This document shows, piece by piece, positions 1 through 64,000 of a stretch of DNA of 64,000 nucleotides. Source of the stretch: Argopecten irradians (lineage: Eukaryota > Mollusca > Bivalvia > Pectinida > Pectinidae); contig NC_091143.1 in the NCBI RefSeq assembly GCF_041381155.1, positions 32,985,331 to 33,049,330 on the forward strand, written 5' to 3'. The notes under the pieces are model-generated. The model ran no database searches, was not told where the DNA came from, and saw only the letters and a program-made list of their open reading frames with translations. Numbering within the stretch: position 1 is the stretch's first letter; each line of letters starts with the position of its first letter. The translations under genes were made by a program, and so were the position numbers.

Positions 1-955
1 ATTAATAATGCTTAGTCTACATTTACACCTTAATTGTGACGAGCAAATGAGCACTTAATTGTCTTAATGATATATCGTGTATGAAAAATATGTATACAGC
101 TGTAGATCTGGTTGGTGTTTACTCAAAGTACGGCTGGCTTCTGAATAAATCACATACATGTACCATGCATATAGCTTATTATTTCGCGAGGATGCTCTTT
201 TTGCAATTTCACGGCATATTTGATATGCAAAATAATTAGATGGTTGAATGATATCTACCTTTTAAAATACATATTGTGAAAATTTAAAATCGCTAACATG
301 TATATGATTTTCTCATTTTTAGATCAAATTGCGTAAATAACCAGCTATATGGTATCTGGCCTACTTCAGAGGTGTAATATGATTGCATAGTTAAAAATAT
401 GTGTGACAGCTCTTATTAATGAATTTATTCCTGAATATATTTAAGATCAAGCAAAATTTAAATATCTTACATCATACACGAAAAATTGTACACACAAAAA
501 AGTGTTTTACAGTAGATGAATGCGATTGTAGGCCAAGTTGAATACATTACTTTAGATAAGCAGTCATGTACGTAAAACCAAATTATGGAACAGGTTTTAT
601 ATTTCATTTTTCATGTTTAAATATTCATATACAGATCTAGAATTGCTGTTAATGGCTAATTTTTTTACCAGCAATACCTGTGTAGATTATTTTTGATTTT
701 GTTCTGATGTGCGACAGTTTTGAGTTGAGTGAAAGGTGTTTAAGCTTTATATTGTTACTCGCATGTTGTTTGTAAATAATTGTGATTAGCACCACATGTA
801 TCTTGTTATGTCAGATTTTAAATTCTGATTTTAAACCACACGTTTCTGTTAACGATATCCTCCACATTATTTTCATTGGATACCATTCTCTGTTTCATTC
901 ATGATGCCCTGTAATTGTATGTTGTATCATCTTACTCTAACATCTTGGTAAATTA
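1..955. other. AT-rich sequence, no gene seen
   Basis: Read on both strands. Only short chance open frames occur, with no family motif or convincing exon flanked by splice sites, and no repeat was recognised. Confidence 0.6.
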
Positions 956-1285
956 ATAATGTTTCTTAGAACAATTCTTAATGTTTAGTAGAAACGTGTC
1001 TAATATTTAGAAGGAACAGTTCTTAATGTTTTAGAGAAACATTTCGTTAAGATTAGGAGGAGAAATATTTCTGAATTAGCATGTATTTAGAAGGACCAAT
1101 TCTTTATCTGTAGAAGGAACGTTCTAAATGGGTTTTTTTTTTTCCGGTAACAACTCTTTTAATGTTACAAATTTCTTAATATTTAGGAGGGATATATTTC
1201 TTGATATTTAGAAGAAACTGTTCTTATTTTAAGTAGAAACATTTCTTCATGTTTAAATGAAATATTTCTTTATGTTTAGTCATAT
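956..1285. repeat. Degenerate tandem array, about 36-bp unit
   Basis: The motif TTCTTAATGTTTAG followed by AGAAACATTTC recurs about nine times with many substitutions and indels. It looks like an old, decayed minisatellite and has no coding potential. Confidence 0.6.
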
Positions 1286-1977
1286 AATATCGGTGTGCTA
1301 TTGTTCAGATTTTTCGTTATATTGGTTCTTTAAACAGTAATCTAGACACATATGGGTAGAACTTCCATAACGTATTTTGCAGCGTTAACGTTACCTGGCA
1401 AAACTAGTACAAACAGGACACATTATGGTTTCTGCGATTAAAATTCTTCGATGGACACAATACCAAATAAATTTAGAACATAGGTTCCTTGATGTTTGTC
1501 TAGGTTTTCTAAAAACCTTTTTTAACAGTAACCGGTAATGATGAGGTTATTGATTCTAGTTACTCTGAGTTCTCTCCCTTTATTATTATACATGTCTTGT
1601 GATAGGATATCTGTTCATTTTATCATCGTATATATTTTTCACCTTCATATTGTTATATTTTCATAAAAGTCTTATCCAGTTACAGCTGATAATTCTAATG
1701 AGACTCTTTAATTAATTAGAGATCAAGGATAAACAGATATGTCTGCAGACTGTGAGTGTCTTGGAGCGATTTCTTCCTTCTTTTGTTAGATAGTAACAGG
1801 AATGTAGGTTAGTACATAAATATTGGTGAGATGTTTAGGTGAAATCTCGTACATGTAATACGAGATTCCAGTGTGAGAAGTACATGGATAGTATTCTTAT
1901 CATTGTATTAACTATATATGTATGGTTATCTGTAAATAAACATTACAGTGTGGCATCGTAAACTAGTGTTTTGTTAT

Positions 1978-2190
1978 AATAATGTTATGAACAAACTAAG
2001 AGAGATGATATGATAATGTTACCAACCGACTAAGAGAGATGTTATGATAATGTTACCAACCGACTAAGAGAGATGTTATGATAATGTTACCAACCGACTA
2101 AGAGAGATGTTATGATAATGTTACCAACCGACTAAGAGAGATGTTATGATAATGTTACCAACCGACTAAGAGAGATGTTATGATAAAAGG
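1978..2190. repeat. 34-bp tandem array, about 6 copies
   Basis: The unit reads roughly GAGAGATGTTATGATAATG then TTACCAACCGACTAA. The central copies are identical, so the array is young or recently homogenised. Confidence 0.9.
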
Positions 2191-2310
2191 AGAAAACATT
2201 CTAAAGATAAAAGAACATGACAGTTGTTTTTATGGATCAAACCTTTTGTGGTTTTTCCCAAAGTCTGTGTTAATTGTTGGTGTATTCGTAACAGTTTACT
2301 ATAACTCTCC

Positions 2311-2666
2311 TTAAAGATGCTCCACCGCTGACAGAGCATAAATGATATACATCACTTGAACAATAATGGGTGTTTAATCGTGAATATATATGTCTAATTA
2401 ACACAAAAAAAATTATATCAAATAATTTATTTTTTCTTTGGTGCATCCGCACTCAGTACTGCATTCCATATAGGATATAGTGCCGCGGTAGTTTTTCGGG
2501 ATGCAATTTATTATTTTTTATATTTTAAACTTGAAGTAAATTAGAAGCTCAGACTTTTCAATGGTGGTAATGGTGTAAAGTAAGTAATTTTTGTAACTGA
2601 AGAAAAATACTAAATCGTCTGCTCCTGTTTTTAATAGTGAAAAAAACCCTATTTGTCAGCGGTGGA
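2311..2666 (+). mobile_element. TTAA-bordered MITE, copy 1
   Basis: Non-autonomous DNA-transposon-like element of about 356 bp. The left end is TTAAAGATGCTCCACCGC and the right end carries GTCAGCGGTGG, the inverted counterpart. The right flank lacks the TTAA seen in other copies, so the end is eroded. The same element recurs at 27209-27573, inverted at 50594-50956, truncated at 19281-19475 and as an end fragment at 11052-11075. TTAA borders suggest a piggyBac-like family, but no transposase is present to confirm it. Confidence 0.8.
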
Positions 2667-3016
2667 AATAACACCAAATAAGTTTGTATAACTTTTGCTC
2701 ACAAGTATGTTTTTTAAATGTCAGTTATGGGAAATGTCAATCTCTTACTTGTGATAACTGCATAGAATGAGGCTTGAAAATACCCTTTTGGTGCCCTTCT
2801 CTTGCCAAAAAAAAACTTGGCCAAATCGTTGTTCGAATCCGGCGAGTGCAATCAGTGACAATAGAAAAAACAAAACATTACTTCCTGAAACAATCATTCT
2901 TGTAAACTAAGACTAATTTATTTATTAGCTTATTATTATGACTCCCATTTTATTTCAATTGTTCTCTCCAATTTCTAAATACTTTAATTTGTGTACTATC
3001 TGCATACTATTTCTCG
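2667..3016. other. Intergenic spacer, nothing recognised
   Basis: AT-rich sequence between the MITE and the next tandem array. No coding frame or motif is supported. Confidence 0.5.
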
Positions 3017-3410
3017 TCTGACTAAGATTAAAACCTATACCATTGCTTGTCTGTTAAACATTAAAATCTATACCATCGTTGTCTGACTAACATTTAAACC
3101 TTTACCATTGCTTGTCTGACTAACATTTAAACTTTACCATTGCTTGTCTGACTAACATTTAAAACCTTTACCATTGCTTGTCTGACTAACATTTAAAACC
3201 TTTACCATTGCTCGTCTGACTAACATTTAAACATATATCATTACTCGTCTGACTAACATTTAAAACCTTTACCATTGCTTGTCTGACTAACATTTAAAAC
3301 CTTTACCATTGCTTGTCTGACTAACATTTAAACCTTTACCATTGCTTGTCTGACTAACATTTAAACATATATCATTACTCGTCTGACTAACATTAAAACC
3401 TTTACCGCTA
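3017..3410. repeat. 34-bp tandem array, about 11 copies
   Basis: The unit is close to CATTTAAAACCTTTACC then ATTGCTTGTCTGACTAA. A variant unit containing CATATATCATTACTCG recurs after roughly four units, giving a higher-order period of about 133 bp. Confidence 0.9.
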
Positions 3411-4796
3411 GCGCATTATGAAATGATTATCTGCAAAGCTCTGGCATCTATATAGACCATAGATGCCAAGGAAGATAGTTTGATTTTTATATTTACATTA
3501 ACTCATTTTAGTGTTTCTGTATTAACATAATATAATCCAAACAAGAAAACCGTTTGTTACGATTTAATCCACGAAATGGAACCGCCATTTTGACGGTGAT
3601 CAGTTGACGTCACCACGTCAACAATAGTGACGTCATAATGGTCACGTTTTAGGTGTCAGTTTTACCGTCATATTCTTCACTTTGCCTTGGTTAGTTTATA
3701 TAGTTGAAGAGACAAGTCTGGACAAATAAACAAATGACAAAGAACATGGACAAAGTGACAGACATACGGACGGACAGAGTAATTACTGTAGAAACATAAA
3801 AACTTTGGAATGCCGTATTCTCTGTAATAAACGTCCAGGTACCTCAAACGTTTAAATGAAGTATTTGTTACGATAACAATACAAAATTTTAATTTAAATC
3901 GCAGTGATTACGCAATTTATTATATGGAGAAAGAGATAACAGAACTTGTGAGTTATGTTTGCACAACCACTTGTGTACTACTGTCATTTTCAATAGAAAA
4001 TTGAATTCCGTTGAGAATTTGCCACGGTCATTTTTCAACAGTCATTTTTCAACAGACCTTCCGTGGAGAATTGACCCTCGAAGTTGTCAGTTTTCAACTG
4101 CACGTTCCATTTTCAACGGCATTTGGGGTCAGTTTTCAATGTTAAAAAATGACCCGAGGTCAATTTTCAACGGATGTCCATTTTCAACGTGACACCAGCG
4201 ATTGCCAAAATGTCCGCTTTCCTCCTGTTACGACCTAGACCGTGTACAACTCTTGCTCGAGCTTAAACATACGTACATTAAACTACTTACAATGTCAAAA
4301 TGTTCCAGGCTTCACCATCCTGTAGTAAAGAACACACATTTTATTTTCTGAAATATCTTTATTGTTGTTTTACATAACATAGATATACAAAGTATGAATT
4401 TATCTAACAAATATATTTCCTCCACAAATAGTACTTTTGGAAAGATGTCCTATGTTACAATGTATAGACTATGCAATAAATTCAAAATAAACGATTAATA
4501 TATACATTATGTTAAATTAGATCATAGATACGAAAGTCGTATTAGTACCGGTATGTCTAACTACAATAATCAACTTACTCAATATCTGAGGTCTCTCGTT
4601 TTGTAATTTTGTTTAACAATTTGAAACCTAGGGATAACGTATAGAATTGCATTGCTTTATTATTTATCATGCAACTTACATGTTATTAATTAATATGCTA
4701 TGTACAAATGTATATAATTAGTATAGTTAGTACGGTAATGAGATTCCTCTTACATAATGATAGAAACTAACACATAGTTTTCAATCATATTTGACT
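3411..4796. other. Intergenic, with a degenerate TTTTCAAC cluster
   Basis: No gene is supported. At about 3990-4195 the motif TTTTCAAC(A/G)G or TTTTCAATG recurs around ten times at irregular spacing, in places next to AATTGACC or its complement. This makes a spurious 77-codon open frame that has no ATG. Confidence 0.5.
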
Positions 4797-6650
4797 AAAC
4801 CTTATGTCCGGATGTTACAGGAATGAAGTATGAAGTATATTTTACCAGACTAAACCTTCGGTCGGATGTTACAGGAATGAAGTATGAAGTAAATTATACC
4901 AGACCTAAACCTTCGGATGTTACAGGAATGAAGTATGAAGTATATATACCAGACTAAACCTTCGGATGTTACAGGAATGAAGTATGAAGTATATTATACC
5001 AGACTAAACCCTTCGGATGTTACAGGAATGAAGTATGAAGTATTTATTATACCAGACTAAACCTTCGGATGTTACAGGAATCCAGAAGTATGAAGTATAT
5101 ATTATACCAGACTAAACCTTCGGATGTTACAGGAATGAAGTATGAAGTATATTATACCAGACCAAACCTTCGGATGTTACAGGAATGAAGTATGAAGTAT
5201 ATTATACCAGACTAAACCTTCGGATGTTACAGGAATGAAGTATGAAGTATATTATACCAGACTAAACCTTCGGATGTTACAGGAATGAAGTATGAAGTAT
5301 ATTATACCAGACTAAACCTTCGGATGTTACAGGAATGAAGTATGAAGTATATTATACCAGACTAAACCTTCGGATGTTACAGGAATGAAGTATGAAGTAT
5401 ATTATACCAGACTAAACCTTCGGATGTTACAGGAATGAAGTATGAAGTATATTATACCAGACTAAACCTTCGGATGTTACAGGAATGAAGTATGAAGTAT
5501 ATTATACCAGACCAAACCTTCGGATGTTACAGGAATGAAGTATGAAGTATATTATACCAGACTAAACCTTCGGATGTTACAGGAATGAAGTATGAAGTAT
5601 ATATATAACCAGACTAAACCTTCGGATGTTTACAGGAAATGAAGTATGAAGTATGAAGTATATTATACCAGACTAAACCTTCGGATGTTACAGGAATGAA
5701 GTATGAAGTATATTTTACCAGACTAAACCTTCGGATGTTACAGGAATGAAGTATGAAGTGTATTATACAGACTAAACCTTCGGATGTTACAGGAATGAAG
5801 TATAGAAGTATAATGACTAAACCTTCGGATGTTACAGGAATGAAGTGAATATTATACCAGACTAAACCTTCGGATGTTACAGGAATGAAGTATGAAGTAT
5901 ATTATACCAGACTAAACCTTCGGATGTTACAGGAATGAAGTATGAAGTATATTATACCAGACTAAACCTTCGGATGTTACAGGAATGAAGTATGAAGTAT
6001 ATTATACCAGACTAAACCTTCGGATGTTACAGGAATGAAGTATGAAGTGTATTATACCAGACTAAACCTTCGGATGTTACAGGAATGAAGTATGAATATT
6101 ATACCAGACTAACCTTCGGATGTTACAGGAATGAAGTATGAAGTATATTATACCAGACTAAACCTTCGGATGTTACAGGAATGAAGTATGAAGTATATTA
6201 TACCAGACTAAACCTTCGGATGTTACAGGAATGAAGTATGAAGTATATATACCAGACTAAACCTTCGGATGTTACTAACCAGACTAAACCTTCGGATGTT
6301 ACAGGAAATGAAGTATGAAGTATATTATACCAGACTAAACCTTCGGATGTTACAGAATGAAGTATGAAGTATAATTATACCAGACTAAACCTTCGGATGT
6401 TACAGGAATTGGAAGTTATGAAGTATATATATTACCAGACTAACCTTCGGATGTTACAGGAATGAAGTATGAAGTATATTATACCAGACTAAACCTTCGG
6501 ATGTTACAGGAATGAAGTATGAAGTAATATTATACCACTTAACCTTCGATGTTACAGGAATAAGTATGAAGGATACCAACTTATACCATGATGTTACAGG
6601 ATGAAATATAACAGACAAACCTTCGGATGTTACAGAATGAAGTATTCCTT
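4797..6650. repeat. 50-bp satellite array, about 37 copies
   Basis: The unit is ACTAAACCTTCGGATGTTAC, then AGGAATGAAG, then TATGAAGTATATTATACCAG. Central units are near-identical over long runs. Units near the edges, especially 6240-6640, differ mostly by one-base insertions and deletions. No open frame crosses it. It is the longest array in the window. Confidence 0.97.
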
Positions 6651-7816
6651 ACAGACTTTTCGGAGAACAAAGGATTTGATATTATTTAATCACGGACATT
6701 TTTAACCTTAAAATGCTCCAAAATTGAAAACTTTTTTATGTACCAGCCTTATTCCAGACACCAGTTAATAGTTACAAATGAGGACTTAAAATTAGCATAA
6801 CGATAAGCGTTTTTGCATGGTGATCAGCTCTCTGGGATACAGGGCGATCTACTAAAACTCGACTATTTTTGGCGGCGATTTAATTTCGCGTTTTCAAAAT
6901 TCGCGAAATTGAAAACTAACGCGAAAATTAGTTGGTTTACTGTATATTGCGCATGTCTGAAACAAACAACAATTTGTATACATACACTCCTATATGATTA
7001 TAGATTTACTGTTACACGGGTAACATACATAATTAATTATATAAGGAATACTTTTCTGATATGATATAGGGAAAAATCACGCCACACATTTTACAGGATG
7101 GCTGTATAACATTATTTCGGATACTATACAGTATCACATGGAAAATATACAAATGATTACTTTACAAAAGACGCCTTTCTCTAGCTAGATTAAGCTGAAT
7201 ATTTGCTCAAATAATCGATTACGTTTATTTGTCTAAAGCATAGCATTGGATACGATATATGAAGTCGTAAACCATATACAGAATACGATAGGCTTACATG
7301 TCCGAGTAATAGGCACTCGAAAATAAAGATAGGGGATTTTTATAAAGAAGTTTCAATTATGAAGATTCAATCCATAACGTGTTCTTTAAAGATACAGGCT
7401 GTAAAATCATTACATAAATACGAATGGTTAATAGTTTTCTTCAAACCAGAAACCAATTCTACACGTTATATTCTCGGTATTTGTGATAGGAAATACATGG
7501 CAAACTGTAACACACATGTCCACCGAGGATGTGAAATAATCATTATAAGTCATAAAATTACACTGAATTCCTTACTTCCTTACAAATAACATTATCTTTA
7601 TTTTCAAATTGACATGCTTAGAAGTCATATGTTCTAGACCATCATGTAAAACTAAAATAACATACAATCTCCGAGAACAAAGGCGTTATCCAATGTTTCA
7701 GCGGATACGTATGATATAACCTTAAGTACGATCTAGTGTGTCACAATCATTCCGAGTTAGGTCAGCTATCTTGACATACTGTGAGATTCCATCCCTTTCC
7801 TTGTACACCAGATAAT
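6651..7816. other. Intergenic, nothing coding
   Basis: AT-rich sequence without a supported gene. A short CGCGAAA/TTTCGCG-rich stretch at about 6870-6930 resembles other such stretches at 12485-12660 and 46825-46880 and may be remnants of one small dispersed repeat. Confidence 0.5.
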
Positions 7817-8292
7817 TTGTCTTGAAGTCTAAAATTTAGTATCTGAAAAAAATGATCGTTTAGGTTGCATTAATAACACTTATGAGATGGGTTTCCGCGT
7901 AATTGCGCTCAATTTGCGTTCGCTGAAAACATTTTCATCTTTTTATTTACGCAGATGGCATAGGTTATAAGCTTTACAATACCAAAGGAGGAATTTCATT
8001 TCATTTATTGTGACATAGATATTGACATATTGTACCTTAGAGTTAAAACGAGGTCAATGTGACCTACATCTCATATTTGTCTTGAATCTAAAATTTAGTA
8101 TTGAAAAAAATGATCGTTTAGATTGCATTAATAACACTTATTGGGTTTCCGCGATTGCGCTCAATTTGCGTTCGCTGAAAACATTTTCATCTTTTTATTT
8201 ACGCAGATGGCATAGGTATAAGCTTTACAATACCAAAGGAGAATTTCATTTCATTTATTGTGACATAGATATTGACATATTGTACCTTAAGA
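7817..8292. repeat. Tandem duplication of about 220 bp
   Basis: Copy one (about 7817-8037) and copy two (about 8076-8292) match along their length. Nearly all differences are one-base or few-base gaps, with one clear substitution. The 94-codon open frame in copy two exists only because of those gaps. Confidence 0.85.
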
Positions 8293-11200
8293 AAAAATCA
8301 TGCTGAAATCGAAAAAATAGCTTAGCTTTCAGAAGCTTTAACATAATCATATATTATTTTTATTCCTATATCTATATAGGTTAACAAACGTCGGGTAGAT
8401 TGCTTCAAATTAAATCAGATTGTCTACTAGCATGGCATGAAAATTAAAATATTACCTGAATTTAATGATTTTTAACAATTAAAGCAAAATGTAGTAAGCA
8501 ATGCGCATTTATTTTAATCGTTTTGATTAAATTATTACATACCCCTACAAATATTACTGTCAAGCGACAGTGGTTATCAAAGTAGTTTTTTTTTAGTGAA
8601 ATAAGAAATACATCTACAATTTCTAATGTTAATATTTGTTAATAATTGTCTAAATTCAACCTCAAACATAATATTAGTAATGTTACCATATAATATATGA
8701 AATAATATGATATAAAATACAAAAATAGTAATGAAACATACCATCAAAGAAATAGTGATTAAAACATCAAATTGAATAAATAGTAGTATGAAATAGAAAA
8801 CTGAAATAAACTACATAAAATATATAATCTAATATTATTAACTCAACGTTAACATATATACTCAAAATTATTAATTTTAATGTTAAATACCACAAACAGA
8901 TAGATAAGACTCTATGTCGCAACAGCAGTTACGATATAGTTTATAACTTTAAATTTAACACAGAGATAACTAGAACGAGATCATTTTCAGAAAATTGTCA
9001 CATTGATAATTAATATTCATTCAACTAATTATATTAATTGCATTATACTGACGAAACAAGTTTTATAAATGAACTATGTTCTACATGTAAAAGTGTGAGA
9101 TAAGTTTCGCACATTTCTCAGCCGGTGAAAGAAACTAATAAAATTATCCAAGAACATGAACAATGCACAACAAAAGTTTCGGATTTAGTAGAATTACAAC
9201 ATCAGAGTCTTATCGTACCGCTGTAAGACATAAGTGCAAGCCTTTCCCAAACACTAGTAAGTTGACCCACACATATTAGTGTTAGCAAGCATTCGCTGTC
9301 ACGTCGTGGCAAATGCTAATGCGTTTGATGGGCAAGCGAAAAAAAGCCCACACTTGCCAATAAAGACAACACCGTGATCTTCTATGGAAGTTTAACTCCG
9401 AATGAGACCAGGCCGGAAGTACGGACTGAGAGCCGCTTATGAGTATTACAACAATACCACTTAGAACAAATAAAATAACTATTGGCGCTTGATTCACTGC
9501 AGAAAACAGCTATTTTGTTCAAGCAAGATTCACTGTTTTGTTTGATGATGTTATCGTTAACAACTTTTTAGTTATTGTCTAATGATAAGGTGATTGATAT
9601 ATAATTTGGTTTCATTGTAAAGCATGTGATCACCATAAAGTAGACAGCAAATGCTTGTTGTATCATGAATTAGTATAGGACTGTGAAGGAATATAATTTA
9701 TTACTCCACTACAATAGACATTTACTGATATTTACGTCAATAACTCGTAAATATGATTTTTAAATCGAGAAATAATCATTGATAACGGTAAAACTGATTC
9801 AATCTATAAAGTGCTTCGAAGTTCAGGGGTATGAAACCAAAGATTATTAAGAGTAAGTGCTTTATGAAAGATGTCTGTAGGTCACTATGCCAAAACTAGG
9901 TATATTCTCAAACGAGAATCTCTCTTTCTAGTTCAAACTGCACTAAATCATCAATCCAAGTGTGGCATAAAAGATTAAGGTTGCATTCAATGGATTTTCC
10001 TTCACAGTCACAATCAATATGTATAAACCAGACCCAGGAGGTGGACCCGTGCAGCTAAAGTGCAGTATCAGTGACAAATAGGTTCTTAAAATAGCCTTTT
10101 TCAGGTTTGGTGTTTTCGCTGTTGTTCTTTTTATATTAATGACCAACATACTGTCAAATATGAGTTGGACTATGCATGGTTAGTTTTCACAGGTAGCTTG
10201 TAATAACGCTTTCCACGTCCTTCTCTTGCAGAACTATTTTCCTTTACTATTCATATAAAGACTCGAATGATCCCAGGAACATGTAACCTGTACCTTACAT
10301 ATATAAAGACTGTGATTTTCTATGAGGTACTGTATAAGAGTGATAGCCACGAAAAAGGAAAATAATTATTTTTCCTCTTATTTATAGGTTTTTTTTGCTA
10401 TGATTTGATATACCAGGCATATCAGTCCCAGCATTCCTATTTTATTCATGTAATGAAGTAACATTTCAATGACAAAGTTATCACAAATCATTTTTTTTTT
10501 TTTGGTATTCACACTCGTAAAAGTTTTATTAAGTAAATAAGTAAAACCATTATTAATGCAATGTAAGTGTTTGAGTGAAAGTTTGTAGCTGTTTGTAGCC
10601 CTTTTCACTTGATCATACCTTTTTCCACAATGAAAATTTTAGTTTTTTTACTTTTATACAATGTATATTTTAGTGTTAACTATTATACAATGTACAATTA
10701 CGAATCTACTACACAACACAGATACAAGAATGGCTGCCTTTGTTGGAATTTGAAAGTTGACTTTATAGATCAATGAATTGCAAATGCATTGACAATATTG
10801 CACTCCATAGTTTATATATGTAATGAGGTAATATTTCCTGCTGTTACAACGATTAAAAGGTACAACGACTAAACGCTACAAATGTCAAAACAGCACACAT
10901 TTGATATTTTTCGTCGGTTAAAAAGTACTTTTTACACATACCATCGTTGAAAGTTGAGTAATTACTTCAAGTTAAATATAAATAATTAATTCACCAAAAA
11001 TTCGTTCACATATATAGATAGTACTGATGCGCAGCCTAAACGACTATCATCATGCTCTGTCGGCGGTGGAGCATTAGTGGAATATACTATGTGATCAAAA
11101 ACTTCTATGTGAGTGATGGAAACTGAGGATTATTTTTATGATATGATTGGTGTATGTACTAAACAACAACAAAGACAACCAGTTTATGTTAAGTGAGTGC

Positions 11201-12089
11201 CCAGGACCACAAATTAACAGTGACGGTTAATACAACCTACATCCCGGGCAGTGACGTCATTCCTGTAATTCCAATCCTCCAGGCGGATTTAAATGGACTG
11301 CATTAAATAAAACAACCCAAACGAATGTCTACGTTACATTATATATACACAAAACAAGTACTGACTGTAAGATACATTTACATCTATACTCATATTTTTG
11401 TCAGTTGGAGTGAAAAAAACTGCATTGAATAAAACAATCCGTGTTACTTTGTATCTATACTAATATTTCTGCCAGCTGGAGTGAAATAGACTGCATTAAA
11501 TAAAAACAATAATCTAAATGAAACTTTTATACAGAACAAAACAATTACTGTGATATTTGGAATCGAAATTGTTACTATGTTTGTCAGTTGTAGGTTTGTA
11601 TATAATTTACCACGAAATGTTAAGCCCACTTCCCCAAAGCGTAACGGGTATGTATCACAGGATGAACATGTTATCACAAACCGATAGGGCACCACAGGAT
11701 CAGAATATTTGGGGTGAAGCGTGTGCTCGTTGAGCAATCATACTGAAGCTATCAACTTATAAATCTATTTCTTTATAAGGTGTATTCAACAGAGGATTAT
11801 CATAAGTAAAAGACAATGAATGAACAGTAGATGATTTAGTACACATGAATTTATACACAACAACATTAATTATACGCAGTTTACATGTAAGGTAAAGGGG
11901 CTTCGCTTCTTCAGCAAGGCAAATATTCTACTCTTAACAGTATTGAATTATAATTATGTAATTCATATAGTACTTAAACATAGAGTGAATAATGCAGATT
12001 TTGTCTTTATATGTATTCAAATTCAGAATAGTTATCAGACGCCGAAAAGTGTTCTATTGAAACAAACATCAGTTATTGATAATTTACGT
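8293..12089. other. Intergenic sequence 3' of aquaglyceroporin A
   Basis: No gene is supported. Two minus-strand frames (9282-9497 and 9943-10149) contain hydrophobic stretches and start after AG acceptor-like sites, but no matching neighbouring exons were found. A MITE end fragment lies at 11052-11075. The 3' UTR of aquaglyceroporin A must begin here, but no poly(A) site could be singled out. Confidence 0.5.
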
Positions 12090-12357
12090 TTATGGCAGAT
12101 TCTCCCTAGCATCTTTATAAACTGCCTGTAGGAAACTGAACTTTTCAGAATTTATTATCATCACTTCACCTTTATCTTCACCGTCCGAGTAGACGGCCTC
12201 ACGACTCTTGCGCATGTTATTTTGTTTCTCTAGATCTTGTTCGTCTGATTCGTCAGGCCAATGGAATCCCACGAAAAGCTGATATGTAAATGCCCCGACC
12301 ACTGCACCGACGTGTGGGCCGATAACAGGAACCCAAAAGTAGGAAAAGCTTCGATGG
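12090..12357 (-). CDS. Aquaglyceroporin A terminal coding exon 6
   Basis: 268 bp with the stop. It encodes helix 6 (YFWVPVIGPHVGAVVGA) ending in GFHWP, then a charged cytosolic tail ending ARENLP. Gene B instead splits its tail over two exons. Confidence 0.94.
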
Positions 12358-15300
12358 CTGAAATTAGAAGTAATACATAATCGTGGGGAAGATATTTCAA
12401 CGATTTCGTAGGACATTGATTTGAGCCGCAAAAATATTGTGTAATGGAAGAATTATCAACTTCACGCCACATCTCGAAATTTTAAAAACGCGAAGAGTAA
12501 ACTTTCCTGTTTTGGACTAAATCGCGAAAAGTTTGACCCGTGAAAATGTCCGGCTTTACAGTAAGAAGACATAGTACACTGTTGATGACACTTCTGCAAT
12601 ACTGTACAACTGTTTCTTTTCGCGGGTCAAAAATTTCGCAATTTCGATTTTATTCGAGATTTTGTTTCGAATTAAAGGTGGAGTGTCACATTAGGCCCTC
12701 TGTTTGCCATGACCGATAAGCATCATTTTTTTTAAAATGATATTTTGAATAATTTTTCATATAATGCGTGAAAAATATAACTAAGTATCAAAAATAGGTC
12801 ACAGTGATCTAATTTAATAAAATTTCAATTAATTAAAAATCTAGTTTGTCTGGTGCCATAATACACCAGAATAAGTTTATATATCATATAAGATTGCATT
12901 GAGCAATATATTTGCATACTATTATAATGAAATGAGATTTGGGGAGCAAGGGGGAGGAGGTTTTCTTTAAGAGAATGTAATTATATATTGTACATTGCAT
13001 ATTTACAAAATCATTATTGCATTTCAAATTTTTAAAGCAAAGTATTTGAGTAAGTGTTTGACCTTCTGATCATAGGCAAAACATTTGGTGTTTTAAGATT
13101 TAAAGATATTCTGTTGTCCAGAAAGGAATACCCCTGTGTGTTATATCGCCAAGTGTTAAACAGATTTATTGCAATACCTAAACGGGTCAGCTCCCCATCC
13201 TGCTATGGCGGTAAATATCCTTGGTGCCAGGTCACGCGCAGGGTTGATTGCGTATCCACAGTTGAGACCATACGTCATGCCGATGACGAAGACCACCAGA
13301 CCTATACTGATCGGCACGAGGCCTTTGTGGGGAGTCATATTCCTCTCGTCCGTTATGGCCAACACACAGATCAACAAAATGGCGGTGCCAAAAACCTGTG
13401 TAACAAAAAGGATAGAATCGAGTTCCCTTATAAAACAATTAAAGACCAGAAGGATTATCATTTCATATGAAAAGGAGGCCATCTATGTGTTTCTATTCCG
13501 AATTTACATATCATAGAGTTATCTGCATTTACGGGTAGGATTGATTGTGACGTCATGTGTTTGCGATCATAACGTCACACGTTTTGGAGAAAACGACGTG
13601 AATTGCGCTCACAAAATGATGACGTAACAATCGATCCCTACCCGCAAGGGAGCTAACTGTGTAATATTCAAAGAGGGAATATTCAAGAAACAAATCAATG
13701 CTGAATTAGTAATTAGGCTAAGACCTTTAAATCCTTTATATTGATTCGATACACTGATAAAAATAAGGGAAGCAAGCAAACCAGCAACTGCATTCAATGC
13801 CTATAAGCAAAACTGCAATTTGAGTTTATAATGAATTGTAACTACAGCAATGTTAATTAATATGGTGATGTCAGAAAAGTGGGAATGCCATGAGAATGGA
13901 TATTCTAAAAATAATCACGTCAGAGTTGTCTGTAGCAAAAGTCATTTTCATTATTATAAACAGAATTATTGAGCCATTTTTCGCATTTGTTTACCTCCCT
14001 TTATTTACCCATTAGCTCCCTGTTGAATTACAACCGTCTGTTGTATTCTATGGTTTGAACGATTTATCTTCTCACAGATTCGTGCTGGGTATTTGAACGT
14101 TTTACTTTAATAAAAGAACACTTTCCGAGATTGTATAAACTATGAGATTTGTTTTATTATCAAAAGGTTAAAAAAGATATCGATTTAATCTTTTTCAGAA
14201 TTACTGACAGTCGAAACAAGGCCAAAAAATTTGTTTGTTTAGGGTTACATTGGGATCGGTCGGTCGGGAAGATTTTTCTTTTCTTTTCTTTTTTTCAGTG
14301 TTTTCACTCTTAAATGATGCAAGAAACAGGAGTCTGAGATCAAAATCCCGACTTTTTTACTATTTTTTCGTAAAAAAGGGGGGAAAATTAGGGTCGATGG
14401 TAAAACATTAGGGTCGGTCGTGTAACCCTAAACAGACATATTTTTTTGGCCTCAGCATAAATTAATGATATGTTTGTAATTAAGTAATCTCGAAATCACG
14501 TGACAAAATTATCTTATTATGCATACTGTTAACCACAGCAGTCAAGTAAAGTATATATCAACTTATAATGAAAGGTATTTCAATTTATTCGTTAAGTCCC
14601 GCGAATTTGTTTTAAAACGGAATCGATAGCCTCAATAGGAAATTGGTTTATAGTAAGTGATTTTCTAGACCATACAAGTTCCTACGATCAATACATGTAC
14701 ACGTCTGTCAAACTCTCAATGAAAGGTCACAGTGCGGTCACAGCTGTGATTGATTATCGAGTTATATAAAAAGTTTAGTTGACTTACAAAACATATAATG
14801 ACTTGTGTATTGATAACAACACTTACACGTCAGATTCTCACTAAATCTCTGCCAGTAAGTATAAAATAAATGATGGAGGGGCCAGTAGGTATAAATTAAT
14901 GATGGAGGGGCCAGTAGGTATAAATTAATGCTGGAGGGGCCAGTATGCATATAATTTATGATGGAGGGGCCAGTAGGTATAAAATTAATGATGGAGGGGC
15001 CAGTAGGTATAAAATTAATGATGGAGGGGCCAGTAGGTATAAATTAATGATGGAGGGGCCAGTATGTATATAATTTATGATGGAGGGGCCAATAGGTATA
15101 TAATTAATGATGGAGGTGCCAGTAGGTATATAATTAATGATGGATGGGTCAGTAGGTATATAATTAACGATGGAGGTGCCAGTAGGTATGTAATTAATGA
15201 TGGAGGGGCCAGTAGGTATCTAATCAATGATGGAGGGACCAGTAGGTATGTAATTAATGATGGAGGGCCAGTAGGTATGTAATTAATGATGGAGGGGCCA

Positions 15301-17676
15301 GTAGGTATATAATTAATGATGGAGGGGCCAATAGGTATGTGATTAATGATGGAGGTGCCAGTAGGTATATAATTAACGATGGAGGGGCCAGTAGGTATAT
15401 AATTAATGATGGAGGGGTGGGGGTAATTATTACACGTCAACAGGTCTATGGCAAATTAATCACAATACATGGACAGCGCATAAACAAATGACGAATTGAA
15501 TAATACAAAACATACTTTTCAATGTTACATTATGTATATTCAATAGCGTACTGGGTAAACCTTTAGAGTAGAGTATGATACCAGACATATATGTTATCGG
15601 TATATATCTACGTCTGGTGATTACATTTGTTTACCTTAGGAGATAAATTGTGACCTTTTTTGTTATCAGATATCGCGACCTTGTGATTTAATTCACTTCC
15701 TGGTTATTCTGTTACCACCAATTTTACCGTACAGTCTCAAAATGAGGCAATCAAGTTCAAATGAAGGACAGTTTCGCGATTTAACTAGGAAACTATAAGG
15801 GCGCAGCCCTTTGTGCACAAATTGCGCAGCACTTCTAAGGTAACACATACATGAAAATATAAGAAAAATTAAATCTTCAAAATTCAATCCTTCACACTGA
15901 CAGCTTCAGTTTGCGGCCGCCATTTTATTTTCCCACTGTAACAAATCCCATCAGCGTGAATACTATGCTTTGAAGTCAGCTCATTATATGATCAAGCGGT
16001 TCAAACGCTTTTATGATCCGATGGACGTAAACTTCATCCGGCAGAAGCTCAGTGATATTGCTCTTTATTTGCAAGCGTTCAAGTGATAGACCATCTTCTA
16101 ATATAATCAGTTGACAAAAACGGAATATCTGTTTCGGGGGAAAAATGCTTCCTTTTCTTCTGTGGATTTCCTTCTTATATGGGGGTTTTGGGACAAGTAT
16201 AGAGTGTGAATAAATGAATAAAAGCAAACCGAAAATTCGGCTCCGTTATTTCCATAAATTGAACTTTTTAAAAGTGCATAATAAATGGTTATTGAAACAT
16301 CTAGCTGCGCCTTTTAAAATGCATTGCCTTCAATTTTTATTATTGAATTATTCTATAACATGTAATTATTTCACCAATTGAAGTTTTTGTGACCACAATG
16401 TCCGGTGAAATCGTGTTAGTATCATTTCAAAACTTACCTGCCAGCGGTAAATAGTAAGTAAGTAGGGCAATCTACTGACAAACTAGACATCTTGTTTACT
16501 GATTATTTGTTTATTTGTTTTGTTTACCTGATCACCAAGACATGTGCCAATAGAAACGTATTCGGTAGGATAGGTGGCCCAAATTCCTGCAGTTCCATTC
16601 TCGCCAAGAATCGTTCTGACTCCACCATCGTAATTATTTATTGCATCTGAAAAATAAGTGAACAAGTTCGACCATTAGACAATGTTTTAAAATCTTGAAT
16701 GACACAAATACTGTACCTAGTACGCTAATTCTAGAACGAATATACATACCCAGCCTACTATACCTTTTCGGTCTGATCTTATTTTGCTCGATTAGCAGTA
16801 ATAGGCACCAACTGTAGCTCTGAAGACGACACCATTTTTGTTTAAAGGTTTTTGAGCTACAATTTTGCAGCTACGATGAACAGATCTGGATTTTTTTGGT
16901 CGATCGTCGGCTAATACCAGACCCCTATTTCGCAAAATAAACGTAGGTCAAAAACTGACTTAAGTCACATTTTTACAAATAGAAGAAAAACTTCAAGACC
17001 TCAAGTCTGCACTTTTGTTTAGAGAATTCGGGAGCCAGGTCTAAGCCAAATATCGGTCTGTTAATACCAGGTGTTACTATTTTATGACCTGTCATACTAA
17101 CCAAAATAGACTAGAAATACCACGAGGGCGGCTAGAAAGCTGCCACAGTACTGAGCTACAGCATACAGCGGAACCTTCTTCCAGGGAAACCTCCCAAGGC
17201 ATGCTTGAGCCACACTGACAGCCGGGTTGATGTGTCCACCTAAAATGTATACCAAACATCAGTAACGGTGCAATCTACGGAGTAATATATTATTGACTTC
17301 ATTATCTTTAACTCGTATGAATATGATAATACCAAATCTATTAAAAATGATGTCATTTAGATTTAAGAACCAATTTGTTTTACTTTTTGACATTAAACAA
17401 GTGACTTATTTTCGGACCATTTCTTCTAAATATATAGGATGCGTTTTATCAGCATGCCCAAATGTACGTGAATGGAAGAATACTAAAAATGTAGTTCCAT
17501 TATTACCTGATACCCCTCCGGCCACGTACACACCCATCATAACCCCGACCCCCCAGGACCAGTGTATGGACATGTGATTCCCCACAGACTGTTTACTGAG
17601 GACTGCCTGGGCCACGGAACCATCGCCAAAAATCTAAAAAAAAATAGGATTCCATCAGACGTAAAAATAAAACGTG

Positions 17677-17721
<45 letters not shown>

Positions 17722-20700
17722 TAAAATAAGCTTATATTGTTAAGTTTTGAACTATTAGTAATTTTCTGGACTGTTACTGTATGAAGTTCCACTATTTTGA
17801 ATCTATAATGGTGACTATGCTGTCTTATCAAGCATCTGGTTTCTATGCACAGGTATTCAGGGTCAAACAGTTATGAGATTGATGTATACCGTTGGAACAA
17901 ATCCTTGATTTTGAAGAATGAAGAGAACACGAAGATAATCCATAAGGATATTCAGTATGATACTATCACTGAAACTTCCCTAACCAAGGATATTCAGTAC
18001 GATACTATCACTGAAACTTCCCTAACCAAGGGTATTCAGTACGATACTATCACTGAAACTTCCCTAACCAAGGATATTCAGTACGATACTATCACTGAAA
18101 CTTCCCTAGCCAAGGGTATTTAGTACGATACTATCACTGAAACTTCCCTAGCTAACGATATTCAGTACGATACTATCACTGAAACTTCGCTAGCCAAGGG
18201 TATTCAGTACGATACTATCACTGAAACTTCGCTAGCCAAGGGTATTCAGTACGATGCCATCACTAAAACTTCGCTAGCCAAGGGTATTCAGTACGATACT
18301 ATCACTGAAACTTCGCTAGCCAAGGGTATTCAGTACGATGCTATCACTGAAACTTCGCTAGCCAAGGATATTCAGTACGATGCTATCATTAAAACTTCGC
18401 TAGCCAAGGATATTCAGTACGATAATATCACTGAAACTTCGCTAGCCATGGGTATTCAGTTCGATACTATCACTGAAACTTCGCTAGCCAAGGGTATTCA
18501 GTACGATGCCATCACTAAAACTTCACAAGCCAAGGGTATTCAGTACGATGCTATGCTTTCCTTTCAGTGAGAGTATACCATTGGCTAGAGAAGTTGGACG
18601 AGAATAGCAATATTGTATTGCCTTAAGTTTATAACATAATGCACATCAGTTTTCCATGTTTGGATTTTTATGCAAAGAACCTAAATAGTGACACTAGCAT
18701 TGCAGTTATTGAAAAGTTTCGATGTTATCAGTTTGTTTTATTTAGTGTATTGTTTGTTTTAGATGTCTTTATCTTGCGATATAAGTTGATTCTTAGTCCA
18801 GTATGTTGTCTTATTACAAAAGGTTTTCCGTTTGACAATGTCAAAATTTTGTTTATTAGGCGACGTCCAACATGATAAAATACCACCTCTATCCTGCCCT
18901 ATATATTACCAGGAGCCCGGTCAATGTATTTAAGAGGCGCTGAATATGGCACATCATAAATTTTATTGTCTTAGTGTGAAATATCAAAAGCATGGTTATC
19001 TTAACATAAAACATCTAAACCACTGTATCTGTGATATTAATTTGTAATCAAAAGCATTGTCATCTTAACGTGAAACATCTAAACCACTGTATCTGTGATA
19101 TTAATTTGTAATCAAAAGCATTGTCATCTTAACGTGAAACATCTAAACCACTGTATCTGTGATATTAATTTGTAATCAAAAGCATGGTCATCTTAACGTA
19201 AAACACCTAAACCACTGTATCTATGATATTGATTTCTGTGCTACAGTTCACATATTTAACATTGATTACATCTATGTATATTAAAGATGGTCTACCGCCG
19301 ACAGAGTATAAACTATATTCATCACTTGAACAATATTTGGTGTTTAATCGTGTATATATATGCCTAATTAACACAAAAAATACATAAAATAATTAATTTC
19401 GCCTTTGGTGCATGCATAATCATTACTTCATTCCATATAGGATATAGTGCCGCGGAATTTTTTCGGGAAGCCAATTGAGGTTTACTGGGAAAGTTCAACA
19501 GCATTCTCAAAATTACCATGTTTTCATGATATATTTCAACAAGAGGAAAATACAATGGAGGAACGGATATTATATTTCTTTTCAATAAAGTTGGTTTTTA
19601 AGTATATATATATATAGATACATAGCAACATCAATGCTTTAATGATGCTGTTTGACTTATCAAGAGGAATTGCTCCATACAAGCATGGTTAACATAAAAA
19701 CGAAATCCAATCCCTATATTTACACTGACACGACTTTTTATTTATATTTTATGCAATAAAATCGTCATTTGAAAGTGACGTAATTATTCAATAAAAGTCG
19801 GTCAAAAGTGGGAGGAGCTTACTCAATTGAACAGCGAATGATGACGCTTCACGTAAGGTAGAATTATTCATCCGCGACGACAAAAAAGTTCAATATTTTA
19901 GTGTAAAATAAACATGACAAACAAAGTAAATTTCATAGATAATTTTATTTAATCAGATCAGAACTTTAAATATATATTCAATTTTGCTAAAAGTTAATAT
20001 ATAGCGTAATAACATAAAGAATTTGTACACGGCCACATGTGTGAACTCGGTGACCGTTACTGTGCAGCGAGGCGAAGCTGACGCACGCTTACACACTGGA
20101 GTTTGCCGAAGTTGTCGGACACCGATTTTCAAGTAACTCAATGTGTTTGAATTGTCGTCTGACTTGACGGTTTTACATCCTTGGGAGCCATGTGATTATA
20201 TAATCTACGCTTAGATCCATATCGCCATCGATAGATGAAACAAATTCACTTGTGTTCGATGGATACAATGTATTTGTGGTGACGCGGAACTGTCAACACG
20301 TGGATTATTAGCGGTGCATGTTTTATAATACACATGATTAAATTCTCAAAGAACAAAGACAAGAGGATATGTTTATAACTGACCTCTATCAGAGGGTCTC
20401 ACACCCGTCTACCCCAAAGACTCGATCGTAGGACGAACATAGGCACAGAGGTAATGTTTACATTTGACATCCATCATTTTTAACAAAAATGAAAGCACGT
20501 CGCCCCGGTCGGGATATTTTTCCGTTTCTTTATACAATTGTTAATTTAAAAATTGTTTGAATCATATATAAATATAAAACATGTATATATTGTTTACATT
20601 TTCCCAAAATTCTATGAAAAACAACAATATACACGTAATCACTAATGTTGCGTCAAAATGTAAACAAAGCCATGTGTTTCTTTTTTAAAAAAGTAGTCCT

Positions 20701-23700
20701 TTTACGTTGCACAGAACATTTCCTTACGCAAGTTCAAAGTTCAATGTTACCATGCAGTTATGGTAAACAAAATCGGCTAGTATTAGCGTATAGTGACCAA
20801 GCCTAGCAAGTGTAAATATAGGGTTATGAAAAAATTTTGTTTGCAAACTGTGTGAATCCGCGTAGCGGATTCTCACAAGAGTTTGCAAACAATATTTATT
20901 TCATAAACCTATGAAGTTAAAAAAGTTACATCAATGCTTGTAATTATTTTTTCTGACTACTTGATAACATAGAATAGGCCTAAATGTATGATTCTATTGA
21001 TTATTCAAATTTTTTTCTAAATCAATACGCAATGTCGACGTGTCTATTGTGACGTCATGATTACGTCGGATTTTCGCGCCATTCTTGGATTTTTTCTTCA
21101 TAGTATATAAGGAAAAAGAATCTGCCAATAAGAGAGTTGGATTTAGTATGAAAACAAATAAAAATTGATTATATTCAAACAAAGTAAACTCCCCAGCGAT
21201 ATAAACAACTGTATACGCACTACATGCAATAAACTATAGGAATTAACATCTACTATATGTCTGTGCGATTTGCTTGCTCTTGATTGGCTGAAACTACACT
21301 TTCCCGCCTTGATACAACACGATATCCACCAGAAAATTCCAAACTATGCATTGAGACGTCATCCCAGATTGATACGAAACCCCAAAGTCTTACCCAAATA
21401 CCTTGCATTGTGACTTCATGTTGAATGATGTCACAATCACTTCATAGGTTGATATAACATTCCAACAGGTCCAGGTCGCACCCAAATATAGCGCAAGGGA
21501 AATTTCCATGATGTCGAAAAATCTATTGTGACGTCAACATTCAACGAGATGTGACGGAGATCGAGGCAATAGGTTTACTGCAATCAGTATAGCCCTGCCG
21601 GTATTTATGTGTACACTTTTCTCATTTTTTCCATATTTTTACATATTAGTAAAATATATAATGTGGCGTTTCTTTAATTTCATTATTAGCAGCCTTCATT
21701 TTTCTCTTCGAAATTACTCAACAGGACTACTCAATATCGGGGAGAGGGGCTACTCAATATCCTGCAGAGGAGATACATGTATGTGCATGTAGTCAAAGGG
21801 TTTGTATTATGTTAATACCATATAATAAAACAGATATCTACCTGTTTTCAGGTTGATACTGTGATTTATCAACCTGGGAAAAGTGATACAACCCTTCGGC
21901 CCCGGGTGATATCACTTCCTCAAGTTAATAAATCACCGTATCCAATTAAAAACCGGTCGATATTTGTATAATATTGCTGTAAGAATGGGTTTTACTCCGT
22001 CTTCTCAAACCACTTCTCAAACTAACTATAAAATACATTTTGGAACCCTATACCTAGAACTGCCTATAATTCACGTAAGTGTCAAGGTCAGTTTGGTGTT
22101 ATCATGCAGCTTTGAGATTACCGTGAATGGTTTAAATTGCTAATATAAACGCATGCAATCTAGTCTCTAATCTCTTTGAATCAATGCAATCTTGTTGAAA
22201 CATATGAAATGACCTCCAACCACTGCTAAACCTTTCCTCTTTTGAAGAACTCGATATTCCAAAGCTTGGTACGAGATACAGTTACATGTTGTCATGCTAG
22301 AATTCCTACCAATACCATACCAGGACAGAATCTAATGGCTATCGGTCGCCATACTGTATAACAAGTATCCTTTATCTTATAAAGGCATTCTGAATTTTTC
22401 ACTTATTTTACATTTTTTTATCTGTGACTGTTTTGTTTGAATGCTATTGTTGACTGTTGTAAATATTTTGAAACATTTGTCGAAAATTGCTTGATTGTTC
22501 CCGATAATGTAAAACAACACACAGTTACATTTTATAACACATAACAACAATAAATAATGCAGATATAGTGTACCAATAGAGACATTTCTAGTTACGTATT
22601 TGAAACAAACAATAAATGCCAGTGTATGAATGCCGGACAACCTCTCATTATGCTAGGTGTTGGTTCCCTTAGCAAAGTGAGATAATCCTTTTATCTATTT
22701 ATGATGTTATTTATTTATATTATATTAATTTATTTATAATTATAAATCAATCAATTTACTTGTTTGATTTACTTTTTTTAAATTTGCCTTATCATAGTTC
22801 CATTATTGTTGTTTGGTTTTCCAAGATGGGGACCTGACATATAGCTATAGATATGGCTTTGTGATGTGGATGCAGCAGAAACAAATTTATATTTAGGGAC
22901 ACACAGCTCTATATGGGATTTACCACAAGCCTGACTCTGTTTTATAGGTTTGGATAACATTATTGTTGTCATGGCGTCTCCATTAACCCTATATACTAAC
23001 CAGGCATTGTGCCACAGTTTACTAGCTGTGGTGTGCATTAGTTATAACACTGCCTACAGCAGTCAACCGAGTTACTTAATAGACAAAAGTCAGAGTCCTG
23101 TCATATGAGGTAGTAAACAAAAGCCTTTTACATATTTTAATATAGTCTTATGTTTTCAATTAACTAGATATATTAATCGTTAACATATCATTAGAAACAT
23201 CTAACACTGGCTAACAACTGTATTTTAATATGCTTATCCTATTCCATTTGTTCTAAAGTTTAACAGCTTACTAACTTGCAGGGTAAGACGTAGTCATCAA
23301 GGACAGACAAGATTTATGTGTCCTCTAAACCCATCATTAGTATCCTTACATAAAAATTATAGTTATTATAACTTAAAGGCCTACTACCTTTCCGGAGCAA
23401 AAGTTACAGGTTTCTAAAAAACATAATATCATAAGAAAATATATATCGATGGCCTAATATGTGGCTACAACACTAAACATATGCAAGAATTCCTGCGTAA
23501 TATATGATAACAATGGAGATTTATTTCGCTTCGCTATTTTGCCTTCTGGTGCAGTAGTAGTCAACAACCGCGCGGTATTTAGGACGACAGCGGGAAACAT
23601 AAGACGACCCGGTCGCGTTTTGAAAATTAAAATTTTATTTATTTGAATGAAATTTTTCAGAAAAAAATGATAAGTATAATATTAATTGTTAAATTAATAA

Positions 23701-25234
23701 CTTTTGCGAAATTATCGATCTCGTTGTACATTCCCATTTTAAAAATTAAAAGCCGTTTTGGAAAGGCAATGGACCTTTAAAGGCCCACAACCTTTCCGAA
23801 ACGGTTTCAATTTTTAAAATGGGAATGTAAAACGAGATCGATAATTTTGTAGAGCTGGAAAAGGTATTAACTTACCGTTAATACTACACTCACCATCATC
23901 TTCTAAAAAAAAAAAAACCTAAAATTTTAATTTTTCATAACGCGGGTCTTCTTATGTTTCCCGCCGTCGTCCTAAATACCGCGCGGTAGTTAAATATCAC
24001 TGCGCCAGACGGCAAAACAGCGAAATGAATACTCCACAGTAATCATATATTACGCAGGAAATCTTGCATATGTTTGGTGTTATTACCTCATCTTAGGCGA
24101 TCGATATCTATTTTTTATGTTATCAATGTTTTTAAGACACCTTTAAATTTTGCTTCGGAAAGGTAGTGGGCCTTTAATATTGGGGCATATGCTGTCAGTA
24201 AAAAAACAGTAGTGTGTAAACAAAGGATGATTATCACTGATAAGTATTATCACGAATAAAATCAGCATATACATGATAAAATACACAGGATACATTAAAG
24301 GAATTATTATTAAGAAAAAAATCCTTTTTCGATCCCATGGACAAATTAACTAGTACGTTTATTTATGTTAAACGTCATTTGAATCCTTTTTCAATCCCAA
24401 TGACAACTTCACTACATTCATTTCTGTAAAACGTCATTTGAATAATTTTTCAATCCCATGGACAAATTTACTCTTTCATTTATGTAAAACGTCATATGAA
24501 TCCGTTGTCAGTTATAAATACGAGCTATCCCTTTGTTTTATAACAACAATATATAATGTTTATGTACATAAAACCATTTTAAAGGGACAGGTCAGAACGC
24601 TATTTCGTATTGATATTTATAGTTCAGAACTTTAAATCTCAAGGTCTCCCAAAGCCAAGTAGTACGTTCTACCTCCAGCATTTGAATAAATATCAATGGT
24701 CTGAATGACCCATACATTTAAATCGTTTAACAGTTGCGACCTCTTAGTTCACATAAGCAACAATACAATCTGTGGCCCTGAATACGCCTGTGTGCTCTTC
24801 AGAGAGGCGGTGTTGGAATATGATATGCAATGCAAATTTCATCTGGCCTAGAAAATTGTACCTAGTGTGCAAATAATGTAAATTACAAAATGCAAAAATA
24901 TATGTCGTTAATGACACAGTTAATTACAGAGTGGCAGATATGTGCATGAATATATCCATGAGTTTTAAAGCTAAGTGGCTCCGTGTGCACTACACATGTA
25001 ATGCACATGCACATACAACGCAGGTTGTGCCGAGCTCGTTTTCAGACATAAACACAAGTATGTATAAATCTAGAATTATTTTAAGACCTTTGAGGGGAAA
25101 AAAGAAAACATGCATACGTGCACATATACACAAACGATACTTACCATTAAAATGAAAGTACCGAGGAACTCGGCCAGAAATTCCCGTACCAGGTCATTCC
25201 TGACTTTCAGTTTCTTTCTCAACCATTCTGTCAT
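12090..25234 (-). CDS. Aquaglyceroporin A (aquaporin family), 6 coding exons, 319 aa
   Basis: Membrane channel for water and small neutral solutes such as glycerol. Coding exons in order: 25145-25234, 17507-17633, 17102-17239, 16528-16646, 13178-13395 and 12090-12357. All have GT/AG borders and the phases join without a break. The translation shows the six-helix fold with both NPA boxes: GGHINPAVS (N77) in exon 3 and GYAINPARDLAPR (N209) in exon 5. Asp213 after the second box marks the glycerol-conducting branch. Filter positions aligned to E. coli GlpF are W57, G197, Y206 and R212, the classical glycerol type. A loop-C sequon NGT at N135 sits in [13 protein letters not shown], as in vertebrate AQP3/7/9/10. 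The start is the ATG in CACAATGACAG, because the same frame has a stop a little upstream and no earlier ATG. The stop is TAA at 12090-12092. Exons 2-5 match aquaglyceroporin B in length. Confidence 0.95.
13178..13395 (-). CDS. Aquaglyceroporin A coding exon 5 (second NPA)
   Basis: 218 bp, phase 0 in and phase 2 out. It encodes helix 5 and the second half-helix with GYAINPARDLAPR and FTAIAGWG. It holds filter residues G197, Y206 and R212. Confidence 0.96.
13516..13658. mobile_element. Short inverted-repeat element (MITE-like) in aquaglyceroporin A intron 4
   Basis: Imperfect arms of about 40 bases face each other. The left arm contains ACGGGTAGGATTGATTGTGA and the right arm is its complement, with CCCTACCCG. 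Each arm includes a CRE-like GACGTCA or GACGTAA. The whole element is about 143 bp and non-coding. Confidence 0.65.
14855..15418. repeat. 30-bp minisatellite, about 19 copies, intron 4 of aquaglyceroporin A
   Basis: The unit is TAGGTATATAATTAATGATG followed by GAGGGGCCAG. Because 30 is a multiple of three, it is open on both strands (72 and 121 codons). These frames encode only repeats and lie inside an intron, so they are not genes. Confidence 0.95.
15419..16527. other. Rest of aquaglyceroporin A intron 4
   Basis: Unique AT-rich sequence with no feature recognised apart from short chance frames. Confidence 0.5.
16528..16646 (-). CDS. Aquaglyceroporin A coding exon 4 (loop C)
   Basis: 119 bp, phase 1 in and phase 0 out. 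It encodes the extracellular loop typical of aquaglyceroporins, [13 protein letters not shown], and ends in LGDQ before GTAAAC. Confidence 0.94.
17102..17239 (-). CDS. Aquaglyceroporin A coding exon 3 (first NPA)
   Basis: 138 bp, phase 1 at both ends. It carries [20 protein letters not shown] and helix 3. The donor is G|GTTAGT. Confidence 0.95.
17507..17633 (-). CDS. Aquaglyceroporin A coding exon 2
   Basis: 127 bp, phase 0 in and phase 1 out, after a T-rich acceptor. It encodes helix 2 with W57 (GlpF W48 position) in SWGVGVMMGVYVAGGVSG, the usual lead-in to the first NPA box. Confidence 0.95.
17681..17720. repeat. (GT)n microsatellite
   Basis: About 18 uninterrupted GT dinucleotides lie just upstream (in gene direction) of exon 2 of aquaglyceroporin A, within 50 bp of its acceptor. 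Confidence 0.97.
17945..18560. repeat. 42-bp minisatellite, about 14-15 copies, intron 1 of aquaglyceroporin A
   Basis: The unit is ATTCAGTACGATACTATCAC then TGAAACTTCCCTAACCAAGG plus two bases. The period is 14 codons, so a 92-codon plus-strand frame passes through part of it. The sequence is intronic and the peptide is only the repeat, so it is not a gene. Point variants (CCC/TCG, AAC/AGC) are grouped in neighbouring units, showing local spread. Confidence 0.95.
18985..19235. repeat. 64-bp tandem repeat, about 3.6 copies
   Basis: The unit contains AAAGCATTGTCATCTTAACG and ends near ATATTAATTTGTAATC. The central copies are nearly identical. It lies in intron 1 of aquaglyceroporin A. Confidence 0.9.
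19281..19475 (+). mobile_element. Truncated TTAA-bordered MITE
   Basis: It begins TTAAAGATGGTCTACCGCCG and follows the 2311-2666 element as far as the segment GCCGCGGAATTTTTTCGGG, then stops. The right half is missing. Confidence 0.75.
19476..20829. other. Aquaglyceroporin A intron 1, unique part
   Basis: No exon with aquaporin character was found here. Some short (AT)n runs occur. Nothing else is supported. Confidence 0.5.
20830..21180 (+). repeat. Dispersed repeat X, copy 1, with hairpin end
   Basis: The left end is a near-perfect hairpin: GTTTGCAAACTGTGTGAATC facing its complement across GCGTAGC. Further on come GACGTCATGATTACGTC and TTTTCGCGCCATTCT. The same blocks occur in reverse order and orientation at 36410-36740, so this is an interspersed element, probably a MITE. 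Confidence 0.7.
21850..21955. repeat. Hairpin element of about 105 bp
   Basis: The arms GGTTGATACTGTGATTTATC and its imperfect complement (GATAAATCACCGTATCC region) flank a GC-rich loop, TTCGGCCCCGGG. It is probably a small MITE in intron 1 of aquaglyceroporin A. Confidence 0.65.
21956..23372. other. Aquaglyceroporin A intron 1, unique part
   Basis: AT-rich sequence. A minus-strand frame at 22778-23038 begins with ATG and has 86 codons, but shows no family motif and lies inside the intron. Nothing else is seen. Confidence 0.5.
23373..24177. mobile_element. 805-bp palindrome of two head-to-head TTAA-bordered elements
   Basis: The sequence folds on a centre near 23778 (CCTTTAAAGG). Each half of about 400 bp starts and ends with TTAAAGGCC(T/C)ACTACCTTT or its complement, so the palindrome looks like two copies of one MITE joined tail to tail. 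TTAA stands at both outer ends and at the centre. The arms have drifted by scattered substitutions and gaps. A decayed relative of the end may lie at 30510-30580. Confidence 0.85.
24325..24510. repeat. Tandem repeat of about 65 bp, 3 copies
   Basis: The blocks TTTTTCAATCCCATGGACAA and TATGTAAAACGTCAT recur three times with moderate divergence. It lies in intron 1 of aquaglyceroporin A. Confidence 0.8.
25145..25234 (-). CDS. Aquaglyceroporin A coding exon 1
   Basis: Thirty codons: a basic N-terminus (MTEWLRKKLKVRN) leading into the first membrane helix, EFLAEFLGTFILM. It ends in phase 0 at the donor ATG|GTAAGT. The intron to exon 2 is 7.5 kb. Confidence 0.93.
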
Positions 25235-25285
25235 TGTGACAACCGTGGTGGTCGTATGTCCATCCAAAGTGCTACATCAAAGCAT
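25231..25285 (-). promoter_or_regulatory. Chained upstream ORFs before the aquaglyceroporin A start
   Basis: Just 5' of the main ATG lie three small ORFs. ATGCTTTGA starts at 25285. Its stop overlaps the start of ATGTAG at 25277, a bare start-stop pair. A third ORF of ten codons starts at 25263 and ends in a TGA that overlaps the main ATG as ATGA. If the 5' UTR includes this stretch, the arrangement would hold back translation and favour reinitiation. The transcription start is unknown. Confidence 0.5.
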
Positions 25286-27208
25286 GTTCCTAACGTTGTA
25301 TACAGTATTTGTGTTGTATGGTAGCACCACAGGACAATCCCTCGCCGCTATGTGTGTATGTGTGCAGTGTAATACCTCATAGTGTTTATAACTAGACTGG
25401 GTCAGTACGGTCTGTATATCTATGTGGAGATTACCTGTACAAATACATTCCGTTAAATCCTAACAAGTCGTTAATCTTTAATACACTGTCTAAGTATGAC
25501 TTCGTATTGGAGGGGAGTATATGTGATAAAATGTTGCAACTGCATAAAAAATCACGTCGTCCAGAAAAGCAACGGAAGTTGCTCACACTGCCACGTGGGT
25601 CATACAATAGTAAACGATCTAAGATATCTATGGAAATGTAGAGAGATATTGATAGCGTCTATTTTTAGACAAATTCAAGTTTGCAGAACATATATTCGAA
25701 CAAAGTTGATATCGCGCGAAGCGAAATCTAAGTAAATATCTCTCTACACAATAAAGTACTCCCGATATCAAATGTAAATAATTGATATATAGAAGATGTT
25801 AATAACGAAAGGTTAATATTCACACCGTATAAAGTGATAATGTTTATCAACAGCTTAAGTCATTTAAAGACTGCTTCCCATTTAAAGAGAATGCGTAATA
25901 ACCAATATCCCTTTTATAATGACTGTAGTGGAACTAGGACAATCATCGTGATCGGTGACCAGGTACATCCATCGGTAGACACCCGCAGCTACATCATCGA
26001 TATTCCAGGGGTTACTATCAATATCGTTATGTCCACCACTTGGAAATTGTGTAGCAAAACTAATGGCAACGTCTGCGACCACAGATGAAAAAGTAATTTG
26101 TTCCTTTGACGTACATCAAAAGAGTTGAATACACTGCGGTCGACTATATAACTTTGCATATGAAGTTGGGCGTTTATGTCTCTGTAATCTTCAAAGGAAG
26201 TTTATGTAGGCCTGTTATTGATCACTTTCTTTTCTCCTGTACTGCCTTCAGTTTTGTTATGGAATATTCCAGGTGTTGATATAATGACACTGATTGTAAC
26301 CTCTGGAGTATCGAGGATGAACTGGATAGTGTTTCGGGTTCGATCCGGTCTGGCCTCCCATTTTCTCGCTATTACATTTGGGTGCCGTGACCAGTATTCG
26401 AACCCTACGTATGTTATCGCGTCTAAATTACTTTGAGCGTTAGAACGTGACGCCGAATAGTCATGTTATAGTGACAAGTTGTCGACCAGTCTAAATGCCC
26501 CGAAGTAGGGACTATTGTAGTAGATCATGACAAGTGTCAGTCAAGAAATGCAAAGTCACTTTAGTTAACATTCAACATAATGTGTATACTGATGAGATTT
26601 CATGAGAGACACAATGATACACGAGAAAAACGTTTAGACAAATAACCCAATTGGTTACCAGGGAAGGGGTACAAATCTTAACGTAGTTATTGTAAGGCAA
26701 CGAAGTTTGACACACAAATTATACAATCGGTCCCGGTTATATTAATGCAAAACCCAAAATATTCAGTTTTATTTGTTATTACAATGAGGGAAAGAACAAT
26801 GAAAATATACAAACATAGATTATATTTCAGGTTAGACATTAATGGCTGCCTACATGGAGGCGCGAGACTTTTCCCGCGGGACACAATTTCAAAGTCCAAG
26901 GAATACTGGAATGTATTGGAATCTATATGCTCAGTTGTTTAAATCCATCTTAGTTTCAAGGCACAGCTGTGTTTGATCTGTTATGTAGATACTGTTTTAT
27001 GTTATATATTACGGATGTGGATGGGGGTATTAGCAGCTTGGACAGTTGTCCATTCTCTCCGGCTATATGCGGCGTGGATGGATTTCCATCTTTGTACAAG
27101 AAACGTTTTTTACTCCATTTAATATATAGATAGCAAACAACATAATAATGAGTAAAGATTATGCTTGTATTTTCATCATTTATTATTATAACAATAAATA
27201 TCACTTAC
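25286..27208. other. Intergenic between the two aquaglyceroporins
   Basis: Promoter territory of aquaglyceroporin A, but no TATA box or initiator could be singled out. A plus-strand ATG frame at 25496-25735 encodes 79 residues with two CxxC pairs. It is divergent from gene A and unsupported otherwise. At about 25990-26300 the phrase ATTCCAGG..TT recurs in a pattern reminiscent of a degraded SINE. Confidence 0.45.
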
Positions 27209-27573
27209 TTAAGGATGCTCCACCGCCGACAGAGCATAAATGATATTCATCATTTGAACAATAATTGGTGTTTAATCGTGTATATAATAGTCTAATTGAC
27301 ACAAAAAATAAAATAAAATGATTTATTTTGCCTTTGGTGCATGCACATTCAGTACTTCATTCCATATAGATATAATTATACGGAATTATTTCGGGATGCA
27401 ATTAATTGTTTTTTTTATATTTCTAACCTGAAGTAAAATTAGAAGCTCAAACTTTTCATTGGTGGTTATGGTATAAAGTAAGTAACTTTTGTAACTGAAG
27501 AAAAATACTAAATCGTCTGTCCCTGTTTTTGATAGTGAAAAAATACCATTTGTCAGCGGTGGAGCATCTTTAA
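27209..27573 (+). mobile_element. TTAA-bordered MITE, copy 2 (best preserved)
   Basis: 365 bp with TTAA at both ends. The left end is TTAAGGATGCTCCACCGCCG and the right end reads GTCAGCGGTGGAGCATCTTT then AA, its inverse. It closely matches the copies at 2311 and 50594. It has no transposase frame. Confidence 0.88.
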
Positions 27574-27854
27574 AGAATATAGAGTTTTTGGCGTGTTTCC
27601 CCTTATTCAAACAGAGCATATCCATGCTCTTTAATGAAGCAGAACTAAAACAAATTCAAGGTGACTATTTTGAAAGTAAAACCGATAGCCAATCATAAAC
27701 AAAAGAGTAAACGCGGTATTAGTTTCTTTATTATATCAGCTAAACGTAATACAACAAGTATGATATAACAGGTAAGGTATTGAATGATAGGTTTCAAAAG
27801 CAACAGATTTAAAAAAATATCTTATGTTGTAGTACAAATACAGGAAATCAACAA

Positions 27855-28920
27855 AGGAAACGAAAGGACTTATCTCCAAGACAAACATTCTAAAATCAAC
27901 AAAGGAAACGTGAGGACTTCCCTCCAAGACTAACATTCTAAATTAACAAAGGAAGCCAGAGGACTTCCATCGAAGACCAATATTCAAAATTTACGAAGGA
28001 AAAAAGAGGACTTCCCTCGAGGAACAACATTCCAAATTAACAAAGGAAAACAGAGGACTTCCCTCGAAGACAAACATTCTAAAATAACAAAGGAAAACAG
28101 TGGACTTCCCTCGAAGACAAACATTCTAAAATCACAAAGGAAAACAGTGGACTTCCCTCCAAGACCAACATTCCAAATTAACAAAGGAAACCAGAGGACT
28201 TCCATCGAAGACCAATTTTCCAAATTTACGAAGGAAAACAGAGGACTTCCCTCGAAGAACAACATTCCAAATTAACAAAGGAAAACACAGGACTTCCCTC
28301 GAAGACAAACATTCTAAAATAACAAAGGAAAACAGTGGACTTCCCTCGAAGACAAACATTCTAAAATAACAAAGGAAAACAGTGGACTTCCCTCGAAGAC
28401 AAATATTCTAAAATCACAAAGGAAAACAGTGGACTTCCCTCCAAGACCAACATTCCAAATTAACAAAGGAAACCAGAGGACTTCCATCGAAGACCAATTT
28501 TCCAAATTTACGAAGGAAAACAGAGGACTTCCCTCGAAGAACAACATTCCAAATTAACAAAGGAAAACACAGGACTTCCCTCGAAGACAAACATTCTAAA
28601 ATCACAAAGGAAAACAGTGGACTTCCCTCCAAGACCAACATTCCAAATTAACAAAGGAAACCAGAGGACTTCCATCGAAGACCAATTTTCCAAATTTACG
28701 AAGGAAAACAGAGGACTTCCCTCGAAGAACAACATTCCAAATTAACAAAGGAAAACACAGGACTTCCCTCGAAGACAAACATTCTAAAATAACAAAGGAA
28801 AACAGTGGACTTCCCTCGAAGACAAACATTCTAAAATAACAAAGGAAAACAGTGGACTTCCCTCGAAGACAAACATTCTAAATTAACAAAGGAAAATACA
28901 GGACTTCCCTCGAAGACAAA
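27855..28920. repeat. 47-bp satellite, about 22 copies, with higher-order structure
   Basis: The unit is ACAAAGGAAAACAGTGGACT, then TCCCTCGAAG, then ACAAACATTCTAAAATA. Variant units (CCATCGAAGACC, TTTACGAAGG, GAACAACATTCC) recur in the same order every 188 or 282 bp (four or six units), so blocks of several units were amplified together. The repeated minus-strand frames of about 75 codons are by-products. Confidence 0.95.
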
Positions 28921-29274
28921 GAAATCAATCACTGGTCATACCAACTAGCATAAAGCAGATTCATCGCTGTGTTTATGTTTCCATGATAAGATGAGATAAT
29001 ATCATTTGTTCCTAGCTGCCTTAATATCCCTTGGTTCTACTTATGTTCGATAATATCGTTTTGTGGTGTTGCTACAGAGTTTCATTACATCTCTGATCAT
29101 ATCTGTTTCACTCAGCTGCTTCATGGTAATATTGTTTTCCTAATTTTACATTCAATCCGTATGTAAAGTGTTTTACGGGTTACTCTTTAAAGATTCCGCT
29201 CTATTGCTAAGCTGAAACATCCCCAACAAAGTATTGGTCATGGTTGATTAGGAACTTTACTTCTTTCATGTCCT
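28921..29274. other. Intergenic 3' flank of aquaglyceroporin B
   Basis: Unique sequence that should contain the 3' UTR of aquaglyceroporin B. No poly(A) site is singled out. Confidence 0.5.
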
Positions 29275-29327
29275 TCATAACGTTGTTTCCAAAAGACAAT
29301 CCAGTTCATCATTTTCAAATTGATACT
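29275..29327 (-). CDS. Aquaglyceroporin B terminal coding exon 7
   Basis: 53 bp after the acceptor CTTGCAG. It encodes [17 protein letters not shown] and a stop. The phase fits exon 6. The acidic tail with ETTL is absent from gene A. It was chosen from splice signal and phase only. Confidence 0.7.
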
Positions 29328-32300
29328 CTGCAAGTTTAAAAAAATGTCAATTATATATTAATGCAAAATATACTACTGCCTAACTATTTCGAAAATTATC
29401 TAATAATTACTTCATTTAGCGGTTCATTTGCATTAAATTCATATCAATATAGATATTTTTCTGGGTTTTTTTTCTAGATCGCTTGGATGTTTTTACCGAA
29501 TTTGCTCCTAAAACAGTAGCTCAGTTAAAACCACTTAAAATGTGTTAATGAAAAAATAATAAAATACAATGCATTCATACCTGTTTGTTTAATCTTGTCC
29601 GGAGTACGTGGGATCCAGACAGGCTCAGGATTACCATCATGTGTTCCCTCTTGATCTGGCCAGTGAAAGCCGACACAAACATCATATATTAAGGTTCCCA
29701 GAATAGCTCCGATGTGAGGACAAAGGACAGGCACCCAAAAATACGAGTACCCCTTAAAACTATAGTAAATAAAAGAAATCTGTAAGAATAATTACATTTC
29801 CAACTATTCCAAATACCTTACGTAAATGTAAATGTACATTTAAAATAAAATACCCTTTATCTCAAAATCACACTATTGATGAGGTATTGGTTTAGTCACG
29901 AAATTATAATTTGGTAATTCTAAACGTAAATTGATCAACTACAAGCAGATAAATTTAGTCCTATACGAAATGTGATATTGTATGAAGTGTTTAAAATAAC
30001 TGAAATAATTACGCTTTACGCTGATACATCGAGCTAAGTTTAACTTTTATTACACGTTTTCATCATTTTACCTGAACGGTTCACTTCCCCAACCTGCCAT
30101 TGCGGTAAACAACCTCGGTGACAGGTCACGTGCTGGGTTCATTGCGCAGCCGCAGTTAAAGCAAAACGTGCTATTGATGACGAAGACCACGAGGCCTGTA
30201 CAAATGGGTAAGAGTCCTGATGATGTGTTCATGTTTCTCTGGTCAGACAAGGCAGACACACATACCAATAGAACTGCGGCTCCGAATATCTACCAAACAT
30301 TTCAAGAGCAGCAATTTTTATATACAAATCTTTTGAAAATAAAACATATAAATATTGAGAGAAAACGAACGACAAATATGTTACACTACTGAATACCAGT
30401 CGGTGAAATGATGATCATTGAACGATACCACGATTGTCTGAACTGAAGTCTACAAATTAGAAGATTTTTTATTCAAATGCATTTGCTCGTGTTCAATGTT
30501 GACGTAAAATTCGTTTTGAAAGGTAGTGCGTTTTTCATACCCACTGGTCCCCTGAATGATATCTAAGTGGGCCTTTAAACTAAAATGTTTTTCATATCCT
30601 TAGAAACCATGTCCGGACTTCATAGTTAATGTCCACCTTAAAGAGCATATTCTCAATAACAATACAAAAACCTTAGAGAACTTTAAAGGAGAAAACTACG
30701 AAACAAAATCTTTAGTTTATAAGTTATTTAAAAAGTGTCAGCTGACCTGGTCCACGATGCTGTTTGTGACAGACAGAAATCCACGCGGATAAGTCGCCCA
30801 TATCCCCGCTGTACCATTCTGACCCTTCGTCGCTCGCACTCCTCCATCAAAGTGATAAAGAGCGTCTGCAGTGTAACAAATCGACTATTAACAGAAATGG
30901 TCAAAAAGGAAGATTAAGGTGGTTAAACTAAAATATAGTAATTGTAACTGCAACTCTTAGTTTAACATACATATGTATCCTTTATAATACAAACCGGCAT
31001 CTTGAAATGAACAAAAATTACTGCGAATGATATAAATATTTCCAAATCATGCAATTACCATATACGATATGATCTTAAAATATTCAGATAAATAATTAGA
31101 CTTTGAAGAAAGGCTTGATAATATTTCCATGCCATTGTCACTATATAATCTAATATAAATCTTCGTGATTACCGCTGTAGACCAGGTATATTGATAGAGA
31201 AGCGATGAAGCTCCCTCCGTACTGGCCTGCTAAATAGAAAGGCACCTTTACCCACGGTAGACGACCTCGGACAGCCTGGGCTATGGTAACTGCTGGGTTT
31301 ATATGTCCACCTTACAATAAACATTAATAGTGGATTAAAATGGTGGATTGTAATCAGGTATGATTGTAATGGTGGATTGTAATCGTGGATTGTAACCAGG
31401 TATGATTGCAATGGTTGATTATAATGGTGGATTGTAATCGTGGATTGTAACCAGGTATGATTGTAATGGTGGATTGTACTGGTGGCTTGTAACCAGGTAT
31501 GATTGCAATGGTGGATTGTAATGGTGGATTGTAATGGTGGATTGTAATGGTGGCTTGTAACCAGGTATGATTGTAATGGTGGATTGTAATGGTGGCTTGT
31601 AACCAGGTATGATTGCAATGGTGGATTGTAATGGTGGATTGTAATGGTGGCTTGTAACCAGGTATGATTGCAATGGTTGATTGTAATGGTGGATTGTAAT
31701 CGTGGATTGTAACCAGGTATGATTGCAATGGTGGATTGTAATGGTGGCTTGTAACCAGGTATGATTGCAATGGTGGATTGTAATGGTGGATTAAATCGTG
31801 GATTGTAACCAGGTATGATTGTAATGGTGGCTTGTAAGCAGGTATGATTGCAATGGTGGATTGTAATGGTGGATTGTAATCGTGGATTGTAACCAGGTAT
31901 GATTGCAATGGTGGATTGTAATGGTGGATTGTAATGGTGGTTTGTAACCAGGTATGATTGTAATGGTGGATTGCAATCATGGATTATAATAATGGATTGC
32001 AATCGTGGATTGTAATGGTGGATTATAATATGGTCTTATTGTAATGATGGATTGTAATGGATTGTAATGGAGAATTGTAATGGTGGATTGTAACCAGGTA
32101 TTGTTGAAATGGTGGATTGTAATAGTAGATTATAATCAGGTATGATTATAATGGTGGATTGTAATAGTATGTTATAATCAGGTTTGATTGTAAAGGTGGA
32201 TTGTAATCAGGTATGATTGTAATGGTGGATTATAATGGTGGATTGTAATGGTGGATTGTAATCAGGTATGATTGCAATGGTTGATTGTAATGGTGGATTG

Positions 32301-35300
32301 TAATCGTGGATGGTAACCAGGTATGATTGTAATGGTGGATTGTAATCGTGGATTGTAATCAGATATGATTGTAATGGTTGATTATAATGGTGGATTGTAA
32401 TAGTAGATTATAATCAGGTTTGATTGTAATGGTGGATTGTAATGGTGGATTGTAATGGTGGATTGTAATCAGGTATGATTGTAATGGTTGATTATAATGG
32501 TGGATTGTAATAGTAGATTATAATCAGGTTTGATTGTAATGGTGGATTGTAATGGTGGATTGTAATGGTGGATTGTAATGGTGGATTGTAATCAGGTATG
32601 ATTGTAATGGTTGATTATAATGGTGGATTGTAATCAGGTTTGATTGTAATGGTGGATTCTAATCAGGTATGATTGTAATGGTGGATTATAATGGTGGATT
32701 GTAATGGTTGATTGTAATCAGGTATGATTGTGATGGTGGATTGTAAATAGGTATGATTGTAATGGTGGATTGTAACCAGGTATGATTGTAATCATGTATG
32801 ATTGTAATGGTGGAATGTAAATAGGTATGATTGTAATGGTAGATTGTAAACAGGTATGATTGTAGTGGGGCCGCGGTGGCCAAGTGGTTAAGATGTCCCG
32901 ACATATTACCACAAGCCCTCCACCTCTGGGATGCGGGTTCGAATCCCATGTGGGGCAGTTGCCAGGTACTGACCGCTGGTCGGTGGATTTTCTCCGGGTA
33001 CTCCGGCTTTCCTCCACCAACAAACCTGGCACGTTCTTACATGACCCTGGCTGTTAATAGGACGTAAAAAAACCAAATTGTAATGGTGGATTGTAATAGT
33101 GGGTTGCGATGTTGGATTGTAATGGTGAATTGTAATGGTTGATTAAAATTGGGTATTGGTTGTAATGGTGTATTTTCACGGTGGATTGAAATGGTGGATT
33201 GTAATAGTGGATTGAAACCAGGAATGATAAAAATGTTGGATTGTAATCAGGTATAATTGTAATGGTGGATTGAAATGGTGGATTGTAACCAGGAATAATT
33301 AAAATTGTGGATTATAACCAGGCATGATTTTAATGTAAATGTTTCGATCTTTCGAGATGTTTGATTTGTCTCGTTGTGATACTGTTTTAGCTCTAGATCT
33401 TAGAAAAACTGATAATACTGGATGTAAGTGGGGAGACTCGCGATTACATTCTAATAACTAGGACTCAAAATGACGATTCTGGAATTTTCATACGTGATAG
33501 TGTTGTACAGTTATTAACTTTAATAGAGGTCACAATAAAAGACACATCAAGAGAGTCTGTAATAATGAGCGACTCGCATTTCAACAGTGTCCATACTTTG
33601 TACATTATATAATAAAGTTACATGTGTCGTAGTTGTCATTCTTACGAATCAAAAAGAGACTCACCGCCTAAAAAAATACCAACATTGTTTTTGACAATTA
33701 CAATACTTGCAATGCAGAGGTTTTAATCTAACAAAAACAAATAAGAGCCCAAAAATTAATTTAAGTAGTACTCCCAAAAATCATTTGGTATTCACGTCTA
33801 TAGTGCAGTAAAATGAGTTCACATGGTTAATTAAACCAATAATATGAATATTTTGACTTGCGGTTTATGGCTGGTAAAACAAACTTTTCATATTAAAAAC
33901 TACCATATATAAAACATGGTACTGCTGTGTCGGTTTTCCTTGTATAAACATATATGTCTACTTGTATGTTTCTAATTAATGTCTTATATCTCGCAAACTC
34001 CACCATTATTACAGATTAGCTAGAGCTCGCGCATTTAAATGATCGCGAATTTATGGTACATATCACATTCGTGAAATTAAGTCGTATCGAATAAAAGTTT
34101 ACCGTTTTAAGATCAATTATGAGGTCGGGTGATAGCTACATTTGTATATACAGCGGTGTCAATTTTTTTTACATTATGTAGCATCATGTATGACAATCTC
34201 TTCGGAGGCGTGGGTTCGTATCCCACCGCTGCCACCAATATAACGCACAATCACGTCACGTCCGGATGTTTGCAATCGCGAATTTATGGTACATATCACA
34301 TTCGTGAAATTAAGTCGTATCGAATAAAAGTTTACCGTTTTAAGATCAATTATGAGGTCGGGTGATAGCTACATTTGTATATACAGCGGTACAATTATCC
34401 TTCACTCGTTTGATTTTTTGTAAGAAATTAGTATTTCCTTAGTCTAATCAGGAGGGCTAGAGAATGTAATAGGAAAATACTTCAGAGGATAAAATATTGT
34501 TTATTATTTTCGTACCTGATACCCCTCCTGAGATGTATATCCCCATCATCACTCCTATCCCTTGGGACAGATAGATAGATAGAGAAGATCCCTGGGTCCC
34601 ACCACTTAGCAGCCACTGGGCATTCGCGCCATCACTAAATGCCTAGAAACCATAAAACGTTAGAACAAGAGGCCCATGGACCTTAACGGTCACCTGATAT
34701 TTGATACAAATTAGTTATGTAATTTACTATCCAACTGATGTCTTTTGTTCATGAAATAAGAACATAAACCTAAAAGGTATGCATGCAATAATCCATTAAG
34801 CTTGGTGCATATTTACTCACATTACCTTGTTCATAAGGTTCAATATTATCATCGAAAAGGGCAATAACTTAATAAGTTAGAGTCGAATCAAGCTTATTTT
34901 CAAACTTGTTCGAGATATGCAAAAGTTCATTAAGCTCTACATGTATATGCAAAAGTTCATTAAGCTCGATTCATAGTCACTCAATTTATCGTGTTAACAA
35001 GGTTCAATAATTATCATTGCAAAGAGCAATAACTACATAAATTACTGTCGACTCCTCCTGATTTTCGAATTCTTCCGAGATCGTTCCAATGCTAGTCTAT
35101 ACATACAAAGTTTCATTAAGCTCAGTTCATATTTACTAAATTTATCGCGTTCACAAGGCCCAATAGTAATTATTAGTACAAAGGGCAATAACTCCATAAC
35201 TTACTGTCGAATCATGCTAATTTTCGAACTCGTCCAAGATCTTTCCAATGTTATTCTACATACAAATTTCTCTCGTTGACAAGGAAATGTGAACGCACGA

Positions 35301-35704
35301 CGGACGACGGAGAAAAGACTATCGCAATAGGTCACCATGACCTATGGTCTGGTTTTGTGTTTAAACGGTTGATTGTATTCTTTTGAATAACCTCAGACCT
35401 TTTGACACTGTAAACTATTTCAATTCTTTGTCTGATACACTCCCCAAAGTATACTGTATTTTCCCGATAATTTGAACATGTAATATGTAATGAGAACCTT
35501 ACATGCACAACATTTGTTTCTCATGTTTATCTCTTTTACCCGTTATAGAGTACTGCGTTCCTATCCAGACATGAAGAATTTATCCAGTTTTGATTGGTAG
35601 ATATAACTGACCTGATTAATGAAAGTAAAAACATAACTTACCATTAACATAAACGTTCCCAGGAATTCGGCCATGGCTTCACGCTTGATTGACTTTGGCA
35701 GCAT
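29275..35704 (-). CDS. Aquaglyceroporin B (aquaporin family), 7 coding exons, 298 aa
   Basis: Tandem paralogue of the channel at 12090-25234. Coding exons in order: 35642-35704, 34516-34642, 31173-31310, 30747-30865, 30072-30289, 29581-29759 and 29275-29327. GT/AG borders and phases are consistent throughout. Exons 2-5 have the same lengths as in gene A. NPA boxes are GHINPAVT (N68) and [13 protein letters not shown] (N200), with the glycerol-branch Asp after the second. Filter positions differ sharply from gene A: Q48, N188 and C197, with R203 kept. Cys197 falls three residues before the second Asn, the place of the mercury-sensitive Cys in human AQP1. The loop-C sequon NGT (N126) is conserved. 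The start ATG sits in GTCACCATGC, a good Kozak context, with an upstream in-frame stop. The C-terminus ETTL fits a class I PDZ ligand. Expected site: plasma membrane. Confidence 0.94.
29581..29759 (-). CDS. Aquaglyceroporin B coding exon 6
   Basis: 179 bp, phase 2 in and phase 1 out. It encodes helix 6 ([19 protein letters not shown]) to GFHWP and part of the tail. If unspliced, the frame runs on to a stop at 29525, giving a different tail. Confidence 0.9.
30072..30289 (-). CDS. Aquaglyceroporin B coding exon 5 (second NPA)
   Basis: 218 bp. It encodes helix 5 and [13 protein letters not shown] with FTAMAGWG. It holds the filter residues N188, C197 and R203. Confidence 0.95.
30747..30865 (-). 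CDS. Aquaglyceroporin B coding exon 4 (loop C)
   Basis: 119 bp. It encodes loop C with [13 protein letters not shown] and ends in IVDQ before GTCAGC. Confidence 0.94.
31173..31310 (-). CDS. Aquaglyceroporin B coding exon 3 (first NPA)
   Basis: 138 bp, phase 1 at both ends. It encodes [19 protein letters not shown] and helix 3. The intron's minisatellite begins about 10 bases from its acceptor. Confidence 0.95.
31320..33330. repeat. Minisatellite of 13-14 bp units, intron 2 of aquaglyceroporin B
   Basis: GGTGGATTGTAAT alternates with GGTATGATTGTAAT and CAGGTATGATTG variants for about 2 kb, interrupted by a SINE at 32867-33078. It decays towards 33330. On the minus strand it gives long low-complexity frames (up to 277 codons, mostly Thr, Ile, His, Pro, Gln and Asn) that overlap exon 3 out of frame. 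These are not genes. Confidence 0.95.
32867..33078 (+). mobile_element. tRNA-derived SINE with Meta-domain-like body
   Basis: The head has Pol III promoter boxes: A-box GTGGCCAAGTGGTTAAGATG and B-box GGGTTCGAATCCCA. The body contains GATTTTCTCCGGGTACTCCG and CTTTCCTCCACC, which I recall as the conserved core of bivalve Meta-domain SINEs. The tail ends GGACGTAAAAAAACC. It is inserted inside the intronic minisatellite, whose units flank both sides and hide any target duplication. It looks complete and fairly recent. Confidence 0.85.
33331..34033. other. Aquaglyceroporin B intron 2, unique part
   Basis: No exon or repeat is recognised. Confidence 0.5.
34034..34393. repeat. Direct repeat of about 115 bp around a 125-bp spacer
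   Basis: The block starting ATCGCGAATTTATGGTACAT and ending ATATACAGCGGT is present at about 34034-34151 and 34277-34393, almost identical. The spacer carries GTGGGTTCGTATCCCACC, similar to a tRNA T-arm, so a degraded SINE end may be involved. Confidence 0.8.
34516..34642 (-). CDS. Aquaglyceroporin B coding exon 2
   Basis: 127 bp, phase 0 in and phase 1 out. It encodes helix 2 with Q48 where gene A has Trp. A short run of the tetranucleotide CTAT/TCTA lies in the coding sequence (part of SSLSIYLS), a possible slippage site. Confidence 0.94.
34661..35350 (+). repeat. GGTCACCTGA-type interspersed repeat, intron 1 of aquaglyceroporin B
   Basis: It starts AGAGGCCCATGGACCTTAAC then GGTCACCTGA, holds about three diverged internal repeats (AAGGGCAATAACT..., TCATTAAGCTC...), and ends CGGACGACGG...AATAGGTCACCATGACC. 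Related copies lie at 42560, 48944 and 60130. No protein is encoded. Confidence 0.8.
35642..35704 (-). CDS. Aquaglyceroporin B coding exon 1
   Basis: Twenty-one codons with a short basic N-terminus (MLPKSIKRE) and the start of helix 1 ([11 protein letters not shown]). It ends phase 0 at ATG|GTAAGT, as in gene A. Confidence 0.93.
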
Positions 35705-36409
35705 GGTGACGAGGATGTTACGTCTCGTATCAAGATGTTTGTATTGGTAATCCTCGGTAGTAGCAATATCTTCCGCAAATTATTGATTTTTAAGGCGAGT
35801 TCATCCTGATATTGTAGCTCGAAAGTCAGAACAAATATTGGTACACGTCTTAATTACAACACTAAACCAAAATCAGAAACCGTTGCAACAGACGTAGTTT
35901 GACCGGAAATTTTAAAACTATCTTGTTTAGATCGTTAGATTCCGAACGGTAAGCGTGTCAATCCATGACAGCAAAGGTAGATGTGTTATCTATAGCTATC
36001 GGTTTGTTTATCTTAAATTGTGTGTATTTTGACGACAGTTTCTTTGTAATAAGTACTGTTAGCTTGAAATAACTAAAAATCATGTATCTGACATGTAAAC
36101 CATACTGCAGTTGACCATTTTTTTTCTGGTTGCCGTCCATGTATTCTGTTGTAAAGATGATATCAAAGATTCCCTGTAAGCTCGTCCAGTGGGCCTTCAC
36201 ATACTGGGTACGCTGTCTTTGGCATCAAAATGATAACCAGACTATGAGAAATGTCCGGCATCAGTGTATTTACCATAGATACTGGTGATCATTCCTTGTG
36301 TGATAGTGTCCTTTTTCACTAGCCAATTCGTAATTGTATACGCCATAACGAAATTAGAACAAACAGTATATACTGATAAATAATTTTTCTTTGGTTTCAT
36401 ACCAAATAT
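35705..36409. other. 5' flank of aquaglyceroporin B
   Basis: Upstream region where its promoter or a non-coding first exon is expected. No core promoter element could be assigned. Confidence 0.45.
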
Positions 36410-36740
36410 GGCTTTTGGATAGGCCAATATTTTTTTTGCATACAACTATGAAAAAAAATCCGAGAATGGCGCGAAAATATGGCTTTTGGATAGGCCAATA
36501 TTTTTTTTGCATACAACTATGAAAAAAAATCCGAGAATGGCGCGAAACCCCGACGTTATCGTGACGTCACAATAGAGACATTGACGTTGCGTATTAATTC
36601 GGGAAAAAAATCCCTTGAATAACCACTACATAAATGTACTTCATTTTATCAAATAATGTATAAAATTAATTATAAGAATTGATGTCACTATTTTTTACGC
36701 GGATTCATACAGTTTGCAAACATTTTTTCTTTCATACCCC
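36410..36740 (-). repeat. Dispersed repeat X, copy 2, with internal duplication
   Basis: Reverse-oriented relative of 20830-21180, sharing GCGCGAA, GTGACGTCACAATAGAGAC and the end ACAGTTTGCAAAC. A 69-bp segment starting ATGGCTTTTGGATAGGCC is present twice in tandem, nearly identical. Confidence 0.7.
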
Positions 36741-36759
36741 GATAGAATTAAAAAAAATC

Positions 36760-37520
36760 TAGGGGGGTTCACGTGCACCCCCCATCCCCGACAACTTAAC
36801 GTATCAATGTTTTTCTGAAGCCTTTTGACCCACTGATAACGAAATCGAGAGGCAACATTGTATAAACTGGGATGAACTTCCGGTTATGACGTCATCAAGA
36901 TGGCTGCCATCTCGAATTTCACTAAAAATTGAAAAATAGTCATAACATTGACATTTTTCAACCGAAGAAGACAAACGAGGCATCAAAATGACCACAATAG
37001 AACAACAAATACATATCAGGACCGTATTATCCAATATATGTAGTTATTGCTACGAAAAAATGGTAATTTTTAAGCAAATTTTTCATATTTGGCTTGATAC
37101 AGCAAAAATGTTTGCCAACAGCAAACTATTATTTCTAATCAGTTATTTGACCTCTGATCAATCAGTAAAAACAACACCAACAAAAAAAAACAATGTTAAC
37201 ATTGTATAAGCTCCGGTTATGACGTCATCGAGATGGCCGCGATCTCGAATTTCACGGAAAAGTTAAAAATAGTCATAGAAATTCGTCAAATGTTGTCCTA
37301 TTGTGATCATTTTGATGCCTCGTTTGTCTTCTTCTGTTGAAAAATGTCAATGTTATGACTATTTTCAATCTTTAGTGAAATTCGAGATGGCGGCCATCTT
37401 GATGACGTCATAACCGGGAGTTCATCCCAGTTTATACAATGTTACCTCTCGATTTCGTTATCAGTTGGTCATAAAACATTGGTTCGTTAAGTTGTGGGGA
37501 GGGGGGTGCGCCCCTAAAAA
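36760..37520. mobile_element. Fold-back element with repeated ETS/CRE/YY1-like module
   Basis: The left arm (about 36760-37010) and right arm (about 37285-37520) are inverted copies of roughly 240 bp with few differences. The ends are rich in runs of C or G. A third partial copy lies at 37190-37290. Each copy contains CCGG(T/G)TTATGACGTCATC-like sequence directly followed by A/GAGATGGC. It is non-coding. Arm length suits a Foldback- or MITE-type DNA element, and the family is unknown. Confidence 0.8.
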
Positions 37521-37550
37521 GTAGTCAAACCCATTTTCCCGAAGAAGACA

Positions 37551-37552
<2 letters not shown>

Positions 37553-37589
<37 letters not shown>
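37553..37589. repeat. Homopolymer of 37 C
   Basis: Uninterrupted C run beside the fold-back element. The complementary G run could form a G-quadruplex. Its exact length is probably unreliable in the assembly. Confidence 0.95.
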
Positions 37590-37591
<2 letters not shown>

Positions 37592-37782
37592 CCTTAGATC
37601 CCGCTCTATAAAAGGTTGGGTTACAGTATCTGATGTCGAGTCTATTAGTCCCCGGATAGATATGGTCATAATCTAACTCAACTAAATAGCGACTATAGTT
37701 TGGTAGGTTTTCTCCGAGGACTCCGCATTTCTTCACCTTCTACAGCTGGTCCTCCGTAAGCCTGTTTTATACCAGGTTGTCT

Positions 37783-37875
37783 TTTTCAATCCGCCATCTT
37801 GAAATTTTAGAGTTATCCTCCCCTTGATCGGAGTAAAGACACTTCCGGTTTTCATTGCGCAATATAGAAACAGCT
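37783..37875. promoter_or_regulatory. Cluster of YY1-, ETS- and C/EBP-like sites
   Basis: CCGCCATCTTG (YY1-like), ACTTCCGGTTT (ETS-like) and the palindrome ATTGCGCAAT lie within 90 bp. Such clusters are common in broadly active metazoan promoters. No confident gene starts here, so a role is only inferred. A related block, inverted, lies at about 42037-42083. Confidence 0.35.
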
Positions 37876-38193
37876 TACAACTACCTGCATTTTTGAGTAA
37901 CTTTGAAACGATTTTCCCCGATTTGTGACCCGTGTTGTTGGTAATACTGTTTGGACTGCATATTTTCTTATATGTATGTGTTTTTTCTCGTAAATATTGG
38001 ATAGTTTCCCCACTTTTTCGTTCATTTTTTAAGTGGGCGTGGCCGATATTAAAAGTTTTAGTGGAGGGTCAATTCGACTTGTATGAGCTAATTTATTTTC
38101 ACATCTTTGACAGCTACATGCATGGACGTTGTATGGAACGTTTTCGTGTGGTTTTAAATGGGAAATTATGTTACGATTATTTGTATTTAACCT

Positions 38194-38607
38194 TCATGAT
38201 TCGGTTGATGTAAAATACGACGAATGCGATGCTGCAATAATTGCCCCTTGCCGGGGCCCCATCTCTACATCGGCAGAATATTTGTGTCGATTTCCATGTA
38301 TAAAGATGCTTTTATCGAAAAATGATTACAAAGCATTGTCATTAATGTAAGAATACTTCATTTGCATCAAATGTATCATCTCAAAACAACAATTTACATA
38401 CCGTATTAGTGGTTTATCACACGAAACGAAACCGATACGACTGAGAAACACATGTCCATGTTGACATTTCCACGCAGCCTCGTTTTCAGAGAGTTTGGCG
38501 TTTACACGGGGCTTCCCCAAAATTTCAATGGTCAAAACTGGACACCGTAAGCAGAACTTGACCATAATTATGGTATGCAATGACTTTTGGAAGGCCAAAG
38601 AACGCAT
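38194..38607 (-). CDS. Candidate two-exon gene, function unknown (106 aa)
   Basis: Exon 38402-38607 begins with ATG (an in-frame stop lies directly upstream). It encodes a segment with CLRC and WKCQHGH, a C-x2-C...C-x-H-x-H pattern that could bind zinc. It ends CG|GTATGT. A matching-phase exon, 38194-38308, follows the acceptor GATAAAAG and ends HSSYFTSTES. The implied intron is 93 bp, much shorter than others in the window, and its pyrimidine tract is weak. No family was recognised. It may be part of a larger gene, a pseudogene or chance. Confidence 0.25.
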
Positions 38608-40736
38608 TTAGACTGGTTTCCTTTCCCCGACTATTCACTTTAAGTCTTATATATATCAATCACAAATACATGAACTATCTATTTTATGATGGGTACGAGT
38701 TCTCCAAATTCCATGAGTATGGGTTAGCCATGATTGGTTGCGAGTTCGCCAAATGTGGGTACGAGTTTGTTTGGGTACGAAATTGAATGGGTAAGGGATT
38801 ACCATAATTCGATCCAAATTGGTAACTGACAACTTAGAACGCACTGTGGAAATGGACATGTACCTTTCATTGATTATAGGCAATTAATGGCTATTATAAT
38901 ATAGGATTCTTTCATGTCACTTGGAATTATATTTACTCAAAACCTAATACAACTTGTCCATATCTTGTAAGTGTCATCATTCAAACAAATGAATACTGTG
39001 TAGTTGCTGTATTTGAAGTGGACACAGAGAGAGTATACTGTTGATTAAGGATTTTTTTTCTCATTATAAACAGCACCCTTCAATCCAAAAGTCTAAATAG
39101 GATGACACTTGTGTATACATAGATTTCTTTTCTGCACCCTAGGATCTGGAAATAAAACTGTTAAAACTTACCATCACTGTTTTGTCAATGTTTCTGCTAC
39201 TTGGAATAGTTTGAAACAATTGTTTATGTGAAAACAAATCTTAAATGGATTATTTGACTTGTACTTTGAAATGTTTGCTTTCTTCTAAAAGACTTGGTAA
39301 ATGATGATAGTCTTTTCATTCAAATCAGAAATATTTAATGCCATATCATGATCCCTTTAGGTAGATAAATGTATTATTATTATTTATATTCAAAATGAAA
39401 TACACATGCACTCTTTACACATACTTCATAGCACTTTATTTAGATATACATGTATGAATTCTTATGTGCACATAGTTTCAAATAAAACCAATTTGAATTG
39501 ACCTACATGTAAATCTTAAAAAGTTGATAAGCTGATGACAACAAAAGGTAATCAGTGGTAGGTGTTGCTGTCTAAATGAAGAGGAAGCTGAAAGAATGTA
39601 CATGTTTGTACTTATGTGTGTTTGTTTATGTGAATTGTATTCCACCGCCTTCATGAAGAAGTTAAACCGTTATCTCTTTCATTTTATGTGGTTATATATT
39701 AGAGTAGATAGTCAGCAATTAAGCAAATTATTATTTATTTATAATTTGATGATAACTATATACAAATGATAAATGCATATACATCAAACCATACTGTGTT
39801 ACAAATACACTTTGATGAAGCATGATACTGCAGCTATTGATGTAAAAATGCATATAATAAAGTGGTTTTTTTTTTACTTTTTAGAACATAGTACATTGTA
39901 ACTATGCTAGAAATCCATCTATACATTAATCACATTTTAGCCAGAATGGTACCTTCAAACTTCAGAAAACACAGAATCGGAGATCCTATATATAAAAAAC
40001 TGGAAAGAAAACCTGGCTTATATACACGTTACATGTATTGTATATATTTTTTATTTGTTGGATATAAATACATGTACAATACACTCAGGTTCAGGCTAAT
40101 CAAACTTCTTTAGTGATTGATATGCATCTTAGGAGATTTTTTATTGTAAATTTCTTGTGAAAATACTGATGCTAGCAAACTGCCCAAACCAAAAGAAAAC
40201 TATCTTCAAATCTTGATATTTGCAATTATTTTTTCAAGCTGACAGAAATCTTGTGTATCTAGCCTCACTGCATTGTCTCTTTAGTAAGGGATATGGCCAT
40301 GACAGCGACACATAGGAAAACTGCCAAAAAAATTTACACTATGTGTATTATGTAACGAACATCATAAATAATGATGATTGTATGAGAATTTGAAGACATA
40401 ATTGTTTGTTATTTGATTTGGAATACAGATGGAAAATACATTAGAAATTTATGAGAAAATTATTCTTTTAGGTACACTTTCAGACATAACCTATGATCTT
40501 TTTCTAATCAGTGACATTTTTCCCACCCATTTCTTCCAGAAATGGTTAATTATTTTTCAGGTTAGTTTATAAGTGTTCAAGCCCTTGGTTTGAAGATTTT
40601 ATTGCTTTCAGCTGGCTGTGACATTGTCTTAGGACTAGTATAAACCAAAGTCTTAGAAGTAAACATACATATACATTATCATAACCAAATATGCATTATA
40701 TATTTGTAGCGGGATTAGACTGGTGCGATCATCGGT
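38608..40736. other. Intergenic, AT-rich
   Basis: No supported gene. Around 38685-38790 the phrase GGGTACGAGTT recurs irregularly. The other open frames here are chance. Confidence 0.5.
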
Positions 40737-40808
40737 GACCAGATAGCTCAGTTGGTAGAGCACTCGGCTAGTGTTCTGAGGGTCCCGGGTTCGAATCCCG
40801 GTCTGGCC
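40737..40808 (+). tRNA. tRNA-like sequence (Thr AGT-like), gene or SINE head
   Basis: Intact A-box (TAGCTCAGTTGGTAGAGC) and B-box (GGGTTCGAATCCC) and a T-arm that pairs well. The acceptor stem has one A-C mismatch. The anticodon stem CTCGG/CTGAG pairs but closes an eight-base loop, CTAGTGTT, instead of seven, with AGT at 40770-40772. Flanking GTAGCGG and CCGCTAC extend the pairing outside the tRNA. The long loop and flanks favour a tRNA-derived repeat or pseudogene over a working tRNA. Confidence 0.4.
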
Positions 40809-42226
40809 GCTACATTTTCTCCTGTATATATACCAGGGATCAAATCTAGGTTGTGGGGAAAACTATGGTCCTTTTCAAAATTGGGAAAAGTTTATAATAG
40901 CTGCATTATCGGATATTTGACCATTCTCATTTTGGTAGAAATAATCATTTTGAAGTGTTATAACACCTAGAATGTTATTGCAGGATTCAGTAAACAGTTT
41001 TTTAAGCTCCATCATCATAGATATATGTAGCAGATGTATAATAAACATGAAGACATTTACAACCAAAGGCTTAAAATGTGATGAAAAATAAGACAAAGGG
41101 GGATTTTTGTCATAAAAAGTGTTCAGTTTTAGCTTCAAATGGGATTTTTTTTAAAGTTTAGAGGGTAATTCAATCCTTGAGGGGAACTAACCATAAACGG
41201 TTCTAAATCAGAGCTAGATTGATACCTGTATGTACATGTAATTGTTGTAAAAACAAAAACATACTCTTTTGAATGTTGTATACATCTACATTTGAACATG
41301 TTATGATGTACATACATGTAGTAACAACATTCATTTATTATTATTCATTAAGCATGTTTTCAGATGGTTTATTAGAAGACAAATTCAGTCTACAGGTTCA
41401 TAATTGTAGTCTGTTCCAATATGGTTATGATAGTGGGAAATGTTTATTTTAATTTACATACATACAATTAAAGTACATAACACAAATTAACAAAATGTTG
41501 TTACGGTGACATTAAATACTTTATTCAGTTCAAAAACATAGGTTTTGTTAATAATAATTTATAGAGTGGTATATTTATGTCGATACTGTAGGATGTATAC
41601 AAATCGTGAGACGTCAAACTCCTTCATGTGCTATGGTCGAAGACAATATTTATTGACCTATTTCACTGAAAACGGCTACTTTTAAGTGTTAGAATTAAAT
41701 CACAGATGCTTACAAACAAACATGATATGTAGACGTTTTATCTGTACATTTAATACAGCTGTCAAATCACCGTCAACAGTAATGTATCTACGCGAAAGGT
41801 ACGTGTATGTAACCAGTGTAATACCGCCATTATCACGTTACCGGGGACTTACAGTCGGTAGTTTTTCTAGTGAATATGACTTGACAGTTAACTATATTCT
41901 TTCACTTGGTTTAAACAGCAGTTCAAAATCCAAACATAACATTCATGTACCTCTAAAATTTCGTAATTTAAGTGTTTTACGCAAAAGATCAGCTGACATC
42001 TACTACCATGCAATGCTCTGTCCATGTAAACCGGAAGTTGCTTTACTCCCGGCGCCACTATCGCTTTACAAAGGGCGATAACTCAAAAAAGTTATGTTGA
42101 TACGTCTATACCAGGTTGTCTTTTTAAAATACGTGACCTTCAAACACGGTAGATGGCGTATTAACTGTATGTATGTTGATATGATGTGTGATTGAAGCCG
42201 TCATTTTCTATTATTTCTGACAGTCT
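40809..42226. other. Intergenic, no supported gene
   Basis: The 131-codon plus-strand frame at 41686-42081 lacks an ATG start and any family motif. An ETS-like block and GGCGATAACTC occur near 42030-42085. Confidence 0.45.
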
Positions 42227-42346
42227 ACAATCTGATGACAATCATCTGTTCATTCACAAATTTCGAAGTAAACTAAAGATGCTAATACAATCTGATGACA
42301 ATCATCTGTTCATTCACAAATTTCGAAGTAAACTAAAGATGCTAAT
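42227..42346. repeat. Exact 60-bp tandem duplication
   Basis: Two identical adjacent copies beginning ACAATCTGATGACAATCATC and ending AAGATGCTAAT. They are either very recent or an assembly artefact. Confidence 0.95.
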
Positions 42347-42559
42347 AATACGATTCCTATGAAACGAATATAACAAACGGTCAAAATACGATGTGCTGCT
42401 GTTACTTTCTCCGCCAATTATCAATTCTAGATACACAACGAAGACGTTTGAAATAAGTTTATTAAAAAATATCGATAGGACATTCAATGATCTCCATTAC
42501 ATTCAGTGATCTCCATTTAACCACTAGAAATAAACAAAGAGATATAAACACTATATAAT

Positions 42560-43400
42560 ATTGATCCAACAGGCTCTTGAAGTCAGTCAATGATTATAAC
42601 ATTTTGACCTTTTAATCTATGGAGAGTATTTGATTCCATTACATCTGTTACATTTCCTATGACAACTGAGCAAATAATACCCATAAATGTGTTTTCCGTA
42701 TATAAACTAAAGTAAAATCTGAGACCCCAAGGCCACAAATATTGTAGAGGGCCTTGAAACCTTTCAATGCATGAAGAGTATTTTGTTCCACCATATCTGA
42801 AATGTTAGCCATTTTGGTTCCTGGGAGTCAGTCATAGACCTATCTGGATATTATATGTTCAAATACTATCTCAGACTAATAATTCTAACCAAGTAACTCC
42901 TTTCCAATGAAACTGGGCAAATGATAGTCATAAATGTATTATCCCTATATAAACTAAAGCACATTACATTTGACCCTCTCCAAAGGGGAAAACCTAGGAC
43001 CTCATGGTATTGAAATTAACTTTTTTCCATATATGAAGAATATTTAATTCTACCACATCTCCAAGCAGAGAAGAGTTTGAAATTTTAGCCATTTCGACGC
43101 ATTTGGCCCCGCTCCTCAGGCCCCTGGGGGTCAGCCAGGACCTCTATGGATATTATGTCCAACTGCTGTCTTAGTTATTCTAAAAAAAGTCAGTCTGACT
43201 CATTACCTTTGAAAATTGAGCAAATAATGCTCATAAATGTGTTTTCCCTATACAAACTATAGTAAATTTGAGCCCCTCACCAGAGGAAAAACTGAGACCT
43301 CAGGGCCATCATATTCACAATTTTTGTAAGGGCCTTGGGACCTTTTAATCTATGAAAAGTATTTGATTCTGCCACATTTTCGTCGCAGGTGACCTAAATT
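42560..43400 (+). repeat. GGTCACCTGA-type interspersed repeat, partial
   Basis: It shares CCCCTGGGGGTCAGCCAGGA, ATGTGTTTTCCCTATA and ATTCACAATTTTTGTAAGG with 60130-62215. It lacks the typical left end and finishes near GTCGCAGGTGACCT. Confidence 0.75.
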
Positions 43401-44212
43401 CTTATTACTTTCAGATATCATATGTTCATGTCGTAATTTAATTTATCAACATATTTGGATGGTCCTTATGAAAATCAGTGTTATCTTCCTCTATTTTTAC
43501 TTATTTTAGAAAGCTTTATTTCAAAACATATGACAAACTTTCAACAAAATAGATTTATAAACATTTCATGACTATCGAATATTTGAAACCTGTATATTAA
43601 TTGATAAAGACAAGAGCACTCCTGTTACAATCTTCCAGTCATGTTACTACTAAAACTGCTTACAAAATGCTCTAAACATTTAACTATATCCTATTGGCAA
43701 AATGAAGCCATAAGAAGTTGCCATAGGGGAACATCTAAGTGTACATCTCTATATGTTGTGTTCCGTACCGATATGAAAAACTCAATGCAAAGTTAACTTT
43801 CACTTCTACTATTTTATTATGCAATTGAAATAATGCATTCAAAAATATGCATTCGTATATAATAAAAAATATATAACTATTCATATGATAAATATCTTAT
43901 ACAAACAACAATGAAACATTTTGATTTATTCATAACTCCAGAAGCAATGGTCCTTTTGGCACTACGCACTAACATGTTTCGTGGATTTCTATAGAGATAT
44001 GGTTCGCTTTGACCTACTCAGTTTTATAGCATTGGATATTCGTTCAGTTGCTTTCTATCTTGCATATTAGCACACACAAAAATAGAACAAATCTAATCAC
44101 AGAAAATTATATAACTATGTTAATAATGTTCAAGTTCTGGATTATATCATTGTGACGTATATCAGTTTTACTGTAAATACATTAAAAATGTTTCAGTGAC
44201 AACTTAATTTCA
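43401..44212. other. Intergenic, nothing recognised
   Basis: AT-rich sequence. No supported feature. Confidence 0.5.
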
Positions 44213-44505
44213 GGTAATACAAACGACACGGGTGACCAAGTTCTGTATTATATCAGGTAATACAAACGACACGGGTGACCAAGTTCTGAATCATATCAGG
44301 TAATACACACGACACGGGTTATCAGGTTATGGATTATATCAGGTAATAGACACGACACAGGTTATCAAGTTCTGTATTATATCAGGTAATACACACGACA
44401 CGGGTGACCAAGTTCTGAATCATATCAGGTAATACACACGACACGGGTTATCAGGTTATGGATTATATCAGGTAATACACACGACACAGGTTATCAAGTT
44501 CTTGA
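44213..44505. repeat. 43-bp tandem array, about 6-7 copies
   Basis: The unit is CAGGTAATACAAACGACACG then GGTGACCAAGTTCTGTATTATAT, with two alternating variants (GTGACCAAG and GTTATCAGG). Confidence 0.9.
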
Positions 44506-44582
44506 TTATGTTCTTCTTGTATTTAAAACGAATGATGAACAAAGAAGGCATTAAACAACAAATAAATGCCATAAATTTCTAT

Positions 44583-45375
44583 TACGTAACACCTTAATCT
44601 CTCTGAATTATGTAATGCTTAATCTCTCTTTATTACTTTACACCTTTTCTCTCTCTATTACTTTACATCTTAATCTATCTTTATTACTTTACACCTTAAT
44701 CTCTCTCTATTACTTTACACCTTAATCTCTCTTTATTGCGTTGCACCTTAATCTCTCACTATTACTTTACACCTTAATCTCTTTGTATTACTTTACACCT
44801 TAATCTCTTTGATTTATTACTTTACACCTTAATCTCTCTCTATTAAGTTACACCTTAATCTCTCTCTATTGCGTTGCACTTTAATCGCTCTCTATTGCGT
44901 TGCACCTTAATCTCTCTATTGCGTTGCACCTTAATCTCTTTCTATTACGTTACACCTTCATCTCTCTTAATACGTTACACCTTAATCTCTCTGTATTACT
45001 TTACACCTTAATCTCTCTCTATCATGTTACAGCTGTATCTCTCTCTATTACATACTATTATGTACGTTACACCTTAATCTCTCTTTATTGCGTTGCACTT
45101 TAATCGCTCTATATTGCGTTGCACTTAATCTCTCTATTACGTTACACCTTAATCTCTCACTATTACTTTACACCTTAATCTCTCTATTACGTTACACCTT
45201 CATCTCTCTATTACGTTACACCTTAATCTCTCTATTACGTTACACCTTAATCTCTCTATTACGTTACACCTTCATCTCTCTATTACGTTACACCTTCATC
45301 TCTCTATTACGTTACACCTTCATCTCTCTATTACGTTACACCTTAATCTCTCTGTATTACATATTATTATGCACG
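44583..45375. repeat. Pyrimidine-rich array of 20-25 bp units, about 33 copies
   Basis: The unit is TTACACCTTAATCTCTCTAT plus TACG. Strongly strand-asymmetric (pyrimidines on plus). Leucine- and serine-rich open frames through it are by-products. Confidence 0.93.
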
Positions 45376-47393
45376 TTACACCCTTCTACTACGTTCATAC
45401 GTTATAAGGAGGAATAAAGATTATCTATCTATCTATATCATGAGTTCTTAAATTTTATTTTTCATTCCACACAAATAAAGGGTTTTTGTGCTGAATAATA
45501 GTTTCTACATTGGCTAGTATATCAAAATCTCCCTGTGAACGCACGTCTACCTCTATTGTTCCCGGATATAACTCATTGACGAAATATATCATAATTTTTA
45601 AACATGTATAATCCAAACCCTTTCAGTAGAGTAGGCTAACGGACTAACAACTTAATAATAGTATACCGGAGTATCAACAGTATAGTATAAAGTTTAATTT
45701 CACTACAAATATATTTACAAATTATGTAAAAAACATATCTTGTTACTTATATGAAAATGCAAGTGGCTAAGTATGATGTACATGTATTATAAAATTGATT
45801 GTTAATTTTAAAAAGACAAAATGTCCGTTATCTTTGAAAACAGTTATTGATGTTAGTTTGGATGTTCTCGATATCGAATAAACTAAAAACGTATTAGATT
45901 TGGTAATTTGCACGCGTTTGCATTTTCAACTTTTGGACATATTTTCATTTCTGAATAACTCACAAAAGACGAAAGTGTGTTATACTTCACAGCAATATCT
46001 CAGCAAGTAAGAGCAGAAATCTACTCACCGCAAAGTTGGTTACAGTGAAACGCTTGAATCATCTAAAACATCTCAAAACAAATACCATATTTATGAAAGC
46101 ATATTAATTAATCCAAATTTTGGTTTACAACTTTTTATTTTTATAAATCCTCGACTTGCATTTGGAACATTTGTTGTTAATATATCTTATAGCAAACGCA
46201 TAGTTCAGTGTCATATATATCGTATGTGACACGTGTGATAACAACAAAGGCATGAAGGAATATGTGGTGTCGGATAAAAAATGTTGATTTAAATACTACT
46301 GTATCACAGCTGTGATGAGCGATATGGCTAGTAATATGTAATATTATAGAGTAATAGATCCTATAATATACAACCGCAACATAATGTACCGCGTAAAGAT
46401 AATTTGAAGATGATTTAGTATTAGCTGTAATAACTCCGTGTACAGTTACGATGACCTTGACTTTTTTGCAACAGAGGATCTGATCAGTATTACATTAAGC
46501 TGTTCATGAATTGTAAACGTGTGTAGTTTAATTAATGATGATGCTATGGACACGAAAATAAACCATGCGTATATGGACACGTATATTAAAAACAAGATTA
46601 CCCATTCAAGTTAACGTCATATAATATTTGTTTAAGGCCAGGCAAGGATATAATATACTGGAACATTAATGGATTTTATTTGAACTGAGCATGATATTAT
46701 CATTTAGGCCAGATAGAAATGAAAGAAATATATCATCATTTTAATGAGGTATGGTAATAAAAATCGAAATAATTAAATGTATGATATATCGATAAATTCT
46801 GTAAACCAACATATATTAGCAGATAACTAATTTCGCGTTTTGATGCCAACATAATTTTTTCATGGCGATATTGTTTCGCTAAAAACAGTTAAGAAACTTG
46901 ATTGCACACGCAGTTTATATTTCAGCGGTGTTTATTTTTCACAAACTCTAACTCGCTGCGTTGCGCACGGAATGTTGTTTAACATGTTTGTAAACAAATT
47001 ACATAATGTCAAGCAAAATAATCTTTCTTGCATACAATGAATTAACTCACATACAGCGATTTAGCGGAAACAGTAGTGCTATGTGATATACATGGTTCAT
47101 TACTAACAGTATAATGTCATGTAACAATAGACGATGATCTAGGGTATGCACACACGTCGAGTAAATAGTGAATTGGAACACTAGACACAAAAAAAACTAC
47201 CAGTATATCCCAACACACAAGAAATAGGAGGGTTGTACACATTTCTGGGAATTACCCTGTTTATATAACTACACGTATAGTCTCACTGGTACGTAAAGCA
47301 CTACATTAGAAAACAAAGTCATGGAATCATTGTGTGGGAGACCCACTCGCCTGTTGTAGAATAAAGCACCACTTCAATACACTTTCATTGGCT
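45376..47393. other. Intergenic / myosin 3' UTR zone
   Basis: A short (CTAT)n run lies near 45421-45440. The myosin 3' UTR should start below 47394. Several AATAAA hexamers exist on the minus strand, but none can be chosen. Confidence 0.45.
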
Positions 47394-47414
47394 TCAATAG
47401 TCGTATTTGGTTTT
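47394..47414 (-). CDS. Myosin terminal exon (tentative)
   Basis: After a strong acceptor (ATGTTTTGCAG, with a TAAT branch-like site upstream), the frame gives KTKYDY and TGA in the required phase. It was chosen from signals only, after a 4.2-kb intron. Small exons between it and 51574 cannot be excluded. Confidence 0.5.
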   Translation of the reverse strand, partial: KTKYDY

Positions 47415-50400
47415 CTGCAAAACATAATGAAAAAATTAGTCTTAAAACAAAACATTTTAACACATTTTATATATACATATATAATATCCACGTATTAATA
47501 GTAGCTGGCATGTAGCTTTAAAATATAGATTTGGAATTTTACAAAATGCGTTTTATTTATGAAAATTTGAAATAGTCTCTGCATTGCAAAACAAAAGATC
47601 TTAAATACGGCGCATAGGCCTTCTTGAACAATATCCAATTGATAGACAAGTTGATGAGTGTATTAAATAATGATCGCGTGTAGTTAATACACTGCCCCGT
47701 ATGTTATAATGAATAGATAACAGTGTCATGCATAACAATAAAGCGTGAAGAACGATATTCTGTCTTGGCATGAGAAACAGAATCCGATAAAAAAATGTGT
47801 ACATCCAACAGAGTAAGAAAACCAAGTAAAGCATAAAGTCATGAAGCTAGACAAATACCACAGTATTCCGATATATTCCCTACTGATGTGAAATCATTAT
47901 GCAATCCTTGATACTGCATTAGTATAATAGTAATATTTGTCACAAATATTTTTATTGCTATCATGATGCATGGTTTTAACACAGGATGTTTGGAAGAAGA
48001 ACAGACTTAGTTATATGTCCACGAACAAGCAGTTGAAATAAGGGATATTCATATTGGTATATACACTCTAAATAGATAGGATTTATTTCGATTTTGTTGA
48101 CTTACGCTTTGATATGACAAGGGGAATATACATGTACATGTATTACAGTCTCCAAACCACTATGGATCTTACTACCCACTGCACGAAAAATAATGGGAAG
48201 GTGTTCGCATCACGTGCAAACAAGCAGTGCTTCACGGATAAATATTTGTACTATTGATATTCAACGCTACAATCATCACACAAAAAACTGAGTGAAAGCT
48301 GACTTACTGAAATACACACAGAAATTAGTAACAAGAAAAGGAATATCAATTTTTTTATTGTCTTTTACAAACGTTAATTGAAGAGTGTGATCGACAAGTA
48401 TGGCCAGAACATAGAAACATAGACCTTGACTATAAGCGGTAATAAACGTGTGGAAATACCCGGTTACTGATCATGAAATGAGTTTTGAATTTCGTCCGAA
48501 AGACAGAACTGAAAAGTCGAACAAGAAAAAGCCCAACACAAAGGATTGTATGTATACCAAAGACGAGTAGAACTTTACCTGTAATCTTCGCTGGCTTATC
48601 GCCTTTGGATCTAAATTGTAAACAGGTCTAATTAATAACTAAGCTCTTAGCAGCGAAACAAATCCGGCGAAATAAACACTGATTCAAAATATATCGTTTT
48701 CATCAATAGCTTTTAACGACAGCGGAAAATAGAGCAGAGATTCGGAATGATAACTTAAAAATGTACTAAGAATTTCAAAATTTGAGAAATTTTGATAAGA
48801 TATATTATTACCAATTGTTATTATATATAACGTTTTGCACGTTCGTAAATGTGACAAACTCAAACGTGTTCAATAATTGTTATGTATGTAGATTTGTACG
48901 TTGTGCTGTTGTAATTTATACCTAGTGTAAAAACTAATATTAAACAAGAGGCGCAAGGGCCTTAAAGGTCATCTGACTACCTTGGCAATAATCGTATAGG
49001 AAATTAATTAGATATAGTGTCATGGTAGCCAATTTCAATTTGTGTTTCGGGACCATGTCTGGATAATTTCTTGCAAGTTTCAGCCAAACAGAAGTTAAGA
49101 AGAAGTTCAAAATGTGTGTTTTAAAGATGGCGGCTGTGGCAGCCATCTTGGATTTCGGATCGACACGAAAAATAACAACACTTTGTCAGCACCATGTCAG
49201 GATCATTTCATACAAGTTTCAGCCAAATCGCATAGGTAAAACTTAAGAAGAAGTTCAAAATGTGTTTTCAAGATGGCGGCTGTAGTGGCCATCTTGGATT
49301 TCGAATCGACCTCAAAAATAACAACACTTTGTCAGCACCATGTCAGGATCATTTCATACAAGTTTTAACCAAACCGCATTGGTAAAACTTAAGAAGAAGT
49401 TCAAAATGTGTTTTCAAGATGGCGGCTGTAGTGGCCATCTTAGATTTCGGATCGACCCGAAAATAACAACACTTTGTCGGGACCATGTCAGGATCATTTC
49501 ATGTAAGCTTCAGCCAAGTCGCACCAGTAGAACTGAAGAAGTTAAAGATACTTTTTCAAGATGGCGACTGTGGCGGCCATCTTGGATTTCGGATCGACCC
49601 GAAAAATAACAACACTTTGTCGGGCCCATGCCAGGATCATTTCATGTAAGCCTCAGCCAAATCGCACCAGTAGAACTTGAGAAGAAGTTCAAAATACGTT
49701 TTCAAGATGGCGGCTGTGGCGGCCATCTTGGATTTGGGATCGACCTGAAAAATAACAACACTTTGTCGGGACCATGTCAGGATCATTTCATGCAAGTTTC
49801 AGCCAAACCGCACGGGTAGAACTAAAGAAGTCCAAAATAAGTTTTCAAGATTGTGGCTGTAGCGGCCATCTTGGATTTCGGATCGACCCAAAAAATAACA
49901 ACACTTTGTCAGCACCATGTCAGGATCATTTTATGTAGGTTTCAACCAAATCGCATCGGTAAAAATTGAAAAGGATTTCAAAATGTGTTTTCAAGTGGCG
50001 GCCATCTTGGATATCGGATCGACCTGAAAAATAACAACACTTTGTCGGGACCATATCAGGATCATTTCATGCAAGTTTCAGCCAAACCGCACGGGTAGAA
50101 CTTGAGAAGAAGTTTGAAATGTGAAAAATTAACGTACGGCGGACGACGACGGACGAAGCATGGTGACTATAGGTCATCCTGACACTTCGGGGCAGATGAC
50201 CTAAAAACTAATTTAAAAAGATTCCTAGATTGAATTTTATGGTCAATGGAACAATTTATTGAAAAAATATACATCAATGTACTAATTAGATATGTATTCG
50301 ACCTCGTACTACAACGAGTCACACAATACCACGTACATCGCATGTATCCAACTCTACGGATCCAATATCAGTTTAACTTTTCGAGTATATTTTAGATTGG

Positions 50401-53400
50401 GCAAACATTAAAAATATATTAAGATAATAATGATGTTTCTAAAATCTAATGAATAGCTTTTAATCAATTATCTGTAGATGTGCTATTGTATCTTCTATTA
50501 TAACCATCAAACACATGCTCTATCAGACGTAAGAGAGTAAATATATTGAGTTGTCTTCAGACATAGGAGACAAGCACTATGATTTGATATAATTTAAGAT
50601 GCTCCATCGCTGGCAAATGGCATTTTTTTTGCTATCAAAAACAGGAGCAGACGAATTAGTATTTTTCTTCAGTTACAAAAGTTACTTATTTTACACCATT
50701 ACCACCATTGAAAAGTTTGAGCTTTCTAATTTTATTTCAAGACAAAAATATTGAAAACAATTAATTGCATCCCGAAAAAAATCCGTCACTCTATGTTCGA
50801 TATGGAATGAAATATTGATTGCGCATGCACCAAAACCAAAATAAATTACTTCACATTTTTTCGTGTTAATTAGACATATATATACACGATTAAACACCAA
50901 TTATTGTTAAATTGATGAATATCGTTTATGCTCTGTCGGCGGTGGAGCATCTTTAACTAACTACCAAGGTGATCTATGATATATTTATATGTTAAAGTAT
51001 ATGATAATATGATATAGTTAACTAAGTACCAAGGTAATCAATGATAAATCTATAAATTACAGTCTATGATATAGTTAACTAACCACCAACGTTATCAATG
51101 ATATATCTGCATGTACATATGTTTTAAATGTATGATATATACCAGACGGTGAAATCGTTAACTTACTCGCGCAGTCTTTACTGAGGAACATCGGACTTAG
51201 TAGTCAGGATTCTGGTTATGAAGTAACATCCTTGCATTAGTTTAGGGTTAGAATCAAGCCGTCAAATTAAGCACATATACTGTATATAGACCTACAAAAT
51301 CTCGCGCAATAAAATTTCAGAGCAGCCCTGATTTTGATGAATTCACGCCATCCAGAAAAGGCAATTAATAGAACATTCTGAACGCTGAAATCATATTACC
51401 TCTACAGTATGTTTACAACATCTTGTTCTATGTGTGTTTTAGCGGACTTAACTCCCTACAGTGTTAATGGTTTTCTTTGTCCAAACACAACAATAACAAC
51501 GCACGCATTATGTTTTTTCCATTCCTTTACATTTACAGGCTAGAAATTGGCTCTACATAAATTTTCTCCTTACCTGATTTTGGAGAAGTCTTTTCTGAGC
51601 GTCCACTGGTCTTTCCGGGAGAGGTCTGCCGCTCATAGCGGCGGACGACCGTACCCTTGTATTAGAGTTGTTGGGTATCGTATAGTTACGGTCAGGAAGA
51701 GGGGGACCTGTTACCGTGGAATCTCTCTGTGGGCCTCCTGGCGTACGGCTGGCTCGCACTCGACTCGCCTGTTGCTGTGGACGGTATTAGATTTAACTAA
51801 ATTTAACACATGGTGACGTTTTATACAAAAACTTGAGTTATAGGAAACCTTTTATATTCTAAAATTGATACGTTCAGATGCAGATAAAAGTATTCTTAAC
51901 AGATTATTATTTGACTAGCAGATAAAATACACAAGAGAAATAGACGAAATTTAAAAATGAACTGTCTTGATATCAACCTTATATTTTATAACTAATCGCT
52001 GCTTGAAATTGTGAGAAAATATTATGATGACAAAAATAATAAAATTTATTAAACAACACGCACACCATCGATAAATGAAAAGTGCAAAGGAAAACATTCA
52101 ATCGTAAATGTTTAATGGCAGAACTTCTACATTACAATGTTCAGAAATTGTGAGATAAAAGACAAAAACGACATTTAAATGAAAACAGCACATTCATGTT
52201 CTTAAGTACGCTTTAATTTTTTATTGTTGTTAGATAATTTGCATAAAGCTATAAGCTACAAACCTTGTTATGTTTCAGTATGCATGCAAGTGCTTATTCT
52301 GCACATTTTCTTATTTCTATGGGTTACTTTTTCGTCACAAAATGACCTGTAATGAATATCTAACGATTCTCGTACCATATACATTCATATTCCACACTCA
52401 TTGGAAAAAAATAAATCATGACACCATTCTATAGATATAGTTTCTGCAAATTCAGGATTTCAAATCACATAAAATGACGATTGGACTGTAGCTGCAGCAT
52501 GGGGATCTTTCTGTTACAAACATTGCCATTTCTGCAACAAAACGACTTTTTGTAAAGTGAAGCGTTTATACATTTATAATGTATTTTTTTTAAAGAGAAT
52601 CACCTTGAGAATCAATTCAACATAGATATTATACAGTAGTTGAAATTTCACTTAAGAATAACCAAAAAAAGAGTTATAATTGTTTATTTCATTATCAGTA
52701 GTTTAAGTGTTTAAATTGAACCCAGTTTTGACATGATGTTTTCCATAGATAGTAAGAATAGTATATTTGCATAATTTCATTATTAAGTTCGGGAACGTTT
52801 GTAACAGGGAGATCACTTTCAAGAAAAGCCAAGGGAGAAGCAGTTGAGAATGGGTTAGGTTTAGAAATGCTCTTACTCTTCTAGGGCCTGAAGAAATCGG
52901 CCTTTGCGGCGGTGCCTGTTATTGGAACACAGGTCATAGTTGAGGTTGGATCAAGATAAAACGTGAAGTATATAATGTAATATTTACAGCCGGTTATATC
53001 TGCGGGTAAGGTTTGTGTTTACATTTTTTATTTCCAGAGGAGTTTAACTTCGTAATCTGACTTAAAGAATTTAATATTATTCACAACACCTTTTTTCATT
53101 TCATGAATAAAAGTTCCACTGCCATATCGTTGTACCATAGAATTGTGAAAATATCCCAACAAAAATAACCGGCTAATCAACATCTGATTAACACAGTGTG
53201 AGATCAAATATAAATAGAACGTATTTACTGTAAAATTTTCTGGGCTCAATTTCTGGGATAAAAAAAAAATCATAATTTTATTGGCTTGTGTGAATACAAG
53301 GTTTTTAATCATTGTCTGCACTGTTAGATACGACATTTAGACGTGTCAAGCCGAAGTTTGTGGGTGAAGATCAGATTTCTAATGAACAAAGCACACATGA

Positions 53401-56400
53401 CATTTAAAATATTTATTAAAAATAGAAAATTTTGTGTGGACTTTGTTGATTTTGTTCAACAACGAGAAATCATTCCCTTCAAAATATAATGCTTTCCCAG
53501 CACATATTTGTTTTTGGTTGGAACCATTTCTTTGGTTAATGCCAAATGAAATTAAATATATCAAATTAAATTACGAAATACCAACAAATCTTACAAAAGG
53601 TAACAATTTCCGGCTGTATTTGCACCTTATATAACATATTACAGGTGATTAAATGTGTCCACTAGGTTCAAAACCTAAATTCTCTAAATAGAATGAATGA
53701 TATCAGAATCGTTTGTTTTCTTTGGCATTTGGTTTTGCGATATTTCTTTCCTGCAGGTAGACACAAAATCATGCATTTGATATCCCTTGATAATGTAATT
53801 TACAAAGCTCAAATTGATTTTTTTTGTAAATTCTGTCCAAAGTGAGTTTAAATTTAAAGAACACACAATTTTGACTAATAACAAAAATAAATTGAATCTA
53901 AATTGCGTTTCTCCAACATTCTTCTTCAAACAAATACAAATTTATTTATCAAACCAAAATAAAAAAAGACTTATTAATGAAGTGATTGAATATCATTATC
54001 TTCTTTATACATATGAATATATATTTATGCTTGTCTTACCTTTTGCTCCAGTTTAAAGTAGTAGTTCTCAGGCATAAGTTCCTGATAGTCACAGTTTCCA
54101 TCCTCCTGTCGACAAACACATTGGTTTTAAATATTACGTTCCACGATCTGTTTCTAAAACATGTTCATGTGGTGTTGAGCTTGAATTTAACTAAATAAGC
54201 AATTGTACGATTGTACATTACTATTGCAATTGTTTACTGACAAAATATAACAATTGTTGGGGGAGACGCTGATGTAATAGCTCTCTCGCCAGTAGGTCAC
54301 ATAGTACAGCAGGTGGATGATGCTGTGAGGTACCCAGCGCCGTAAGTAACAGGGCCTCTCATTGGCTATCGCGGCGATTGAAAGGCGGGACATATGTTAC
54401 CTTGTTCTGCACTTTCTCATAGTCAGATCTAGTGTCAGGCTGATATAAATACATTTCTCAGATAATTCACATATTACAAATTTGCTGATTATAATGTTTC
54501 GTCAGCTATTAGTGGCAATATCAAAGACACACACAACATTAACATAATTCTATTCAAAATACACCGCCATGTAATCTGTAATCGTAAATTCCTCCAATTT
54601 TTGGAGAACCGTTTATGAATCAATATAAAGGGTGGTGGGAGTCGTTGCAGGGTTCTTCCAGAATGGTTGCTGAAAACGTATACCCAATTAACTCCATGTT
54701 TGATTTACCGGAAACCGTGACGAAATGAAACAATCAACAGGTAAAAAGTTTTGAAGTTAATAAGTCAATAAACTCAGAACAAACATTGTGAAACGCCAGT
54801 ATCATTTGAATTTTACCCATTTTGACCTACTGTCCCAGCGAGCGAGCTGTTGCATCAGCGACTCTCCCCAGCGACTTGTTGTATTTTGTCAGTAAGTCTT
54901 CAAAATCATTTTGTAAAGGACGTTGTGTCTACAATTTTACAAATGATCCATGTCAGGTTTCCGTTTGGTCTTTTCCGCTTCTGTTCTAGTTTCGTTTCCA
55001 AATATTGGCATTGGTTTATTATGAAGATAGTAATTTCATTTCATTAATATGTTCATTGAAGACAAAAAATATATTAACTAAGTCAACGAAAGAATAATCA
55101 AGAAATATATATACTACCTGTCCACATGGTTCAGACAAATATCCTTCCCAGTTTGAAAGGTGATTCTAAAATACAATGTTCCTAATAATTAATGATATTA
55201 ATGAAAACACTACAATTATGCATGTATATCAATTATATCTTTTTATTTTTATTTCCATTATCGAATGACATATACCATCATACTTGTTCACTTTCAAGAT
55301 GAAGTCACTTATTTAATAACCTTTCAAGGCAATGGAAGCCAGTTTAACATAATATATACTTAAAGAGAAAACAATGTCATATGTGAAAAAAGTACACAAT
55401 CACCCCAAAATTTTCCAAATAAAAAAATTTGTCAATCTGCCTAAAAGAATTAAATACAATACCCCAGTTCCACAAAGGGAAACTCCGAAACTTATTAGCT
55501 TATAATTCTCCATAGGAAAGCATTAAAGAACTTTTCATATCATCCAATAATGTTTTCTTAGGGGAAATTTAAGTTACGGGAATTCCTTAAGGCTTGTTTG
55601 TGACACTGCGTGGACCCGTATTAATATTAAAGGTTCCAATTATGGTATCACTTTCATGAACTCGGCGTTCGAGAAAAACGGACCTATCTTTTTAAAACCG
55701 TGATTATTTTAATAAATGTGGTATATAAACTAGTGACGCATATCTTACCTTAAACAGAAATACTTCATCTTTCTAATGAGTGCTTGATGAACAAAAGTGG
55801 CCAATTATTGACGAAGTTAGGGCCTGATGAATAGGGAAATTTACGAAAAATATGCTAGATAGACATTTCCCTGTTAGTCGAAATGTCGTCTCGCCTCTAA
55901 AGGGTAGCTCAAAAACAAAGCCGAAATCACAAAATCTACGCTTGTGGTGGTAAAGAGTACCTATAACTGAGTTTTTCCACAATCTGCTTTGGAGGTGTCA
56001 TGTGCCGTAGTTTGTAGAAACTCCATTTAAACATCGTGTAGCTCACTTACTTTAACCATAACCGCTATGTTCATTTGATCTTCAGAACGCTTCCCGAATT
56101 TACTGACAAGCGCAACACTACATAATTTGCATAATGCAGTCACAATATGTAAAATCGAGAAGCATTCTGAAAAAAAAATAAGTATGGCGGTGATGGTTCA
56201 CGAAAGTGAGCTACACGATGTTTAAATAGAGTTTCTACAAAGTATGGGATATAACATATCTAAGAACGAGATTACAGACTCTCAAATATTTGCCCGTTCT
56301 CAACTTAAGATTTGAGAATTGAGAATTAAGAACGTTTGTGAAAGCCAATTTTAAGCATATGCTTAAAAATAAGCATATTCAAAGTTAAGAATTGAGAACA

Positions 56401-59400
56401 GACTTAAGAAGTTTTGTGCAAGCGGGGCCTGGATCTTACCGAACTGTAGTAGTCAACCAAATCCTTCAATGTCCGATGAACTTTTTTCTCTCCAACGATC
56501 ACAAATTTTTTATTGGGAAGTTGATCTATCATGTAATGTCTGACCCTGCCCTCGCCCCTACAAACAGTAGTGGACATACATGTTATTTCAAACAGAGATA
56601 ATTACAGCAATAAACCCAATAATAATATTCAGTTGTTTCGTAGCAGATCAGTCAACGGGCAAAACTCTTTTTCTGAGGTGTTGGGACCAATGCGATGAAA
56701 TACCGAAAACAGTTCAGCAGGTTGGTTCCAACACCTCGGGAAAAGAGTTCTGACTGTTGACTGATATATCATGAAACAACTGTTTCGTTACCTGAACCGC
56801 AATCTTGAACCTTTTACTGCCTCTGGAGAGAAGACCTTAGTCAAAAGAATACTTAGGCTGGCCTTCAACAATGGAGCCTATTAAAATGTTCCTCATCGGT
56901 CAGCAGTCAAACTATTGACCGGTCAATAGTTTTTGAGGATTTGTATATTTGTAACGATTTTTAAGTAAGTTAAAAATATTTTATTTACATTTATATAGAG
57001 CGTCAGGAAACAAAATTAAATATTACATATTCAATATGTTGTACATATGTTTGATTTTAAATTTTTATAAATATAGTGTAAGATATTTAGAAAAATTAAT
57101 TGTTTAATTACTTCATTTTCAGAATAATTAGAATGGAAGCAAACACAGCTGCAAAATCCATTAACAGAAGATGTATACATTTACTCATTGTGAGAATTAC
57201 CTGAATGATAACGTGTATCCAAATCGACTTTCACTGACTCGTATGAGAAAACAGCCAATCGGTTTTGAGCCAAGGAGGACCTCAGAAGTTCTGAAATAGC
57301 ATTAAATATGCATGAAAGTATTTGTGTGCGTTTGGGGGCTTTTGGTGGGTTGTGTTGTATACTGATTGAACAGTGTTTGCGTTTAAAGGGACTATGGAAG
57401 CATTTGGATACAGACACATTCTACATATAGCACGTTAGCTGTTCAATCCATAAATTTACATAATTTGTCTACTTTTGCATGTTCGTTGTAATGGTATTGG
57501 TTTCCATGTTGGGTACCTACAGTAGTCTGGATTACCGAAGATATATAAAGTTCCACTTGTTGAACTATAGCTGTACGTCATTTCATTGCAAATATAACAA
57601 TGATATATATATATATATAACTTTAAGATGTCAAAGTAGTGATGCAGTTTGAAGTAGAGAGATATTGATGGCCGTTGATAACATGGTTTGAAACTACACC
57701 CTAGATACATGTACTGAATTTATGACATGGAGAACCCAAAACTGGATTTCCATAGCCAAAACATCCATACAGTTTTAGAAAGGAGAGACAAATGCTTGCA
57801 TGGTGTATGACTTATATCAAATGAAAAAGACTAAAGACCAAATGGAACCACTCGGCGATGAAGCTATGTTATAACACTAGACTCTACCTCAGACTAATCA
57901 CCCCATGGAACCACTCAGCTATGAAGCTATGTTATAACACTAGACTCTACGTCCGACTAATCACCCCATGGAACCACTCAGCCATGAAGCTATGTTATAA
58001 CATTAGACTCTGCCTCAGACTAATCAGCCCATGGAACCACTCAGCGATGAAGTTATGTTATAACACTAGACTGTACCTCTGACTAATCACCCCATGGAAC
58101 CACTCAGCCATGAAGCTATGTTATAACACTAGACTGTACCTCTGACTAATCAGCCCATGGAACCACTCAGCCATGAAGCTATGTTATAACACTAGACTCT
58201 ACCTCAGACTAATTAGCCCATGGAACCACTCAGCCATGAAGCTATGTTATAATACTAGACTGTACCTCTGACTTATCACCCCATGGAACCACTCAGCCAT
58301 GAAGCTATGTTATAACACTAGACTCTACCTCAGACTAATCAGCCCATGGAACCACTCAGCCATGAAGTTATGTTATAACACTAGACTGTACCTCAGACTA
58401 ATCAGCCCATGGAACCACTCAGCCATGAAGCTATGTTATAACACTAGACTGTACCTCTGACTAATCAGCCCATGGAACCACTCAGCCATGAAGCTATGTT
58501 ATAACACTAGACTGTACCTCAGACTAATCAGCCCATGGAACCACTCAGCCATGAAGCTATGTTATAACACTAGACTGTACCTCAGACTAATCAGCCCATG
58601 GAACCACTCAGCCATGAAGCTATGTTATAACACTAGACTGTACCTCAGACTAATCAGCCCATGGAACCACTCAGCCATGAAGCTATGTTATAACACTAGA
58701 CTCTACCTCCGACTAATGACCCCATGGAACCATTCGGCGATAAAGCTACTGACGGCGGGGTCATACACCTGCTGTGACTGGGTTTCCTTGAACCACTTCA
58801 CCGTGGCCTGGCGTGTCCCCGGGGTTCCGAATTGCGTCGATGATATGGGTTTAAACTCGTCATCAGAGAACTGATCAGAGTCAGAACTGTCGGCCTAAAA
58901 AAGAAGAAAATTAATGATCATTTATCAAGATAATTGTTAACCTATAAAATCACCAATAAGTAAGAATTATGCTTATCCTATTCATCCCTTAAAGTCAATA
59001 ATGGACTGGTCTAGTAAAGCAATGCATCTCCTCCACTGCTCACAAAAGGGGGAATAGAAGACGTACAGTATGCAAACTTATATTAATTGAAAGATCTGCC
59101 AGGAATAAAGATCAAAATCGATAAGACAAAACGCAAGAAATGATCAATCTAATGTGTATTATGGCAGGCAATGTTGTTAAATTTACTTTAAGGAAACGGT
59201 TTATATTAGACAACTAGCTTAAAGGGAAACTCAATTATTTTCAGAAAAGAGACATGTTTCACACCTGAGTTCCAAATGAACGGGAGGTTGGACCCACAGG
59301 TTCCGTGTATTTGTTTCCTGAGCTTCGTGGAGTTGCGATGCCGTCAAACGAGGGTACAGGAGGGGGAGGTAACTCATCCTTTCCAGTTTTGAAGTACGCT

Positions 59401-62400
59401 GAAACAAAAACCACAGTTAATGTCGTCCAATATCGACTCAGTATATCAGTAAGAATCAAATGCTCAATTATACAAAAACATCATTGTTAATTTATATCAA
59501 TCATCTGCTTTCAAAAATTGTATAACCAAGAAAACAGAAACAAATTATTCTTATTGTGTGCGTGAATTTTCCATTTTTTCAATAAACACCTACATGACCA
59601 GCTCTGTAACTTACAGATTTTCTGATTTATAATATAATTCCCCCTACCTGGAGGAATGGCTTTGTCGTGAACCCTGGCGCTGTGTTGATGATTGTTGACC
59701 TCAATAGACAAGTTGGATATCTTATTGGGTGCGTAAATTTTCCATTTTTTTCAATAAAAACTACATGACCAGCTCTGTAACTTACAGATTTTCTGATTTA
59801 CAATATAATTCCCCCTACCTGGAGGAATGGCTTTGTCGTGAACCCTGGCACTGTGTTGATGATTGTTGACCTCAATAGACAAGTTGGATATCTGGGAGAG
59901 AAAGTTGTGTACACGTTGTGCCTCTTTCTGAGCTTCCAGCTTCCGTAACTTGACTCGTTGTCTGGCTAGGAACCCTCTGACAACTAAAACAGCAGACATA
60001 ACATTTATAATATTTCAATAATTTTTGTGCTACTTAAAAATTCCAGGACTATTTTGAAAAAAAATTTACCAAAGTGTCATTGCACTTTATCTTCGGATCT
60101 GTATTCAGGTATACTGTAATGTTCTTACATAAACAAGTGGCCAATGGGCTTTAACGGTCACCTGAGTTTGAATATATAATGAAACAAATTAAAGACAAAT
60201 AGACACTATATACTGGGCCTTGAAGTTGGTCAGTCTATGAAGAGTATTTGCTTCCATTAAACCTGTGAACTTAGAAGAAGAATTTTTTGAAATTTTAGTC
60301 ATTTTGACCCTGTTTGGTCACACCCCTCTGGTCCCCTAAGGGGTCAGCGAGGACCGATATGGATGTTTAAATGCTATATCTCAGGCTATTAATTCTAATC
60401 AAGTTTGACTCACTGTGATTTTTCTCCTTATATAACTGGGGTCAGTAAACGACCTGTTTTACAATGCCAAACCCCCCTATATTTTTCCCAATTACAATGA
60501 AAAATTCCCAAATCGAATTTCAGAGAAAAAGAAGCGGCCCATGGGCCTTAACAGTCACCTGAGTTCATATACAGAATGAAACAAAGACATATAACCACTT
60601 ACATTGGCCCATCAGGCTCTTGAAGGCAGTCAGTGATTTTATAAATTTGACTTTTTAATTTATGAAGAATATTTGATTCCATCAAATCTGTGAGGAAAGA
60701 TTTTTGAAATGTTATCCATTTTGACCCCTTTTGGCCCCGGCCCTCTGGCCCCTGGGGGTCGACCAGGACCAATATGAATATGACGTATGCTATATCTCAG
60801 GCTAATAGTTCTAACCAAGATTGGCTAATTTCCTACTAAACTAAGCAAATAATGTTAATAAATGTGTTTTTCCTATATAAACTATGGTAAATTTGACCCC
60901 CTCCCAAGGAGAAAATCTGAGAACCCAGGGCCATATAATTCACAATTTTTATAAAACACTGTAATACTTTTCTATCTATAAAGAGTATTGATTCTACCAT
61001 TTCCAAATTTAAAAGATTTTTGAAGTTTTAGCCTATTTGACCCTTTTTAGCCCCGCCCCTCTGCCCCCAGGGTGTCTGCCAGGACCAATAAGGATATGAT
61101 ATCGATATTGAAATGCTATCTCAGACTAATAATTCTAACTAAGTGTGACTCATTTCCTTTGAAAATTGAGCAGAAAATGCTTATAAATGTGTTTTCCTAT
61201 ATAAACTATAGTAAATTTGACCCCCTCCCCAGGGGGAAACGTTAGACCCCAGGGTCATATAATTCACAATTTTTATAAAACACCTTAAGACCGGCCTTTA
61301 CATCATCCAGAATTTTAGAAGTTTTAGCCTATTTGACCTTTTTGGCCCCAGGGGGTCGACCAGGACCATATTATATGGATATGATGAGTTAAAATGCTAT
61401 CTCAGGCTAATAACGCTAACCAGGTTTGACTCATTTCCTATGAAAATTGAGCAAAAAATGCTCATAAATGTGTTTTCCCTATACAAACTATATAGTTAAC
61501 TTATATAAACTTGACCCCCTCCCCAGGGGGAAACGTGAGATCCCAATGTCATATAATTCACAATTTTTGTAAGGGACCTTAAGACCTTTCTATCTATGAA
61601 AAGTATTTGATTCTGCTATTTCCAGAATTTCTTCAGAAGATTTTTGAAGTTTTAGCCTATTTGACCCCTTTTGACCCTGACCCTAAGGCCCATGGGGGTC
61701 AGTCATAGAAAATTTGTTAATAGGATTTAATGGCCATCTCATATTGATAATTCTGACAACAGTTTACTCATTCCTATTACAAATGACCAAATAATGCTCA
61801 AAAATGTGTTTCCCTATATAAACTATAGTAAACTTGACCCCCTCCCCAGGGGGAAACGTGAGACCCCAGGGTCATATAATTCACAATTTTTGTAAAGGAC
61901 CTAAGGCCTTTCTATCAATGAAGAGTATTTGATTCTACCACATCTGTAAGTAGAGAAAAAGATTTTTGAAATTTTAGTCAATTTTACCCCTTTTGCCCTA
62001 TATATATAATTGGCCACTACCACAGCCCCCTGGGGGGGAGAGGACCATAAAATTCAAAATTTTGATTGGCCTTATGTCTTCGAAAGTTTGTGCCAAATTT
62101 CATTGAAATTGCTCCAGCAGTTATGGAGAAGAAGTCGAAAATGTAAATTGTTTACAGCCATACGACGGACGACGCACGACGGACAAAAGGCGATTAAAAA
62201 AGGTCACTTGAGTCTTTTACCTAGAACTCAAGATTACTATTACCTGGATATACGTGGATATACAATGTACCTGGATATGAGGAACAGAAATCAAATATAT
62301 TGTAAGTCTGTGTACCTTTCTGAAGATGAACTGCAGACTTCCCCATCACTTTAAAGATGTCTGACAACTGTTCAAGATGATAGTACTTCATAAACACTTT

Positions 62401-63867
62401 GGTTTTCCTGTAAAGTGTTACACATAGTGTCAGCCACACTCCATCACATGAAATAGCATTTGCACATTACTAAATAAATTCCAATATATAGCATGTTATA
62501 CAAATTTCAACTGATATAGACTTTCAATGTAAAATATATGCAGAAGGCATATGCAATTCCTGTGACAGATTGATGTGTCAAGAGTTAAAATAAAAATAAA
62601 GATTGTTTTTCTCTCACATCTTGGTTCCCTAATATGCATCCCCTATGTTATATTTTAAGCTACGTCGAATACGGTATTATTCTTACCCAACTTGCCAGCC
62701 AGTGATTTTACTGGCTTTAAGGATCCGAACACAGTTCTGTTTGTTTCCGTCTAGACTGGCCTTACACAGAAGGATCTTGTACCTAAAGATTTAAACTTCA
62801 CCCATTAGCATGAATTAAAACATAATTTTTTCCCTTTCCAGAATCACCTCGTATTGAAAATCATTAAAACTTCACACATTTAATATTCCTTTTTATATAT
62901 TGTAGTCATTTTTTTCAGTTTTCAGTATAATAAAACATCTAAGCAATTAATATATTATTCTCTATAAAGAATATATTATTGATATACATATTTAGAATTC
63001 AAATCATCGGAATAAGCCCAGAGGTCAGCTCGATGTGTGCTCTTCTCAGATCAGAAAATCTTCCACTTTATAGACACAGGAGCTTCCAGACACTGCAGAA
63101 CTACAAATGGAGTAAACAGAAGTTATATTCTAGAAAAAGATGGAGCAGATCGAGAAACCTCTGAACACGAATCCTTACTTCTCTACAAATTCTGGGAAGG
63201 ATGGTCGCACAGCGAAACCCTCTCTCCGAATCTTGATAGTTTCCAGCATCCCAGTGTATAATAACTGTAAAGAAATGATATAGAATCATCAGACATTGGA
63301 TCAGATAAAATAGTGATAAAACGAAATGATACAGAATCATCAGACATCGGATAAGATTAATAGAATCTTACATTGGTCTGTCAAGTGAACTGAGATATCC
63401 AGGATACCCGAGTGAAAGATTTTGGCAGTCAACCTGAACCTTGCCATGGGTTGACGGCCAAAATCTGTCATTGGAGTTCAGATATCCTTGTCCACTTGAC
63501 AGATCCATGTTTGATTCTTTTTTCTCCAATACTTAGTAGGGTTCTCGTTGCTTTCCAGCTTTTTCATTGCGTTATTATCACATGAACATCGTTATGTGTC
63601 AAAATTGATGACGTCATCGAAAAAATGCACGACTTGGCTTTGCCGCTTATATTGATGAGGTCATTTTATTATATAGCGCATGTGAGCTATCTTACACAGG
63701 CCCACAGATTTGTTTACTATTATAAAGATTTACACAATTCTCATTACCTGATCCCTTATATAAGTTTCGTCAAACTTGCCGGGAACTTTCACATGATTTG
63801 GTTTCAAACATCGGACAAACACTGGTGACGACGACATCATCCTTTCCATCAGAATCTGTAAGGAGTT
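47394..63867 (-). CDS. Unconventional myosin with C-terminal SH2 domain (3' part, 474 aa visible)
   Basis: Actin-based motor joined to a phosphotyrosine-binding tail. Thirteen exons: 63748-63867, 63179-63264, 62687-62782, 62316-62407, 59819-59983, 59265-59398, 58707-58894, 57201-57290, 56440-56557, 55118-55165, 54040-54105, 51574-51774 and 47394-47414. All phases join. Visible residues 1-131 are the motor end (PVFVRCLKPN, YTGMLETIKIRREGF, GKTKVFMKYYHLEQL). One IQ motif follows (LQKVVRGFLARQR). Then come a charged segment, a proline-rich stretch (ELPPPPVPSFDG), an acidic linker, an SH2 domain (about 284-375) and a tail with Pro/Arg motifs. The SH2 has WFHG, FLIRVSES with the phosphotyrosine Arg311, and RHYMI with His331. 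The motor looks closest to class III, judged by eye only. The N-terminal part lies beyond the window. Confidence 0.92.
47415..48943. other. Myosin last intron, unique part
   Basis: AT-rich sequence with no repeat recognised. A 32-bp segment at 48579-48610 has AG and GT borders but gives a stop in the expected phase. Confidence 0.45.
48944..50205 (+). repeat. GGTCACCTGA-type repeat with seven internal 145-bp units
   Basis: It starts AACAAGAGGCGCAAGGGCCT and ends CGGACGACGACGGACGAAGC...GATGACCT. Seven internal units each contain AAGATGGC...GGCCATCTT, an inverted pair, plus ATAACAACACTTTGTCGGGA. Lies in the last myosin intron. Open frames through it are by-products. Confidence 0.9.
50594..50956 (-). 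mobile_element. TTAA-bordered MITE, copy 3 (inverted)
   Basis: 363 bp with TTAA at both ends, the reverse complement of 27209-27573. The ends are GATGCTCCATCGCTGGCAAA and CTGTCGGCGGTGGAGCATC. Lies in the last myosin intron. Confidence 0.88.
50957..51130. repeat. Tandem repeat of about 60 bp, 3 copies
   Basis: TTAACTAA(C/G)(T/C)ACCAA then a block ending ATGATAT recurs three times next to the MITE. Confidence 0.75.
51574..51774 (-). CDS. Myosin exon: Pro/Arg-rich tail
   Basis: 201 bp, phase 0 at both ends. It has two proline motifs (GPPLPDRNY, GRPLPERPV). The acceptor is a tandem CAG/CAACAG, so two codons may be optional. Reading past the donor adds VRRKFM and a stop. Confidence 0.85.
51775..54039. 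other. Myosin intron
   Basis: Long AT-rich intron. Several minus-strand frames of 60-100 codons (such as 53028-53336) show no motif or splice support. Confidence 0.5.
54040..54105 (-). CDS. Myosin exon: post-SH2 segment
   Basis: 66 bp, phase 0 at both ends, good acceptor and donor. It encodes CDYQELMPENYYFKLEQK, with several tyrosines in acidic context that could be phosphorylated. Confidence 0.85.
54106..55117. other. Myosin intron
   Basis: Nothing recognised between the two exons. Confidence 0.5.
55118..55165 (-). CDS. Myosin exon: SH2 end
   Basis: 48 bp, phase 0 at both ends. It encodes NHLSNWEGYLSEPCGQ, matching the LxxPC ending of SH2 domains. Confidence 0.88.
55166..56012. other. Myosin intron, 3' part
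   Basis: Unique AT-rich sequence. No supported feature. Confidence 0.5.
56013..56242. mobile_element. MITE of about 230 bp with long inverted ends
   Basis: The ends TTTGTAGAAACTCCATTTAA then ACATCGTGTAGCTCACTT and their complement (about 50 bases) face each other. It lies in an intron between two SH2 exons. No coding content. Confidence 0.8.
56440..56557 (-). CDS. Myosin exon: SH2 beta-D to helix B
   Basis: 118 bp. It encodes GEGRVRHYMID, KKFVIVGEKKVH and LKDLVDYYSS, all typical of the SH2 second half, with the beta-D4 His present. Confidence 0.94.
56630..56785. mobile_element. Short inverted-repeat element, about 155 bp
   Basis: The arms contain CAGTTGTTTCGTAGCAGATC and AACTCTTTTTCTGAGGTGTT with complements on the right, leaving a small loop. 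Probably a MITE in the same SH2 region. Confidence 0.75.
56786..57200. other. Myosin intron
   Basis: AT-rich, nothing recognised. Confidence 0.5.
57201..57290 (-). CDS. Myosin exon: SH2 beta-B strand
   Basis: 90 bp. It encodes SEVLLGSKPIGCFLIRVSES and FGYTLSF. The FLIR arginine is the residue that holds phosphotyrosine in SH2 domains. Confidence 0.93.
57845..58745. repeat. 63-bp minisatellite derived from the SH2 exon end and splice donor, about 14 copies
   Basis: The plus-strand unit is CCCATGGAACCACTCAGCCA, then TGAAGCTATG, TTATAACACTAGACTGTACC and TCAGACTAATCAG. On the minus strand each unit reads as the 41-base end of exon 58707-58894 (AEWFHGLIS-like) followed by AG|GTA and 20 bases of intron. 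The unit at the right edge is the real exon. The period is 21 codons, so plus-strand frames of 74 and 128 codons arise by chance. Confidence 0.93.
58707..58894 (-). CDS. Myosin exon: acidic linker and SH2 start
   Basis: 188 bp, phase 0 in and phase 2 out. It begins ADSSDSDQFSDDEF (casein-kinase-like acidic serines) and ends with AEWFHGVISR, the start of SH2. Its last 41 bases plus donor are copied about 14 times in the following intron. Confidence 0.93.
59265..59398 (-). CDS. Myosin exon: proline-rich tail
   Basis: 134 bp, phase 1 in and phase 0 out. It encodes AYFKTGKDELPPPPVPSFDG and SFGTQ. PPPPVP could bind SH3, WW or EVH1 domains. Confidence 0.9.
59551..59892. repeat. 171-bp tandem duplication covering part of the IQ exon
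   Basis: Copy 59722-59892 contains the last 74 bases of exon 59819-59983, its donor and intron sequence. Copy 59551-59721 repeats it with few changes. The extra copy has a donor and an AATAAG acceptor-like site, but in the incoming phase it reads into a stop after a few codons. Confidence 0.9.
59819..59983 (-). CDS. Myosin exon: IQ motif and post-IQ segment
   Basis: 165 bp. It completes the single IQ motif (VVRGFLARQR) and encodes a charged helix (KLEAQKEAQRVHNFLSQIS). Its last 74 bases and donor are part of a 171-bp tandem duplication lying downstream in the next intron. Confidence 0.93.
60130..62215 (+). repeat. Large GGTCACCTGA-type repeat with nested start
   Basis: It begins ACAAGTGGCCAATGGGCTTT then AACGGTCACCTGAG. 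A second left end (GCGGCCCATGGGCCTTAACA) starts near 60530, so one copy is inserted in or fused to another. About four internal units of 290-330 bp share CCCCTCCCCAGGGGGAAACG and ATTCACAATTTTTGTAA. The right end is ACGACGGACGACGCACGACG...AGGTCACTTGAG. It lies in the intron before the IQ exon. Confidence 0.85.
62316..62407 (-). CDS. Myosin exon: converter end
   Basis: 92 bp. It encodes GKTKVFMKYYHLEQL and the beginning of the lever helix (SAVHLQK). Confidence 0.95.
62687..62782 (-). CDS. Myosin exon: converter part 1
   Basis: 96 bp. It encodes YKILLCKASLDG and VRILKASKITGWQVG, leading to the converter end. Phases fit both neighbours. Confidence 0.92.
63179..63264 (-). CDS. Myosin exon: SH1-helix region
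   Basis: 86 bp. It encodes LLYTGMLETIKIRREGFAVR and SFPEFVEK, the standard relay/SH1 segment of myosin motors. Confidence 0.95.
63265..63350. repeat. 50-bp tandem duplication, about 1.7 copies
   Basis: GAAATGATATAGAATCATCA then GACATTGGAT recurs after 50 bases in the intron just upstream (in gene direction) of the SH1-helix exon. Confidence 0.75.
63374..63507. repeat. Hairpin element, about 134 bp
   Basis: The arms contain GTCTGTCAAGTG, GAGATATCC, AGATTTTGGC and TCAACC, with the complements in mirrored order on the right around a loop CCTTGCCATG. A MITE-like fold-back in a myosin intron. Confidence 0.75.
63748..63867 (-). CDS. Myosin exon: actin-binding helix region
   Basis: 120 bp, phase 0 at both ends. 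It encodes SPVFVRCLKPN, the near-invariant motor motif, and ends TYIRDQ. It is the first exon visible; earlier motor exons lie outside the window. Confidence 0.95.
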
Positions 63868-64000
63868 CTGAAAAAAAAGAGATTACCAAATAATTATAAT
63901 TGTCAACTTTTTATGTTCTTAATGTAGGTTTACTTTCTTTTGATTTAACTACTTTTTATTTATAGGTTACATAAAGATATAACAAATGTAGGGTCAGCTA

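Follow-up and report, generated by a model that had tools for sequence, protein, structure and literature searches.

A candidate class XXVIII myosin gene with a tail SH2 domain in Argopecten irradians

The window analysed here, a stretch of 64,000 nucleotides of Argopecten irradians DNA, carries at one end a chain of 13 exons on the minus strand. The chain runs from 63867 to 51574; all 12 junctions have GT-AG borders and agree in phase. Its exons, and a tandem array that overlaps one of them, are as follows.

63748..63867, minus strand: C-terminal part of the motor, NSLQILMERMM...VRCLKPNHVKVPGKFDETYIRDQ; GT-AG; Myosin_head profile positions 564-603 of 679 (alone, E 3e-7 and 29.5 bits, under the Pfam cut-off of 33.3 bits)
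63179..63264, minus strand: motor/converter exon, LLYTGMLETIKIRREGFAVRPSFPEFVEK; phase-matched GT-AG; aligned to myosins X, VIIa and XV
62687..62782, minus strand: converter exon, YKILLCKASLDGNKQNCVRILKASKITGWQVG; phase-matched GT-AG; aligned to solved myosin structures
62316..62407, minus strand: end of the motor and start of the IQ motif, KTKVFMKYYHLEQL...HLQK; the Myosin_head match ends at product residue 108
59819..59983, minus strand: remainder of the IQ motif, whose match ends here, then a short charged stretch that may be coiled coil; alone, it matches no Pfam family
59265..59398, minus strand: proline-rich linker, ELPPPPVPSFDG; phase-matched GT-AG
58707..58894, minus strand: acidic linker, WFKETQ and SH2 start (EWFHGVISR); SH2 match from product residue 286
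57842..58748, unstranded: 63-bp tandem array, 15 copies as counted by the core TGGTTCCAT (Tandem Repeats Finder and copy list)
57201..57290, minus strand: SH2 exon with the betaB Arg (FLIRVSES); alone, 19.5 bits and E 0.001 against SH2, below cut-off
56440..56557, minus strand: SH2 exon, from the betaD His-Tyr (RHYMI) to LVDYYS; alone, 24.8 bits and E 2.4e-5 against SH2
55118..55165, minus strand: end of the SH2 region, NHLSNWEGYLSEPCGQ; aligned to HSH2D through the LTQPCRQ ending of the latter
54040..54105, minus strand: tail exon with tyrosines, EDGNCDYQELMPENYYFKLEQK; phase-0 GT-AG
52877..52915, minus strand: probable 13-codon exon, APPQRPISSGPRR; phase 0 at both ends, GT-AG; not confirmed by homology
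51574..51774, minus strand: probable exon with the SH3-ligand-like motifs PPLPDR and RPLPERP; phase 0 at both ends, GT-AG; not confirmed by homology

The 13 exons encode a product of 481 amino acids that is open throughout. Use of an alternative in-frame acceptor for the last exon (start at 51768) gives 479 residues, and the first 11 exons give 401; none of these lengths equals the 474 residues proposed by the initial annotation. The four SH2 exons that it had placed at 58707-58894, 57201-57290, 56440-56557 and 55118-55165 were recovered to the exact base, each bounded by an AG acceptor and a GT donor and in phase with its neighbours. The gene begins beyond the window edge at position 64000, so that what is visible of the motor is its C-terminal end (product residues 1-108). 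Within the 13 joined exons there is no terminal stop and, since the last of them closes with a donor, the gene probably continues past 51574. Inspection by eye of the 134 stop-to-stop frames of at least 70 amino acids, a length that misses shorter exons, disclosed no terminal exon below 51574.

Pfam searches, whose E-values served to judge the likelihood of chance matches, recognised three domains above their cut-offs in the single reading frame of the 401-residue product, in the arrangement that had been proposed from the sequence. A myosin motor, judged on its C-terminal end alone, was identified by a match to Myosin_head over the final 116 of its 679 profile positions (564-679; E 3.3e-25, 88.9 bits against a cut-off of 33.3). 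One IQ motif follows at residues 124-143, straddling exons 62316-62407 and 59819-59983; its score is barely above threshold (E 2.1e-4, 21.2 bits against 20.3). The SH2 domain (PF00017) is complete, covering profile positions 1-77 of 77 (E 3e-18, 66.1 bits against a cut-off of 21). From the motor end, the product continues with one IQ motif and a short neck rich in charged residues; a proline-rich linker then leads to the one SH2 domain. In viral contigs, a pattern search for relatives of the 167-residue motor and neck produced 17 matches, none of which was confirmed.

All the SH2 signatures listed by the initial annotation (WFHG, FLIRVSES, RHYMI, FVIVGEKK, LVDYYS and the LxxPC ending, here LSEPC) are present, as are the tail tyrosine motifs ENYY and CDYQEL. 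Its claim that both phosphotyrosine-contact residues are in place was borne out by the alignment with HSH2D, from which we read three conserved residues: an Arg in FLIRVSES, an Arg in EWFHGVISR and the His of RHYMI, which we take to occupy structural positions betaB5, alphaA2 and betaD4, respectively. Their conservation suggests that the domain is probably competent to bind ligand. Among the best 60 of 229 matches to solved structures, HSH2D (2cs0) ranked first (E 3.1e-21, 78.7 bits), and its alignment, which begins at EWFHG and closes with PCxQ, has no gaps. The next relative within the same 60 was SYK (68.3 bits for the two-domain chain, 47.6 for its best single domain), and further ones were PLC-gamma-1 (60.5 bits over two stretches) and RASA1 (58.8 bits over one stretch). 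The residue at betaD5 is Tyr. A review, in its specificity table, places HSH2D in the group that recognises pY-x-N and has Tyr or Phe at this position (PMC9783222). The 481 visible residues include 17 tyrosines, and none of these lies in a Y-x-N context (N at +2). Assuming that the specificity of HSH2D carries over, this finding disfavours the self-binding that had been entertained for the domain; we set aside binding through Y-x-N on this argument, which applies to the visible 481 residues.

Solved structures gave no direct indication of the motor's class. The best relatives of the visible motor end, among the best 60 of 149 matches, were myosins X (E 5.3e-27), VIIa and XV; as no class III, XVI or XXVIII motor occurred among these 60, the ranking assigns no class. 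The published tail descriptions were more informative. Class XXVIII myosins, as described in passages of Odronitz and Kollmar (2007; PMC2375034), have a motor, an IQ motif, a short neck or coiled coil and a single SH2 domain in the tail, and include proteins of frog, chicken and some fishes. The same source gives the class a bootstrap of 750 of 1,000, among the lowest in that tree, and a later study, in the passages cited, places the origin of class 28 as far back as the ancestor of holozoans, on account of Capsaspora (Kollmar and Muhlhausen 2017; PMC5583752). The vertebrate members contradict the initial annotation's remark that it knew of no SH2 domain in any vertebrate myosin. Since this class was described in 2007, vertebrates included, the myosin found here belongs to a known type, and we discarded the idea of an unreported architecture. 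Of these tail features, the IQ motif and the SH2 domain were found by Pfam, while the short charged segment is a possible coiled coil. On the strength of the published tail description, and with the motor known here from its C-terminal end, the gene is probably of class XXVIII.

The gene could instead belong to another branch with kinship to classes III, XVI and XXVIII, for example as a myosin III-like gene particular to one lineage that acquired its SH2 domain independently. This appears improbable to us, although it fares better than the other alternatives. Choanoflagellates and filastereans are reported to have myosin III-like genes with SH2 domains (Sebe-Pedros 2014; PMC3942036, in the part cited here), seven orphan myosins of Monosiga have such a domain too (PMC2375034, likewise), and the window displays the C-terminal end of the motor only. 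Against this, an IQ motif, a short neck and one SH2 domain are the tail published for class XXVIII (PMC2375034), and the orphan myosins that the cited passages of PMC5583752 name from lophotrochozoans carry an MH2 domain, not SH2. Class III myosins are characterised by an N-terminal protein kinase domain (PMC3942036, same part).

The 63-bp array lies across the 3′ border of the first SH2 exon. Tandem Repeats Finder gave 14.4 copies with 94% matches and 0% indels, and the spacing is 63 bases in all 14 intervals. Copy 1 is the 3′ end of exon 58707-58894, including its splice donor, while the last copy is degenerate, sharing 39 of 63 bases with copy 1. The usual splice donor is GTRAGT. That of exon 58707-58894, GTAGAG, looks weak on direct comparison with it, and 12 of the 14 intronic copies have a GT at the equivalent place. 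These two features would fit a decaying gene in which the array disturbs splicing at the SH2 border. We regard such decay as very unlikely: the 13 exons contain neither a stop nor a frameshift, and copy 1 retains ISR followed by AG and the GT donor. ISR is otherwise kept in the copy at 57976, and the succession of AG and GT after it is found in copy 1 alone. In 11 of the 14 intronic copies, CATAG is followed by 39 nt and a GT, which would make an in-frame, stop-free microexon if CATAG served as acceptor; use of these microexons was thought unlikely, no clear polypyrimidine tract being apparent by eye. Elsewhere in the gene, a 171-bp tandem duplication in two copies (59549-59893) takes in the donor of exon 59819-59983 together with the end of that exon; the donor string occurs twice. 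Additional intron repeats lie at 60.2-62.2 kb.

Scarcely credible, finally, is a myosin gene whose neighbour, a gene for an SH2D2-type adaptor, merely appears joined to it. HSH2D, the nearest solved relative of the SH2 domain among the best 60 of 229, is a motorless adaptor, and the intron may hide an alternative first exon. However, the junction phases match and lead back into the motor, and the spliced frame is free of stops between the IQ motif and the SH2 domain. Exons 59265-59398 and 58707-58894 contain no Met codon, and an in-frame stop lies in the intron directly upstream of 58894, so that translation of the SH2 part could not begin separately at this place. We rejected two separate genes on these grounds (phase, missing Met, upstream stop). 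The published myosins of other animals share the architecture, as far as the cited text of PMC2375034 describes them. Exon 58707-58894 itself carries the linker together with the start of the SH2 domain. As the SH2 exons extend the myosin reading frame, their product is not a motorless adaptor of the SH2D2 type. Altogether, we are fairly confident that the window holds the 3′ portion of a gene that is intact and codes for an unconventional myosin of class XXVIII type.

If so, a mode of action can be proposed. The motor would act on actin, with the IQ motif binding calmodulin or a light chain, and the SH2 domain would dock the motor on tyrosine-phosphorylated proteins of the membrane or of adhesions. 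By analogy with HSH2D, the docking sites would probably be of the pY-x-N type. Kinase activity would then set the place where the motor acts, and the proline motifs downstream may recruit SH3 partners. Recruitment of the motor by tyrosine-kinase signalling, as the initial annotation had it, is a sensible inference. SH2 myosins of this sort would form a direct link between tyrosine-kinase signalling and an actin motor. In a survey of open-licence literature (titles and the beginnings of abstracts), none of the titles listed dealt with the function of an SH2 myosin; it seems that these class XXVIII proteins, catalogued since 2007, have been little studied in this respect.

The rest of the window holds exons of at least two aquaporin-like copies on the minus strand (12093-13482 and 29528-30289), with MIP matches at 13159-13482 (E 5.8e-13) and 30071-30289 (E 3e-10) and weaker ones, below the Pfam cut-off, in neighbouring stretches (1.8e-4 and 0.0055). 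These copies contain NPARD, which we take to be typical of aquaglyceroporins. The segment 35564-35779, similar to the MIP exons by eye, gave no MIP match in Pfam. The single Rfam match at the gathering cut-off was a tRNA at 40737-40809 on the plus strand (51.3 bits) with an odd anticodon loop, perhaps a tRNA-derived element. Tandem Repeats Finder returned 46 rows across the whole window; long minisatellites, with units of 13 to 177 bp, occupy 4809-6575, 14851-15417, 17944-18554, 27845-28917, 31325-32849, 44210-45353 and 49090-50123.

SH2D2A (TSAd), HSH2D and SH2D7 are adaptors of lymphocytes and other cells. Adaptors of this SH2D2 type have no motor, in contrast to the gene described here. The similarity to human HSH2D nevertheless extends past the SH2 domain on both sides: from WFxxTQ before the domain to DYxxL after it, 53 of 127 columns are identical to a provisional HSH2D sequence, flanks included. 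Of the 142 letters of this provisional sequence, 108 were aligned to 2cs0, with mismatches at the first and last residue only; WFVHTQ and DYEDL lie outside this check. A common descent of the SH2D2-type adaptors and the class XXVIII tail, perhaps through loss of the motor, is an idea suggested by these alignments that we hold to be possible but doubtful, a lead and not a result. Were it true, the tail of a motor protein would have a common ancestry with some adaptors of the immune system. The listings surveyed contained no title linking SH2D2-type adaptors to myosin tails. The review that tables the three adaptors (PMC9783222) does not use the word "myosin" in its main text.

With class XXVIII, as characterised in the cited passages of PMC2375034, the gene has in common a myosin motor, an IQ motif, a short neck region and one SH2 domain in the tail; set against that published description, the proline-rich segments that flank the SH2 domain on either side are features seen here. 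An SH2 domain in the tail is also what it shares with the myosin III-like proteins of choanoflagellates and filastereans (PMC3942036, in the part cited). Those genes belong to unicellular relatives of animals, and the choanoflagellate ones form an expansion with mixed sets of domains (same source), whereas the gene described here is an intron-rich gene of an animal.
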